Positions 1-64,000 of a stretch of DNA of 64,000 nt are shown here, piece by piece. Every line of letters begins with the position of its first letter. Position 1 is the stretch's first letter. The notes under the pieces are model-generated. The model saw nothing but the letters and a program-made list of their open reading frames with translations, was not told the origin of the DNA and did no database searches. The translations under genes were made by a program, and so were the position numbers. Source of the DNA: Ilex aquifolium (taxonomy: Eukaryota; Streptophyta; Magnoliopsida; Aquifoliales; Aquifoliaceae); NCBI GenBank assembly GCA_951799425.1, contig OX637402.1, positions 1,178,501 through 1,242,500 of the forward strand, read 5' to 3'.

Positions 1-2
1 TG

Positions 3-778
3 AAGGAAGTTGTGAGAACTGAGGTGCTTAAGCTATTAGATGCAGGGATAATCTTTCTCATCTCTGATAGTAAATGGGTGAGCCCAACGCAAGTTGTGCC
101 CAAAAATTCTGGAGTCACAGTGGCAAAAAATGATGCCAATGAACTAGTACCAACTCGAGTCGTCACAGGATGGTGAATGTGCATAGACTATCGAAAGCTC
201 AATTTGGTAACTAGAAAAGACCATTTCCCTCTTCCCTTTCTTGATCAAGTTTTATAGAGAATTGCAGGCCATGTATTCTACTGTTTCCTTGATGGGTATT
301 CTGGGTATAATCAAATTGAGATAGCACTAGATGACCAGGAGAAAACAACATTCACATGTAACGCTCCTGCAACATTCCAAAGGTGCATGCTGAGTTCGTT
401 TAGCGACATGGTTGAGATTTTTTGGAAGTGTTCATGGATGATTTCTCTGTATATGGTGACTCGTTTGATTTGTGTCTAACAAACCTAGAGAAGGTGTTGA
501 TAAGGTGTAAGGAAGCCAATCTAGTGCTCCATTGGGAAAAATGTCATTTCAAGGTAACACAATGCATTGTTCTAGGTCACATTGTGTCGTCTGAAGGCAT
601 AAAAGTTGACAAGGCAAAAATCGATCTGATTGAAAATTTGCCTGCTCCCAAGACAGTAAATGATGTCCGATCATTCCTAGGACATGCAGAGTTCTACAAG
701 AGATTCATAAAAGACTTTAGTACCATATCTAAACCCATGTGTCATCTCCTAAGTCAGGATGTATCGTTTTTGGAGTGA
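3..778 (+). pseudogene. Reverse transcriptase part of Athila-type pol, broken
   Basis: Read in frame from base 3, the product shows the usual gypsy RT blocks: a KLLDAGII start region, CIDYRKLN, and LDGYSGYNQ with the first catalytic aspartate. From 422 it gives FMDDFSVYG (the YxDD box) and the thumb region ending in SFLGHAEFYKRFIKDF. Breaks: an in-frame TGA just before CIDYRKLN (about 174), a TAG at about 257, an in-frame loss of about 15 codons between FTC and NAPATF (about 360) that removes the RMPFGL block, and a 1-base frameshift in a T run near 415-421. A second frameshift near 770 separates RT from RNase H. The enzyme cannot work from this copy. Confidence 0.9.
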
Positions 779-2582
779 AGCATGCCAGAAAGCTTTTGAT
801 AAGCTTAAAGGTATGTTAATTTTCACCCCAAGAATGCAACCCCCTGACTGGACCCTGCCGTTTGAACTAATGTGTGATGTAAGTGATTATGTTGTAGGCG
901 CTGTGTTGGGACAAAGAAAGGACAAGAAACCCTATGTGATTTACTATGCAAGCAAAACTTTGAATGATGCTCAAATGAATTATTCAACGACTGAAAAAGA
1001 ATTACTTGCTGTAGTTTTTGCTTTGGAGAAATTTCGCTCTTATCTTGTTGGTTCTTCTGTTATTGTGTTCATTGACCATGCAGCATTAAAATTTTTGCTC
1101 ACAAAAAAGGATGCCAAGCCAAGGCTCTTAAGATGGATACTCTTACTCCAAGAGTTTGATCTGATCATTAAGGACAAGAAAGGTGTTGAGAATGTGGTGG
1201 CAGAACATTTGTCCAGATTAACGTATGAATTTCATGAGGATGGACTGTCAATCAATGAGAATTTCCCTAATGAGCAACTGTTCACAATCATGGAAACACC
1301 ATGGTACACTGATATTGCTAACTTCCATGCTACTGATATGTTTCATCCTTCCTTTACATTGATGGATAGAAATAGATTTATGTGGGAGGTTCGTAATTTC
1401 TTTTGGGAGGATCCATACGTATTTAAGTACTGTAAGGACCAAATATTAAGGCGTTGCATCCCCGAGCTTGAGAGCAGGCAGGTAATATCATTTTGCCATT
1501 CTGAAGCATGTGGTGGCCATTTCTCATCAAATAAAACAACTGCGAAAATCTTGCAGTGTAGATTTTATTGGCCCACACTTTTTAAAGATGTCCATGCCTT
1601 TTGTCTAACGTGTGATAGATGCCAAAAGTTGGGAAGCATTTTTAAAAGAAATATGATGCCATTAAACCCCATTCTGGTGATTGAAATTTTTGACTGTTGG
1701 GGCATTGATTTTATGGGACCATTTCCCCCTTCCTTTGGCTATCTATACATTTTAGTGGCTGTAGACTATGTGTCCAAATGGGTTGAGGCAATTCCATGCC
1801 GAAATAATGATCACCGAACAGTGATCAAGTTTTTAAAAGAAAATATTTTGCCCCGTTTTGGAATTCCGAAATCTATCATAAGTGATGGGGGTGCTCATTT
1901 TTGCAATTGTCCTTTCTGGAATTTGATGAAAAAATATTTGATTTTTCACAAAATTGCAACCCCTTATCATCCACAAACTAGTGGACAGGCAGAATTGACT
2001 AATCGAGAGATTAAACTGATTTTAGAAAAAACGGTAAACCCAGACCGCAAAGATTGGTCGTTAAGATTAACTGATGCACTCTGGGCATATTGCACTGCTT
2101 TCAAAATAATTTTGGGCATGTCTCTCTATCGATTAGTCTATGGCAAGCCTTGTCACCTTCCTGTGAAATTGGAACACAGAGCATACTGGGCCATTAAAGC
2201 AATGAACTTCGACCTAGACAAGGCTGGACTCTCAAGAAAACTTCAAATTAATGAGTTAGAGGAATTGAGAAATGAGGCATATGACAATGCAAAAATTGCT
2301 AAGTACAGAATGAAAATTTTTCATGACAAGAATATTGTGCAAAAGTCTTTTGAACCTTCTCAAAAAGTACTGCTATATAATTCAGAGCTTCATCTTTTTC
2401 CTAGTAAGTTGAGATCAAGATGGACTGGACCTTACATTGTCAAACAAGTGTTTGGACATGGAGCAGTGGAGGTGAAAAATCCACCAAACGGTAATATTTT
2501 TACCGTCAACGGTCAGCGTCTGAAACCATTTTTGGAAGACTTTGTTAAAGATGTGGGAACTATTTTTTTTAATGGATCCTGA
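759..2582 (+). CDS. RNase H-integrase segment of Athila-type pol (607-codon open frame)
   Basis: This open frame continues pol after a frameshift near 770. RNase H lies at about residues 10-150: MCDVSDY with a catalytic Asp, [13 protein letters not shown] with a Glu, and [11 protein letters not shown] with an Asp. The integrase zinc-binding region is at about 245-300 (two His, then CLTCDRC). The DDE core is visible as [16 protein letters not shown] and [16 protein letters not shown]-terminal RWTGPYIV block precedes the stop. No internal stop is present, so this half of pol is much better preserved than the RT. The first Met codon is only where the frame opens, since the native protein is a polyprotein. 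Codons are AT-rich like the rest of the element. Confidence 0.88.
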
Positions 2583-3360
2583 ATATTCCGCGAATATTCG
2601 CGCCTAGCGACACTCAAACGGATCGGGTCAGGAAAAATCCGACCCATCCCGACCCGAGAGGACGCCTTTATAAGGCCTCCATCCTTTTTTCCCTTTTCCT
2701 CATCCACCGCTACTAGCCCCCCCTTCCTCTTCTTTTTCTTCATTTTCGCTGTTCTGTGAAAAATGACCCCCATATTCTTCTTCTTCTTCTTCTTCGTTGT
2801 TCTCTATTCTCTGTAAAAACAACCCACCCCCTACAAATCCATGACCATATACCCCGAAGACCCAGTCCTTTGTTTAATGATTTGGATTGTATATCTGTAT
2901 TTGTACATGGATGTTCTTCTTCTGTTTGCACTTAGGGTGAAGGGTTTCCATCCTTGCCAAAACCCAGATCTCCCTAAAAATGATTAATTGTTGTGTTTTT
3001 TTTTTTTTTTTTTTTGTAGGTTTCGGCAGATGAATAGATCTCTACCTTACAACCTCATTTCCAAACTCCATAAACTGGTAAATTCGAAACATTGGGGACA
3101 CTGTTCAGTTTAGGTTGGGGGGTGTGATCTACAGTTCCAGTTTGTTCCAGTTTCGTATTTGCAATTCTAGTTTTGTATCTGAATAGTTCTGCATTTAAAA
3201 AAAACAAAAAACAATAAATTTTCTATTTATTTTTATTCTGGATTACGTATTTTTACAGTATTTTTGCTTATATTTCATGATCATGTCGAATGCAGCTTCA
3301 ATCATCTTTGTGATTGACATACGTTAAAGAACCAGATAGGGTGTCTTTAGTTTAGTAAGC
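2583..3360 (+). promoter_or_regulatory. Post-pol non-coding region with palindrome and TATA-like box
   Basis: Seven bases after the pol stop codon lies a perfect 14-bp palindrome CGCGAATATTCGCG (2589-2602). It is followed by a GC-rich stretch with CGGGTC and GACCCG in inverted copies, then TTTATAA at 2667-2673 and a pyrimidine-rich tract with TTC repeats (2772-2796). The layout resembles the LTR promoters in this window. The next coding sequence starts at 3361, about 690 bp after the TATA-like box. That it promotes a separate transcript is inference. 3001-3016 is a poly-T run. Confidence 0.4.
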
Positions 3361-3766
3361 ATGGATAGTAAACTTTTTTGGTTCAGTTTAGGCGTTTTAC
3401 ACATTTTTCCATCTGATGTGCATGATGTGATAATGAGAAAGGCAAGAGTTGTGAGAAAAAATTGAAATCCGAGAAGAACAAGCAAAACCATTGTGTGGCA
3501 GAAGCACTTTTGCTAAACGTTGTCGTGCCAAACGACTGGGTGCTTGTAAACAATGTGGCAGGATCTTTCACATGAAGAAATACAATCAGTGCTTTGAACC
3601 AATTTCGGGTCGTGCAACCGATCGATTAAACTGGATAGTGTATGGGTAGAGTAAGAATTTTCCTGAGACGCCATCTTATACCAGTCCTATACTTACACGT
3701 TATGTGCGACAAAAAGTTGGAAGGGCCACTAATAATGACATAGACACAAGCGATGACTCAGATTAG
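3361..3766 (+). pseudogene. Small Cys/His ORF of the Athila-type family, frameshifted
   Basis: Starts at ATG 3361 (MDSKLFWFSLG). After a frameshift near 3455-3460 the homologous protein continues to a TAG at 3764-3766, with one further in-frame TAG at about 3646. It aligns over its whole length with the 134-aa product at 25728-26132 (minus). Shared features are FP-DVH-IM--A, PLCG-ST-AK, a C-x2-C-x4-H-x6-C cluster, EPISGR, DRL-WI, and PETPSY near the C-terminus. The spacing from His to the last Cys is six residues, against four in an ordinary retroviral zinc knuckle. Function is unknown; a nucleic-acid-binding role is only suggested by the Cys/His cluster. It lies 3' of pol, where Athila elements often carry env-like genes, but it has no visible signal peptide or membrane span. 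Confidence 0.72.
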
Positions 3767-5580
3767 ATTATTTTTTTGACAAAACTGTGAAAATTGTGTT
3801 TTTGGGATGAAAGCCAAGGGTCCGAATTTTTGTAAAAAGTGTAAATATCTTTTTATTAGATGTACAAAATCCTTTTTAGTTGAAAAAAAAAATGGGCCGA
3901 GTAAGGAATGTCCTAGAATGCCAACCTGTAGCGTGGATAGGGACTTATCCTGAGACACCATAGTTTTCTAAGTTCTATTTGGGCATTTAGTCTTCTTTCA
4001 ATTTTCATATATAAATGTGTATGTAAATAATTTTAATTTTTATTTGACATCTGAAAGCCAGTTTCACAAAAAATAAAAAACATCATTTCCTTGAAAAATG
4101 GTATTTTCTCTATGTTTAAATGTCAAATGTACATTGATATTTGTTATTCTTAAGGTACAAAATGACCAGACTTGAACATAGAATTGATATATAACCGACA
4201 TTCTTTGAAAACCTGACATAACCAGTGGAGATAACGAAGAATACCATGGTAAGTTTTCGAGTCTTGCGATGCTTTTGAGAGAAAATCAACATTTACTCAA
4301 GTAAGTTTTTTACTTTCTATCCTTGAATAATCTCATTATTATTGTTTTGATTGATGCAAATAGGGTAGTCTATTGATATATCCCACAAAGAATCTATTCA
4401 TACGAACATACATGTGCACATGCTTGAGAAAGGATCTTAGGCCATCTTTGATTTAATTTTTTAGCCTTAGCCATTTCTTTTTACAAAATTATATCCCTAG
4501 TTAGCCGTGATTGAGCCTTTAATGTGTGATTTCTTTTTCATGTAATCCATATGATAACCGAGCCACAGGAAAATATATTTGACATACCTTTGCTATCTAA
4601 TTTTCTTACACCCTCTTATAAATCAGTATGATATAGAAAAGCAAGAGAAAAATAAAATAAGATGGTGGCTACTGTTCAAAGAAAGAAAAGTATGTGGAAA
4701 CAACTGGAAAAAAAAAAAGAAGAAGAAAATGGCCAAGAAAGTGAAAAATAAAAAAAAAATGAAGAAAGAAATACCATGTAGGTGAAGTTTCGAAAAGCTA
4801 GAAAGAGGTGTGCTACATTACATAAAGAAAGGATAACTTTTGAATACCATTGATGTCGTTTCGTTAGCCACTGACCCCTGGCCACATTATAACCTATAAA
4901 AGACCTAATTGATCACAAGTCTGATGAATGTGTAGGTCGTCAATCAAAAGTGTGGGGTATGTTAAACAATATTACTTTATTTGTATCAATATTCTTCCAT
5001 GAGATTATGTCAAACCTGATTAGTCTGTTTCCTTGGATTTCAATCCCGTAATTGTTGAGAATGTGAATTTACAATTAACCTTCTTCTGATCACATGATTT
5101 TGAGAAAAAAATCACTACAATCGGAGAGAATTTTTGCTGAGAGATTTCTAAGAGAGGATTGTGAAATTAAAGCTATCCATGGAAGGTTGTAAAAAAGAGT
5201 TTTTGTTATATAATAATTCTTGTCGCTAGAATGATTATTCTTACTACATAGGGAATTTCAAATACCAATGTAACAAGTGCTTATTTTTACATAGAGTACG
5301 TACCTATGACAGAGAAGTGTTTGGGAAACAATTCGAAATTAAGGGATGGGTGTCTCCACGATCATGGTGCTACCTCATTCTGACAAGAAATCTTACATAT
5401 ACACATCTTTTAAACTGGAGTTTGTAGGTAGCTTCACTGAAAACATTCACAAGACAAAACTCATCCACTAGGGATTACCTAAGGGTTTAACGGCTTTTCG
5501 CATATGCTAAATACAATCGTGTCATCTACGAAAGTGATTTTATTTTGTTATGTTGTTATTTATTACTGAGGACTAGCAAT
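3767..5580 (+). other. Conserved 3' non-coding block of the Athila-type family
   Basis: No credible coding sequence is seen in these 1.8 kb; short open frames here are A-rich chance frames. Several stretches match the reverse strand of 22637-24300 in the pol-less element. One is the segment around 4850-4890 (CCACTGACCCCTGG), matching 23300-23360. Another is the segment at 5410-5530, matching 22680-22810 in inverted form (GTTTGTAGGTAGCTTCACTG). Conservation of non-coding DNA between a pol-bearing and a pol-less relative suggests cis functions such as packaging or RNA structure (inference). Confidence 0.65.
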
Positions 5581-5597
5581 GTTTAGGTTGGGGAGTG
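5581..5597 (+). other. Polypurine tract of the Athila-type element
   Basis: GTTTAGGTTGGGGAGTG directly precedes the LTR start TGATTAACCC. The pol-less element has the matching tract GTTTAAGTTAGGGGGTG before the same LTR start. This site primes plus-strand DNA synthesis in LTR retrotransposons. Confidence 0.8.
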
Positions 5598-7151
5598 TGA
5601 TTAACCCTAATTAATGCATAATTTAATTAAATTAATAGGTCAATTGTGTTTGTTAAACAAAGTTAAAAGAGTCAAAGTAAGACAAATTAGGGTTAGTATG
5701 TGAATTAGGGATAATGCATTAATTGTTGTTCTTTTCAGGGTTTCGTGTGTCAAAGCTACAAACTATTGGGGAGCCAACTGTATCAAAGCTAGAAACTACT
5801 GGGGAGCCAACTGTATCAAAACTACAAACTATTGGGGTGCCAATTGACAAAACTACAAACTATAGGGGTGCCAATGTCAAAGCTCAAAACAAAGGGGGAT
5901 CAAAGTGTAATTCAAACCCTCCCTTTTTCGTTGTGGAAAACCCTCCAAAAGATTCCTCCTTCACGGCTTGAAGTCGGATAGCTTGAAGCTTAAGGGCTCT
6001 CGGAATTCCCTTTCAAGCTTTCTCGAGTCACCCTAACGTAGTCCGAGTAGCTAGTCTTGAAGGAAGACGGACAACACGGACCAGGCACTCTTCCTAAAGT
6101 ATTATTCCTTTCTTTATTGCTTTATTTTATTGTATTATTGCTTTCTTTTATTGTATTATTGCTTTCTTTTATTTCCATTGTTTGAGCTTCCTTCTTCCCT
6201 TAGAGGAGTGAAACTCTTCCACTTTTCTAGAGCTTTACCAAAGCCGTAAAGGGTGGAAAGTGATTCACTCATTCTTTGTCAAAGATCGGCTCCTTGTGTA
6301 GTGTATTTTACCTTGTAACTCCTCTACTTGGAGGGATGAGCATCACTCACTTTTCTAGCTTTACCAAAGCCATGAAGAGTGAGTAGTTTCTCATTCACTC
6401 TTTAGTAAAAGGTGATGGACATGTATAAATCATTCGGAAGTTATATTTGTGCATTTCGTTTATGCTTAATGCTTTATATTTCACTTGTTTATTGAATGAT
6501 TGAATGCATCTAGTAAAGCTAAGGTACTTTGTTAACCGTGAGTACTTTCTATGATGTAGATGACTCTTGACATAGAAAGACTCATTGGTTCAAGACAAGT
6601 ACCCCGACTAGATCTTCATGACTACATTTCAATCTTCACCATTATTGTGCTTCAATTAAAGAATGGAATACTAATGCCATGGTTGGATGCCTTGTAGAAA
6701 CACTTGCTTGTTTGTAGACGGGTTGAGTCTCGGCACATACAATTCTTGTAAACTTCTACAAAGACACCGGAACCATGCTATTAATTCTCACAATCCATTT
6801 TTATCTTCCGATTAACTTTATGTTGACACGGTGGTTAATTGAGTTCCCAAGCACAAGTATAATAAATCGGATGGTTAATACATGTGCAGATCCTCGAGCT
6901 AAAGGGTGACTGTTACATTTGAGAACTTCTTATATTTTGTCTAGAAAATTCCCTTGGAAAGAATCTTATATTTTGTCCAGAAAAATCCATAAACATCACA
7001 ACTTTAAATCTCAAGGATTCCAATCACTAAGGTCTTTATCACTGCTTACTTTTAAACACCAGTATTAGGTCCCTGTGGATTCGACTCCGGACTTAACCGG
7101 ATTATTACTACAACTTGACCGCCTGCACTTGAGTGTACACATTTCGGATCA
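5598..7151 (+). repeat. 3' LTR of the Athila-type element (about 1.55 kb)
   Basis: Begins TGATTAACCC after the polypurine tract and ends GGATCA at 7151, where Tekay-type integrase sequence begins a few bases later. The ends TGAT...ATCA are inverted copies. The last 100 bases resemble the matching end of the LTRs at 20645 and 26584 (CCTGTGGATTCGA against TCTGTGGGATCGA, then CTTGAGTGTA against CTTGGGTGTA). A TATAAAT lies at about 6425. The 5' LTR is outside the window, so its age cannot be judged. Confidence 0.8.
5747..5885 (+). repeat. About 33-bp tandem repeat, four copies, inside the LTR
   Basis: The unit contains CTACAAACTATTGGGG followed by a short AT-rich spacer with GCCAA(C/T)TG. Four diverged copies follow one another, the last shortened. 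It lies near the 5' end of the LTR (U3), where retroelements often carry repeated enhancer modules; that role is inference. Confidence 0.75.
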
Positions 7152-7154
7152 AGT

Positions 7155-7700
7155 CAGACACCTCGGAGAAAGTGGACTTGATACGGAAGCGTCTTCTCAC
7201 GGCTCAGAGTTGACAGAAGAGCTACACTGACAGACGGCGACGATCTCTAGAGTTTGAGGTGGGATATCACGTCTTCTTGAAGGTGATTCCTAAGAGGGGA
7301 GTGGTCAGGTTCGGGAAGCGAGGAAAGCTGTCGCCGAGGTATATTGGGCCCTTCAAGATACTCGAGAGGGTTGGTACAGTTGCTTACCGGTTGGCGTTAC
7401 CGTCAAATCTAACGGGTGTTCACACGGTGTTCCATGTCTCTATGCTCCAGAAGTATACTCCAGATCTGACACATGTGGTGGATTGGGGTGAACTGATTGT
7501 TGATACGGATGAGACCTTTGAGGAAGGACCGGTGTGTATCATGAATAGCCGAGAGCAGGTTTTGTGAAGCAAGACCGTGAGGCTAGTGAAAGTGTTGTGG
7601 CAGCACCGAGGTGTGGAGGCGTCATGAGAGCGTTAGGACACTATACGTACCAGTTATCCTTTCTTATTCAAGGATGGAGGTACATTCTTATAGCCACTTA
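7155..7700 (+). pseudogene. C-terminal integrase and chromodomain-like tail of Tekay-type pol
   Basis: In frame from about 7155 the product gives SDTSEKVDLI, then SLEFEVGYHVFLKV, FGKRGKLSPRYIGPF and GVHTVFHVSMLQKY, the typical integrase C-terminus of chromoviruses. It then gives SKTVRLVKVLWQHRGVEAS, a group II (CR) chromodomain-like motif. Homology to the copy at 34000-34468 is clear. Stops at 7214-7216 (TGA), 7565-7567 (TGA) and about 7627 (TGA) interrupt it. The first two replace arginine codons, as expected from CGA-to-TGA change at a methylated CpG. The longest uninterrupted frame is 7259-7567. Confidence 0.85.
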
Positions 7701-7770
7701 GTATTATGTGACTATAGCATATGCATGTAGTTGAATGTGCATGTGTGTGAATTTCAGAGACGAAATTCTT

Positions 7771-7785
7771 TTAAGGGGGGAAAAA
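7771..7785 (+). other. Polypurine tract of the 7152-11067 Tekay-type element
   Basis: TTAAGGGGGGAAAAA directly precedes the LTR start TGTAAAACCC. Just upstream is GAGACGAAATTCT, resembling the GAGGACGAAACTTTC motif before the polypurine tracts of the other Tekay-type elements here. Confidence 0.8.
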
Positions 7786-8173
7786 TGTAAAACCCGGGTA
7801 AATTTGAATTTTTGTGAAAAATGGGCAAAACGATAATTAGCCACTTCGGTGTGGGTTGAAAATCTATTTTTTTCTTGAACTAGGATGAAGAAACGGACCT
7901 CACCGTTGGATTCGTCTCGCGAATCTAATTACCCTGTCCATTTTTGTCGAATTCCGAGACAATCAGATTTTTCACGTTTTACGAGGCGATCGGGTGTCGG
8001 GTGACCTCAAAAATTACTCCGGAAATAAATTTTTGAAAATTTTAAAATAATTTAAGGGAATTTCATATAAAAAAAATTTGAACTTAAATCGGGACGAAAT
8101 TTAATCATTTCGGGACGAAAACGGACCCAGGAATAGGAAACACCTGGCGCGATGTGGACCAAGCATTAAAGGG

Positions 8174-8180
8174 TATAAAT
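8174..8180 (+). promoter_or_regulatory. LTR TATA box
   Basis: TATAAAT in a GC-flanked context near the LTR start, followed by a purine-rich leader. It is the probable promoter of the Tekay-type element, based on sequence only. Confidence 0.55.
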
Positions 8181-8544
8181 AGGAGACAAAAATCTAATTT
8201 TTCTCCACAACTCTCTGCTGGGTTTTAACGTTGGAAGAGAAGAGAGGGAAGAGAGGAAAAAGAGAGAAAGCTCCACCTTCTTTCTACGATCTGCGAAGTT
8301 CCGCCAGTCGAAATCCTTCGGGCCAAGTATTAAAGTACATCTATGCGACGAGGGCTACGCAATCATACCAAAAAGGACGGATTTCACCGAAGATTCAAAA
8401 ACCAAATCTTGGAAAAATCAAAGTTAGAGCTTGGGAGGTATTCTTGGAGGCTTTCTACAACTCGTATTATGCTCCAAGAGGTAGGGTTTTCTCCATAACT
8501 AGGTTTATTTCAAACCTAGGATGATTAAATGAAATGGGTAAGTT

Positions 8545-8912
8545 GTTAGATGTATTTTAACAATTTCCTATTGTAGTTGATTTAATGGAAATGGGTAAAT
8601 TCAATTCTAGTATGAATTGGTAATTAGAAATTGCTAGCTTGTGATTTCTTGGAAGTTTTGATAGTTGGGTATGCAGAAACCACTTAATGTGATTTCTTGA
8701 GTTATGTGATGAATTTGGGCACATAAATGTTAGATGTATTTTAACACTTGTCTATTGTAGTTGATTTAATGAAAAATGGATAAATTCAATTCTAGTATGA
8801 AATTGGTAATTAGAAATTGATAGCTTGTGATTTCTTGGAAGTTTTGACAATTGGGTATGTAGAAACCACTTAATGTGATTTCTTTAGTTATGTGATGAAT
8901 TTGGGCATTTTA
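8545..8912 (+). repeat. 184-bp tandem duplication inside the LTR
   Basis: GTTAGATGTATTTTAACA begins copies at 8545 and 8729. The two copies match closely through to GATGAATTTGGGCA. This is a direct duplication within the transcribed part of the LTR. Confidence 0.85.
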
Positions 8913-10213
8913 TGTGATTACATAATTTGGTGCCTTGAAGATGTTTAATTAAATGCCTATGTGAAATTAAGTGTGTTATTGCATAGATTATGTATAACAT
9001 GCTTGGAAAAATAGTAGTTGAATGAAAATATTGATATATGTTTGTTGATATATTGACATTATGATGAATTATGGTAATTATATGCTTGGGATATAATTTT
9101 GCCATGGAATATGTTGTTATGTGGTTAAATTGACTCATATGGCATTCATAGCATATTCGACATGATTGTTGTTTTGTAATTGTGCATTACATTACATATG
9201 CACGGAGACATCGCATTTTGTCGGTGTGTGTGCATGGTTGTCATCAAACACCACACTTGGTGGATGATGGTTGAGCTCGAAAAAGTTGGGTCGAGGACTC
9301 AACTGAGTTGCACGGTTTTCATGGTAAATTGGGTCGGGGTTTGCAGAAAAGGATAGACTATCTCTCGGGTGAGAGACCCGGTGTTTAGGATACGCACTCC
9401 CTTAGTTTCGTTCATAAAGTGTGTCGGTGTACGCGGAACCGTTGGTGGAAGTCCATGAATTTCGTGTCGGCTGGGGGCCGTTGGTGTAAGTCCATAAATA
9501 CCCACCCCAAGAAGACCCGGAAATTTTTAAAAGGCCATTGGATGTGCAACATCAATGGCAAGGGCTTGGAATGCCCGGTTTTATACTCATGGCATTGAAT
9601 GGGTGATGGGAGCTAGTAAAGGCTAGGGTTGAATTGCATGAGTGAGTCTCATCTCATTTCATGGCATGATATAGTGAATTCCAACATTGAATTGCATATT
9701 CTTGATTGGAATATTTTGTGGCTTGTTGAAATTGCATGTGACATTTCATATGCATCTAGGTTGGAGAGTAGTCTCTTTAGGAGATACCCTATTGAGCGTA
9801 GCTCACCCTTTATGGGGAACGTTTCAGGTGTGGGGTATACACCGGTGGACGGCTCACGCTCGTGGCCTCAAGGATGAAGAAAAGCCGACTTGTGGCTTTT
9901 AAAATCATCTTTTGTAAAACATTTGCTAAATTTGATTTTGGGTATGTAAATCTATGGACGGTTTTATACTCATGTTGTTATATGGGTATGGATAAATGGA
10001 CCCGATGTGGTCAATGTTGTATGATTGCACATGTTGTGTTTTGGGTAGGGCTCCCCTTACAAATGTGACTCTGTCCAAATTATATAAATTATGGATCCCA
10101 GTAAATGGAGCATAACGACGTGATATCGAGTTACACGGTATCCACGAGTATTCCGCGGGTTGATGGGTGATCAACGAGGTTGACAAAGGACCCTCGGTTT
10201 TTGGGGCGTCACA

Positions 10214-11067
10214 TATACACCGATGGAAGGCTCTCATTCGGGGCCTCAAAGATGAAGAAAAGCCGACTTGTGGCTTCTAAAACATATTTTGTAAAACATT
10301 TTTGAAACTTGATTTTGGGCATGTAAATCTATTGAAATGATTGTAATAGACTTGTATGGCCCATGTTGTATGTAAAATTTCATGTTAAGGGAGTTTGGGT
10401 TGATGTTGTATATGTTTGGAATAGATTGAAATTGAAAAAGGAAGGAAATCAAAAACGGGTGAAAAAGGGGAAAATTGAACACACCTACTCTTGGCGTTCG
10501 AACGCCATTCCATGTTCGAACGTAGGAAGCTTACAATACTTGAAGCTCTGTAGAGAACCAAAGTACTGGTAGAAACCTTAGTTCGAATGCCATTCCACGT
10601 TCGAACCCCACTTTTACATTCGAACGCTATTCCACGTGCGAATATAAAGAGCTTACAGTACTTTTGCATCTCTATAGAGAACCAAAGTTGTGGGAGCAAC
10701 CTTCATTCAAACGCTAGTCCACGTTCGAACGGATAGGTTTTGTTAAAATCTCAATTTTTTTAAAAATGTGTTGCTAGGCCTTTGGGTCTTGGGTTCTCTT
10801 GTTCAAATGATATAAATGGACATTAAATGAGAATAAATTGATGTATAGTGGGCCTCAGATGAGTCATGTGATTGAAGTGTATACAGATCGTGCGTTTGGG
10901 GAGTGCCCAGTACAAGGGAGACTCTGCCCAAACTTTGAGTTGTTGTGATCCCGGTAAAAGGGGATTTTGTGATGTGGTGCTGGGTTATGCGGCATTCACG
11001 GGTATTTTTGCGGGTTGATGGGTGATCAATGAGTTGACAAATGACCCCCGATTTTAGGGGCGTCATA
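10214..11067 (+). repeat. Duplicated LTR tail with an extra 0.5-kb palindrome-bearing segment
   Basis: Starts TATACACCGATGGAAGGCTC and repeats 9838-10213 (TATACACCGGTGGACGGCTC) directly. The first about 130 bp and the last about 230 bp align with the first copy. Between them is a segment of about 0.5 kb absent from the first copy, with repeated GTTCGAAC palindromes and a TATA-like GATATAAATGG at about 10809. It ends GGGGCGTCATA. This looks like unequal recombination between LTR subfamilies. Confidence 0.75.
10493..10731 (+). repeat. GTTCGAAC palindrome array
   Basis: Contains GGCGTTCGAACGCC (perfect 14-bp palindrome, 10493-10506), ATGTTCGAACGT, ACGTTCGAAC (about 10599) and ACGTTCGAACGG (about 10720). 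Mutated units lie between them (AGTTCGAATGCC, ACATTCGAACGC). The spacer also recurs (GAGCTTACAGTACTT, TAGAGAACCAAAG). The array lies upstream of a TATA-like box. Confidence 0.85.
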
Positions 11068-12078
11068 TATACTAAGAATCAAACTTCTAATTTGAGTCTT
11101 AATTAGGAATTCTAATCTTATTAGAATTCATTAGTACAAATCCTAGTCGTACTAGGAAATTTGATTAGAAGAAATTCTCCTTAATTTAACTTGAAGTCAA
11201 TCTTCTAATTTAATTAGAATATGATCTCCTAATTTTAAGGGAGGTAGATAAAATTAACTAGGAGATCTAATTATATCCAACTTGAACTAGTCAAGTATCC
11301 TAGCCATAATGAAGTCTTGAAAAATTTAAAAATCTAATTTTTTTTATCCAATCAAATTTTGACAAATCAATAGAATTAAATTTAATGTTTCATAAACATG
11401 ATTTAAAATTAATCTTGAATAAAATTTGGATCAAAACAAAAACAAGATTGGAAATTATATCAAGAACATGATGAACTAGGATTTTTAAATTCTATATATT
11501 ATCAATCAAATTGATTTTCTCTTGAACATTCAAAGATTCTAAAACTAAAAATCATTAATTAATATTATGTTCAAAGTTGTTTAGCAATGAATAACAATTA
11601 TCCACAACCACAACAATGAAGATTACATCAAACACTTACCGTATATACATGAAGCCATTGAACTAGTGTAATTGTTACAAGAATTCAACCCAATGAATCT
11701 CTTTCCCATGTGTCGGCAGGTGTAATGAGTTCTAAACCCATTATTTTGATGTTCTAATATTAATTGATGGAGATTCAAGGGTGTTAGGTGGTTCGTCAAT
11801 GATGAACCTAACTAAAAATCGATCTATTCTGTTACTACGGTTTGTAGTATTAATTATATCTTATCTTATAATTAATTAAAAGACATGAATTCATTAATAT
11901 CTCATATTAGTCATGTGAAAAATTAAAAATCAGAATTTGATTTGAAAACAATTCACATAAAAATAAATTATGCGAACCTTGCAATCCCTTGTATTTAAAT
12001 CGTTTAATCCCATTAACATGCTATAACAATAATTGCATCGATTTTGTATTAAATCATGAATAATGGCTCTGATATCAC
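11068..12078 (-). mobile_element. Internal/leader remnant of a minus-strand LTR element
   Basis: AT-rich 1-kb stretch left of a primer-binding site and LTR (12066-13625). No coding sequence is seen. It is probably the 5' internal region of that element, cut off by the Tekay-type element on its left. The many AATTAG/CTAATT words in 11085-11260 make short imperfect inverted repeats. Confidence 0.45.
12066..12077 (-). other. Primer-binding site (tRNA-Met type, one mismatch)
   Basis: On the minus strand this reads TGATATCAGAGC, one base different from TGGTATCAGAGC, the standard initiator tRNA-Met site, and it continues CATT as in many elements. It lies one base from the LTR end at 12079. Confidence 0.7.
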
Positions 12079-13625
12079 TGAAAGGAATCATGTAAAGAAC
12101 GCAACGGAATTTAAAAATTTTGATTCCCCATTCCAAAATCTATTCATGTTTAATACAAACCGAGAAACTTCATATCTATAGTGAAGATTAAGGGTTACCT
12201 CTTGAAGCGTGCTTTGAACGATCTTCAAGCTTTCTCAAACAACTTTGAACCTTCGATCTGAATTTGATCTTTACCCCAAGCCTCGCAATTGTTTGGCCTC
12301 TATCGGTATCCACACGAATTGATAAACTAGAAGGATCTACCCCAACCTTTGATAAACTAGTAGAGAGAGACAATAAGGGGTGATTATTCTTATGCTAGCA
12401 AAAGAGTTGTTATATCATATATCCACCTCCTACATAAAGGTATTTATAGAGTTTTAAAGACTCTAATCCTAGTTTGAGTCAAATTGCAATTATCTTATAA
12501 TTACATATAACCCCTTTATTAACCATTAATTGTAATAAAATTCCTAATTAACTCTTAATTAGGTTTTCACCCTAATTAACTCTTGATTGGTTTTCTCTCC
12601 TTTATCCTTTAGTTTCCAATCAATTCTATTGTGTGTGACCCTATAGGTTCAAGCATACCCGGTTGTAAGCATTCATTCTTCGAGCTTCTACTAATCATGA
12701 GTGACACCTCGCAACATATCATGATCAACCTCCAGATAGCACAAAGTAGGTAAAGAATTCATTCAGTCTATAGTTGTCATGCAATTCAATCCTTCTATCA
12801 CACAATGCCCCAATTGAATTACTAGGGTATGAAATTATTGTCAAACCCCTAATTCAATTTTATGTGTTTGATCTTAGGACTATGACTCTTAATGATTAAT
12901 TAGAAACTCTTTTCTAATTGTTATTCTGCCTTGGCCAAGGACTCCTTGAGTCATATCCTAGAAGATCACATAGGACATTCTCCCTTTATTTACTAAGGGT
13001 GATAGATTCCATGTTGTGCACTCATAAATCTCCATGCATGTCTAACTATGTCTAACAATACATATCTAAGTTACATGGTTAGCATATGAATATGTTGTAT
13101 AGTTAAAGCATAAAAGTCCATGCACAAGATAACCATGGTATCTCAAGTCTAAGGATCAGTTGCATAACTATAACTTTATGATTTAATATTAACAGGTATG
13201 TAAAACTCCATATGAAAAATTCTAGGTTAGTCAATGGTCACGTTCAGTGTACTTGTTCTCTAACAAGCAGCCATACACTTGCTTCAGTGTCCCTACACTA
13301 GTGACTTGGACGAGTCACCTCATATTAAATATGAGTAAATATAGTGTATGCTAGTCTATCCGGATTATATAGTGCCCACATAGTAATCCTATGACTAGGA
13401 ACATTAAAGAGTTAAGTACTAAGAAGCATATGTCTCATCTTCTCAAGTCCTTGAGAACCTATCTTCTTAACTTATACTCTATGGACTATATCATGTATAT
13501 TAAAATGAAATAAAGCAGAAACATGATAAATAAACTTGCCATTTTATTTAAGTAAGTAATGAATGTTGCTAGTACAACCCCAAAAATATCATCTATATGA
13601 TGGGTCTTAGAGCATACTACTAACA
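12079..13625 (-). repeat. LTR (about 1.55 kb) of an unclassified element, minus orientation
   Basis: Read on the minus strand it starts TGTTAGTAGTATGC at 13625 and ends CCTTTCA at 12079, next to the primer-binding site, so it is a 5' LTR. No partner LTR is in the window. The TGTTAG start is typical of copia elements, but no protein is available to confirm the class. Confidence 0.6.
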
Positions 13626-14325
13626 AGTAGTTCACTTTTAAAACTAGTATTATTTAGATCTTTTGGATGTAAGCTTGGAATAATTACTTTGGGTAGTTTT
13701 TGGAGTTTTATTTATCTATGATGAATGGTGAATGGTTTTGATAGATGTTTGGATGATTTTTAGTTGCTCTTATGGTTTGATGGTTTGTAGATAGATAACG
13801 CCCTAGATCCCTCAACCCTAGGCTATCATCTAGTAATTCTCATCCAAGCTCACAACTTGGAGAAAAAGAACTTGATTGGTTGAAGACCAAACCCATAAGA
13901 GTGTGCATACCAAGGTTCGTGGGTGCATCCTGTAAATGCTCGGGCCTAGAGGATCCATTGCAGTGGAGAATCCAAGTGAAGCAACCCAAGATGTTGAAGT
14001 GGCACTTTGGCAAAGCAAGGGAGCGTCTAACCATAGTATTGGTTGAGGTATAAGACTCGAGTACTTGTAAGTTGACATTGGGGTAGTGGGTTAGGCTTTG
14101 GTGAACCTTAGAGAGGTTCTCCGTAGTTTTTCCTGAGGAGGGTTTCCGTGTCAACAAATCACATGTGTTAATCTTGTTATTTTCATACACACTTGCAATT
14201 TGAGCACACATGTGCACTATCTGATTGGTTAAATGTTTTATTGAATATATTTATCATCCATAGCTACGTACTAAGGTTTGGATCATTGGCTTGAAATCCT
14301 CATCAAAAATTGGATGTTGAGTGAG
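13626..14325. other. Transposon debris, unclassified
   Basis: No gene is recognised. The stretch at 14105-14200 (GGTTCTCCGTAGTTTTTCC, then GAGGGTTTCCGTG) resembles the U5 region of plant copia LTRs, so this is probably an old LTR or leader fragment. Open frames on the minus strand at 13830-14217 overlap one another and show no domain. Confidence 0.35.
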
Positions 14326-15886
14326 TGATGAGATCATAATATTACATATTATAGGCTTCATAATCATTCATCTTAGTCATGCTAGTTACTTAATTCCTTT
14401 GTTTTAGCTTAATTTTGTCTTTTATTGAGAATCTTCATGTTTGCAGGTAAACTAATGTAATAACAAGGTTTTGCACACTTCTTAATGCTATGAAGGACTT
14501 GGAGGATGAGCTAGAAGGTCTAGGAGTCAAACCAAGGCCACTAGGAGTATAATTGAAGAAAATACTCTTTCTACCGGTAGGTCTTCTACTAGTAGAAGTA
14601 AAACATAAAGTTGTTCTATCGGTAGGTGGGTATTGTCCTACCGGTAGGTTGAAAACGGGGAGGTTTTCTACTAGTAGAAGAACAAGGCAACTAGTAGAAG
14701 AAAAACAGTGAACAGTCCTACCGACAGGTCATTTTTTGCTTCCTATTGGTAGGTTACTGTAATTCGGAAATAAAGACTCCTTTGGAAGGTCAATCAACTG
14801 AGATATTCAAGGGCTATGATTGGTGGATAAATTAGAGAGTATTTTGGATATATTAGGACTCTCTATACTAGCCATATCTTTGGAGATATTCTTGAAGATA
14901 TTTTTGGAGATTTTTTAGGAATAAGAGACAGACATAAAAGGGAAGAGGATCTCTGAAAATTAGTCATATCTCTCTACCCTTTTTCTTATAAATACCAACC
15001 CTTTGGAGCTTTGGAGGGACACTGCTTCCGCCTTGGACGTTCTCCAACGGGGGCTCCTCCTCCTACTTCTTCTTTATTTGTTTATTTATTTTGCAAGCAC
15101 AAATCTTCTTTATTTTCTATTACGTTAAAAAATTTACAATATTTTATTACTTTTCTTGTAATTATTTTTTCAATTCCAATTTCAATAGAAGGTATTTAAT
15201 TACATTCCCAATTTCAATTCTTGTCTTCTTTCTTTAATTCACAATGATGTTTGCTTTAATTGTTTTTTATTTCAATTTAGTTGTGTGTGAGTAGTCATTT
15301 ACCAAGATTGTCGAATGAAGTAGTCTCATTCATAAATTGGGGATTTTGACTCAAAACTAGGGTTTGTCTATTGTCAAGTTATTTGGGTTAATTAAATGGT
15401 TTAAATTGAAGATGCTATCGAATTGTATATCTTATTGGTTACCCGTCGACAACTAAGACTTGACACGGGTAATTCTTGTAATCAAAGTAAATTCATTTTA
15501 ATCCATTTAATTGTCTTAAATACATATTTGCTATTTATGAATTGGGTGTTAAAAAAATATCTACCACTTGAGTGCGTTTGACCACAATCTCGAGTGAGTT
15601 ATAGAGTTTGAGTCAAAATGTCTATTCACGGTAAGGTGATCTCTACCGATCAACTAGTTCTTTTCCTTAATTGTTATTTATTTAAGTAATCAATTTCTCC
15701 GATAAACTCGTAAAAATTCAAGGTTTTATTTTCTTTTGACCGTCACCTCTTGAATTTGTCCGTCGTTTTTCCTGAGGAGACGACCTCGGTAATCGACCAA
15801 GTTATTAAATGATAATTTTCTGTCCTTGGGAACCTATTGATATTTAACCCACTTTTGAGATCAAGTAGTGAGTAATTGCTAAATCA
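14326..15886 (+). repeat. Probable LTR with palindrome array (boundaries approximate)
   Basis: The region from TGATGAGATCATAATATTA to AAATCA has LTR-like ends (TGAT...ATCA), a palindrome array (14571-14755), a TATA box (CTTATAAATACC at about 14985) and a following pyrimidine-rich leader. It ends in a region (CGGTAATCGACCAAG) typical of gypsy U5 sequence. I could not find a TSD, PBS or PPT, so it may be a solo or truncated LTR and the limits may be off by tens of bases. Confidence 0.45.
14571..14755 (+). repeat. Alternating ACCGGT and ACTAGT palindrome array
   Basis: Perfect palindromes: CTACCGGTAG (14571-14580), CTTCTACTAGTAGAAG (14583-14598), CCTACCGGTAGG (14637-14648) and TTCTACTAGTAGAA (14666-14679). 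Degenerate relatives follow: CTATCGGTAG, CTAGTAGAAG, CCTACCGACAGG and CCTATTGGTAGG. CTACCGGTAG is the same 10-mer that repeats in the Tekay-type LTR at 35044-35148. Confidence 0.9.
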
Positions 15887-16116
15887 TACATTAATCTTTA
15901 TAGGTTCATGGGGGTCGTGGTTAAAAAGGGGTTCTCACTATTAATTGATTAATCTTTGTGATAAGAGATAACTATGATAGTAATAGGTTTAAATTGGTGG
16001 CTATCCAAGCTTAAAGTTTAAAAACCTATTCACCTCCCTCCGTCTATGTAGTGTTGTGCAATCTACATGTATAATCGTGAGGAAAGATCCAAACATATCT
16101 CTCCCTCCTAGTTTAA
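15887..16116. other. Unassigned sequence left of the copia remnant
   Basis: No gene, repeat or site is recognised. It does not match the first 385 bp of the copia 3' LTR at 43734, so the copia 5' LTR is truncated at about 16117. Confidence 0.4.
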
Positions 16117-16279
16117 CACCACTGAAGCTAAAGCTTCATCTGTTGAGTTCGTGAAAGTTGCTTTTTGTGTCTTTGTTGCTGAAAAGTTATGAGATATAAA
16201 AGATATTTTTGCTAAAATATAAAAGGTATTTTGTTAAGTTATATAAGTTACATGCAATCATATTTTTTCCCACTGTTTT
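16117..16279 (+). repeat. Copia 5' LTR, left fragment
   Basis: CCACTGAAGCTAAAGCTTC and the rest of this stretch match 44119-44302 in the copia 3' LTR. The match stops at the TSD GTTTT (16275-16279), where a 26-kb element begins, and resumes at 42321. About 385 bp of the LTR start are missing on the left. Confidence 0.85.
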
Positions 16280-17840
16280 TGTAACGCCCCAAAAATCGGG
16301 GGTCCTTATTTTAACAAAATTCGGACAAAATCTCCTTTGTACAGGGAGCTCTACCCAAAACACAACATATGCAATTATACTACATTGACCACACCGAGTC
16401 CATTTATAAGTAAACATTGACCACACCGGGTCTATTTATCCATACTCATATAACCACATGCAATTCTTCTTTTACATTAAAACAGTCCATATCCACTTTG
16501 GACGACATTACTATCTAAAATCATTCACGATCATGAGAGCGACTAAATAACTTCGTAATCCAAAAGAATTTAATACATCATTTACCATAAATACAATGTC
16601 ATACAAAATAATGTGCCCAACTACGGCACTTCACTCCCCAAAAGATTCAGACTAATTCTGCGCAGCGGAATAACAAAAATATTGGGTTTTACAAAGTCTC
16701 AATCTAGAACAAAAGAAGGTAATGCTCTAAGCATCCACCTCGGGATCCACACTCCCGTCGATCGGAGTCTCCCAATGTACTGGCTCCTCGACTCCCAGCT
16801 CCTCCTCAAGTGTATAAATCTGAAATGTGGGTAGGTAGGGGGGGTGAGCATGAAGCTCTGTAGGAAAATCCTTCCAAACCCGAACAAAGTTTATAAAATC
16901 ATATGAAATGGTCGGTCTCATTTTACAATTAACATATCTAATTTTTGAAGTAAAACAGGGAAATTTTAAAAAAGATCTCAAGTTTAAGTAGCAACATTAA
17001 ATTAAATGAGCAGTAACAAAAAAAAAAACCCAGCTACAATAAATAACCATTTCCAAAATATAAACCATTTTCCCACAAGACCTTGTAGAATCCCATACTT
17101 CCACAAGTCCTTGTTGGAAACCATTTCCACAACAATAACAGTAATCCATAACTCAAATATTCCACAACAATATGTATATGTATCTCAAACATGATGCGAG
17201 GCAAATCTCATGAATCAACACATTGAGTAATATCTAGCCCACACACACACACACAAATCTTCTCAAATATATCAATCCTTTAGGAAGGGCGTATGTCATA
17301 CCAATGGTAGTGACGTATCCAACCCAGGTATTAGTATACTAACCCTCTGATACGGCACCCGTGAGCGAATAGTGGTTTAGTCTTATCAAAGCACTAACCC
17401 CACTACGAGTGGTAGGAAAAATGCAAACCCACACGGAGCAAGCAACACGTCTACCCACTCTACGATATCTCGTCAAAGGCCACCCATGGTCATCCCACAC
17501 TCATAAGAGATACAATACCAAACTCAATTTCTCAATTTACAAGCATATCTCAAAAATCCCCAAATTTATCATGTGACAATTCCAATAACCAATTAAGAAA
17601 AATACAAGAGATCACAACAACATCATTTTATTACTCAACACAAAGCACTATAGTTTCAAAATCAATAATAAAAGAAGAATTTAAGAAGAAAATCCATCAC
17701 TCTCCAAAAACTATGGTTTTCAAGCAAAAAAAGAGATTTCATGGGTATTCAACCCTAACTTTGTTCAAAAACATGTAATCCTTGCAAAAAAAGAATAAGA
17801 GAGGATGATTTCACATCATATATATAATATTTAGAGGCAA

Positions 17841-17879
<39 letters not shown>

Positions 17880-18605
17880 TCTAACATCAATGAACAAGAA
17901 TGGAAGAAAACCCTTACCTAGAAATCAAAATTCTAAGCTTAATCTCCGAGCTTCTCAAGCCAAACCCAAACCCTAGAACCCTTCTTCCCTCTTCTTCTTT
18001 CTTTCTCTCCCTAGTTCTAAGATGGATGAAGGAGTTTTGGGAGAGAGATGTGAGAAAAAATGGAAGAAAAGGGGCTGAAATCTGGGTTTAAACCCAGCAG
18101 TCCCGATTTTTACTGTTCATGGGCTGATTTGGGTTTTCTCCAAAATTACGGTTTTACCACTACACATTTCAAATTTGATCCATATGACTATCCTAAGGTT
18201 TTTCGACGTTCTGGATTCATTTTTAATGTTATTTTAACATAAAAACATTTAGTTTTATGATTTATCTCAAAACTAAAGTAAATTTATACCCGAAACACTA
18301 AAATTACTATTTTATCCCTCTGAACCGCTATATGTGCTAAACGGCTATTCCAAATTATTCAGACCTCCCGGATTCATTGGAGACCTTATCTTGACCTAAA
18401 AATATTTAGAAACTTACTTAATCACTATTCTCAAGGTTAAACATATTCAAAACTAAGTTTGACTCAAAAGTCAATTCGTCCGAAACTCAAACTTCATGAT
18501 CAATCTTTCAACAATGATTCTAAGTTTCTATCATCATTTTATTCATCTTAGGAGAAATCTTAAGATAATAGTATCCTTATTTCATTTTTAATACGGGGTC
18601 TTACA
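16280..18605 (-). repeat. 3' LTR of the 26-kb element
   Basis: Plus-strand ends are TGTAACGCCCC and GGGGTCTTACA. It matches 40083-42315 along its length. Differences include a tandem duplication of about 30 bp holding CATTGACCACACCG (about 16383-16440) and a longer AT microsatellite (17842-17878). A perfect 16-bp palindrome CTGGGTTTAAACCCAG is at 18082-18097. Confidence 0.9.
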
Positions 18606-18622
18606 ATCCACCCTCCTAAAAG
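18606..18622 (-). other. Polypurine tract of the 26-kb element
   Basis: On the minus strand this reads CTTTTAGGAGGGTGGAT, immediately before the 3' LTR. It is preceded on that strand by GAGGACGAAACTTT. Confidence 0.85.
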
Positions 18623-18721
18623 AAAGTTTCGTCCTCAAAACTTAATCGTCGAGTTAGTCTATCTAATTCTAATTGACAACAGGGTCTCAACACATATTAA
18701 TCCCTTAAGTATCAAATCCAA

Positions 18722-19499
18722 TGTAACGCCCCAAATACCACCCTGGACGGCAATACATTCTACAACCATTTATAACGTGAGAGCACAAATAAAAATTCAT
18801 AAATAACCGGGGGTCCTTAATTTTCACGAAATTTGGGCAGAGCCTCCTTTGTTCGGGGAGCTCTACCCAAAACACAATCTGTGCATTTATAATACATCGA
18901 CCACACCGGGTCCATTTATCCCTCAAATCTCTACAACGTTGCCCCAAAAGATTTTCCATTCACCACATGTAATATTCACAATAACATTCCCCAAAATAAT
19001 AAGCCAAGCCATGGCCACAATATCAAAAGAATATATCCAACAATGGCCTTTACATTTCCAAATGAATTGAACTAAGATAACGCAGCGGAATACAAAATAC
19101 TAGACTTTACATGACTTCGAAAATAATTTATCAAGTCTAGTACAAAAATAAATGACATCTCTATATGTCCCACTCGGGATCCACGTATCCCTCTAAGGAA
19201 GCTTCTCCTTGGCCCTGCTCATGAGCATCGAGCTCCTCCTCTAGAGTAAAATCTGAAAATATTCAACGGTAGGGGGTGAGCACGAAGCTCTGTAGAAAAA
19301 TCCTCTCAATCCCAAACAAGGTTTAGAAAAGTATATAAAACGGTCGGTCTCATTTTACAAATAACATATATAGCATTTCAAGTAAAACATGACATTTTAA
19401 GTAGATCTCCAGTTTAAGCTATAATCATGATCTAGTGAAAAGTTAATGTAAATTGCATAACATTATACCATTTATGAAGGGCGTCTTCCGATGCATTGT
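18722..19499 (-). repeat. Inverted LTR of the chimeric element, first part
   Basis: Starts TGTAACGCCCCAAATACC, the reverse complement of the end of the LTR at 34510-36835. It includes the reverse of the ACAGAGCTTCGTGCTCA block shared by all Tekay-type LTRs here. It is interrupted at the TSD ATTGT (19495-19499) by a solo LTR and resumes at 29712. Confidence 0.82.
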
Positions 19500-19999
19500 T
19501 GTAACACCCCGCATTTTTCTTTTATATATGTATATAGATATATAGTAAATAATTGTTTTAAAACTGTAGATATATGTAGTGACATAAGAATAAACCGTAG
19601 GAATAAATACTATCGAGATAATTTGATTGAGAAGTTTACGTGTCGAAGATGTTTAAACTTGGAAAGGGTGAATAGACAAGTTTCTAAAGGTTTTTAGGTC
19701 AAAATAATGCTTCCATTGAATCCGGAAGGTCGAACAACCTTGGGAGAGGTAATATGAGGTGTATTGGAAGCTAGGAAGTATTTTGGAGTTAAAACCCATT
19801 TTAGAGTGAAATTGGGTAAAAAGTATCTTGGACACCTTCTAGTATTTTAGCCATAACTTTTTATCCTTACATCCAATTGATATCAAATTTTGACAGTAGA
19901 TAGTAGACATCTAGGGCTACAAAAGTGTATCTCTTGGAAATTTTCCAATTCGACCTCTAAAGGGGTCAAAACTGCCCTGGAAATCGAAGCAGCCAAACA

Positions 20000-20111
20000 G
20001 TACCGGTACCCAGTACCGGTACCCCCAAACCAGTAGCTAATTGGTACCGGTACCCTTTGACTGGAGCCTTCCCGAACAGTAAAAAAGTCGGGATTTTGGG
20101 TTTTAAAACCC
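20000..20111 (+). promoter_or_regulatory. ACCGGT palindrome array and TTTTAAAA box of the solo LTR
   Basis: Three perfect palindromes with an ACCGGT core are followed about 45 bp later by the palindromic AT box GGGTTTTAAAACCC. In the related LTR at 34510 the same place holds a different ACCGGT palindrome family and a canonical TATA box. Confidence 0.7.
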
Positions 20112-21079
20112 CATTCCAAGCCCTATTTGCCCCATTCTTCATCTCATCCTCACCACAAACATCTTAGAGCCCTAGGAGGAGATAAAGAAAAGGAAAAACA
20201 CCAAGATCAAGATAGATTCACACCTCATAGAAATCAAAACCGAAATTCCTCAAGAACCCCATTCTTCTCCTCTCTTCCTATACACTTTCACTACACCCTT
20301 ACCCACATCTCTTAGAACCCTAAGAGAAGACAAGAAGGAGAAGGAGAAGGGAGGAAGGAGATCTTTGGAGCTTGGGTTAGCTTACAACTCTTGGATTCAA
20401 GGTAGGGGATTTCTTCCTATGCTCTTACATTGATGTTAGGGTTAAATTATATGTATTCTTTTGGTTCAAAATCATATATACTTGCTATTATTGACTTGAT
20501 TCTTGATCCCCTTGCATTTATTGCCATGTTTTAAACATTGTGGTAGTTGGGTAACCATTGAAGGTCCATTTTTCATTCTCAAACCCTAGTTTTAAGAAAA
20601 ATGAATCTTCCTCTTTACATTTTCTTTGTTCTCACCATCACAACTGATTCGCACTTTTTAGTGTGTCAGAATTATATTATTATATTACACCCAAGTATAA
20701 GTGGTCGAATTGTAGTTTTCTTGGTTTTTGAGTCCAAGTATCGATCCCACAGAGAGTTTTAGTAATTAAAATAAAATAAAATAAATAAAATAAAAATAAA
20801 GCAATAAAAAGGTTGTTTGGAGTAGTTTGATGTTTGATTGCTTGTGGTGTGAGCTTAGTCTAATGACGGTGTTAAAAACTTGATTCTAAAACAACAGGTG
20901 GAATAAAGGTGCAGAAATAAAATGCGTAAGTAAAACAGATTAATGACAGAAATATAAAAGATATCCTTCAGTTCAAGGATCCCACATGCTTTACATCGGT
21001 CTTGTTACGGAATTGCTACCTCACAGCAGTTAACTTCCATTTTACTGGCAAGCTAACCGGCAGGTCTGATGTATATATA

Positions 21080-21430
21080 TATTATAACACAGCTGCTTCT
21101 TAGGCTACACTGGGTATATTTATGTCAAATGATTAACCCAAGCAAACCAGAAGGACAAGCCATTCATGAGGAATACTTGAGTTATTCACTTGATCTCATG
21201 ATTGCAAATACGTATATATATATAATAAACCATAACACAGCTGCTTCTTAGGCTACACCGGTGGTAATATATAGCACAGTTGCTTCTTAGGCTACACTGG
21301 GCTTAGATGTTCCAATTGATTAATTCAAGTAAAATCCGCAGGTGGTACAGACTATCTTCCGGCGACTTGTCAGGTCAACCGGTGGTAGTTAATCATAATA
21401 CAGCTGCTTCTTAGGCTACACTGTATTTAG
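21080..21430 (-). repeat. Recurrent CAGCTGCTTCTTAGGCTACAC motif in the LTR
   Basis: Near-identical copies occur at about 21090, 21238, 21268 and 21401, separated by unrelated spacers, and again in the other LTR (about 27029, 27177, 27207, 27340). A second recurrent block (GGCGTCAGTGGAACTTCCTC, then GGGGTCATTCTAGCTGGCCC) follows at 21530-21800. Confidence 0.8.
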
Positions 21431-22255
21431 ATATATCACCCAGAAAGTGAAGTTACTTGAGCGGCATACTTGAATTATTCAATAGGTTATCTTGTAATAT
21501 TTATATATATATATATATATATATAGACAGTAGAACTTCCTCAGCGTTCCAGTGTAGGACTAGCCATACTGAGAGGATCACCGGGGTTATTCCAGCAGGC
21601 AATATTATTATATATATAGTAATACCAGGCGTCAGTGGAACTTCCTCAGCATTTCGGTGGAAACGCCGGGGTCATTCTAGCTGGCCCGTCTTGTATATAC
21701 ATAATACTACCAGGCGTCAGTGGAACTTCCTCAGCATTCCAGTGGAGGATTAACCATACCGGTTGGAACGCCGGGGTCATTCTAGCTGGCCCGTCTTGTA
21801 TATATAATAAACGTATACATAAAACATCAGCAATTCCAAAAACAGATCAATATTATACATGTGTTCCCCTCGAACCGGAGGATATACGGAACTACTCACG
21901 CTCCATTGCTATAGACAAGCAAGGAGAGCTAGCAGTTGTCATTACAGCAAAAAGGAAAGTGCGGAATTTAAATGTCTTTCGCAGGGAACGATTGAAACAC
22001 AGCCACTCTTATAATCAGTTAAGATGAAAAAGTGGCGGCAGTTCAACTATTCGAATTGAAAGCTACACAAAAACTATAAAAGTACAGGACTTAGGACTGA
22101 AGTATAACACGGACCGGAGTGTATTTTCTCTTCTCTTTTCTTTCTCTCTTTTTCTCTCTTCAGAACTTCAGAACTTCAGAATCTCTCTCAGATCTCTCTG
22201 TTTCTCTCTTCTTTTCTGCCTCAGTCCGGCCGTAGGAAATGCAGAAGAAGCTGCA

Positions 22256-22265
22256 GTATTTATAG
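22256..22265 (-). promoter_or_regulatory. TATA box of the pol-less element's LTR
   Basis: CTATAAATAC on the minus strand, 51 bp downstream of the second TCCGGA palindrome. The same box occurs in the other LTR at about 28193-28202 (minus), where it would drive the element. Confidence 0.7.
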
Positions 22266-22316
22266 GCAAATGAAGGCAAGTGGGGGAAGAGATGAGGCTG
22301 AGTCTGACAAGGGTGA

Positions 22317-22350
22317 CCGTCCGGACGGCAGTCCCACCGTCCGGACGGTG
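22317..22350 (-). promoter_or_regulatory. TCCGGA palindrome pair upstream of the TATA box
   Basis: CCGTCCGGACGG (22317-22328) and CACCGTCCGGACGGTG (22335-22350) are perfect palindromes of 12 and 16 bp. The second LTR has the identical pair at 28254-28265 and 28272-28287. Confidence 0.85.
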
Positions 22351-22619
22351 ATGCTTTGCTGGAAACGGCCACTTGCATGCATGCTGAGTCTTCACGTTGG
22401 GTAATTACACTTTGGCCTTCATTCTTTACATTCCCTTGACATTGCTCCCTTGGTCTTGCGTTATTTCAGCATTTGTCCTGCAACTTTGAGATAAAATGTT
22501 ATAACTAGTATTATTCCCGCACAAACCCTAATTCACTCTAAGTACTAATTCTTAGTGCATTTGTTATACTAATTCAAGTTTTTTGATTTTTGAATTTACA
22601 CACAATTTAGGGTTAATCA

Positions 22620-22636
22620 CACCCCCTAACTTAAAC
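22620..22636 (-). other. Polypurine tract of the pol-less element
   Basis: On the minus strand this reads GTTTAAGTTAGGGGGTG, immediately before LTR start TGATTAACCC. It is nearly the same as the tract at 5581-5597. Confidence 0.85.
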
Positions 22637-24339
22637 TTTACTAGTCCCTAGTAAAATAAAAAGAAAATATAATACAAGTGGGGTAAAATCATTTTCGTAG
22701 ATTTTTGTTCGATTGCATTTAGCATATGCAATAAGCCATTAAACCCCTAGGTGATCCCTAGTGGACGAGTTGTGTCTCGTGAAGGTTTCCAGTGAAGCTA
22801 CCTACAAACTTCAGTAATTAGGAATGCATATTCCATATTTTTCACATGCATGCTTAAGATGATATTTCTTCTGTCTTGCTAGAATGCTTCCTTTTTCTGA
22901 TCACCTTGAGAGAATCATATGTTGGGTGTAGTATTATCTATATATTTTTATGAAAACTTGTGTGTGTGTGTAGTGATGTTTTTATTTTCAGAAATCACTT
23001 GAAAAATATTACCCTCTTTCATGGTAGTCTTGATGTCAATCCTTCCCTGGAATACACTCAGTAAGAATAGCACACATGTTATAGTGACTGTTCTTATAAT
23101 CTTACATGTGATTGGAATATTGATAACAAAACAAATTATTTCACATGTAATAGAAAGGAGCGGTTATGTTAAATAAACTGGAAATTGACATAATCTCATG
23201 AAAGAATATTAACACTGTATTAAATATATTGTTAACATTTTCCTTTTTAGATTGCTAGAATGAATGCAAATATATGATTTCTGGAATCAAAAAGGACTTT
23301 ATTAAGGTTGTAACGTGGTCAGGGGTCGGGGTGTAAGAAACGACGTCTATGGGGTTCAAAAGCTACCTTTTGGCACACCTCATAAAACATTTTTCACTTT
23401 CTTGGCGAGTGCATTTTATGCTCCATCTCGCTTTTTGTTGAACGGGTGCGTTTTACGCTCCATCCCGTTCTCAACTCATGCTTTTTTTTTTTTTTTTTTT
23501 GAGTGCATTTTATGCTCCATCTCACTTTTTTGGTATCCTGTTGATTTAAAAGAGGGTGCAAGAAAATTATGTAGCTCAGGTAGGTTTAATATCTTTTTAT
23601 CTGGCTCGGGTCTTTTTCAGGTTTCATGAAAAGAATTTATACTATTTTAGGCTCAAACATGGTTGACTAATGATATAATTTTGTAAAAGAAATGGTTAAG
23701 GCTCAAAATTAATCAAACATGGCCTAAGATCATTTTCCAGAAATCCTATATTTATATTCTTTCTAGATAAATAGTTAAGGGCAATGTACATAATATATTT
23801 CAAGACGTGCTAATCAAAGCAAATATAATGAGATTATTCAAAGAAAAGTTACCGCTGAATCGAAGATTCGTAGTTGAGTAGATGTAGCATTTCTCTCCAA
23901 GAAAGAATGGCTCTAATTCTGCATTTGGTTTTTACATCTCCACTATATATAGAAAGAGTGTAGTATTTTGCATGGTTTTCAAAAATAAAGACATCTGTTT
24001 GTGCTGCTAAGGTTAAGTTCGAATAAAAATATTGAGATAACGTACAGCTAAAATATAAAAGTCTCATGAGATCAGATTGAGAGTATTTTCGCAAGGCATT
24101 AGAATATAATCCTAATCTAACTGTGAATTATATGAAGTATACTTCCTACTTTAGCAATGTATGCTCTCATTTTAAAACATACTGAAAATTAAAACATATT
24201 AGTTCAAACATAAACATATAAGCAAAATTTAACTAAGTTCAAATCACACAAACATAAAAAACATAAAACATAACTTTAAGTTTTAAGTGCAGAAATTGAA
24301 AGTGCATAAAATAAAACGGTGAGTGAAAGAAAGCAAAAG

Positions 24340-24379
<40 letters not shown>

Positions 24380-24392
24380 CAGATCAGTCAGT
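22637..24392 (-). other. 3' non-coding block of the pol-less element
   Basis: No credible coding sequence. It matches the reverse strand of 3767-5580 in several blocks. It includes a T run in the 23480-23500 region and a long poly-T run at about 24342-24375 (poly-A on the coding strand) just after the larger ORF. Confidence 0.65.
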
Positions 24393-25514
24393 TTAAGAGT
24401 TAGAAGATTCTCCTCTGGAATAGTTTTGAAATAACTGCAGCAGCTCATCTTTATATTCATTCATGCGTTGATTGATCTGAATAATGCTGGACTCGACTTC
24501 TAACAAGACCTGTCTATCAGTCCTATCATCCATGGGGATGTATGACTGATCTTCTTGTGGCTGCTGTTCTTGTGGTATGTATTCTTCAGATACCTAACCT
24601 GGTTCTTCAAATGGTTCTTCTTCATGTGATGAAGATATTTCTTGTTGGTTTCCTATTTTTCTTCCATGACTCTTCTTTAACGTAGTTTTATCCACTGGTC
24701 CAAGATGCTCCACTGTTTTCCATGTTGGATTAATGATCACGCCTGCATTCCTGCATATCTGTGAAACTATCATTGCATACGGGAGTGTGAGCTTCCTATT
24801 ATCCACAGCAATTATCATTTGGTCTAAGATTAAATTTGGAAGGTCAATTGTGTGCCCCATTCCCAATGCATATAGGAAATAAGCATGGTCAATAAAGATT
24901 TGATACTTTAGGGCTCGTGGAAGCAAATTGTACACTGTTATCATATTTAGGATGCGATACTTGTTTGTCAGGCTTCCTTGTTTAATGTAACTATTTGGGC
25001 GTCCCCAAATGAATTCTGGATTTCCTGTCAATTCTTTTCCTACTTCAGTCAAACTAGGTAGTTCAGTGTAGGGATATTGTGGTTGGGGTTGTCTTCGCAT
25101 GGGCCGAAAGAATTCTGCTATAGTGTCTGGTGTAACTTGAAAAGTTATTCCCCGAACAAATATACGCAGTAGTCTTTTTCCTTTAATTTCAGCATTACTG
25201 TAGAATTCCCTAACTAAACAGTCATATGCAGGAACAGATAACCTAACATACTGTAGCCATCCTCTTTCATGGAGAATTTGTCTTATGTTTTCAAAATCTT
25301 CATATATTACTACCCTTTCAGAAATAATATTTTTAGTTCGGTAGTTTGTATCATACCAGATTCGTTGTTCCAAATTTTCAAATATCACCTCATCAAAGTT
25401 GTTTCCCGGTTGAGGTGGTTGTGGAGATGTCTCGGATTGCGAAGATTGAGTCTCTTGTGCATATCTTGAAGATCTTCTTGTTTGTGGTCTTCGATCCGTC
25501 TTTTTGACTGCCAT
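24393..25514 (-). CDS. ORF of about 373 aa, plant transposon protein domain, one in-frame TAG
   Basis: ATG at 25512-25514 (MAVKKTDRRPQTRR), stop at 24393-24395. The N-terminus is basic and Ser/Gln/Pro-rich. A conserved globular part follows: RGWLQYVRLSVPAYDCLVRE, FVRGITFQVTP, IWGRPNSYI, and LPRALKYQIFIDHAYFLYAL. It resembles the domain called 'putative plant transposon protein' found in Athila env-like ORFs and related plant ORFs (family recall, not a search). A TAG at 24594-24596 interrupts the frame after GEE-type acidic sequence. Beyond it about 66 more codons read without a stop and include a heptad-like segment (VLLEVESSIIQINQRMNEYK). The TAG is either a CAG-to-TAG mutation or a readthrough site. 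The open frame extends 5' of the ATG to a TTGCAG/GA at about 25594, which could be a splice acceptor. No membrane span is seen, so an envelope role is not supported. Confidence 0.75.
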
Positions 25515-25727
25515 TTTTTTATTGGTTCTTGGTTTGTAATTGCAGGTTGTTTCTTTGATGTTTGACACTGGTACTCTTTTTCCTGTCAATTCCTGCAATT
25601 TACAACATTAAATATAAGTTTATTTTTATTTCTTATTTACGGGTTTCCTATTTACTCTAATAGCTCTTTATATTTATTTACAGCTATACATATATTCCCA
25701 AAAAGCTATACATTTCATTGATCATAT

Positions 25728-26132
25728 CTAGTCTATATCAGAACTATCTAGTTCAGTAACATTAGTGACACGGTTAATTTCAGATCTCACGTATCTGTTT
25801 AGCATCGGGCCGGAATAGGATGGCGTCTCAGGGTAATCCTTGCTCTGCCCATCCCTAATCCACCGTAAACGATCTAACGATCGACCAGAAATTGGTTCCG
25901 CACACTTATTATACTGTCTTAGATGTTCTGTACGACCACATTTTACACAAGCACAGAGACGATTTGCTCTTCGATGTTTAGCATATGTGCTTTTCCCACA
26001 TAGGGGTCGTGCTTGGCTTTCAAAGATTTCGAAATTTCGAACAGCTTTAGCTTTTTGCATGATCAATGTATGTATATCTTTTGGAAAGTGACGTAATAAA
26101 ATTAAACTCAACCAAAATAATTTTTCATCCAT
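25728..26132 (-). CDS. 134-aa Cys/His protein of the Athila-type family
   Basis: ATG at 26130-26132 (MDEKLFWLSL), stop at 25728. It has a Cys/His cluster C-x2-C-x4-H-x6-C at about residues 61-76 and an upstream PLCGKSTYAK with another Cys. These are followed by PISGR, DRLRWI and a C-terminus rich in Asp/Ser (TELDSSDID). It matches the broken copy at 3361-3766 in the pol-bearing element. In that element the gene follows pol; here it is the first ORF after the primer-binding site. The leader just upstream (GTTAAAGAACCAGATAGGG) also matches 3325-3345, so this element looks like a deletion of everything from gag to the end of pol. Function unknown; nucleic-acid binding is possible. Not a standard CCHC zinc knuckle because of the longer last spacer. 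Confidence 0.8.
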   Translation of the reverse strand: MDEKLFWLSLILLRHFPKDIHTLIMQKAKAVRNFEIFESQARPLCGKSTYAKHRRANRLCACVKCGRTEHLRQYNKCAEPISGRSLDRLRWIRDGQSKDYPETPSYSGPMLNRYVRSEINRVTNVTELDSSDID

Positions 26133-26559
26133 TTTTTTTTTTTTTTTAAAATATAAAAATGACTCAAAGAAAAATTATTTAAAATTGACTCCCTATCTGG
26201 TTCTTTAACGTCTGCCAGTCACAAAGACGAACAAAATTTTTAACTTACTATTATTTTAAACTCATAAAGTAAACTCATATGTCTATCTCTCTAATTTAAA
26301 TTAAACCTTAGTCTCATATTTATAATATAAAATTCTAATAATAAAAATAGACACAGAAACTGTACAAAAGACATAAAAACATAAAAGAAATAAAATTTTT
26401 GACTACTATATATAAGAAGTGCATAAAGGATAGGGGTTGAGCTGGCTGGTTTATTGAACCTACTGATGACCGTACAGACATAAACAAATAAAAACAAATT
26501 ATAAACAACTATTTTATTTTTTTATTTTTTTTTTTATTTTCTATTTATATTACCGTAAC

Positions 26560-26577
26560 TCCCCGGCAACGGCGCCA
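26560..26577 (-). other. Primer-binding site for tRNA-Asp
   Basis: On the minus strand this reads TGGCGCCGTTGCCGGGGA, complementary to the 3' end of plant tRNA-Asp (TCCCCGGCAACGGCGCCA as seen on the plus strand). It is six bases from the LTR. tRNA-Asp priming is characteristic of Athila elements. Confidence 0.9.
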
Positions 26578-26583
26578 AAAACT

Positions 26584-28556
26584 TGATTCGCACTTTTTAG
26601 TGTGTCAGAATTATATTATTATATTACACCCAAGTATAAGTGGTCGAATTGTAGTTTTCTTGGTTTTTGAGTCCAAGTATCGATCCCACAGAGAGTTTTA
26701 GTAATTAAAATAAAATAAAATAAATAAAATAAAAATAAAGCAATAAAAAGGTTGTTTGGAGTAGTTTGATGTTTGATTGCTTGTGGTGTGAGCTTAGTCT
26801 AATGACGGTGTTAAAAACTTGATTCTAAAACAACAGGTGGAATAAAGGTGCAGAAATAAAATGCGTAAGTAAAACAGATTAATGACAGAAATATAAAAGA
26901 TATCCTTCAGTTCAAGGATCCCACATGCTTTACATCGGTCTTGTTACGGAATTGCTACCTCACAGCAGTTAACTTCCATTTTACTGGCAAGCTAACCGGC
27001 AGGTCTGATGTATATATATATTATAACACAGCTGCTTCTTAGGCTACACTGGGTATATTTATGTCAAATGATTAACCCAAGCAAACCAGAAGGACAAGCC
27101 ATTCATGAGGAATACTTGAGTTATTCACTTGATCTCATAATTGCAAATACGTATATATATATAATAAACCATAACACAGCTGCTTCTTAGGCTACACCGG
27201 TGGTAATATATAGCACAGTTGCTTCTTAGGCTACACTGGGCTTAGATGTTCCAATTGATTAATTCAAGTAAAATCCGCAGGTGGTACAGACTATCTTCCG
27301 GCGACTTGTCAGGTCAACCGGTGGTAGTTAATCATAATACAGCTGCTTCTTAGGCTACACTGTATTTAGATATATCACCCAGAAAGTGAAGTTACTTGAG
27401 CGGCATACTTGAATTATTCAATAGGTTATCTTGTAATATTTATATATATATATATATATATAGACAGTAGAACTTCCTCAGCGTTCCAGTGTAGGACTAG
27501 CCATACTGAGAGGATCACCGGGGTTATTCCAGCAGGCAATATTATTATATATATAGTAATACCAGGCGTCAGTGGAACTTCCTCAGCATTTCGGTGGAAA
27601 CGCCGGGGTCATTCTAGCTGGCCCGTCTTGTATATACATAATACTACCAGGCGTCAGTGGAACTTCCTCAGCATTCCAGTGGAGGATTAACCATACCGGT
27701 AGGAACGCCGGGGTCATTCTAGCTGGCCCGTCTTGTATATATAATAAACGTATACATAAAACATCAGCAATTCCAAAAACAGATCAATATTATACATGTG
27801 TTCCCCTCGAACCGGAGGATATACGGAACTACTCACGCTCCATTGCTATAGACAAGCAAGGAGAGCTAGCAGTTGTCATTACAGCAAAAAGGAAAGTGCG
27901 GAATTTAAATGTCTTTCGCAGGGAACGATTGAAACACAGCCACTCTTATAATCAGTTAAGATGAAAAAGTGGCGGCAGTTCAACTATTCGAATTGAAAGC
28001 TACACAAAAACTATAAAAGTACAGGACTTAGGACTGAAGTATAACACGGACCGGAGTGTATTTTCTCTTCTCTTTTCTTTCTCTCTTTTTCTCTCTTCAG
28101 AACTTCAGAACTTCAGAATCTCTCTCAGATCTCTCTGTTTCTCTCTTCTTTTCTGCCTCAGTCCGGCCGTAGGAAATGCAGAAGAAGCTGCAGTATTTAT
28201 AGGCAAATGAAGGCAAGTGGGGGAAGAGATGAGGCTGAGTCTGACAAGGGTGACCGTCCGGACGGCAGTCCCACCGTCCGGACGGTGATGCTTTGCTGGA
28301 AACGGCCACTTGCATGCATGCTGAGTCTTCACGTTGGGTAATTACACTTTGGCCTTCATTCTTTACATTCCCTTGACATTGCTCCCTTGGTCTTGCGTTA
28401 TTTCAGCATTTGTCCTGCAACTTTGAGATAAAATGTTATAACTAGTATTATTCCCGCACAAACCCTAATTCACTCTAAGTACTAATTCTTAGTGCATTTG
28501 TTATACTAATTCAAGTTTTTTGATTTTTGAATTTACACACAATTTAGGGTTAATCA
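26584..28556 (-). repeat. 5' LTR of the pol-less Athila-family element (1,973 bp)
   Basis: Nearly identical to 20645-22619. Differences seen are G/A at 21202 against 27141, T/A at about 21760 against 27697, and one TA unit in the AT microsatellite. It carries the same palindrome pair (28254-28287) and TATA box. Confidence 0.95.
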
Positions 28557-29711
28557 ACAACCTTAGTGTTTGATATTGTATAAAAAAATGATGTTTATGG
28601 TGATCTCTTGCTCTTTTTCTTCAATTTTGCTATGGTACAAATTGTGAAATTTGGGGATTTGTGAAGTTATTTGTTAATTGAGGAAATTGTGGATATCGTC
28701 TGTCTTGTTTGGTTGTTTGGAGGAACAAGGGTGAGAGGTTCCTTGTAAGGATGCTTGAGAAATAAGGCTTTGAGGGTGAATTGGGGACTTGTGAAATTGT
28801 TGGTTATGTGAGATATTTATTGGTATTTCATTTCTTACGTGGTTGTACGATACGAACATGGATTACTATGGACCGGGGATCATGTAGTGGGTATACGTCT
28901 TTATATGCCACGCGGGTATGAACTTTTCCTACCACATGGAGTGGGTAGACGCCTTTGTACGCCGTGTGGGTATAAACTTTTCATATCGCTAATGATCACG
29001 GTTTAGTAACGTGGGTTGTATCGGGCACACCGTGTGGGTCATCGTGCATTGTACCATAAATTGTTTTGACAAGAGTTTCGGGAAGTATGGGATTCTGCGA
29101 GAACTTGTTGAAAACGGTTCATGGTAGAATGAATTACCATTGGTATATGGTGTTTATTTATCCATTTCGATTACTATTGCTACTTAAACTTGAGATCTAT
29201 TTAAAATGTCCTGCTTTTCCTTCAAAATGTTATATATGCTATTTGTGAAAATGAGACCAACCGTTTTATATGCTTTCCTAAACCTTGTTTGAGTTTGGGA
29301 AGATTTTGCTACAGAGCTTCGTGCTCATCCCCTACAATTAACATTTTTCAGATTATGCTATAGAGGAGGAGCTTGGCGCTAATGAGCAGGGCCTTGGGGA
29401 AGCCTCATTAGAGGGGTACCTGGATCCCGAGTGGGAAATTTAGATATGTCCTTTTATTTTTGTACTAGACTAGGAACCAATATGTACAAGCATTGTAAAG
29501 TCTAGTTTCTTTTGCTATTCCGCTGTGCTATTTTAATTAATTTTTGAGATGTAAATGCCATGGTTGGGCATATTCTTTTGGATAATGATTTAAATATTTT
29601 ATGGATGATTAATGAATTTTAATTTATTTATGGATGATATTAGTGCTCTCATGATGTGAATGTTTTAGAATGTAATGCCGTCCAGGGTGTGTTTTGGGGC
29701 GTTACAATTGT

Positions 29712-31628
29712 CCCATACCAATGCACCGGCCAAGACAATCCAACCATCATTCTCTATATATATATTTTGGTTCATCCCCGTACCATGTATGTTGATTGTT
29801 TCTCATGAATCTACCCAACGATTATACCTAGTCCACCTATTTACATCATAATCACAAGCACTATAGGAAAGGGCGTCTACCATCCCAATGGCAGTGACGA
29901 GTCCCTTCCTAGGAAAAGTATACAATCCCTTGTTCGAACTCCAGTGAACGATAGTGGTCACATTACCAAATGACAAACCACTACAAGTGTTAGGAAACCA
30001 TCTCACCCCTCACTGGGATAAACTAACCTCTAACACTCTACGGCATCTCTCGATGGCAATCCAAGTCCCTCACAACAACCATACAATGAGGAAACCAAGA
30101 TATTCTCCATTCATAAACAATTTCCAATATATACAAAATCCACAATTCCTCATTTATAATTCAAGAGTCACAAGTGTACCATTCTCAATATACTACAATA
30201 CTAAGGAATTTAAAATATGCAAGAGATCATATCAATAAACCTTCACAACCTTGATATCAAAATTCTAGGGTTTTTCCAAACCAAACATAATTTCTTGGAA
30301 TAATAACAAGGATTAGATTAAAACATGATTTAGTCAACAATAGGCATTTAGAAATCATGAATTCATGTATTTTTCATAACCCAAACATGTATTTAACAAA
30401 ACTAAGATTTTGGGAACTCAAGAACAATGTCTCTTGAACCCAATCATGCATTTTGTTCAAAATCTATGTTTCAATAACAAAGAATCCAAGAACTCATATC
30501 TATTTATCATATACTCTCAAGAATATTGAAAACATACATATATAATACCCTAATCCTCAATGAAAGAGTTTGAGAAGAATCCCCTACCTTGAATCCAAGT
30601 TCCAAACCAAAACCCAAGCTCTAGAGATCTCTTTTCTCCCTTTCCTCCTTTCCTCTATCTTCTCCTAGGGTGCCAAGAGGTTTTGGGGTGAGAGATGTGA
30701 GAAAAATGGAAGAAAAAGGGGCAGAATTCTGAGTTTAAACCCAGCAGTCCCGTTTTTTTACTGTTCATGGCTGATTTGAGTTTTCTCCAAAATTACAGTT
30801 TTGCCACTACACATTCCAAATTGGATCCATATGACTATCCTAAGGTTTTTCGACGTTCCGGATTCATTTTTAATGTTATTTTAACCGAAAAACATTTATT
30901 TTTATGATTTATTTCAAACTAAAATAAATTTACACTCGAAACATTAAAATTACTATCCAAGGAACACCATAGTGCAGATTTTTGGTCAACTTCGGAGAAT
31001 AAACTGATTTGACTCAGGTATTTCTAGTATGTGTGATCTATATGGTTGGAAAGATATACGAGTTAGGGTTCTAACAAAATAACGGTGCGCAATTTGGACT
31101 TTCCAACCAAGAGTTATGATCAAATTGGTGAAAGGTAGTCTGCCGAACTGTTTCGACATCGCTTCGTTATCTGGGTATAACTCTCTCATCCGAGCTCCAA
31201 TTGAGATGATTCAAGATGCTATGGAATGCTAAGAAAGAGCTCTACAACTTTCATGTTTTGATTTTTGAAAGATATTGACTGAATCAAGGTATAAATTGGG
31301 CTTGAAGTTGCAGCCAGTGCACTGTTCACTGTTTCATCCATTTTCCATTTCCAATCCATTCCTAAGCCAACCAAATCCATCCCATACATGTTTAACATGG
31401 TTTCCCACCTAAAAATTGATACCTACAAGTTCTATTACACCCCATTTCATACATCTACAAATCAAAACTAAGTTCCAACTACTATTTACCCTATTTTCAC
31501 AATACGAACATTTTTTTCTTCTACGTTTACAATCTACCTAGTCCATGCATACATCCTTACACATATTACATTTCAATGAAATTATGAATTGCTCGCTATA
31601 TATATCTATAAAAGTGTGGGGGTTTACA
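29712..31628 (-). repeat. Inverted LTR of the chimeric element, second part
   Basis: Continues the LTR interrupted at 19499 and ends GGGGGTTTACA at 31628. 30600-30950 matches the 26-kb element's LTR (for example the block around 18010-18240). From about 30957 it departs from that LTR and instead has a different U3 that matches 39475-39665. Confidence 0.78.
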
Positions 31629-31677
31629 ATCCACCCCCCTTAAAGAAAGTTTCGTCCTCGAAACTTACCTCAAGTAG
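31629..31677 (-). other. Inverted polypurine tract and pol 3' end, fold-back junction
   Basis: ATCCACCCCCCTTAAAG and the following bases are the reverse complement of 34461-34509 (end of pol, GAGGACGAAACTTTC, polypurine tract). At about 31678 this inverted copy joins forward RT sequence, with TGAA/CGAA as a short shared word at the join. Confidence 0.85.
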
Positions 31678-34468
31678 TGAAATTGCTCCCTACCGGATGG
31701 CACCTTTGGAGTTGAAGGAGCTAAGGAAGCAGTTGGATCAATTGTTGGCGATTGGGTTTATCCGTCTAAGCACTTCACCCTGGGGAGCCCCGGTCCTCTT
31801 TGTGAAGAAAACGGATGAGACTCTCCAGTTGTGCACGGATTACCGGAGGTTGAATCGGGTTACCGTGAAGAATAAGTATCCGTTGCCGAGAATTGATGAC
31901 TTATTTGATCAGTTGAAGGGTTCAAAGTATTACTCCAAGATTGATCTTCGGACGGGGTATCATCAGCTACGGATTAAGGAGGAGGATATTCCTAAGACTG
32001 TTTTCCGTACCCGGTATGGTCATTTCGAGTATACGGTGATGCCGTTTGGATTGACTAATGCCCCCGCAGCCTTCATGGATTTGATGCACAGAGTCTTCCG
32101 GCCTTACCTCGATCAATTTGTCATTGTGTTTATTGATGACATATTGGTTTACTCACAGACTCAGGAGGAACTTGTTCGTCATCTCTCTAAGGTGCTACAA
32201 ACATTGAGAGAACATAAGTTATATGCGAAGATGAGCAAGTGTGAGTTTTGGATGAAGGAAGTGAAGTTCCTTGGCCATGTTGTGTCCGAGCAAGGAGTAG
32301 CGGTTGATCCCGCAAAGATTGAGGCCGTGATGAAATGGGAACCATCGAAGAATGTGACAGAAGTACGGAGTTTCTTGGGGTTAGCCGGCTATTATCGTAG
32401 GTTTGTGGAAGGATTCTCCAAGCTTGCGATGCCGATGACTCGCCTCACAAAGAAGGGATAAAAATTCATGTGGACTCAAGCGTGTGAGCTAGCCTTTCGC
32501 ACCTTGAAGGAGAAGTTGACAACGGCGCCTATCCTCATTATTCCGAGTAGTGGGGAAGGATATGATGTGTACACCGATGCTTCGCTACGAGGCTTGGGAT
32601 GTGTGTTGATGCAAGGAGGGAAGATGGTCGCTTATGGCTCGAGGCAACTTAAGGTTCATGAACAAAATTATCCCACCCATGACTTAGAGCTCACCGCTGT
32701 GGTTTTTGTTCTTAAGTTGTGGAGGTGTTACTTGTACGGAGAGAAATTCCAAGTATTCTCGGATCATAAAAGCCTCAAGTACATATTCACACAGAGAGAC
32801 TTGAACCTTCGACAAAGGAGGTGGGTTGAGTATTTAGAAGACTATGATTTCACACTCAACTACCATCCGGGAAAGGCGAATGTAGTTGCCGACGCTCTTA
32901 GCAGGAAGTCTCGAGGTGAAATCAATTTTCTTGCGGTAAATAGGTGGAAAATGATTGATGCATTGGAGGAGTACGATCTATGGGTGGATGTACCGGAGTA
33001 TCAACCATACCTATTCAATCTTGTAGCTTAACCGACGCTTCAGCGACGGGTAGTAGAGTTGCAATGCCTGGACTCGGCACTCGATTTGATTAGAGCCCGA
33101 TTGGAGAATGGAGAAGCGATTGAGGGATGGTCTTGGAAGAAGGGAGAGTTGAGATATGAGAAGAGGCTATGTGTTCCCGATGATTCGTCGCTAAAAGAGG
33201 AGATACTTGGAGAGTGTCATCGCTCTAAGTTTGCTATCCACCCCGGTAGCACAAAAATGTATAGGGACATGAAGCGCCAATATTGGTGGAAGGGAATGAA
33301 GAAGGATGTGGCAAGGTTCATAGCACGATGTGCGGTGTGCCAACAGGTGAAGATTGAACATCAAAAGCCAGGAGGATTACTACAATCTTTGCCTATCCCA
33401 GAGTGGAAGTGGGATCACATCACCATGGATTTCGTGTCGGGTTTACCACGGACGTCGCGCGGGCATAACGCAGTATGGGTTATTGTGGATAGATTCACCA
33501 AGTCCGCTCATTTCTTGGGTATGAAGACCACGGATACATTCGAGACTTTGAGCCAGCTGTATATCCATGAGATTGTGCGATTACATGGAGTTCCACTTTC
33601 TATCGTGTCGGATCGTGATTATCGGTTTGTGGCGAGATTCTGGCAAAGTCTACAACAAGCGATGGGGACAGAGTTACACTTCAGTACGGCTTTTCATCCC
33701 CAAACGGATGGCCAATCCGAGAGGGTGATACAGATTGTGGAAGACATGTTACGTGCTTGCGCGTTGGACTTCAAAGGAAGCTGGAGTGATCACTTGCCGT
33801 TGGTAGAATTTGCATACAACAATAGCTATCATGCAAGCATTGGGATGGCACCGTATGAAGCCTTGTATGGAAGACCATGCAGATCACCGACGTGTTGGTT
33901 AGAAGCCGGCGAGAGTAGTTTGTTTGGACCGGACATTGTTCGAGAAACTACGGAGAAGATTCAACTCATCCGAGAGAGGCTACGGACGGCGCAAAGTAGA
34001 CAGAAGAGCTATGCGGACCACCGATGAAGACCCTTAGAATTTAAGGTGGGAGACTATGTATTTCTCAAAGTGTCACCCAAGAAGGGCGTGTTTCGATTCG
34101 GCAAGAAAGGGAAGTTAGCGCCAAGATATACCGGACCATTTGAAGTGATCAAGGTTGTGGGCAAAGCGACGTATCAGTTGCGGTTACCAGCTCAGTTGTC
34201 TGGGGTACATGACGTGTTCCACGTGTCGATGTTGAGGAAGTGTCAATCGGATGCAACTCCAGTCGTGGATTTAGAGGATATTGAAATTCAAGATGGAGCA
34301 ACATATGAAGAACAACCGGTGGAGATTCTTGATGCCAAGGAAAAGGTGCTCCGCAACAAATTCATCTGACTCGTGAAGGTTTTGTGGTGACATCATGGCG
34401 TGGAAGAAGCTACATGGGAACCGGAGCAAGAAATGCGGGAGAAGTATCCATATTTGTTCGCTACTTGA
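31678..34468 (+). pseudogene. Tekay/Del-type pol: RT, RNase H, integrase, chromodomain-like tail
   Basis: Enters pol at [18 protein letters not shown], so the gag, protease and RT start are missing. RT shows [46 protein letters not shown] and FIDDILVYS (YxDD box). RNase H shows [22 protein letters not shown] and FSDHKSL, ending in ADALSRK. Integrase shows HPG...C-VCQQVK, ITMDFVSGLP, VSDRDYRF and HPQTDGQSERV, then the GKLAPRYTGPF tail and a CR-type chromodomain motif (LVKVLW, HHGVEEATWEPE). In-frame stops: TAA 32459, TAA 33029, TGA 34025, TGA 34367, TGA 34388. The native stop is at 34466-34468. The three TGAs stand where relatives have Arg codons. The rest of the frame is well kept. Open parts: 31589-32461, 32468-33031, 33059-34027, 34046-34369. 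Confidence 0.93.
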
Positions 34469-34496
34469 GGTAAGTTTCGAGGACGAAACTTTCTTT

Positions 34497-34509
34497 AAGG
34501 GGGGTGGAT
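34497..34509 (+). other. Polypurine tract of the chimeric element (plus end)
   Basis: AAGGGGGGTGGAT directly before LTR start TGTAACACCCC. Preceded by GAGGACGAAACTTTC, shared with the other Tekay-type elements. Confidence 0.88.
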
Positions 34510-35015
34510 TGTAACACCCCGAATTTTATTTTATATATTTATAGAGATATATATATATAGTAAATAATATTTGTAAAGATGTAGATATATGTAGTGACAT
34601 AAAAATAAACCGTAGGAATAAATGCTATGGAGACAATTTGATTGGGAAGTTACGTGTCGAAGATGTTTAAACTTGGAAAGGGTGATTAGACAAGTTTCTA
34701 AAAGTTTGTAGGTCAAAATAATGATTCCATTGAATCCGGAAGGTCGAAAAACATTGAGAGTGGTAATATGGATGTATTGGAAGTTAGGAAGTGTCCCGGA
34801 GTTAAAATACACTTTAGCGAGAATTTGGGTAAAAATGGGTATTGAATACTTCTTAGTATTGTGGACATAACTTTTTATTCTTAATTCCAAATGACCTGAA
34901 ATTTTGACAGTAGATATTAGACATCTAGGGCTACAAAAGTGTATCTCATGAAAATTTTCCAATTCGACCTCTAAATGGGTCACAAATGCACTGGAAGTGG
35001 AAGTAGAAAAATCTA

Positions 35016-35148
35016 GATAGTGACTACCGGTAGTCACTATCAGCTACCGGTAGTCAATGGACCAGTGTGTCTGAGCTACCGGTAGTCAACAGGTAGTCGA
35101 GTGTCTAGTGTACCCGAGCTACCGGTAGTCAAAATCAGCTACCGGTAG
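35016..35148 (+). promoter_or_regulatory. Array of CTACCGGTAG palindromes, one of 26 bp
   Basis: CTACCGGTAG occurs at 35024-35033, 35044-35053, 35076-35085, 35119-35128 and 35139-35148, with a half unit at about 35091. The first lies at the centre of a perfect 26-bp palindrome (35016-35041). The array ends 52 bp before the TATA box at 35201. Confidence 0.92.
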
Positions 35149-35200
35149 TCACTGTAAAAATCTGAGATTTTAAGTCGCAAACAAGCCTATTTTTCCTCCA

Positions 35201-35210
35201 CTATAAATAC
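35201..35210 (+). promoter_or_regulatory. LTR TATA box
   Basis: CTATAAATAC, followed by a pyrimidine-rich then purine-rich leader. It is the same 10-mer as the TATA box of the unrelated pol-less Athila-family LTR (22256-22265, minus). Confidence 0.72.
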
Positions 35211-36840
35211 ATTTTTGTCACCTCCTTAGCCTTCATTACACCACTCCAAACCCTAGAAAACATAAGAGAGAAAGAGAGAAACACAAGAACAAGAGAAAAC
35301 AAGAGATTGAAGGGTTGATTCAAGATCAAAGCCCTAATTTTTTTTCAAGAACACCAAGTAGGGGATTTCTTCCTATTCTCTTACATTGAGGCTAGGATTA
35401 AATTATATGTATTCTTTTGGTTCAAAATCATATATACTTGCTATTATTTACTTGATTCTTGATCCTCTTGCATTTATTGCCATGTTTTAAACATTGTGGT
35501 AGTTGGGTAACCATTAAAGGTCCCTTTTTCATTCTCAAACCCTAGTTTTAAGAAAAATGAATTTTCTTCTTTACATTTCCTTTGTTCTCACCATCAAAAC
35601 CTTAGTGATTGATATTGTACAACCAAATGATGTTTATGGTGATCTCTTGCTCTTTTTCTTCAATTATGCTATGGTACAAATGGTGAAAATTGGGGATTTC
35701 TTGTGAATTGAGAAATGTTTGTAATGATCTCTCTTGTATGATTGTTGTGATGGACTTGGATTGCCTTCGAGCATTGCCGTAGAGTGTTAGAGGTTAGTCT
35801 ATCCCGGTGGGGGTGAGATGGTTGTCTAACACTTGTAGTGGGTGGTTATTTGGTAATAACCACCACTATTGTTCACTGGAGTTCGAACGAGGGGTGGTAT
35901 ACCTTTCCTGGGAAGGGACTCGTCACTACCATTGGGATGGTAGACGCCTCTTCCTAAAGTACTTGTGATTGTGATGGTGATTGGTGAACTAGGTATAAGT
36001 CGTTGGGTAGATTCATGGGAAGCAATCAATATACATGAGAACATGAGATTATTAGTATTGTTACGGAATGGTTTCCAACAAGTGCTTGTGGAGGTATGGG
36101 AATCCACAAGGACCTGTTGGAAATGGTTATGGTGATAATTGTGACTGAGCTTTACGGTTCATTTAAATTATTGCGAACATTTAAACTTGAGATCTATTTA
36201 AAATATCCTGCTTTTCCTTCAAAATGGTATATATGCTATTTATGAAAATGAGACCAACCGTTTTATATGCTTTTCTAAACCTTGTTTGAGTTTGGGAAGA
36301 TTTTGCTACAGAGCTTCGTGCTCATCCCCTACAATTAACATTTTTCAGATTATGCTATAGAGGAGGAGCTTGGCGCTAATGAGCCGGGCCTTGGGGAAGC
36401 CTCATTAGAAGGGTACCTGGATCCCGAGTGGGACATGTAGAGATGCCCCTTTTATTTTTGTACTAGACTAGGAACCAATATGTACAAACATTGTAAAGTT
36501 TAGTTTCTTTTGAAATTCCGCTGCAATATATTCATGTAATTCTTTTGGGTTGTAATGGCCTTAGTTTGACTTATTCTTTTGGGATGATTGTTGTGGATAG
36601 TATATATGGTGAATGAAATATTTTGGATTTGATGGTTAGATAGACCCGGTGTGGTCAAGGTATTATAAATGTACAGGTTGTGAGTTTTGGGAGAGCTTCC
36701 CGTACGAAGGAGACTCTGCCCAAATTTTGTTAAAATTAAGAATGTTTCTTATCCAATGGATATATATTTAGTTGCTTTCATGATGTGAATGTTTTAGAAT
36801 GTAATGCCGTCCAGGGTGGTATTTGGGGCGTTACATCCAA

Positions 36841-39800
36841 GTTCATAACAGAATATCATATTCTAAATTTTAAATCCATCACTTCCACTTATAACATCAT
36901 TGCAGTTACGTAGAGTCCCCAAGATTAACTTCCTTCACTAGAATTCATTTATCACATTTATTCTCAATAATTGTATACGATTGTTCCAACAAATTTCTTA
37001 TCATGCATAACTAGTAGATCATTGTACTTAATTGTCTACTCATCAAATATCACTTCTCTTTTGACTTTCACCAATCATTTCAATAAACCTCATATTTGTT
37101 TCCTACATGTAGCTTATTCATAAGCATATCAAAATAACTAAAATGTAATTCCGCTAATAGGGTTACTCATATTTCCTATACTAATATTATGGTATAACAC
37201 AAAACTTAGTACTGACATTACGGTAAGATGTATCTCGATTCCTGAAATAGATACAACATTCTTAATGACTTTGTCTCTCACTAGCCAATGTAATTCATAA
37301 TTTTTGAAATCTACAATAATTTCAATTCATAACTACACACTCCCACATAAGTCAATATCTAGGATCAACTCTTAGGTTGCACATCCATTTGCAATTCCTC
37401 ATGATACTTTTTACCTTCACCATTATAGTCATTACTCAAATAGTTCGCTGCGCACTCTGATATAAATTATAATCCACTAATTCACAAATCAAAACTAGCC
37501 ACAAGATAAGAATTCTCATTGGTTTGAAAGTTTTGAGAAGATAAGTCAAATTCCACCAAAGTGTACAACTGAAATCTAACCACATTTATCCTCCAATTAT
37601 AGCTTCTAAAATGTGTACACTAACGATTCATCTAATCAATTCAAATGAAATTTTAGTAATTAACTAACTATAATACTTAGTCTAAGTGTCAAGTTATATC
37701 TCCAAGATATTTGTTCTCAGTCCCCAATCTTGAGCTCAAATCAATAAGCCTTACAATCCCCTTTATAACTCATTTGTATCCGGATTCATACTTTTAGATC
37801 AATCTTAATATCTCTACATGTTCACCAACTCGATTAAGGTCAATTATTTTCTATCTCCCAAGTATTCATTCTCAATCTCTAAACTTGAGCTAGAACTAAT
37901 AATCATGTAATCAATTCTTAGTGGCTTTCATTAACATCGCAACTCTTTTCACGATACCTATACTTTCGAATCCCTATGATACAATCCATTACAATATATA
38001 TCTTGTAATATGTCAAAATGTGAAGATAGACTGTCAAAGATCCCAAAATATCTCTCAATTCTCTATCACCAAACTTCTTATGATATAATCAAAACTAAAA
38101 CAAGACTCCCAATGATTAAACCAATGTTCCTTAATTTACCCACATTAGTCATCATAGTCTTAATCATTATTCATAATCCTCAAGACAATAACAATCTGCT
38201 AATTACTAAGATAATCATAGTCATTTATCCCAAAAATTACATATAGTTTCTACATCCATGTCAAAGTCAATCTACATCGGTATCATCATTGATTCTTCAA
38301 ATTATATTTTTCCAATTATCACCACTAATCGTAAAGTTCGAATCTTCAATACTCATGCCAACAATCCTCAAGTATAACTAATCAAACATATCTTAATAGT
38401 GTACTAAAAGAGACAAGAAAAAGAATTTCATATTCCCCCAACACACAACTCAAATAACATTAAAAGATCTCACTTATCAATAGAAGTTAACACCAAACAT
38501 TGAAACCATCTTTATTTCAATAATTGTTTGCTATATCTGACCTAAAAATTTTAGAACTCTATAATCTTTAATCCTACAATATCTAGGGTCAAAGGTAACA
38601 ATTATATCTTAGTCAGACTTTCTAGATTTCCTTTTTGCATGTCTATAAGTTCGTTTCCATAACTCAACCTCAAATTTCCAATCAAAATTTGTAAATGCAA
38701 GTCATCTATTAACCTCACACTCAATCAAGAGATTATTGATTGTTAATGCTTTAAAGAGTTCAAGTGTAGTGAACTAAGTCCACCACGAAATAATGTTACC
38801 TAAGTATATCGTCCTCAATGAGTATCCTATGTATGACCCTTCTAAACCATTAATACTTCCAAAGTAAATTTAATCAACTCTCCGTAATATTTTCAAACCA
38901 ATATTGGTAACCTCAAGTATGTAGTTCTGAAACAACCTCTTATTCATTTAAGACCTATAACCACAATTCCAATCATTATTCCAAAAATAGACTCTCATTC
39001 GATGTTTATTCACCATATTCCTTCAATTGATCATATTTCAGAGTTTTACTATCTCATACCATCGTACTCACCCTAGGACAACATAACACTCTTGTGGTTC
39101 ACATCGTAAAACCAAAACTACGGTCATTCCTTAATTTCTATGACTTTTTAAGTAACACACCTAACTTTCCATAACCTTATTATTCAAAACTTAGTCCATC
39201 TTAAAAAAACATCTAAGTTGACCTTACCTCTACACATCCAAATTGGGTTATCACATCTCCTTGGTTTCCAAAAATAAAAGCAACACTAATAGTAGAATAG
39301 AATATTTAGAGTCAACAAAGCACCAAATCGTAGTTATATTTTATATTGTTATCCATCAAAAACACTTCAATCATCATGGGTGCGTCTCTCAATCAAAGCC
39401 TAAATAGTGCGAAAGTTCTCTTTAGGATAAACCCTTCAGAGTATAAGAAGAAAAGCACGACACTTTGCTATACAAGGAATACCACAGTGCAGATTTTGAT
39501 CAACTTCGGAGAATAATCTGATTTAACTCAGGTATTTCTAGCATGTGTGACCTATATGGTTGGAAAGATATACGAGTTAAGCTTCTAACAAAAAAAAACG
39601 GTGCACAATTTGGACTTTCTAACTAAGAGTTATGATCAAATTAGTGAAAGGTAGTCTATTTGACTGATGGTTCTGTTATACTTTTCTAACTTGAGTTTGG
39701 GTGTCTTTTGTCACAAATCCTATCTCATACCCATCTCCAATATAGATAATACGACTTGCATACAGATCCCTGTCTAGCATCATTTACAAACCAAAAGTCA

Positions 39801-40065
39801 AATTACCATCTGTCTCCTAGAATAGTCCAAAACGATATGATATGAAACTAGAATATCCATCCCAAATTTTTCGTCAACTCCTCAAAGCTAGATAATCCAT
39901 GAATTCGAACAAATAATTAATCCCTAACCTAACTAAACAACAAATCACACTTATCTTCTAAACATATAACTTCAAACAAATCAAAAACTAAAGTTTCTTC
40001 ATCCTAAACTAATACTCCAGTGATAGTCCATAACCTACAGCTCCCAAGTAAGACCTAATTCCTAA
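36841..40065 (-). other. Non-coding internal region of the 26-kb element
   Basis: About 3.2 kb, AT-rich, rich in stop codons on both strands. The longest open frames are below 80 codons and show no retroelement motif. About 190 bp at 39475-39665 match the U3 of the inverted LTR at 30957-31150. 37000-39400 carries no other recognisable feature. Confidence 0.7.
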
Positions 40066-40077
40066 GCTCTGATACCA
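40066..40077 (-). other. Primer-binding site (tRNA-Met) of the 26-kb element
   Basis: On the minus strand this reads TGGTATCAGAGC, an exact initiator tRNA-Met site, five bases from the LTR end at 40083. Confidence 0.92.
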
Positions 40078-40082
40078 AACTT

Positions 40083-42315
40083 TGTAACGCCCCAAAAACT
40101 GGGGGTCCTTATTTTAACAAAATTCGGGCAGAGTCTCCTTTGTACGGGGAGCTCTACCCAAAACACAACCTGTGCAATTATACTACATTGACCACACCGG
40201 GTCCATTTATCCATACTCATATAACCACATGCAATTCTTCTTTTACATTAAAACAGTTCATATCCATTTTGGACGACATTACTATCTAAAACCATTCATG
40301 ATCATGAGAGCGACTAAATAACTTCGTAATCCAAAAGAATTTAATACACCATTTACCATAAATACAATGTCATACAAAAGAATGTGCCCTACGACACTTC
40401 CATCCCCAAAAGAATCAGACTAATTTTGTGCAGCGGAATAACAAAAATATTGGGTTTTACAAAGTCTCAATCTAGAACAAAAGAAGGTAATGCTCTAAGC
40501 ATCCACCTCGGGATCCACACTTCCGTCGATCGGAGTCTCCCAATGTACCGGCTCCTCGACTCCCAGCTCCTCCTCAAGTGTATAAATCTGAAATGTGGGT
40601 AGGTAGGGGGGGTGAGCACGAAGCTCTGTAGGAAAATCCTTCCAAACCCGAACAAGGTTTATAAAAGCATATGAAATGGTCGGTCTCATTTTACAATTAA
40701 CATATCTAATTTTTGAAGTAAAACAGAGACATTTTAAAAAAGATCTCAAGTTTAAGTAGCAACATTAAATTAAATGAGCAGTAACAAAAAAAAACCCAGC
40801 TACAATAAATAACCATTTCCAAAATATAAACCATTTTCCCACAAGATCTTGTAGAATCTCATACTTCCACAAGTCATTGTAGGAAACCATTTCCACAACA
40901 ATAATAGTAATCCATAACTCAAATATTCCACAACAATATGTATATGTATCTCAAACATGATGCGAGGCAAACCCCATGAATCAACACATTGAGTAATATC
41001 TAGCCCACACACACACACACAAATCTTCTCAAAGATATCCATCATTTAGGAAGGGCGTATGCCATACCAATAGCAGTGATGTATCCAACCCAGGCATTAG
41101 TATACTAATCCTTTGTTACGGCACCCGTGAGCGAATAGTGGTTTAGTCTTACCAAAGCACTAACCCCACTACGAGTGGTAGGAAAAATGCAAACCCACAC
41201 GGAGCAAGCAACACGTCTACCCACTCTACGATATCTCGTCAAAGGCCACCCATAGTCATCCCACACTCATAAGAGATACAATACCAAACTCAATTTCTCA
41301 ATTTACAAGCATATCTCAAAAATCCCCAAATTTATCATGTGACAATTCCAATAACCAATTAAGAAAAATACAAGAGATCACAACAACATCATTTTATTAC
41401 TCAACACAAAGCACTATAGTTTCAAAATCAATAATAAAGGAAGAATTTAAGAAGAAAATCCATCACTCTCCAAAAACTATGGTTTTCAAGCAAGAAAAAG
41501 AGATTTCATGGGTATTCAACCCTAACTTTGTTCAAAAACATGTAATCCTTACAAAAAAATAACATTTAGAGGCAAAACATATATATATATATAACATCAA
41601 TGAACAAGAATGGAAGAAAATCCCTACCTAGAAATCAAAATTCCAAGCTTAATCTTCAAGCTTCTCAAGCCAAGCCCAAGCCCTAGAACCCTTCTTCACT
41701 CTTCTTCTTTCTTTCTCTTCCTAGTTCTAAGATGGATGAAGGAGTTTTGGGAGAGAGATGTGAGAAAAAATGGAAGAAAATGGGTTGAAATCTGGGTTTA
41801 AACCCAACAGTCCCGATTTTTACTATTCATTGGCTGATTTGGGTTTTCTCCAAAATTACGGTTTTGCCACAACACATTCCAAATTTGATTCATATGACTA
41901 TCCTAAGGTTTTTTGACGTTCTGGATTCATTTTTAATGTTATTTTAACCTAAAAACATTTAGTTTTATGATTTATCTCAAAACTAAAGTAAATTTACACC
42001 CGATACACTAAAATTACTATTTTATCCCTATGAACCGCTATATGTGCTAAACGGTTATTCCAAATTTTTCGGACCTCCCGGATTCATTGGAGACCTTATC
42101 TTGACCTAAAAATATTTAAAAACTTACTTAATCACTGTTCTCAAGGTTAAACATATTCAAAACTAAGTTTGACTCAAAAGTCAATTCGTCCAAAACTCAA
42201 ACTTCATGATTAATCTTTCAATAATGATTCTAAGTTTCTACCATCATTTTATTCATCTTAGGAGAACTCTTAAGATAATAGTATCCTTATTTCATTTTTA
42301 ATACGGGGTCTTACA
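40083..42315 (-). repeat. 5' LTR of the 26-kb element
   Basis: Plus-strand ends TGTAACGCCCC and GGGGTCTTACA; followed by TSD GTTTT. Matches 16280-18605 with scattered substitutions and small indels, so this insertion is clearly older than the pol-less Athila element. Confidence 0.92.
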
Positions 42316-42384
42316 GTTTTGCTTTGTTTGTGGTCTTCTTCTTTGTGAATTTGATGAAGTCCTAGCGCTATATCTTAACAAATT

Positions 42385-42396
42385 TGGTATCAGAGC
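42385..42396 (+). other. Primer-binding site (tRNA-Met) of the copia element
   Basis: TGGTATCAGAGC, four bases after the LTR end ACA at 42380. Confidence 0.92.
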
Positions 42397-42472
42397 TAGG
42401 GTTTTGAGATTTTGTGTTAGATTTAAGCTAGGGTTTGTAGTTTGGGGTTTTGTTGGGGTGTTCTTGAAAGGG

Positions 42473-43211
42473 ATGGCAACTATGAGTAATGTCCTTCAAC
42501 CCCAATTTTTCAAATTGGGCAATGATAATTATGGGAATTGGAGTATTCAAATTAAGGTGTTGCTACAATCACAAGACCTTTGGAAAATTGTCAAAAAGGG
42601 TTACAATGAGTCGACTACAAAAAAAAAGAACAAACTTTGAATAACACCCAAATGAGCTTGCTTAAGGAGTCGAGAAAGAAAGATAAGAAGACTTTGTTTA
42701 TACTTTACCAATGCATTGACGACAACACTTTTGAGAAGATTTCCTCCACCACCACCTTGAAGCAAGCTTGGAAAATTCTCAAGAACATACAGAGGCATTG
42801 ATAAAATGATTAGAGTTCGTCTTCTAGTTTTGCGAAGTTAATTTGAAGGGTTAAATATGAATGCAACCAAACTTGAAGTGAATTTGAAGGCTTAAATATG
42901 AATGGAACCAAAACCATTTCGGATTACTTTTCAAGAAATTTGATGATTGTGAATCAAATGAGAAGGTATGACGATGATATTGATGATGTTCGAGTTACCA
43001 ACAAAAAAGTAGGGGAGGAAGAGGCCAATTTACTAGTGATTCAAGAGTTAAAAATTCTTATGCTCCAAGAGAAAAAGGAAGAGCAAGAGGAAGCGACAAC
43101 TACAATAATTAAGGGTACGACATGAGAAATGTGAAATGTTATAATTGTCATAAGTATGGGCATTATAGTAATGAGTGTTGGGCAAACACAAATAAAGGTG
43201 TTTTATTCTAA
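42473..43211 (+). pseudogene. Copia gag, frameshifted, with CCHC zinc knuckle
   Basis: Begins MATMSNVLQPQFFKLGNDNY, with the NYGNWSIQIKVLLQSQDLWK block typical of copia gag (UBN2 type). A frameshift in the A run at about 42622 moves it to a second frame (SLLKESRKKDKKTLFILYQC, then LKQAWKILKN). Stops follow near 42800, then a third segment (TISDYFSRNLMIVNQMRRY, 42898-43125). A zinc knuckle with the standard C-x2-C-x4-H-x4-C spacing (CYNCHKYGHYSNEC) is at 43137-43178. Several breaks make it non-functional. Confidence 0.85.
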
Positions 43212-43249
43212 ACGATGATTTGTTTTATTCTTGCACTAATGATTTTAGA

Positions 43250-43725
43250 CTTGTTGGTTATTCAGATAGTGAGTGGAGTATAGACTTGGATGAAAGGAAA
43301 AGTACCTTGGGTTATTGTTTTTTTTCATAAGAGATACGGCTTTTACTTGGTCATCTAAGAAACAAGCAATTGTTATTTTGTCTACATGTGAAGTGGAGTA
43401 TGTGGCGGCAAATTTTACAGTGTCATGTTATTTGGTTGAGATACTTGTTGAACTATTTGGGATTTCTCAAGAGTCCCACTGAGATTTTTTTTTTATAATC
43501 GATAGACAACAACGTTGGTGAAGAACCCGGTGTTCCATGACAGAAATAAGTACATTGACACACATATCATTTCATTAGAGAGCATGTAAAGAATGAAGAA
43601 GGGGAGTTGGTTCATTGCAAGAATCAAGATCAAGCTACTAACATTTTTACAAAACCATTGAAGCATGACGTGTTTGGAAGATTGACGATGGTGCTAGGCA
43701 TGAGAACTCAAGGACATTGGGTTTA
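43250..43725 (+). pseudogene. Copia RNase H C-terminal fragment
   Basis: LVGYSDSEWSIDLDERKST, then AFTWSSKKQAIVILSTCEVE and YVAANF are the usual copia RNase H motifs. Further homology in shifted frames gives DRNKYIDTHI and a terminal region with GMRTQGHWV-like sequence before the polypurine tract. Frameshifts occur near 43325 and 43490. The join with gag at about 43200 marks the deletion of protease, integrase and RT. Confidence 0.82.
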
Positions 43726-43733
43726 AGGGGAGA

Positions 43734-44366
43734 TGTTAGTTTATAAACCCAATTTCATGGGTATTTTGGTACTTTATTTTTGGGTGCATGTTATATTATT
43801 TATAAGTATTGTCCTTATTTGCAACTAGTTTTTATTGGAGTCTTTTAGCAACCTAAAAGGGCAGCCACTGGGATTGTGAAGGGACGTGAAGTCGATTTTG
43901 GCATAGAAAATAGAGGGGATTGATTTGGTGAAAACCAGCAACTGGCTAGGTCGGTTTTGGTTGGAAAAACAGAGTATAAAGAGGATGGAAAACTATTGGA
44001 GAATAAAAGAGAGGGGAAGAATTTCTAGAGAGAAAAAAAAGTGTTCTGGCAGAAAACACAGGATTTCGGCAAAAAACAGAGTTTTTCTGGGAAGAAAAAT
44101 TAGAGAAGCTGTTATGTGCTCCACTGAAGCTGAAGCTCCATCTTTAGAGTTTTTAAATTTGTTTTTTGTGTCTTTGTTGCTGAAAAATACTGAGGTAATT
44201 TGTCCCTTAATATTTCTTGATATTGTATGTGTTTTGGTGAAATATAGAAGGAATTTTGTTGAGCTATATGAGTTGCATGCAATCAAATTTTTGTCCACTG
44301 TTTTGCTTTGTTTCTGGTCTTGTTCTTTGCGAATTTGATGTAGTTCTAGCTGCTACATAGCCAACA
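43734..44366 (+). repeat. 3' LTR of the copia element (633 bp)
   Basis: TGTTAG...CCAACA. Contains the intact relative of the 26-kb insertion site (CCACTGTTTTGCTTTG at 44297-44312). A TATAAAG lies at about 43975. Confidence 0.88.
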
Positions 44367-45112
44367 GCAATATCCTATGGTAAACAAATTATGACCACTG
44401 CCCCTTCTCGGTTCAATAGTATCTGGAAAGGATGGGAAAACCCTCACGAAGGCTTCAACATCCGCACTCCCCCTCCCCCTCCCCCTCCTCCTCCTCCTCC
44501 TCCCAAAAAACATCATAAGATATAGTGGTGTGATTTACAAAAAGAAAAAAGAAAAGAAATTAGATTGTCAAGCAACTAAAGCATGGGTTTAAGACATCCT
44601 TATAAAGTTGTATTATCTTGTGTGCTCTGCTGATAATTTGAGATAACATAAACTAACACAGCAAATCAAACATAAACAGAATGTCTGCTGATGTTTTCGT
44701 TGAATTTTAAAGAAGCTCTGGCAGCCTGTTCGCGTTGATTTATCGAAGATTCCATGGTCTCTGATATCAACTGGTTGGAACATGGTCTTTCAGGGAAAAC
44801 GGGTCAACAAGCAAAGGAACATAGTTGCTTCTATAACCAGTGCATGTTCCTGCAAAATAGGCACAGTTCAACAAATATGAAATTCCAGTTCAAAATAAAA
44901 AAACAAATATGAAATTGAATTGTCTTATATTTCCAGCAGTAATCATTGATATATAAACCAAATCGTATTTCCGTGAGATTACAAAAAGTGTGTGAATCAA
45001 AATTTTTTTTATGGTTCAATACCACCATAGACAAATTCAACTCAAATGATCTCGAGTTCTATGGGATGGACGAGGAATAGATTGAGACAAACACTGTAGC
45101 CTCAACTATGAT
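44367..45112. other. Intergenic DNA with C/T microsatellite and a candidate exon
   Basis: CCT-type microsatellite at about 44466-44502. A possible terminal exon lies on the minus strand at 44767-44849. Otherwise nothing recognised. Confidence 0.5.
44767..44849 (-). other. Candidate terminal exon, unidentified
   Basis: On the minus strand, a TTTTGCAG acceptor precedes an 83-nt open frame reading TCTGYRSNYVPLLVDPFSL then KDHVPTS and a TGA. The composition looks coding and unlike the neighbouring repeats. No upstream exon was found, and I do not recognise the product. It may be the 3' relic of a gene or chance. Confidence 0.25.
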
Positions 45113-45838
45113 TAGGGGTGTTCATGAGCCGGGTTACCATGAGTCCCGTTATACAGACCGAAAAAATAGGCCCAAAACCCGATAGATTCGCCCGAACCCG
45201 AGCCTAATATCCTTAAAAATAGGGTTTGAGTTTGTCCCCAAACCCATTACCTGGCCCGAAATCCGGCCCAATAGCCCGCCCGAAAAAACCCTTTAAAAAC
45301 TTTGAAATAAGTTTTTCAATGTCGGAATTTGAAATTTTAAAAATTTAAATATTATAAATAATGTATTATTTTCTTTTTTCATGTATAAGCGTACACGTTT
45401 TAAAGGGTGGAGTAATGCAAATAATAGATAAGTAAGTAGATGTCAATTTAGTTGAGATGTATTCATTCTATTGGATGTAGTTCATCCCCCAATCAAAAAT
45501 AAAATTATTTCTTATTTTATTTTTATTCATTTTGACTCTTGATTTAAAAATATAATTTACACAAATATTAAGTTACAAAAATATTCATTATTTTCAAATG
45601 AACACAAATATTCATTATTTTTAAATGAAGTTGTATATAAAAACGCTCACGAGTAGGCCCGCCCAGCAAGCCCGCCCAATAGGCTTGTGGGTTGGGCTAC
45701 GGGTAAACTACTCTTACTCGAAGTCCGGCCTGACCCGTCTGATAACTCACTTGGGTAAGGACTTGAGCCTACACTACCCAAGCCAAGCCCGAAAAAAATT
45801 TCGCGAGCCTACCCCGACCCAGCCCATGGACACCCCTA
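45113..45838. mobile_element. hAT-like non-autonomous DNA transposon (726 bp)
   Basis: Terminal inverted repeats TAGGGGTGTTCATG and CATGGACACCCCTA with 8-bp TSDs ACTATGAT (45105-45112) and ACTAAGAT (45839-45846), 7 of 8 matching. The ends are GC-rich, the middle AT-rich. No transposase. Confidence 0.82.
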
Positions 45839-45949
45839 ACTAAGATAAACAAAACTTAGGTAGCTGCCATTAGTATATTTGTTAGTGTCATAATTATAAT
45901 TGGCAAAATTCGGTGAGCATTTGAGATAATATTTAAAGCATGACAGAAA

Positions 45950-48240
45950 AAAATATATATATATAATAAAGTACAATATAAAAAATTACTTTTACTCTTC
46001 GTTGTTGAGATCATTTTAAATTTTATTTTAAAGTTAATTCGACAATTAATATTAACTCTCCAAATTTAATAGGCAAAATAGGCCTCTAAAAGGTTTGTTT
46101 GAAGTGACTTTTCAACTTCTAAAACTTATAAATTTTCATAAGCACTTAAAAAAAATTAGTGTTTTAAACAACTTATTTTAATTATTTCCAAAAAACGTCA
46201 AAAATAGTTTTACCACTTAAAAAAGTAAGTAAAAAATAAATAAATAACTTCTACTTTTTTAAAATCACTTCTCTGCAAAATACTTCACTACCACCATCCC
46301 CATCATCCCCCCATCACCCAACCACCACTACCACAACCACCTCTGTCGCCACCCCACCACTCCCATCATCACCACTACCTCCACCCCCCACCCCCACCGC
46401 CACCCCACCACCAGCTCTACCACAACCACCACCATTGTCACCCACAACCGATTGGTAACACTATCGCCCACTGCAACCACCCACCACCATCATCCCACCA
46501 CCACCGTTGCCCACCGCCACCACCCACCACCACCATATTGTCCACCACCACTCGTCGTCGGCCACCACCGTCATCACCCACTGTCACCTACCCCCACCAC
46601 ATCTATCACCACCACCCGTCATCACCCACTACTACTGCTATCCACTGTCACTCACCCTCTCCACACCTACCACCACCACCACCATCACTACCGCCGCCAC
46701 CATCACCACCCCGCCACCACCTCTGTCACAACTACCACCACCATCATTGCTACCACTCATCACTGTCGTCACCCACCACTGATTGCTACAATTGCTACCT
46801 ATTGTTATAACCTACCATTAGAGGTGGCAATATTAATCCATTACCCATTAATTCGTCCAACCCGTCCATAAATAAATGGGTTGGGTACCTATATTAATTA
46901 ATACGGGTTCCAAATGGTTTGGGTAATATGATTCATTTTAATTAAACAGGTTAATATGGATTATAAATGAATACTCATTGGGTTGAGTATTTATCTTTTT
47001 TATTAAATAACATAAGTAATAAAATTAAATAAATATACTAATATGCCAAAAAATACACACACTATTACACCAAAAAATATACACATATATACTAATACAC
47101 TAAAATATACACACACTAGCACATAAAAAACACACACACTAATACAACACCCATGACATGCGGATTGATCCATGACCCATGGCCCGCGCCCATGACCCAC
47201 GGGTTGACACACGACCCATGCCCATGACCCACATGTTGACCCACGACCCCGTGCCCCATGACCTACTAGTTGACCCACGACCCGTGCCCCATGACCCACG
47301 GACCAACCCATAGCCCACAATCAACATCGGCCCATTATGTGTGTATTTTTTTTATTAAATGTGTTTTAGTTTTTGTGTTAGTTTATGTGTGTGTATTTTA
47401 TGTGTATTAGTGTATATTTTAGTGTATTAGAGTGTATATTTTTAGTGTATTAGTTTGTGTGTGTTTTGGTGTATTAGTGTGTGTGTATGTTTGTATTTTG
47501 GTGTACTACTAATGTGTGTGTATTGGTGTATTAATGTGTCTATTAAAAATTTTAATTATTTTATGGGTTAATGGGTTTAACCCAACTCGTTATAAATTCA
47601 ACTCATTATAACTCATTTACTATGTAAGTGAAAAATAGATTGGATTTATTTTAACCCAACCCAATTTAACCCAACTCATAACCAACCCAATCCACCCATT
47701 TGTCATCTCTACCTACCACCGTCATCATCTCATTTTTATATTTATTATCACTACCACCATCATCTCACCACTACCATCGTCCACCGCCACTACCCATCAC
47801 CACCCACTACTACCATCCACTACCACAACCCACCACCACCCATCATCGCCCACCACCGCCGTCACCCACTATCACCTACCCCTACCATACCTACCTCCAC
47901 TATTGCCATTCGCCACCACCTATTACCAGTATCGCCCACAAGCAATTGTCATCGCCTACCAACACCATCGTCATTGCCCCACCACCACCACCGTTGTTAC
48001 TCATAGTTGTCACCACCAACATCGTCACCCAAAACCCAACACCAGCATCATTGTTGCCACCCACAGCTACCACCACTACCACGGTGGTTGCCGCCAACCA
48101 CAACTATCACCGTCTCCCATCACCACCACTACCACCCATCACCACTTCCACCGCTCACCCCCACTACAACCGATGCTTAAATTACTTTCTCTCTTTTCTA
48201 TATTTGTGATTTGATTTTGGGTGTGAATAAAAATATGTTT
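45950..48240 (+). repeat. Tandem unit A with CCACCA-type minisatellite
   Basis: Head of about 330 bp (46000-46290), then CAC/CCA-rich repeats (46290-46810 and 47720-48170), then a tail with TTTGTGATTTGATTTTGGG at about 48203. The repeat block is split by a MITE (46819-47711). The same head-repeat-tail order recurs in unit B. Proline/histidine/threonine-rich open frames here are artefacts of the repeat. Confidence 0.8.
46819..47711. mobile_element. hAT-like non-autonomous DNA transposon inside the minisatellite (893 bp)
   Basis: Ends TAGAGGTGGCAA and TTGTCATCTCTA, near-perfect inverted repeats, with 8-bp TSDs CCTACCAT (46811-46818) and CCTACCAC (47712-47719). Contains diverged GACCCACG/GACCCATG repeats at 47150-47320 and a TGTGTGTATTT-rich stretch at 47340-47530. 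No transposase. Confidence 0.8.
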
Positions 48241-49235
48241 ATAATTGAAATTTTTTTTATTACTCTGTACTAGTCTATATAACAAAGTACAACATAAAAA
48301 ATAATTTTTGCTTTTCGCTATTAAGATCGTTTAAAATTTTATTTTAAAGTTAATCCAACGACTAATATTAACTCCCCAAATTCAATAGGAAAAATAGGGT
48401 CCCTAAGGGTTTATTTAGGGTGACTTTTCAAAAGTGCTTCTAAAACTTATAATTTTTCATAACCACTTAAAAAAAGTAGCATTTGGAACAACTTATTTTA
48501 ATTGCTTTCAAATAAGTAAAAAGTAATTTTACCACTTAAATAAGTAAGTAAATAAAATTAAAAAAAAACTTCTACTTTTTTAAAATCACTTCTCTAAAAA
48601 ACATTTCACCACCATTGTCGATGCCACCACCACCACCACCACTACCGCCACCCCACCGCCATAACCCTACTACCCGCACCACCACCCACTATCACAACCC
48701 ACCACCACCTATCGTCGCCCATTACTGTTGTCACCCACTGTTACTCACCCCCACCACCACCCGTCATCACTCATCATCATCACCACCCACTGTCACTTAC
48801 CCCCAACACACCTACCACCACCACCCACTATCACAACCCACCACCACCCGTCGTCGCCCATTACTGTTGTCACCCACTGTTACTCACCCCCACCACCACC
48901 CGTCATCACCCATCATTGTCACCACCCACTGTCACTTACCCCCAGCACACCTACCACCACCACCGTCACTCACCACCACTCACCACCATCGTCGCCCACA
49001 AAGCACCCGTCGTCACCCACCACCACACCATCGTCACTGCCCTATACCACAACCCACCACCACAATCATCGCCTGCCCTACCACAACCATCACCGTCGCC
49101 TACCACCACCACTGTTGCCTATCACTACTACCACCACTCACCCATATTACAACTGGTGCTTAAATTTCTTTATCTCCTCTATATTTGTGATTTGATTTTG
49201 GGTGAGAATACAAATATATTTATAATTGACAATTT
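48241..49235 (+). repeat. Tandem unit B with CCACCA-type minisatellite
   Basis: Repeats unit A: head (48270-48600) with ATTTTATTTTAAAGTTAATCC, then CCACCA/CACCC repeats (48605-49145), and tail TTTGTGATTTGATTTTGGGTG at about 49187. Within it, 48690-48760 and 48800-48870 are themselves close copies. Confidence 0.8.
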
Positions 49236-50408
49236 TTTTTTTTTACACAGTGTCTTTAAGCACGGTCAATAACTAGTAAATTTATATGGGAGGTACATCA
49301 TGATGCTATTTATGAGAACGTGAATTTGTAAAAAACAAAACAAAAATAATAGAATTAATAATACTAGACTATGTTGTGCAAAAAATATTTGACGTAATGC
49401 TTCGTGGATGAGGGGGGTTGCAACTGAATAAAACATCAAAAAATAATATAATGTTGGTAGTAATAGAAGAAGAACAGAGACCAATTAACAAAATAATCTT
49501 TATTCATTGTCTTGTTTTTGTTCCAACTTTTGAAGATCAAAATCCCTTAAATAATTTCAATCTGAACCTAACCCCAGGGATTATGCAATCACTTGCTAAC
49601 AAACTTCAAATACCAAAATAACAGAATATGCAAGGTCCCTATCCCAGCACTACCCGTGACTTACTAAAATGATACACACACACACTAAAAGGCGAATATA
49701 AATGCACAGAGAAGAAGAAGACACCATAACAAACAAAAACCACCTACTCAGCCATTTCTACGGCCTTTAAAACAAGACTGACATATATGAAAATAAAATA
49801 TAATAATGCTTCTTGTACGATATTTGGGATTTAAATTGGTTACCGAATGTATAACTGTCATTAATTAGATTAGTAATGTTCCCCATTAAAATTTTAAGAC
49901 CTACAGCTAGTGCAATGATGCTAGCTATTACATTAGATTCTTAAATAAAATTCTCAAACTAGATTTCTATTACGCACATTACTCCATAAAATATTTGAAA
50001 GCCAATGAAAAATTGAAGCGGTAAGACACATTTGCAATGCATCATTACTAAGTAACCAGAAAAATTAAAAACTTAACGATGTGGCAATTGACAAAATCCC
50101 AATAATATTAGAATAATGTCAAAGTATACAAAAAATAATTTTTGGACTAAGATTTTAGTTTGAAGTATTTGCAACTATTAATTGCAGAAATATTGAAATA
50201 AATAAAAAGAATAAATATTAAAATTTACATGGATGATCGTGTAATTGTAATTGAAATTGCACACTTATTCATTTGAATCATATCTAGGTGAAGATATTAA
50301 TATAAAATTTTAGGGCAAAAAGTAGAATTGGAAACTATGTAATCACCTAAACATGTCCATAGTTTACGTACCTCTTCCTTGTTGCTTCCGTTTCCTCACT
50401 AATTCCTC
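49236..50408 (-). other. IDD 3' flank and probable spliced 3' UTR
   Basis: About 38 nt after the IDD stop, the minus strand has a strong donor, GAG/GTACGT (exon end at 50372). A plausible acceptor, ATTCGCCTTTTAG, lies near 49690, and an AATAAAG signal reads at about 49500 on the minus strand. A 3' UTR intron of about 680 bp is therefore likely but not proven. Confidence 0.4.
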
Positions 50409-51010
50409 TCACTGAAAGTTCCCACCTCCAAAAGTGTGGCTTTTCATCGCACTCTTTGCTTCTGAATCCAATGAACTCATATCAATGCCAAGTTGCTGCT
50501 CTCTCTGTGAAAACCGACCACTTATGCTTCTCACTATCTCTCCGACCCCAAGAAAGTCTCTGGTCAGTCCATCTGAGCCTCCAACAGTACTAACGGCGAG
50601 ATTGTGGTGCAGCTTAGATTGTGCTTGCTCCAAGTTAAGTTCATTCTCATTGAAACCACCATAATGTTCCTCTTGTCCATGTCCACGGTATGCGTTGATC
50701 CCTCCAGACCCTCCTCCCAAGACGGAGGATCCACCACCACCAGCAAGAGAATTCATCAGGTCATGGAGGTTGCTTCCATTGTTGTCACCAAAATTACCGG
50801 TGGCGATGAGGCGATCGGATTTTGTGCTGGAGGTGCTGCTTCCGAATCCTTTCAACAAAGAGGAACCAGGATTGCTTGTGGTTGAACCCATTTGAGCAGC
50901 CTTTTGAAGCAGTGCAGTTGCAGACATAGGTGGAACAACATTGTGGTTTTGAACTGATGGATTGTAGAAAGAAGGGAAGCCGGAACTAATATGATCACCC
51001 ACTACATTAC
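50409..51010 (-). CDS. IDD exon 4
   Basis: 602 nt after acceptor CCAACAG, ending in the stop TGA at 50409-50411. Carries MSATALLQKAAQMG and TRDFLGVG. The exon 3/exon 4 join is 5.4 kb apart because of the LTR element in the intron. Confidence 0.92.
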
Positions 51011-54000
51011 CTGTTGGAAAAACCCACCCGTGATCTAAAATTGCAATCCCATAGTTTATGGGTAAAAAAGCAAAATAGAGCTTTTATGTAAAGATTGGAG
51101 CAAGTCACTCTGAAATTCATCTTAATCTTTTGGGTTCAATTTGTGTCCAATTGATAGAGATATAATAGGATTCAAAAAACTTTATCACTATTTACATTAG
51201 TGTGTATAAATAGAGTTGAGTCTTATATAATCAATCACTAGTGAATGACATCAGATGTAGCACATTAGGTATTTTGTCTGTGAATATAGTCGCTATATAT
51301 GTATCAAACATAATACATTGTGACCAATGGATTGACATGGGAATGCATTTTGATGGGCCAAGCCCAAGGGCCCAACTCATGTTACAAGCCCAAGTACCCA
51401 ACTCCAAGAGATCCAGCAAATCTAGCCCAATATAGTCAACCTGATCAAGCTCAAGGAGTTAAATTAGCAGGGAGCACACAAGGTCATCCAAGGACCTCTG
51501 GCGCCCAGGCCATCACGCCAGGCGGCCTGCCTTCCTCGACCATCACGCCAGGCGCCCATGCCATCACGCTAGGCGGCCTGCCCTCCTCCTCAGGCGCCTA
51601 GGTCTCCTCATCAAGCGCCCAGACCATCCCTGGCATCCAGGCTATCACGCCAGGCGCCTAGGCCTGGCGCCCTGCCCTCCTCCTCAGGCACCCAGGTCTC
51701 CTCATCAGGTGCCCAGCCTTCCTCCTCACCACCATGGAGTAAAGGTCATCCCAGGAGCCTCACCTCCACCACCTTGGAAACAGTCAACCTTCACCTCATC
51801 ATTTGACCGAGTCTCATGGAGAGCACCGCAATTGTCTCGCCCGTTGAGAAGAATCTGCAAGCTCCACCTGAATAGCTGGGTAGCTGCTGCTTAGTAGCTC
51901 CATTCTGTTGAGGACGACTATAAAATGTAAGCCCCACCAACACTTGGGGGGCAGATCAGATCAGAGCAGATGAGAATAGAGGGCATCATACCCTACAGAG
52001 CATAAAACTCATCTTCCTCTCCAATCTGTAACTCTCCGTTCTTATTACTCACCGGAATCAATAAAATACCGGCAACCCATTGCCATTCCAGAGTGGACGT
52101 AGGTCATATTAGCCGAACCACTATAAATTCTCTCTCTCTACTTTAATTACTACATTAATTTCTAAATTACTTGACTAGTGGTGTGCAAAGTCGATTTTGT
52201 GCATCATCAGTTTGGCGCCGTCTGTGGGAAACGACAAAATTCTCATTTTTAAACACTGTGAATCAATGACGATCACTACCAGATCGATGAACCAACATGA
52301 AGACAATGCACCACGAGAAGAGGAGGTTGCTCCTCCGCTGGCCAATCCTGTCCCAAGTGCGCAACAAATGTTGGAGACAATGTAGGAGCTTGTGGCCCAG
52401 AACCAACAGATCTTCCAATTAATGCTTGCTGCCCAGGGAGGAGCACAACCTGGACCTCAAGTGAGAGGAGCTCCACACCTTGGGGGTCAAGAGGCTCCCT
52501 ACATGGAGGCACCCCATCATGGCGCCACTTTTGGAGCTCATTTGGGCGGCCAGCCTATGGGAGCTCCTTTGGGCGCCCAGCATGGGAAACCTCCCCATGA
52601 GGGACTCCAACTCCTCCTCCTCCAGTTCCTGCTCCTCATGGTGGAGACCCTCCTCTCCATGAGGATGAGAGTGAAAATCAAAGCATGGGGCATGAGAGCC
52701 ATTTTCACGACAATTCAAGAGGAGCTCCCAATCACTGGGATGAGAAAATTAAAAAGGTACAAAATCAACTAGGTGACGTCTTCAATGCCATGAAGGCACA
52801 AGGACCTGAGACTGTGGACTATCTTGTTAGGCGAACTGACATGCCTTTCAAACCTGACATGGCAAATTGTCCACTTCCACAGAAACAGACCTTTGACGGT
52901 ACGAAGGATCCACTGGACCATCTGGAAACTTACAAGACCTTGATGCAGCTACACAACGTATTATTTTTCCACTGCCAGGATCCTTGCCATGAAAAGTACC
53001 CAGAGTGCTCACCTCCTAAGCTGTGTACTCCGCACCGTTCAGTCCAGCACCTGAAGAGGTGTCTGACCCTCTCTGATCGCTTAATGGAAGAAGCCCAGCG
53101 CCTGGTATAGCCTTCTCGCCCAAAGTGGCGCCTAACATGGCCTTCTTACCCAAAGAGGCGCCTGGAGTGGCGCCTGGCATGGTCATCTCGCCCAAAGTGG
53201 CGCCTGGCATGGTTATCTCGCCCAAAGTGGCGCCCAAAGGGTCCCCACCCTTGCTCATCTCGCCCAAGACAGCAGGAATAGCGCCTGGAGGCGCGCTGTT
53301 CAGCTCAGCGCCCATGGCGCCTGAGCATTCAACTCCCATGCCGCCTCCTGGGTCAGCACCTATGGCGCCCAGGCTGCTGTTCAGGCCAGCACCCATGGCG
53401 CCCAAGCAGTCCTCGCGCCCACTGCCTCCTGGACCAGCCCCCTTCTCGCCCAACTCAGCTCCCATGCCGCCCGGATCAACGCCTATGGCGCCCAACCTGC
53501 TACCCGAACTAGCGCCTATGGCGCCCAAGCAGTCCACTCGCCCACCATGGCTCACCTCTTCAATATTTTCTTGATCCATGCAAAAGCAATATGGGTTTTT
53601 CTCTCTTTTGCTCAAATTCAAGAATCTCAAAGTACAAGATCTTCAAGGTTGACAAGGAAGCATTCTTGAATGAATTGAAGAAGGTGGGTAGTGCTCAATG
53701 GTGGTTAGCATGACCGCCTTGCTGGGAGGCCTCCGATCATCGAGCTTCCTTTTCTCCGTGATGAAGCGACCACCAAAGAGCATGCCAGAACTATTGGCAA
53801 AAGCTCAAAAATATATGAATGCTGAGGAAATCAACAAGTCTAGGCAAGGTGAATCATCTCGCGGATCGTCAAAAGATTGATCTGCTTCTGCACTGTTATC
53901 AAACAGGCAGCCTAACTCCAGCTTAGCGGCTCTCTCGCGGGTCGTCAAAAAGCTTGGCCTCTGCACTGTTCTCAAACAAGCAGCCTAACTCCAGCTTAGC

Positions 54001-57000
54001 AGCTCTCTCGCAGGTCGTCAAAAAGCTTGGCCTTTGCACTGTTCTCAAACAGGCAGTCTCTCTCCAGCATAGCGGCTCTCTCGAGGGTCGCCAAAAAGCT
54101 TGGCCTCTGCACTGTTCTCAAACAGGCAGTCTCTCTCCAGCGTAGCGGCTTTCTCGAGGGTCGCCAAAAAGCTTGGCCTCTGCACTGTTCTCAAACAGGC
54201 AGTCTCTCTCCAGCTTAGCGGCTCTCTCAAGGGTCGCCAAAAAGCTTGGTCTCTGCACTGTTCTCAAACAGGCAGCCTATCTCGAGCTTAGTGGCTCTCT
54301 TGAGGGTCGCCAAAAGCCTGACATACCTCTGCACTGCTCTCAAGCAGGCAACCCACCTACCTTTGCACTGCTCTTAAGCAGACAGTCTACCTCTGCACTG
54401 CTCTCAAGCAGGCAGCCCACCTACCTCTGCACTGCTCTCAAGCAGGCAGCCTACCTTTCTCTCCAGGTAATTGTGTTAAATATTTTAATGTTTGGAATAA
54501 CATTATTTTTTCAACACTTCTCAGGCGCCTAACACAGGCACTCAGCACCTCTCCAGGTGCCCAGCACCTCTTTGGCGCCCAGCATAGGCCCCCAACACCT
54601 CTTAGGCGCCCAGCATAGGCGCCCAGACCTCCCAGGCGCCCAGCACAGGCGCCCAGTACCTCTCGGGCGTCCAGACCCCCCCAGGCTCGCCCAAGGCAAC
54701 TCCAGTTCGCCCAGGACACCTCCATCTCGCCCAAAATTTGCCTGGTCGCCCAAAACCGTGCACCCAGCTCTCTACTCGAAGTTTTGACCGCAACTTTTGT
54801 TCCGTTGCTCCAAATGAGGCTTATAATATATCAAATCGAAACTCTCGACGAGCTCTACAAGACTCACAGCCTTTGGCTGTGATTGATGCTGTGAAAAGTC
54901 CAAAAAAGGCTCAGAAACAGCTGTTTTGGCCTCCCGAAATTATTTCGAAAAAAAAAAAAAAAAAATTTCTGCTCGCCCAGGACACCTCCATCTCGCCCAA
55001 AAGTTGCCTGGTAGCCCAAAATCGTGCACCCAGCTCTCTACTCGAAGTTTTGACCGCAACTTTTGTTCCGTTGCTTCAAATGAGGCTTATAATATATCAA
55101 ATCGAAGCTTTCGACGAGTCCTACAAAACTCACTGCCCATGGAAGTGACTGATGCTGTAAAAAGTCCAAAAAAGGCTCAGAAACAGCTGTTTTGGCCTTC
55201 CGAAGATCTTCCAGTTATGCCGGTCAGCCGAAAATTCAAATTCAACCGAATGCCCTCATTTCCAAGTTCCATTGGACACAGGGCATTGGGGGGCAAATGA
55301 TGGGCCAAACTCAAGGGCCCAACTCATGTTACAAGCCCAAGGACCCGAATCCAAGAGATCCAGCAAATCCAGCCCAATATAGTCAACCCGATCAAGCTCA
55401 AGGAGTTAAATTAGCAGGGAGCACACAAGGTCATCCAAGGACCTCTAGCGCCCAGGCCATCATGCCAGGCGGCCTGCCTTCCTCGACCATCACGCCAGGC
55501 GCCCATGCCATCACGCTAGGCGGCCTGCCCTCCTCCTCAGGCGCCTAGGTCTCCTCATCAAGCGCCCAGACCATCCCTGGCGTCCAGGCCATCACGCCAG
55601 GCGCCCAGGCCTGGCGCCCTGCCCTCCTCCTCAAGCACCCAGGTCTCCTCATCAGGTGCCCAGCCTTCCTCCTCACCACCATGGAGTAAAGGTCATCCCA
55701 GGAGCCTCACCTCCACCACCTTGAAAACAGTCAACCTTCACCTCATCATTTGACCGAGTCTCATGGAGAGCACCGCAATTGTCTTGCCCGTTGAGAAGAA
55801 TCCGCAAGCTCCACCTGAATAGCTGGGTAGCTGCTGCTTAGTAGCTCCATTCTGTTGAGGACGACTATAAAATGTAAGCCCCACCAACACTTGGGGGGCA
55901 GATCAGATCAAAGCAGATGAGAATAGAGGGCATCATACCCTACAGAGCATAAAACTCATCTTCCTCTCCAATCTGTAACTCTCCGTTCTTATTACTCACC
56001 GGAATCAATAAAATACCGGCAACCCATTGCCATTCCAGAGTGGACGTAGGTCATATTGGCCGAACCACTATAAATTCTCTCTCTCTACTTTAATTACTAC
56101 ATTAATTTCTAAATTACTTGACTAATGGTGTGCAAAGTCGATTTTGTGCATCATCACATTTAATGCTGTAAGGGGTCACATCATTAAATGCATTCTATTA
56201 TCAATTTATTGATCACAATTTATTATGCCTCTAAATTATCTCATAATAATATTAGTGCTCTAGCATTTGGTGTAGCATGTCTGTATTTGATTATGACTCT
56301 TGAAGAAAAACATGATGGGCTTTTGCTGTATATTCTATCTTACCATATCTCTATCACCACCTATATAGGACCACAGATACTAACATGTATTACCTGAGAA
56401 TAAGTTGGACCCGTCACCACTGCTACCACTTGCATGTCCACTGTTGAACTGATTTGGAACCAATAAACTGGAAGATGATAGATTGCTACTGTTATTGTTG
56501 GCATTACTGCCATTGTCAATGCTGGTATTGTTGCTGCTGTTCTGAAAAAAGCTGAGGTTAAAGAGATTGGAAGCAGAAGGAGGGTTGTCTGCACTGTTCT
56601 GGAGATCAGAAATTTGCATTAGTCCATGAAATGGCTTGTTTGGAAATAACCCATGTTGAGATTGGTTTTCTTCATGACTATTTTGGTTTGACTCTTGCAT
56701 GAAGAAAGCAGATGAAGGCACAGTTTGTGTTGGTCGGAATGCTGAACCAACAGACTGTCCAATGAGACTATCAAATTGCCCTGTCCGAGCACCGGGAAGT
56801 CGGAATATATCAGTAGATGTCTGATTTTGATCATGAATTGAAGAAGATTGGAGACCCCCCTGAGTTAACCCGAAGCTCATGTTGCTACTTTCATACAAAT
56901 GGCTACTGCCAATGGAGTTTAAGGTGGGTGGATGTCTTGCAGTCTCTTGAGCCAGTGCATCACAGAAGGCCCTGTGAGTGATAAAGCTGTCACGCCTGAA

Positions 57001-59642
57001 ACGATTATTAACCAAATATAGCCATTAGACCACACCTGATAGATAACAGAAAAGGAAGAAATGGATTGAAAACATTCTGAACAGATTATATGATCTCTAC
57101 AGCAAAATTACGTCAACGAATTATGTAAAATATTTCTCACATAAATCTACTAAAATAAAAACAAAAACTTGTGTCACATATAAACACAGTATTGTAAATG
57201 TAAAGTACTATGAGTTTCGTGAGTTTTACTGCATTTGAGTAAAAAATCCCTCATATGGGTTAAAAAAAGGTGGTCCGTCTAGTACATGAGACTCCCATGC
57301 ACCTACCACTACTTACCCCGCATGCATCCATGACATGGGTACCAATCTGAAAAATGGGTTCCTCCAGTCCAGCCCTTGTGTTGGTAGATAATCAGTCGAA
57401 GATGATTATGAATTTACCAGGATGGATGGATGCTTAATTACTATAATGCATACCATCTTCCCGTGTGGTCCAATTCTTGATAAAGGATTTTGTTATTTTT
57501 AGGAAAAGACGGGAGCCAGTCAATCCAATATAATACTCCAATCCTGGCCTTAACAAGTGAATAATCTCAGGGTTTCATATATATAAGAGCTGAAATACTC
57601 TAAAATTGAAAAAAAACTAAGGGTTGCAGTTCAGTACCTAAAAAACGAAGGAAATACAGATGCTGAACTGCAATAGCGGATGCTATACTGGAATTAAAAA
57701 GAAAATGAATTTTGTGCACCAGGTTTTTTTTCTTTTTTTTGGATAATTTAGAAACCCCCATCAACTGGGCCCATTTGGACTCATGGCCGGTAGTCAACCT
57801 CAGCCCACACGCAAAGCTTCCTCTTTATGCGCAAAGGTTAAATCTAGGGAAGGTGGGTTCAAGAAACATTTTCACCCTATGGAATATCGAACCTTTGACC
57901 AATGTCAACTTAAGGTATTTATCAAGTGGCTGACTCGTGCATGAGCTAACCCTTAATTTTGTGCATCAGTTCGTGCAGAAGAATTTGATGATTTCAAAGA
58001 AAACAACCACAATTGGTCTAAGAAGACAGCATATAATTGAAGTTGGTAGGCCATAGAATTTTGCTCAACTTGAAAATAATTGAGCAAACAATTGTTACCT
58101 ATATTTCTAGGACTGTCTATTAAATAAATGCAACAGAGTGAATTTCTGCAAATGATGAAGAACAATCAATCAAACCTGGTGTTCAAAAAAAAAAAAATAA
58201 ATTCAATCCTGGAAACCAATTCAGTCAATGCAACCAAGAAATATTTCAAAAAAAAAATAAAAATTCAGGGCATCAAGTGCACTAAAACATTAAATAAAAT
58301 CTATAAAAACTCATATTTTGACCCCTTAGAAACAATGTTCTGGAATCCGAGAATACTGTTTTTTCGATACGGGGCGATACCCAGCTTAAGAACTGTGACC
58401 ATGGTTAAACATGGCATTCAAATAATTGATGAGTTCCTTATTTGTTGGGCTTGGGGGGAGGGGGAGGGGGAGGGTGTAGGTGACTTGGCTTCTACACTCT
58501 CAAAAGGAATCATGGAAAAGAGGACCTGACAGAGCACAGACCTGATCGCATCTAGCCAAGTAATAAGAGAACAAACTTGGTATAGATGAACCTGTACATG
58601 CCATGGCAGCACGTGAATAGGAGAAAGAGGTAAAAGAAGACCAAAAAGGGCGAAGGTTCCTAGGAGAGAGAAAGATGACTGTTTTTCCTTTGTTTTTGAA
58701 ATCTCTACGACCAGGGCGTTTTGCAGAGTTAACTCACGTGGAGCTATTTTTTCTGCCCTTATCCTCCACACAGTACCAGCAAAATTCCAAACCCAATAAA
58801 AACCGAAAAATTTTAGAAGAAAAAAAAAATCAAGGGAAAGATAAAGAAAGATAATCTGCAACTGTAGAAAAAACCCATCAGAACGTTTCTTCTCGTCCCA
58901 CGAAGAATATAACCCCTAAACCGAAGCAGCAAAGCATTTCACTTTCTTTTCTCTCTCTTTTCTACCTTGATCTTGATGCTTCTTTCTCAATTTTTTTACC
59001 TTGTAATTGAACCCTGAACAACAATGAATTGCGGTGTAATTACGCATAAAATTCTGCAGAAAAACTAGGTTGATTACCTTGAGAAAAGAGTGCCACAGTC
59101 ACATCTGTACTCTCTAGTACCACAGGTTTTAGAATGGGCTTTCCAATCAGAGTGCACAGCATATTTCTTAGAGCACTTCTCACACTTATACTTCTTCTCA
59201 CCATGCTTTCTAGAGTAGTGTTTCTTTATACCCGTGAGGTCGCCAAGAGCTCTTGAAGGGTCATGGTGGACGCATGTGGGCTCAGGGCACAGATAAACCT
59301 TCCTTCTCACCTCTTTTGTAGTCTTCTGCTTTAGCTTCCAAGGGAGGTTATGTCCTCTTCTGTGAAGCTGCAGGTTTTGCTCTCTTTGGAACCCTTTATT
59401 GCATACCTCACACACAAACCTGTTTGTAGCCATTAGTGTCTTGGGAGATAGCGCAATAACATCTGCATCTGGATCTGTTATAGAAAAAAATGCCAAACAA
59501 GAAAACAATAGAAAAATCACATCTAATAGAACATAAAACTGATAGAATATGACCTTTTAAAATATACCCATGTCAATTCTTGGTTGAACTTTCAAAATTA
59601 GGGTTTCCTCAAGGAAAATAGTATATTGATTCATTCATGTCT

Positions 59643-59673
<31 letters not shown>

Positions 59674-59867
59674 ACATACATATGGTAGATCTTCGATAAA
59701 ATTGTTTGATACTTGCTTGGATTTCCAGGTTGATTTCTTCTTTTCTTCTGGGGAGCTGCAGTTGGGTTTGTTGATGAAGTTGGAGCTGAGGAAAGCTGTT
59801 GTTTCATCTGGTTTGGATCTTCTTCTCTCATATCAAAGATCATTGCCGAAGAAGAAGCACCAGCCAT
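50409..59867 (-). CDS. INDETERMINATE DOMAIN (IDD) C2H2 zinc-finger transcription factor, IDD4/IDD5-like
   Basis: Four exons join to a 583-aa reading frame: 59717-59867, 59078-59474, 56394-56995, 50409-51010. All junctions keep frame. The N-terminus has a basic nuclear-localisation stretch (KKRRNQPGNP) before the ID domain. Zinc finger 1 spans about residues 72-92 (CEVCNKGF...HRRGH), finger 2 about 113-141, finger 3 about 148-168 (C2HC) and finger 4 about 175-194 (C2HC). The C-terminal half is Ser/Asn/Gly-rich. It carries the IDD signatures MSATALLQKAAQMG (412-425) and TRDFLGVG (533-540), and its end resembles the IDD4/IDD5 group. IDD proteins are nuclear DNA-binding factors that work with DELLA and SCARECROW/SHORT-ROOT partners in growth and patterning (family knowledge). 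No break is seen. Intron 3 holds an antisense LTR element and intron 2 a SINE. Subgroup placement is by recall only. Confidence 0.93.
51011..51350 (-). other. IDD intron 3, 3' part
   Basis: Unremarkable AT-rich intron DNA up to TSD CATTT (51346-51350). Intron 3 without the inserted element would be about 0.57 kb. Confidence 0.8.
51351..52209 (+). repeat. 5' LTR of the Tat-like element
   Basis: TGATGGGCC...CATCATCA. Rich in GGCGCC and CCAGGC(G/C) words at 51500-51690, including the near-palindrome GGCGCCTAGGCCTGGCGCC. TATA-like ACTATAAAATG is at about 51918. Confidence 0.93.
52267..53880 (+). pseudogene. Tat/Ogre-like gag, broken and interrupted by GGCGCC repeats
   Basis: Starts MTITTRSMNQHEDNAPREEE, with TAG at 52383 and a frameshift near 52600. 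The gag core TFDGTKDPLDHLETYKTLMQ is at about 52885-52950. Sequence from 53105 to 53570 is a run of diverged GCGCC(C/T)AA and GGCGCC units, not gag. A further gag-like piece (LLAKAQKYMNAEEINKSR) lies near 53790-53850, ending with TGA at 53878-53880. The frame through the GCGCC repeat (53125-53574) is an artefact of the repeat. Confidence 0.7.
53880..54470 (+). repeat. 73-bp tandem repeat, about six copies, with a shorter derivative
   Basis: The unit holds CTGCACTGTTCTCAAACAGG, then CTCCAGCTTAGCGGCTCTCT and AAAAAGCTTGGCCT. Periodicity is 73 bp between 53954, 54027, 54100 and 54173. From about 54330 the repeat shortens to CTCTGCACTGCTCTCAAGCA units. The copies have no shared stop in one frame, so they read as a fake repeat protein. 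Confidence 0.9.
54530..55230 (+). repeat. GGCGCCCAGC repeats and a diverged 260-bp duplication
   Basis: 54530-54720 is a run of GGCGCCCAGCA(C/T)AGGC units. 54710-54940 and 54971-55200 are close copies (GACACCTCCATCTCGCCCAA, then AAAACAGCTGTTTTGGCCT-like ends), separated by a poly-A run at 54948-54965. Confidence 0.85.
55298..56156 (+). repeat. 3' LTR of the Tat-like element
   Basis: Same length as the 5' LTR (859 bp) and about 97-98% identical by eye. Confidence 0.93.
56162..56393 (-). other. IDD intron 3, 5' part
   Basis: Ordinary intron DNA between TSD and the exon 3 donor. Nothing else recognised. Confidence 0.8.
56394..56995 (-). CDS. IDD exon 3
   Basis: 602 nt after acceptor TTTCAG. 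Starts RRDSFITHRAFCDALAQET and runs through a Ser/Asn-rich stretch to NLFS, donor CAG/GTAATA. Confidence 0.92.
56996..59077 (-). other. IDD intron 2 (2.1 kb)
   Basis: GT-AG intron holding a SINE (57719-57954), an A run at about 58185-58198 and a GGGGA repeat at about 58455-58472. 57240-57430 may be another small repeat (TGGTCCGTCTAGTACATGAG), which I could not classify. Confidence 0.8.
57719..57954 (-). mobile_element. tRNA-derived SINE in IDD intron 2
   Basis: On the minus strand it starts AAGGGTTAGCTCATGCACGAG, with a box A-like TTAGCTCATGCACGAG. A box B, GGTTCGATATTCC (57881-57893), lies about 45 bases further on. It ends in an A-rich tail. An 11-bp direct repeat AATTTTGTGCA flanks it (57708-57718, 57955-57965). 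This is the layout of a Pol III-transcribed plant SINE mobilised by LINE enzymes. Confidence 0.78.
59078..59474 (-). CDS. IDD exon 2 (zinc fingers 1-3 and start of 4)
   Basis: 397 nt after acceptor TATAACAG. Reads PDADVIALSPKTLMATNRF through CDCGTLFSR, ending AG/GTAATC. This is the usual position of the intron inside the fourth IDD finger. Confidence 0.93.
59475..59716 (-). other. IDD intron 1, GC-AG type (242 bp)
   Basis: Donor A/GCAAGT, acceptor AACAG/A. Contains an AT microsatellite (59646-59684). Confidence 0.75.
59717..59867 (-). CDS. IDD exon 1
   Basis: MAGASSSAMIFDMREEDPNQ to the codon split in GNPN; 151 nt. Ends in front of GCAAGT, a GC-type donor. Using the nearby GT three bases further on would put exon 2 out of frame. 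Confidence 0.85.
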
Positions 59868-60430
59868 CTCTGAATAAAATCTTATTATCTTCTACCTCCT
59901 TGAGCTTTTTCGCTGTTGCTTCTCTTCAGACTGAACAATCTGAAACTTGAAGTCACAAAGATGAAAGACCACATGCAATTGAAGCTTTCTACTCAAACCT
60001 TATATCAAAACCCGAAGAGCCAGTGATTCGAGCTTCTGTGTATCTAAGAAGGCAGAAATCTAGAAGGGTAAAGATCTGAAAATGAAGCTAAAATCAAGGC
60101 AACTTAGAAGGAGGAAAAGAATGAATTCCATGGCCATTTGATGCTTTTCCTCTAGTGTCTCCTTGTTTTAAATGAAAGTTTTTGTAAAGTAAGGATGCTG
60201 TGTGGTTACTCTGTGACTCGGTGTCATGCAGATACAGAAACACATACACAAACCATTCATTTTCCTTTTCCTTCCCTTAATTTACCTTACTTTCTTCACT
60301 GATTTTCCTGCTGCTTCTCTCTCCCTTCCAACCCCAAGTGAAAAGGCACAAATATTTTTAAGAGAGAGAGGAAGCTAGGTGGCGGTGTTGCTGTTCATGC
60401 TGCTCCCACGCACCCTAATATGTCCATATG
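59868..60430 (-). promoter_or_regulatory. IDD 5' UTR and promoter region
   Basis: Pyrimidine/purine-biased tracts (AAGAGAGAGAGGAAGC on plus at about 60360-60375, CT-rich on the gene strand) are common in plant 5' leaders. No clear TATA box or transcription start can be fixed by eye. Confidence 0.45.
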
Positions 60431-62806
60431 CGGCTATGGATTGGGTCCACCGACCTGCAGGGCTTAGCATCTCTCTCATTTCGTATCTTGTTGCTCACTT
60501 CCAGACAAACATGCCTCCATCACCTCCTCCCTGGCTCTTACAGTAAAAGAATTAGGATAATAATTAAGAAAATATTGGCCAAAAGAATATTAGCTGCAGT
60601 ACAATATCATGTTATATTTTGTATGTATTTTATTTTTTATAACAAAACACATGACTGCTTACAGGTTAAGTCTTCCAAATTGTTGGAGTGAGATTATTTT
60701 GACCACGTTTTTTTATCAATATCTATTTTATTAAATTTTTATAGTAAATTCAAGTGTGACTATATTTATATACTAGTTATTGTTCGTGTCCTAAGATACT
60801 ATTCAAAGTATCAATCAATATAGACCCACTATTCAAAAAAATCAATAAAATAAACTCTAAACACACGACCTTTGGATAATATTAATTTGAATACAAAATT
60901 TGTAAAATTAAAATAGTAAACAATACAAATTTTTATTTAAAAAAAATAATAACTAACGCCACGGTCTTTCATAATATAAACCTCTCTAAAATGTTCTTTC
61001 ACTCCCGAGGATAATTTGCAAAATTCCGTTTTTCATGGAGAATTGAATGAAGTACCAAAAATATTATATTTTTTGAATTGAAAAATATTTTACTTGAATT
61101 AGAAAATTAGAATAAGTGGGACTTATTTACTTATTATCTAAATACGTAAAAATCCCCAAACTCAAGCTATTATTTTTCATTCTCTTTATATTAAAAAATT
61201 AAAAGTTTATATTGCTTGCATTAATAAAAAAATTAAAGGTACATAGCACAAAAAAATCATTCACTCACTCAATAAAATCATAAATGAAAAAAAAAAAATA
61301 TAGCTTTCATGAAATCCTAAAATCAAATGTGTTACTCCAGTTCATCAATAATGAATTTAAAAATCGTCACTGTATAATAAAAAAAATAAATATCCAAATA
61401 CTAAAGAGAATAAATTAATTACCATGCAAAGAGTGAATGAATTAAGATAGACATAATTTGGGAAAGATATGTGTATGATTTGGTGGGAGATTTGCATCTG
61501 AATTAAAGGGCGAATATGAAAGTCAGGGAGCCGTGAATTGAATGTGAAAATGAAAGATCATTAATTTGAGGTAATTAAAAATGAAAGGTGTCTTAAACGG
61601 GAAAACAAAATTCGACTGTCAATCTAATCCGTCGAATAAATATTTTTGAATTAATCTGAGTTGTAAAAAATTTGAAATAAGATAGATCTTTGGATATAAG
61701 TTATTTTTTGTTCATAATTAATCTGAGCCGCGAAAAACTTAAAATAAATTTTGGGATTCAAACTCTGCTCTACTTTATTATATAGATATGCAGTCTCTCA
61801 TTAATATATAGAAGGTGTCAATATATCAAGAACAAAAATTTTGAAGAAAAAAGTATCGGAAGAACATTGATTCGAAACTCAAAGGTATTAAATGCTCGTC
61901 GGACTTTGAGCTATGAAAGCATTTAATACCTTTAAATTATTTATTAACTTAGGTATCGGATAATCGATTCTCGGAGCTCCCATCCAATCGTCAGAGGGTC
62001 GACCACCAGAGACTTTCCTTGTAAGAACCTCTCACCACTAGCCAAATCATCTTCTTTACCCAATGAATAATATTTGGGATCAACAATTATATTGAATTAG
62101 GTTTTCAAATTATGTCAAACATAATATTTTTCTATTAATATTTACTCTCAGGCTGGATTAATTACCCTGCAATATATGAACTGGATTGTCACATCATGAC
62201 ATGCATGCGAGAATAATATTCTTTTATGGAGTTGTCTCCTGTAATATGAATTTTTTTTTTTTTTTTTTTAGTACCGTACCGTTATTATAATTTTTATGAT
62301 TTAAGTGATAACTTTTATAAATCATTTATAATTTGAGAGTTATTTGCGATCGATATGAATAATTTTAGTTTAAACATCAAAAATTGTAAATTACAGAAAA
62401 AAATTGTAAGTTAAACCATAAAAGTTATAAATGATTGTTAAAACTTATACATGACTCTCAAAAATTATAAATAATCATCAAAGGTAAAAAAAAATTACAA
62501 AATTTATAATATGACATGAAAAGTTAGTGTTATAAATAAACTTAATATATATATATATATTCGCATAGTCATCTTGTTTTATTTTGCCAAAAAGTGGGTA
62601 TCACAATCACAATCGTGACCCACGGAAAGACCTAATCCAACCACTAGGGATAAACAATTATATTAATTGCAGTTAAAGTAAGCATGACAGCAACCTGCAA
62701 CCGTAGTAATGACAACTAAATCATGGCCATGCATCGTATAGATGAGAAAAAAGAAAAACTCAATCCCATGAACACTGAATTTCATAGTGAGCAGTGTGAG
62801 CTTTTA
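60431..62806. other. AT-rich intergenic DNA
   Basis: No gene recognised. A 16-bp perfect hairpin is at 61881-61933 (AAAGGTATTAAATGCT and its reverse complement, 21-base loop). 62300-62470 has diverged inverted repeats of TTATAAATGATTG type. A T run lies at 62251-62270. Confidence 0.6.
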
Positions 62807-63099
62807 TGCTCCATTTGGTACGATGGAAAAATAGAAAGATGGAAAGTTGGAAGGATGGAAAGTGGGATGGATAAATAAAACATCATGTTTGGTAAGGAAT
62901 GAAAGTAGGAAGGATGAAAAAGTGGATGGATTAACTTTCCTTCTAACTCACCAAAATCAATCCCTCCAAAATCGGAAGGAAAGTGGATGAAAAGTTAATT
63001 ATTTGTTTTGAGATGTATTTTATTTGTCTATATATCTTTTAATATATACACATATTATATATACATTAATTTCATACAAAAATACAATGATAAAATATG

Positions 63100-63152
<53 letters not shown>

Positions 63153-63488
63153 AAAAAATAAAAAATAAAAAATAATTATAATAAACAAGTCAACTCGTAA
63201 CTCGACACGACACAATTAATTAAATGAGTTGAGTTAGATTTTACTAATGTTCGACATAAATCTGTAATGACTCAACACAAATCTGCCACGATACAACTCG
63301 ATTGTCACCCCTAATCTTATCCAGCACAAAAAAAAAAAAAATATTAGTCATTTTTATTTTCCATCCATCCAACCAAACACGCAGGAAGGAAAGTGTATTC
63401 ATCATACTTTCCTTCCTTGAAGGATAGAAAGTGTATCCCTCCTACTTTCCATCCTTCCTACTTTCCATCATTCTTACCAAACGGAGCA
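62807..63488. mobile_element. Harbinger-like MITE (682 bp)
   Basis: Terminal inverted repeats TGCTCCATTTGGTA and TACCAAACGGAGCA, 3-bp TSD TTA (62804-62806, 63489-63491). Subterminal GGAAGGATGGAAAGT repeats occur in opposite orientation at the two ends. The middle carries a long AT repeat (63104-63140) and unrelated sequence to 63310 that may be a second insertion. No transposase. Confidence 0.78.
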
Positions 63489-64000
63489 TTAGTGTAATTC
63501 AATCTCTTGATTATGACTGTGATTTCTAATAATAAGGTTCTTTATGTAGTCCAGGCTGTCTAGCTGCGTTGTTTCTCAAATAAGGGTGTGTTGCTAAACA
63601 AAATGATGGTCATTCAATTGAAAGATTGAAGACGGAATAAAATGACAGCTAAACCATAACTGCCTATCATCATTATCATATCATCATCAGTATCATTAGA
63701 ATAAAATTTACTAACATCCGTGGAGATTGACCTAATTATAGAGATACCCCTATAATTTTTGAAATATCACTGTACACCCTTATAGTTTATCATGAGTTTC
63801 ACATAATACACCATAATCATTAGCATTACTATTATCATCTAATAGAATAGGTGATGTCATAACATATGTTATAGTGATCTACCAAATTGACCGTCAAGTT
63901 GACTGAGATCTATCTTCTCATATCCTACACTTTCATCTTTTTTATATTTCGTGATAAATTTTTTTTTTTTTATATTTCACACACACGCACACCCATACAC
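63489..64000. other. Intergenic DNA to window end
   Basis: No gene or repeat recognised apart from short homopolymer runs. Confidence 0.6.

Follow-up and report, generated by a model that had tools for sequence, protein, structure and literature searches.

We report a young LTR element in a 64,000-nt window of the Ilex aquifolium genome (GCA_951799425.1, contig OX637402.1, 1,178,501-1,242,500, forward strand; hereafter the window), which carries an ORF for a virus-type NABP-like protein and lacks gag and pol. The 134-aa product of this gene (ORF1) scored 44.7 bits against PF05515 (cut-off 23; E 2.1e-11; residues 8-105), a family that we took as mainly viral from its name and description, and 25.0 bits against PF01623 (cut-off 20.9; E 1.9e-5). 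We consider it somewhat more likely than not that the element is a recent gag-pol-deleted derivative of an Athila-like Ty3 lineage, a membership based on the type of its primer-binding site, from general background, and on its PF20167 ORF, and that the virus-type NABP gene, sited at its 'env' position, has been maintained by purifying selection.

The coordinates of the features are collected in Table 1. The element is bounded by two 1.97-kb LTRs and a TSD, and carries a PPT-like tract and a primer-binding site that we take to be the complement of tRNA-Asp; primer-binding sites of this type are linked to Athila. The near-identical LTRs and the perfect TSD ACAAC described in the first-pass annotation were confirmed, and a recent movement was supported. 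The LTRs differ at 21200 (G/A), at 21764 (T/A) and by one TA unit at 21502-21503, the TSD is present on both sides, and the Jukes-Cantor distance of 0.00101 corresponds to about 39,000 years at a rate of 1.3e-8, a very rough figure since it comes from just two substitutions. The minus-strand orientation of the element was absent from that annotation. A reading of the ORFs as antisense cargo was dropped, since the minus strand carries the two ORFs as well as the primer-binding site and the PPT. An Rfam search of the window gave 0 matches.

Table 1. Features of the LTR element and of the second, pol-bearing element in the window
Feature	Position	Strand	Basis
TSD ACAAC (left)	20640..20644	.	sequence
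3' LTR (orientation of the element), 1975 bp, TGATTAACCC...GCGAATCA	20645..22619	-	LTR comparison
PPT-like AGTTAGGGGGTG, adjoining 3' LTR	22620..22631	-	read from sequence
3' non-coding region	22620..24392	-	matched to parts of 4429-5599 of second element
ORF2, Transposase_32 (PF20167) accessory ORF, broken	24393..25514	-	Pfam
Candidate intron GTAAGT...TTGCAG, 656 nt, 67% A+T	25593..26248	-	inference
ORF1, 134 aa, virus-type NABP-like, intact	25728..26132	-	Pfam
Leader, 451 nt, from 5' LTR to ORF1, 7 upstream ATGs	26133..26583	-	
Primer-binding site TGGCGCCGTTGCCGGGGA	26560..26577	-	6 nt past 5' LTR
5' LTR (orientation of the element), 1973 bp; TATAAATA from 28201	26584..28556	-	LTR comparison
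TSD ACAAC (right)	28557..28561	.	sequence
Second element, pol-bearing, cut by window start: RT remnant 419-775, RNase H-integrase frame 756-2582	419..2582	+	Pfam
Decayed NABP-like copy, frame break and in-frame stop	3361..3733	+	60% aa identity to ORF1
Second element, PPT-like tract 5582-5597 and putative 3' LTR 5598-7151	5582..7151	+	LTR ends by eye

The internal region had been described as free of gag and pol, and two kinds of search agreed with this. Pfam profiles of gag, protease, RT, RNase H and integrase matched none of the 12 frames scanned out of 21 stop-to-stop frames of at least 45 aa (10 of the 11 sense frames were covered; the other nine comprise eight antisense frames and one sense frame), a search that short decayed gag remnants could escape, and the ten scanned frames besides the two main ORFs gave no Pfam match below E 0.06. 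The pol of the second element reached a best tblastn match of only E 0.38 against the internal region. With near-identical LTRs, a TSD, a primer-binding site, a PPT and no gag-pol of its own, the element is a non-autonomous LTR retrotransposon, and the missing pol implies reliance on the enzymes of other elements.

The second element, which is cut by the window start, showed Pfam matches to RT_RNaseH (7e-35), Integrase_H2C2 (6e-14) and rve (7e-14), together with an RVT_1 match (1.1e-5) below the curated cut-off; a partner for its putative 3' LTR was not found within the window. A decayed NABP-like copy begins 778 nt behind its RNase H-integrase frame, and the open piece of this copy at 3458-3646 exceeded the cut-offs of both PF01623 (23.5 v. 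20.9) and PF05515 (23.2 v. 23). The flanks also correspond: part of the leader (26230-26187) matches 3302-3345, directly before the second NABP copy, and the 3' non-coding region shares three main blocks of 71-79% identity with the second element. The 134-aa gene would most simply have been inherited from a gag-pol-bearing ancestor, because its homologue sits behind the RT remnant and RNase H-integrase frame of the second element, and the earlier view of the ORFs as the element's own cargo was not supported. A deletion would have taken out everything from the leader to the accessory module, and for packaging and copying, the RNA of the element presumably depends on an autonomous relative. The viral-type identity of ORF1 and the second copy in the window had both been missed in the first-pass annotation.

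ORF2 matched PF20167 with an E value of 1.4e-25. Its open frame runs from 25607 to 24594 and ends in an in-frame TAG (24596-24594), so that the 374-codon ORF described before, from ATG 25514 to the stop at 24393, exists only if this TAG is ignored. We read the TAG as a premature stop, because the piece beyond it resembles the C-terminus of the uninterrupted 383-aa relative P0004 (51% identity, E 1e-17). According to the available passages of one report, the Transposase_32 ORF is a known 3' accessory ORF of Athila, and PF20167 is related to the Athila family PF03078 (PMC11728184). The GTAAGT of the candidate intron is the sole one on the sense strand of the element, and its phase was checked; the putative splice would excise ORF1 and bring ATG 26278 in frame with ORF2. 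In such a scheme, the NABP-like protein would be made from RNA that keeps the intron, and ORF2 from spliced RNA.

To compare the two NABP copies in the window, 123 codons were aligned and 122 were used, with the frame-break codon, one stop codon and residues 125-134 dropped. The results gave a dN of 0.33 and a dS of 1.53, the latter near saturation, and a dN/dS of about 0.22, which measures selection between families and not among non-autonomous copies. The pN/pS ranged from 0.31 to 0.54 in 95% of 5000 bootstraps, and none reached 1. This shows purifying selection on the NABP-like gene between the two copies. In the phylogenetic tree, a split with 100/100 support separates these copies, and each groups with relatives from elsewhere, which suggests a long history of the gene within the family; the two known genomic contexts of the gene both come from the present window, and one of them is decayed. 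The proposal that both ORFs were kept because they matter was supported by this ratio for the NABP-like gene, with respect to the lineage; ORF2 is broken by a stop in this copy. It is nearly an even prospect that both ORFs are passive, a single gag-pol deletion having left the 3' half in an insertion too young for ORF1 to decay. The premature stop already present in ORF2, the estimated age, the existence of a pol-bearing form in the second element and the between-family scope of the selection estimate all fit this possibility. However, ORF1 remained intact through however many rounds the deleted lineage made.

The ORF1 protein contains a basic stretch beside a C-X2-C-X4-H-X6-C finger, and the 134-aa Cys/His ORF reported earlier was confirmed to be intact. 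Database searches yielded 17 relatives, one of which (P0016) carries the source name ribosomal protein L37AE/L43A. In an alignment of 14 family members, which omits the fragments P0019-P0022 (49-64 aa), the finger beside the basic stretch was kept in 13, and the cut-off of PF01623 was likewise passed by 13. The protein may bind RNA through the basic stretch and the zinc finger. Viral NABP-type proteins block the RNA-silencing defence of plants, and ORF1 would most likely aid the element by blunting host RNA silencing in the same manner; we infer this counter-silencing role from the relationship. If the homology is right, ORF1 might instead serve as an RNA chaperone or as a nuclear import or export factor for element RNA, which we regard as unlikely. 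A basic stretch with a CCHC-like finger suits packaging or chaperoning, and retention by a non-autonomous element would be sensible if ORF1 acts in cis; yet nucleocapsid function is normally supplied by gag, and the nearest named family is that of viral silencing suppressors. Nuclear-localised accessory ORFs, with proposed roles like those of retrovirus accessory proteins, are also discussed in the available part of a review (Vicient and Casacuberta, PMC7264820), in favour of such a helper function.

As to the origin of the gene, we tentatively propose horizontal transfer, whereby plant RNA viruses and Athila-like elements would share a betaflexivirus-type suppressor that has been selected across more than one family, kept by a gag-pol-less element and used against silencing. 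Scans of the viral_contigs and genome_contigs collections with 2-6 short peptide patterns each confirmed no relatives in viral or prokaryotic contigs. The reverse direction, in which a plant retroelement or a host gene was the source of the 3'-terminal CRP gene of betaflexiviruses, appears still less likely than the helper function. The diversity of the NABP-like family would agree with it, as would the lack of a CRP in at least one carlavirus, according to the title of a work cited in PMC5179071, which implies that the CRP can be dispensable in viruses; PF05515 is mainly viral going by its name and description, and the present tree, which has no viral sequence as its root, does not polarise the transfer.

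Sequence searches of the PDB gave best E values of 0.39 and 0.36, to ribosomal or unnamed chains, and the best matches of the family profile were weak (ribosomal zinc proteins, E 0.36-0.97). Structure predictions of ORF1 with 4 and 14 sequences reached pLDDT values of 49.8 and 49.3 and lent no fold support. Convergence, with any small basic Cys/His-finger protein matching these profiles, is a very improbable explanation of the resemblance, since the differences of the finger ligands from carlavirus patterns, the finger core falling by itself under both cut-offs, the two flanks matching no Pfam family by themselves and the source name of P0016 are outweighed by two profiles above curated cut-offs (PF05515 over most of ORF1, and in 14 of 14 aligned members), by the absence of any match to either family among seven shuffled versions of ORF1, in three of which the Cys and His residues retained their positions, and by no gag zinc-knuckle family being reported for ORF1 at E <= 1. 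The finger core gave just 14.4 of the 44.7 bits, and the similarity therefore reaches past the finger. A chance profile match was dropped on the shuffles and on the scores of the separate pieces, and an origin of ORF1 from the gag nucleocapsid on the zinc-knuckle result.

Additional ORFs of unsettled origin and function are often present in plant LTR elements, downstream of pol and ahead of the 3' LTR. No report of an NABP or CRP gene in an LTR retrotransposon was found among the matches listed from the open-access literature, outside subscription papers and supplements. Of antisense aORFs, a 2020 review notes that they lack resemblance to viruses or to other TEs (PMC7264820). For Retand elements, a 2025 paper raises recombination with some unknown virus, but only as a possibility (PMC11963269). 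A large survey, in the part available, counted extra ORFs only from 250 codons upwards (PMC6317226), a threshold at which a 134-aa gene would be missed. For one such ORF, a viral relative can now be named whose class of activity is known, which makes a defined silencing-suppression experiment possible. If the proposed relationship is true, a retrotransposon lineage and plant RNA viruses have a counter-defence gene in common.

Compared with known systems, the element resembles those of the Athila clade, such as 'Athila 14' of sunflower, in having a PF20167 ORF in the 3' region, at the env position; unlike Athila 14, for which the available text gives extra ORFs of 487 aa and 70 aa, it has lost gag-pol and has a virus-type NABP ORF preceding PF20167 (PMC11728184). 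ORF1 resembles the CRPs of carlaviruses and other betaflexiviruses in size (a 133-aa NaBP in SPCFV; PMC5179071), in the basic motif adjoining the finger and in its PF05515 and PF01623 scores above cut-off. The carlavirus CRP follows the plan of a basic motif plus a zinc finger, and the fingers are all-Cys, namely C-X2-C-X9-C-X4-C, C-X2-C-X12-C-X4-C and C-X2-C-X4-C-X3-C (PMC3689765, PMC9559581, PMC5179071), whereas the ORF1 finger contains His in those 13 members; we therefore call ORF1 NABP-like and not a carlavirus CRP. Unlike the betaflexivirus CRPs, it sits in a nuclear LTR element, and its activity is putative. Ty3/gypsy elements of orchids that gained an AlkB m6A demethylase offer a parallel, in that a plant Ty3 lineage fixed an additional RNA-targeting ORF whose type of domain is also present in betaflexiviruses, but the protein is a different one, and no NABP domain is named in the main text of that 121-genome screen (PMC9289625). 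Endogenous non-retroviral RNA virus sequences are similar in that a plant chromosomal sequence is related to a betaflexivirus gene. A stand-alone viral fossil was dropped as a reading here, as the gene occupies matching places with matching flanks in two elements. In contrast to the replicase-like sequence of cucumber in the accessible portion of PMC3136472, the NABP-like gene of I. aquifolium is a small conserved gene that lies within a mobile element, and does so twice.

The young Athila-like element under study lies on the minus strand and reads, in its own sense, 5′ LTR, 6 bases, PBS, leader, ORF1 (its 134-aa gene), ORF2 (its accessory ORF), about 1.8 kb of non-coding sequence, PPT and 3′ LTR. 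As the first-pass annotation had stated, the LTRs are near-identical, being 2 substitutions and one TA unit apart, and the target site ACAAC is duplicated on either flank. A rate of 1.3e-8 per site per year would make the insertion ~39,000 years old, a value drawn from only two substitutions and in line with the tens of thousands of years proposed before. Inspection by eye also showed the perfect palindrome CCGTCCGGACGG twice (22317-22328 and 22337-22348, 20 bp apart), in both LTRs; in element sense it sits just ahead of the LTR TATA box, and the pair is possibly a regulatory site. Each LTR carries two families of diverged internal repeats (21083-21457 and 21528-21810, plus the other LTR), one based on GCTGCTTCTTAGGCTACAC and the other on GTGGAACTTCCTCAGC.

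Features of the main element and of the pol-bearing second element at the window start
Feature	Position or length	Strand	Remark
Second element, RNase H-integrase frame	756-2582		
Second element, internal PPT-like TTTAGGTTGGGGGGTGTGAT	3109-3124		between pol and second NABP copy
Second NABP copy	3361-3733	+	frame shift and stop
Main element, 3′ LTR (element sense)	20645-22619	-	
Main element, 5′ LTR (element sense)	26584-28556	-	
TATAAATA in 5′ LTR	starts 28201	-	
PBS TGGCGCCGTTGCCGGGGA	26577-26560	-	6 bases past 5′ LTR
Leader, LTR end to ORF1	451 nt	-	contains 7 ATGs
ORF1	26132-25728	-	
ORF2, open part	25607-24594	-	

By its sequence, ORF1 encodes a virus-type NABP, here termed NABP-like. It scored 44.7 bits against Viral_NABP (PF05515; cut-off 23; residues 8-105) and 25.0 bits against Carla_C4 (PF01623; cut-off 20.9), and none of seven shuffled versions matched either family. 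The finger core by itself gave 14.4 bits to PF05515, which leaves about two thirds of the full score to the residues around it; neither flank by itself had a Pfam match, and structure predictions for ORF1 gave no fold support. A single-sequence search returned 3 of 6 candidates as relatives at E <= 0.01, and a five-row profile 17 of 2060 at E <= 1 (weakest 2e-16). The longest contigs of these 17 measured 528-3026 bp, and their JGI names were 'Viral nucleic acid binding' (2), 'ribosomal protein L37AE/L43A' (1) or none (14). All of the 14 longest NABP-like sequences (ORF1 and 13 relatives) reached the PF05515 cut-off, and all except the relative P0001 that of PF01623; C-X2-C-X4-H-X6-C adjoining a basic stretch was found in 13, the finger of P0001 being short of one cysteine.

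Neither ORF1 nor ORF2 matched a gag or pol family in Pfam, and ten further frames gave no Pfam match below E 0.06, the scan covering 12 of the 21 frames of at least 45 aa (10 of 11 on the sense strand). The best match of the second element's pol to the internal region had E 0.38. These results agree with the reported lack of gag, RT and integrase there. ORF2 encodes a Transposase_32 protein (PF20167, E 1.4e-25). The 374-codon frame described earlier, from ATG 25514 to 24393, is not intact, since it crosses an in-frame TAG at 24596-24594; the part beyond shares 51% identity (E 1e-17) with the end of P0004, a 383-aa relative whose frame has no interruption.

The sole other significant ORF1 match in the window was the second NABP copy (60% identity, E 2e-38), whose open piece exceeds both Pfam cut-offs, that of PF05515 narrowly (23.2 vs 23). 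It begins 778 nt downstream of the RNase H-integrase frame; a block upstream of it (3302-3345) matches the end of the main element's leader, and as far as the terminal PPT (5582), blocks within the second element's 3′ region are 71-79% identical to the main element's 3′ region. Judged from this arrangement, the NABP-like gene belongs to a pol-bearing lineage, and the earlier claim that it is the main element's own cargo finds no support; the simplest history of the main element would be that a relative of such a pol-bearing element lost its gag-pol. ORF2 had no other tblastn match in the window, which implies that the second element either lost this ORF or lacked it from the start. The internal TTTAGGTTGGGGGGTGTGAT tract nearly equals the terminal PPT-like tract at 5582, and may mark the point of addition of the 3′ module or represent a central PPT. 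Further Ty3-type pol remnants, presumably chromoviruses, lie at 31580-34027 (25-38% identity to the second element's pol) and 7214-7567 (recognised by eye). Elsewhere, minus-strand C2H2 zinc-finger gene pieces resembling a INDETERMINATE-DOMAIN transcription factor (50409-59556; by eye, from the ORF list), a CCA/CAC-rich low-complexity stretch with several open frames (46244-49272) and a tandem-repeat cluster of periods 31-266 (53098-55204) were observed.

Comparison of the two window copies gave dN 0.33, dS 1.53 and a ratio of 0.22 (122 codons), with 43/28/58 differences by codon position (123 codons). The pN/pS was 0.31-0.54 in 95% of 5000 bootstraps and at least 1 in none. The dS is near saturation, and the second copy, a pseudogene, should dilute the selection signal. 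The NABP tree held one 100/100 split, separating ORF1 and P0001-P0003 from the second copy (a 63-aa piece, 46% of columns filled) and P0009-P0018; as the window copies fall on opposite sides, we infer that the gene was already present before the two element families diverged.

In unspliced RNA, ORF1 would be the first long ORF. GTAAGT occurs once on the element's sense strand (26248-26243), and splicing to the candidate acceptor TTGCAG (25598-25593) would bring ATG 26278 into the reading frame of ORF2. Family resemblance suggests that the ORF1 protein might blunt silencing; the main rival is a role as RNA chaperone or transport factor, and, for this single copy of the main element, passive carriage is likewise a likely reading.

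No report of an NABP/CRP (cysteine-rich protein) gene in an LTR element was found among the open-access papers that the searches listed; the main text of a 121-genome domain screen does not name NABP (PMC9289625), and a survey of extra ORFs counted only those of at least 250 codons (PMC6317226). The closest precedent is the orchid LTR elements with AlkB (PMC9289625). A Transposase_32-type ORF is common to the main element and a sunflower Athila element, where it has been linked to Athila ORF-1 (PMC11728184). Carlavirus CRPs are encoded by a 3′-proximal ORF; they both suppress silencing and serve as pathogenicity determinants (PMC8742542, PMC3689765, PMC9559581, PMC5179071, PMC10219291). They have a basic motif adjoining the zinc finger, as does the ORF1 family; however, the three finger patterns given in those papers are all-Cys, whereas that of ORF1 contains a His, hence the name 'NABP-like'.
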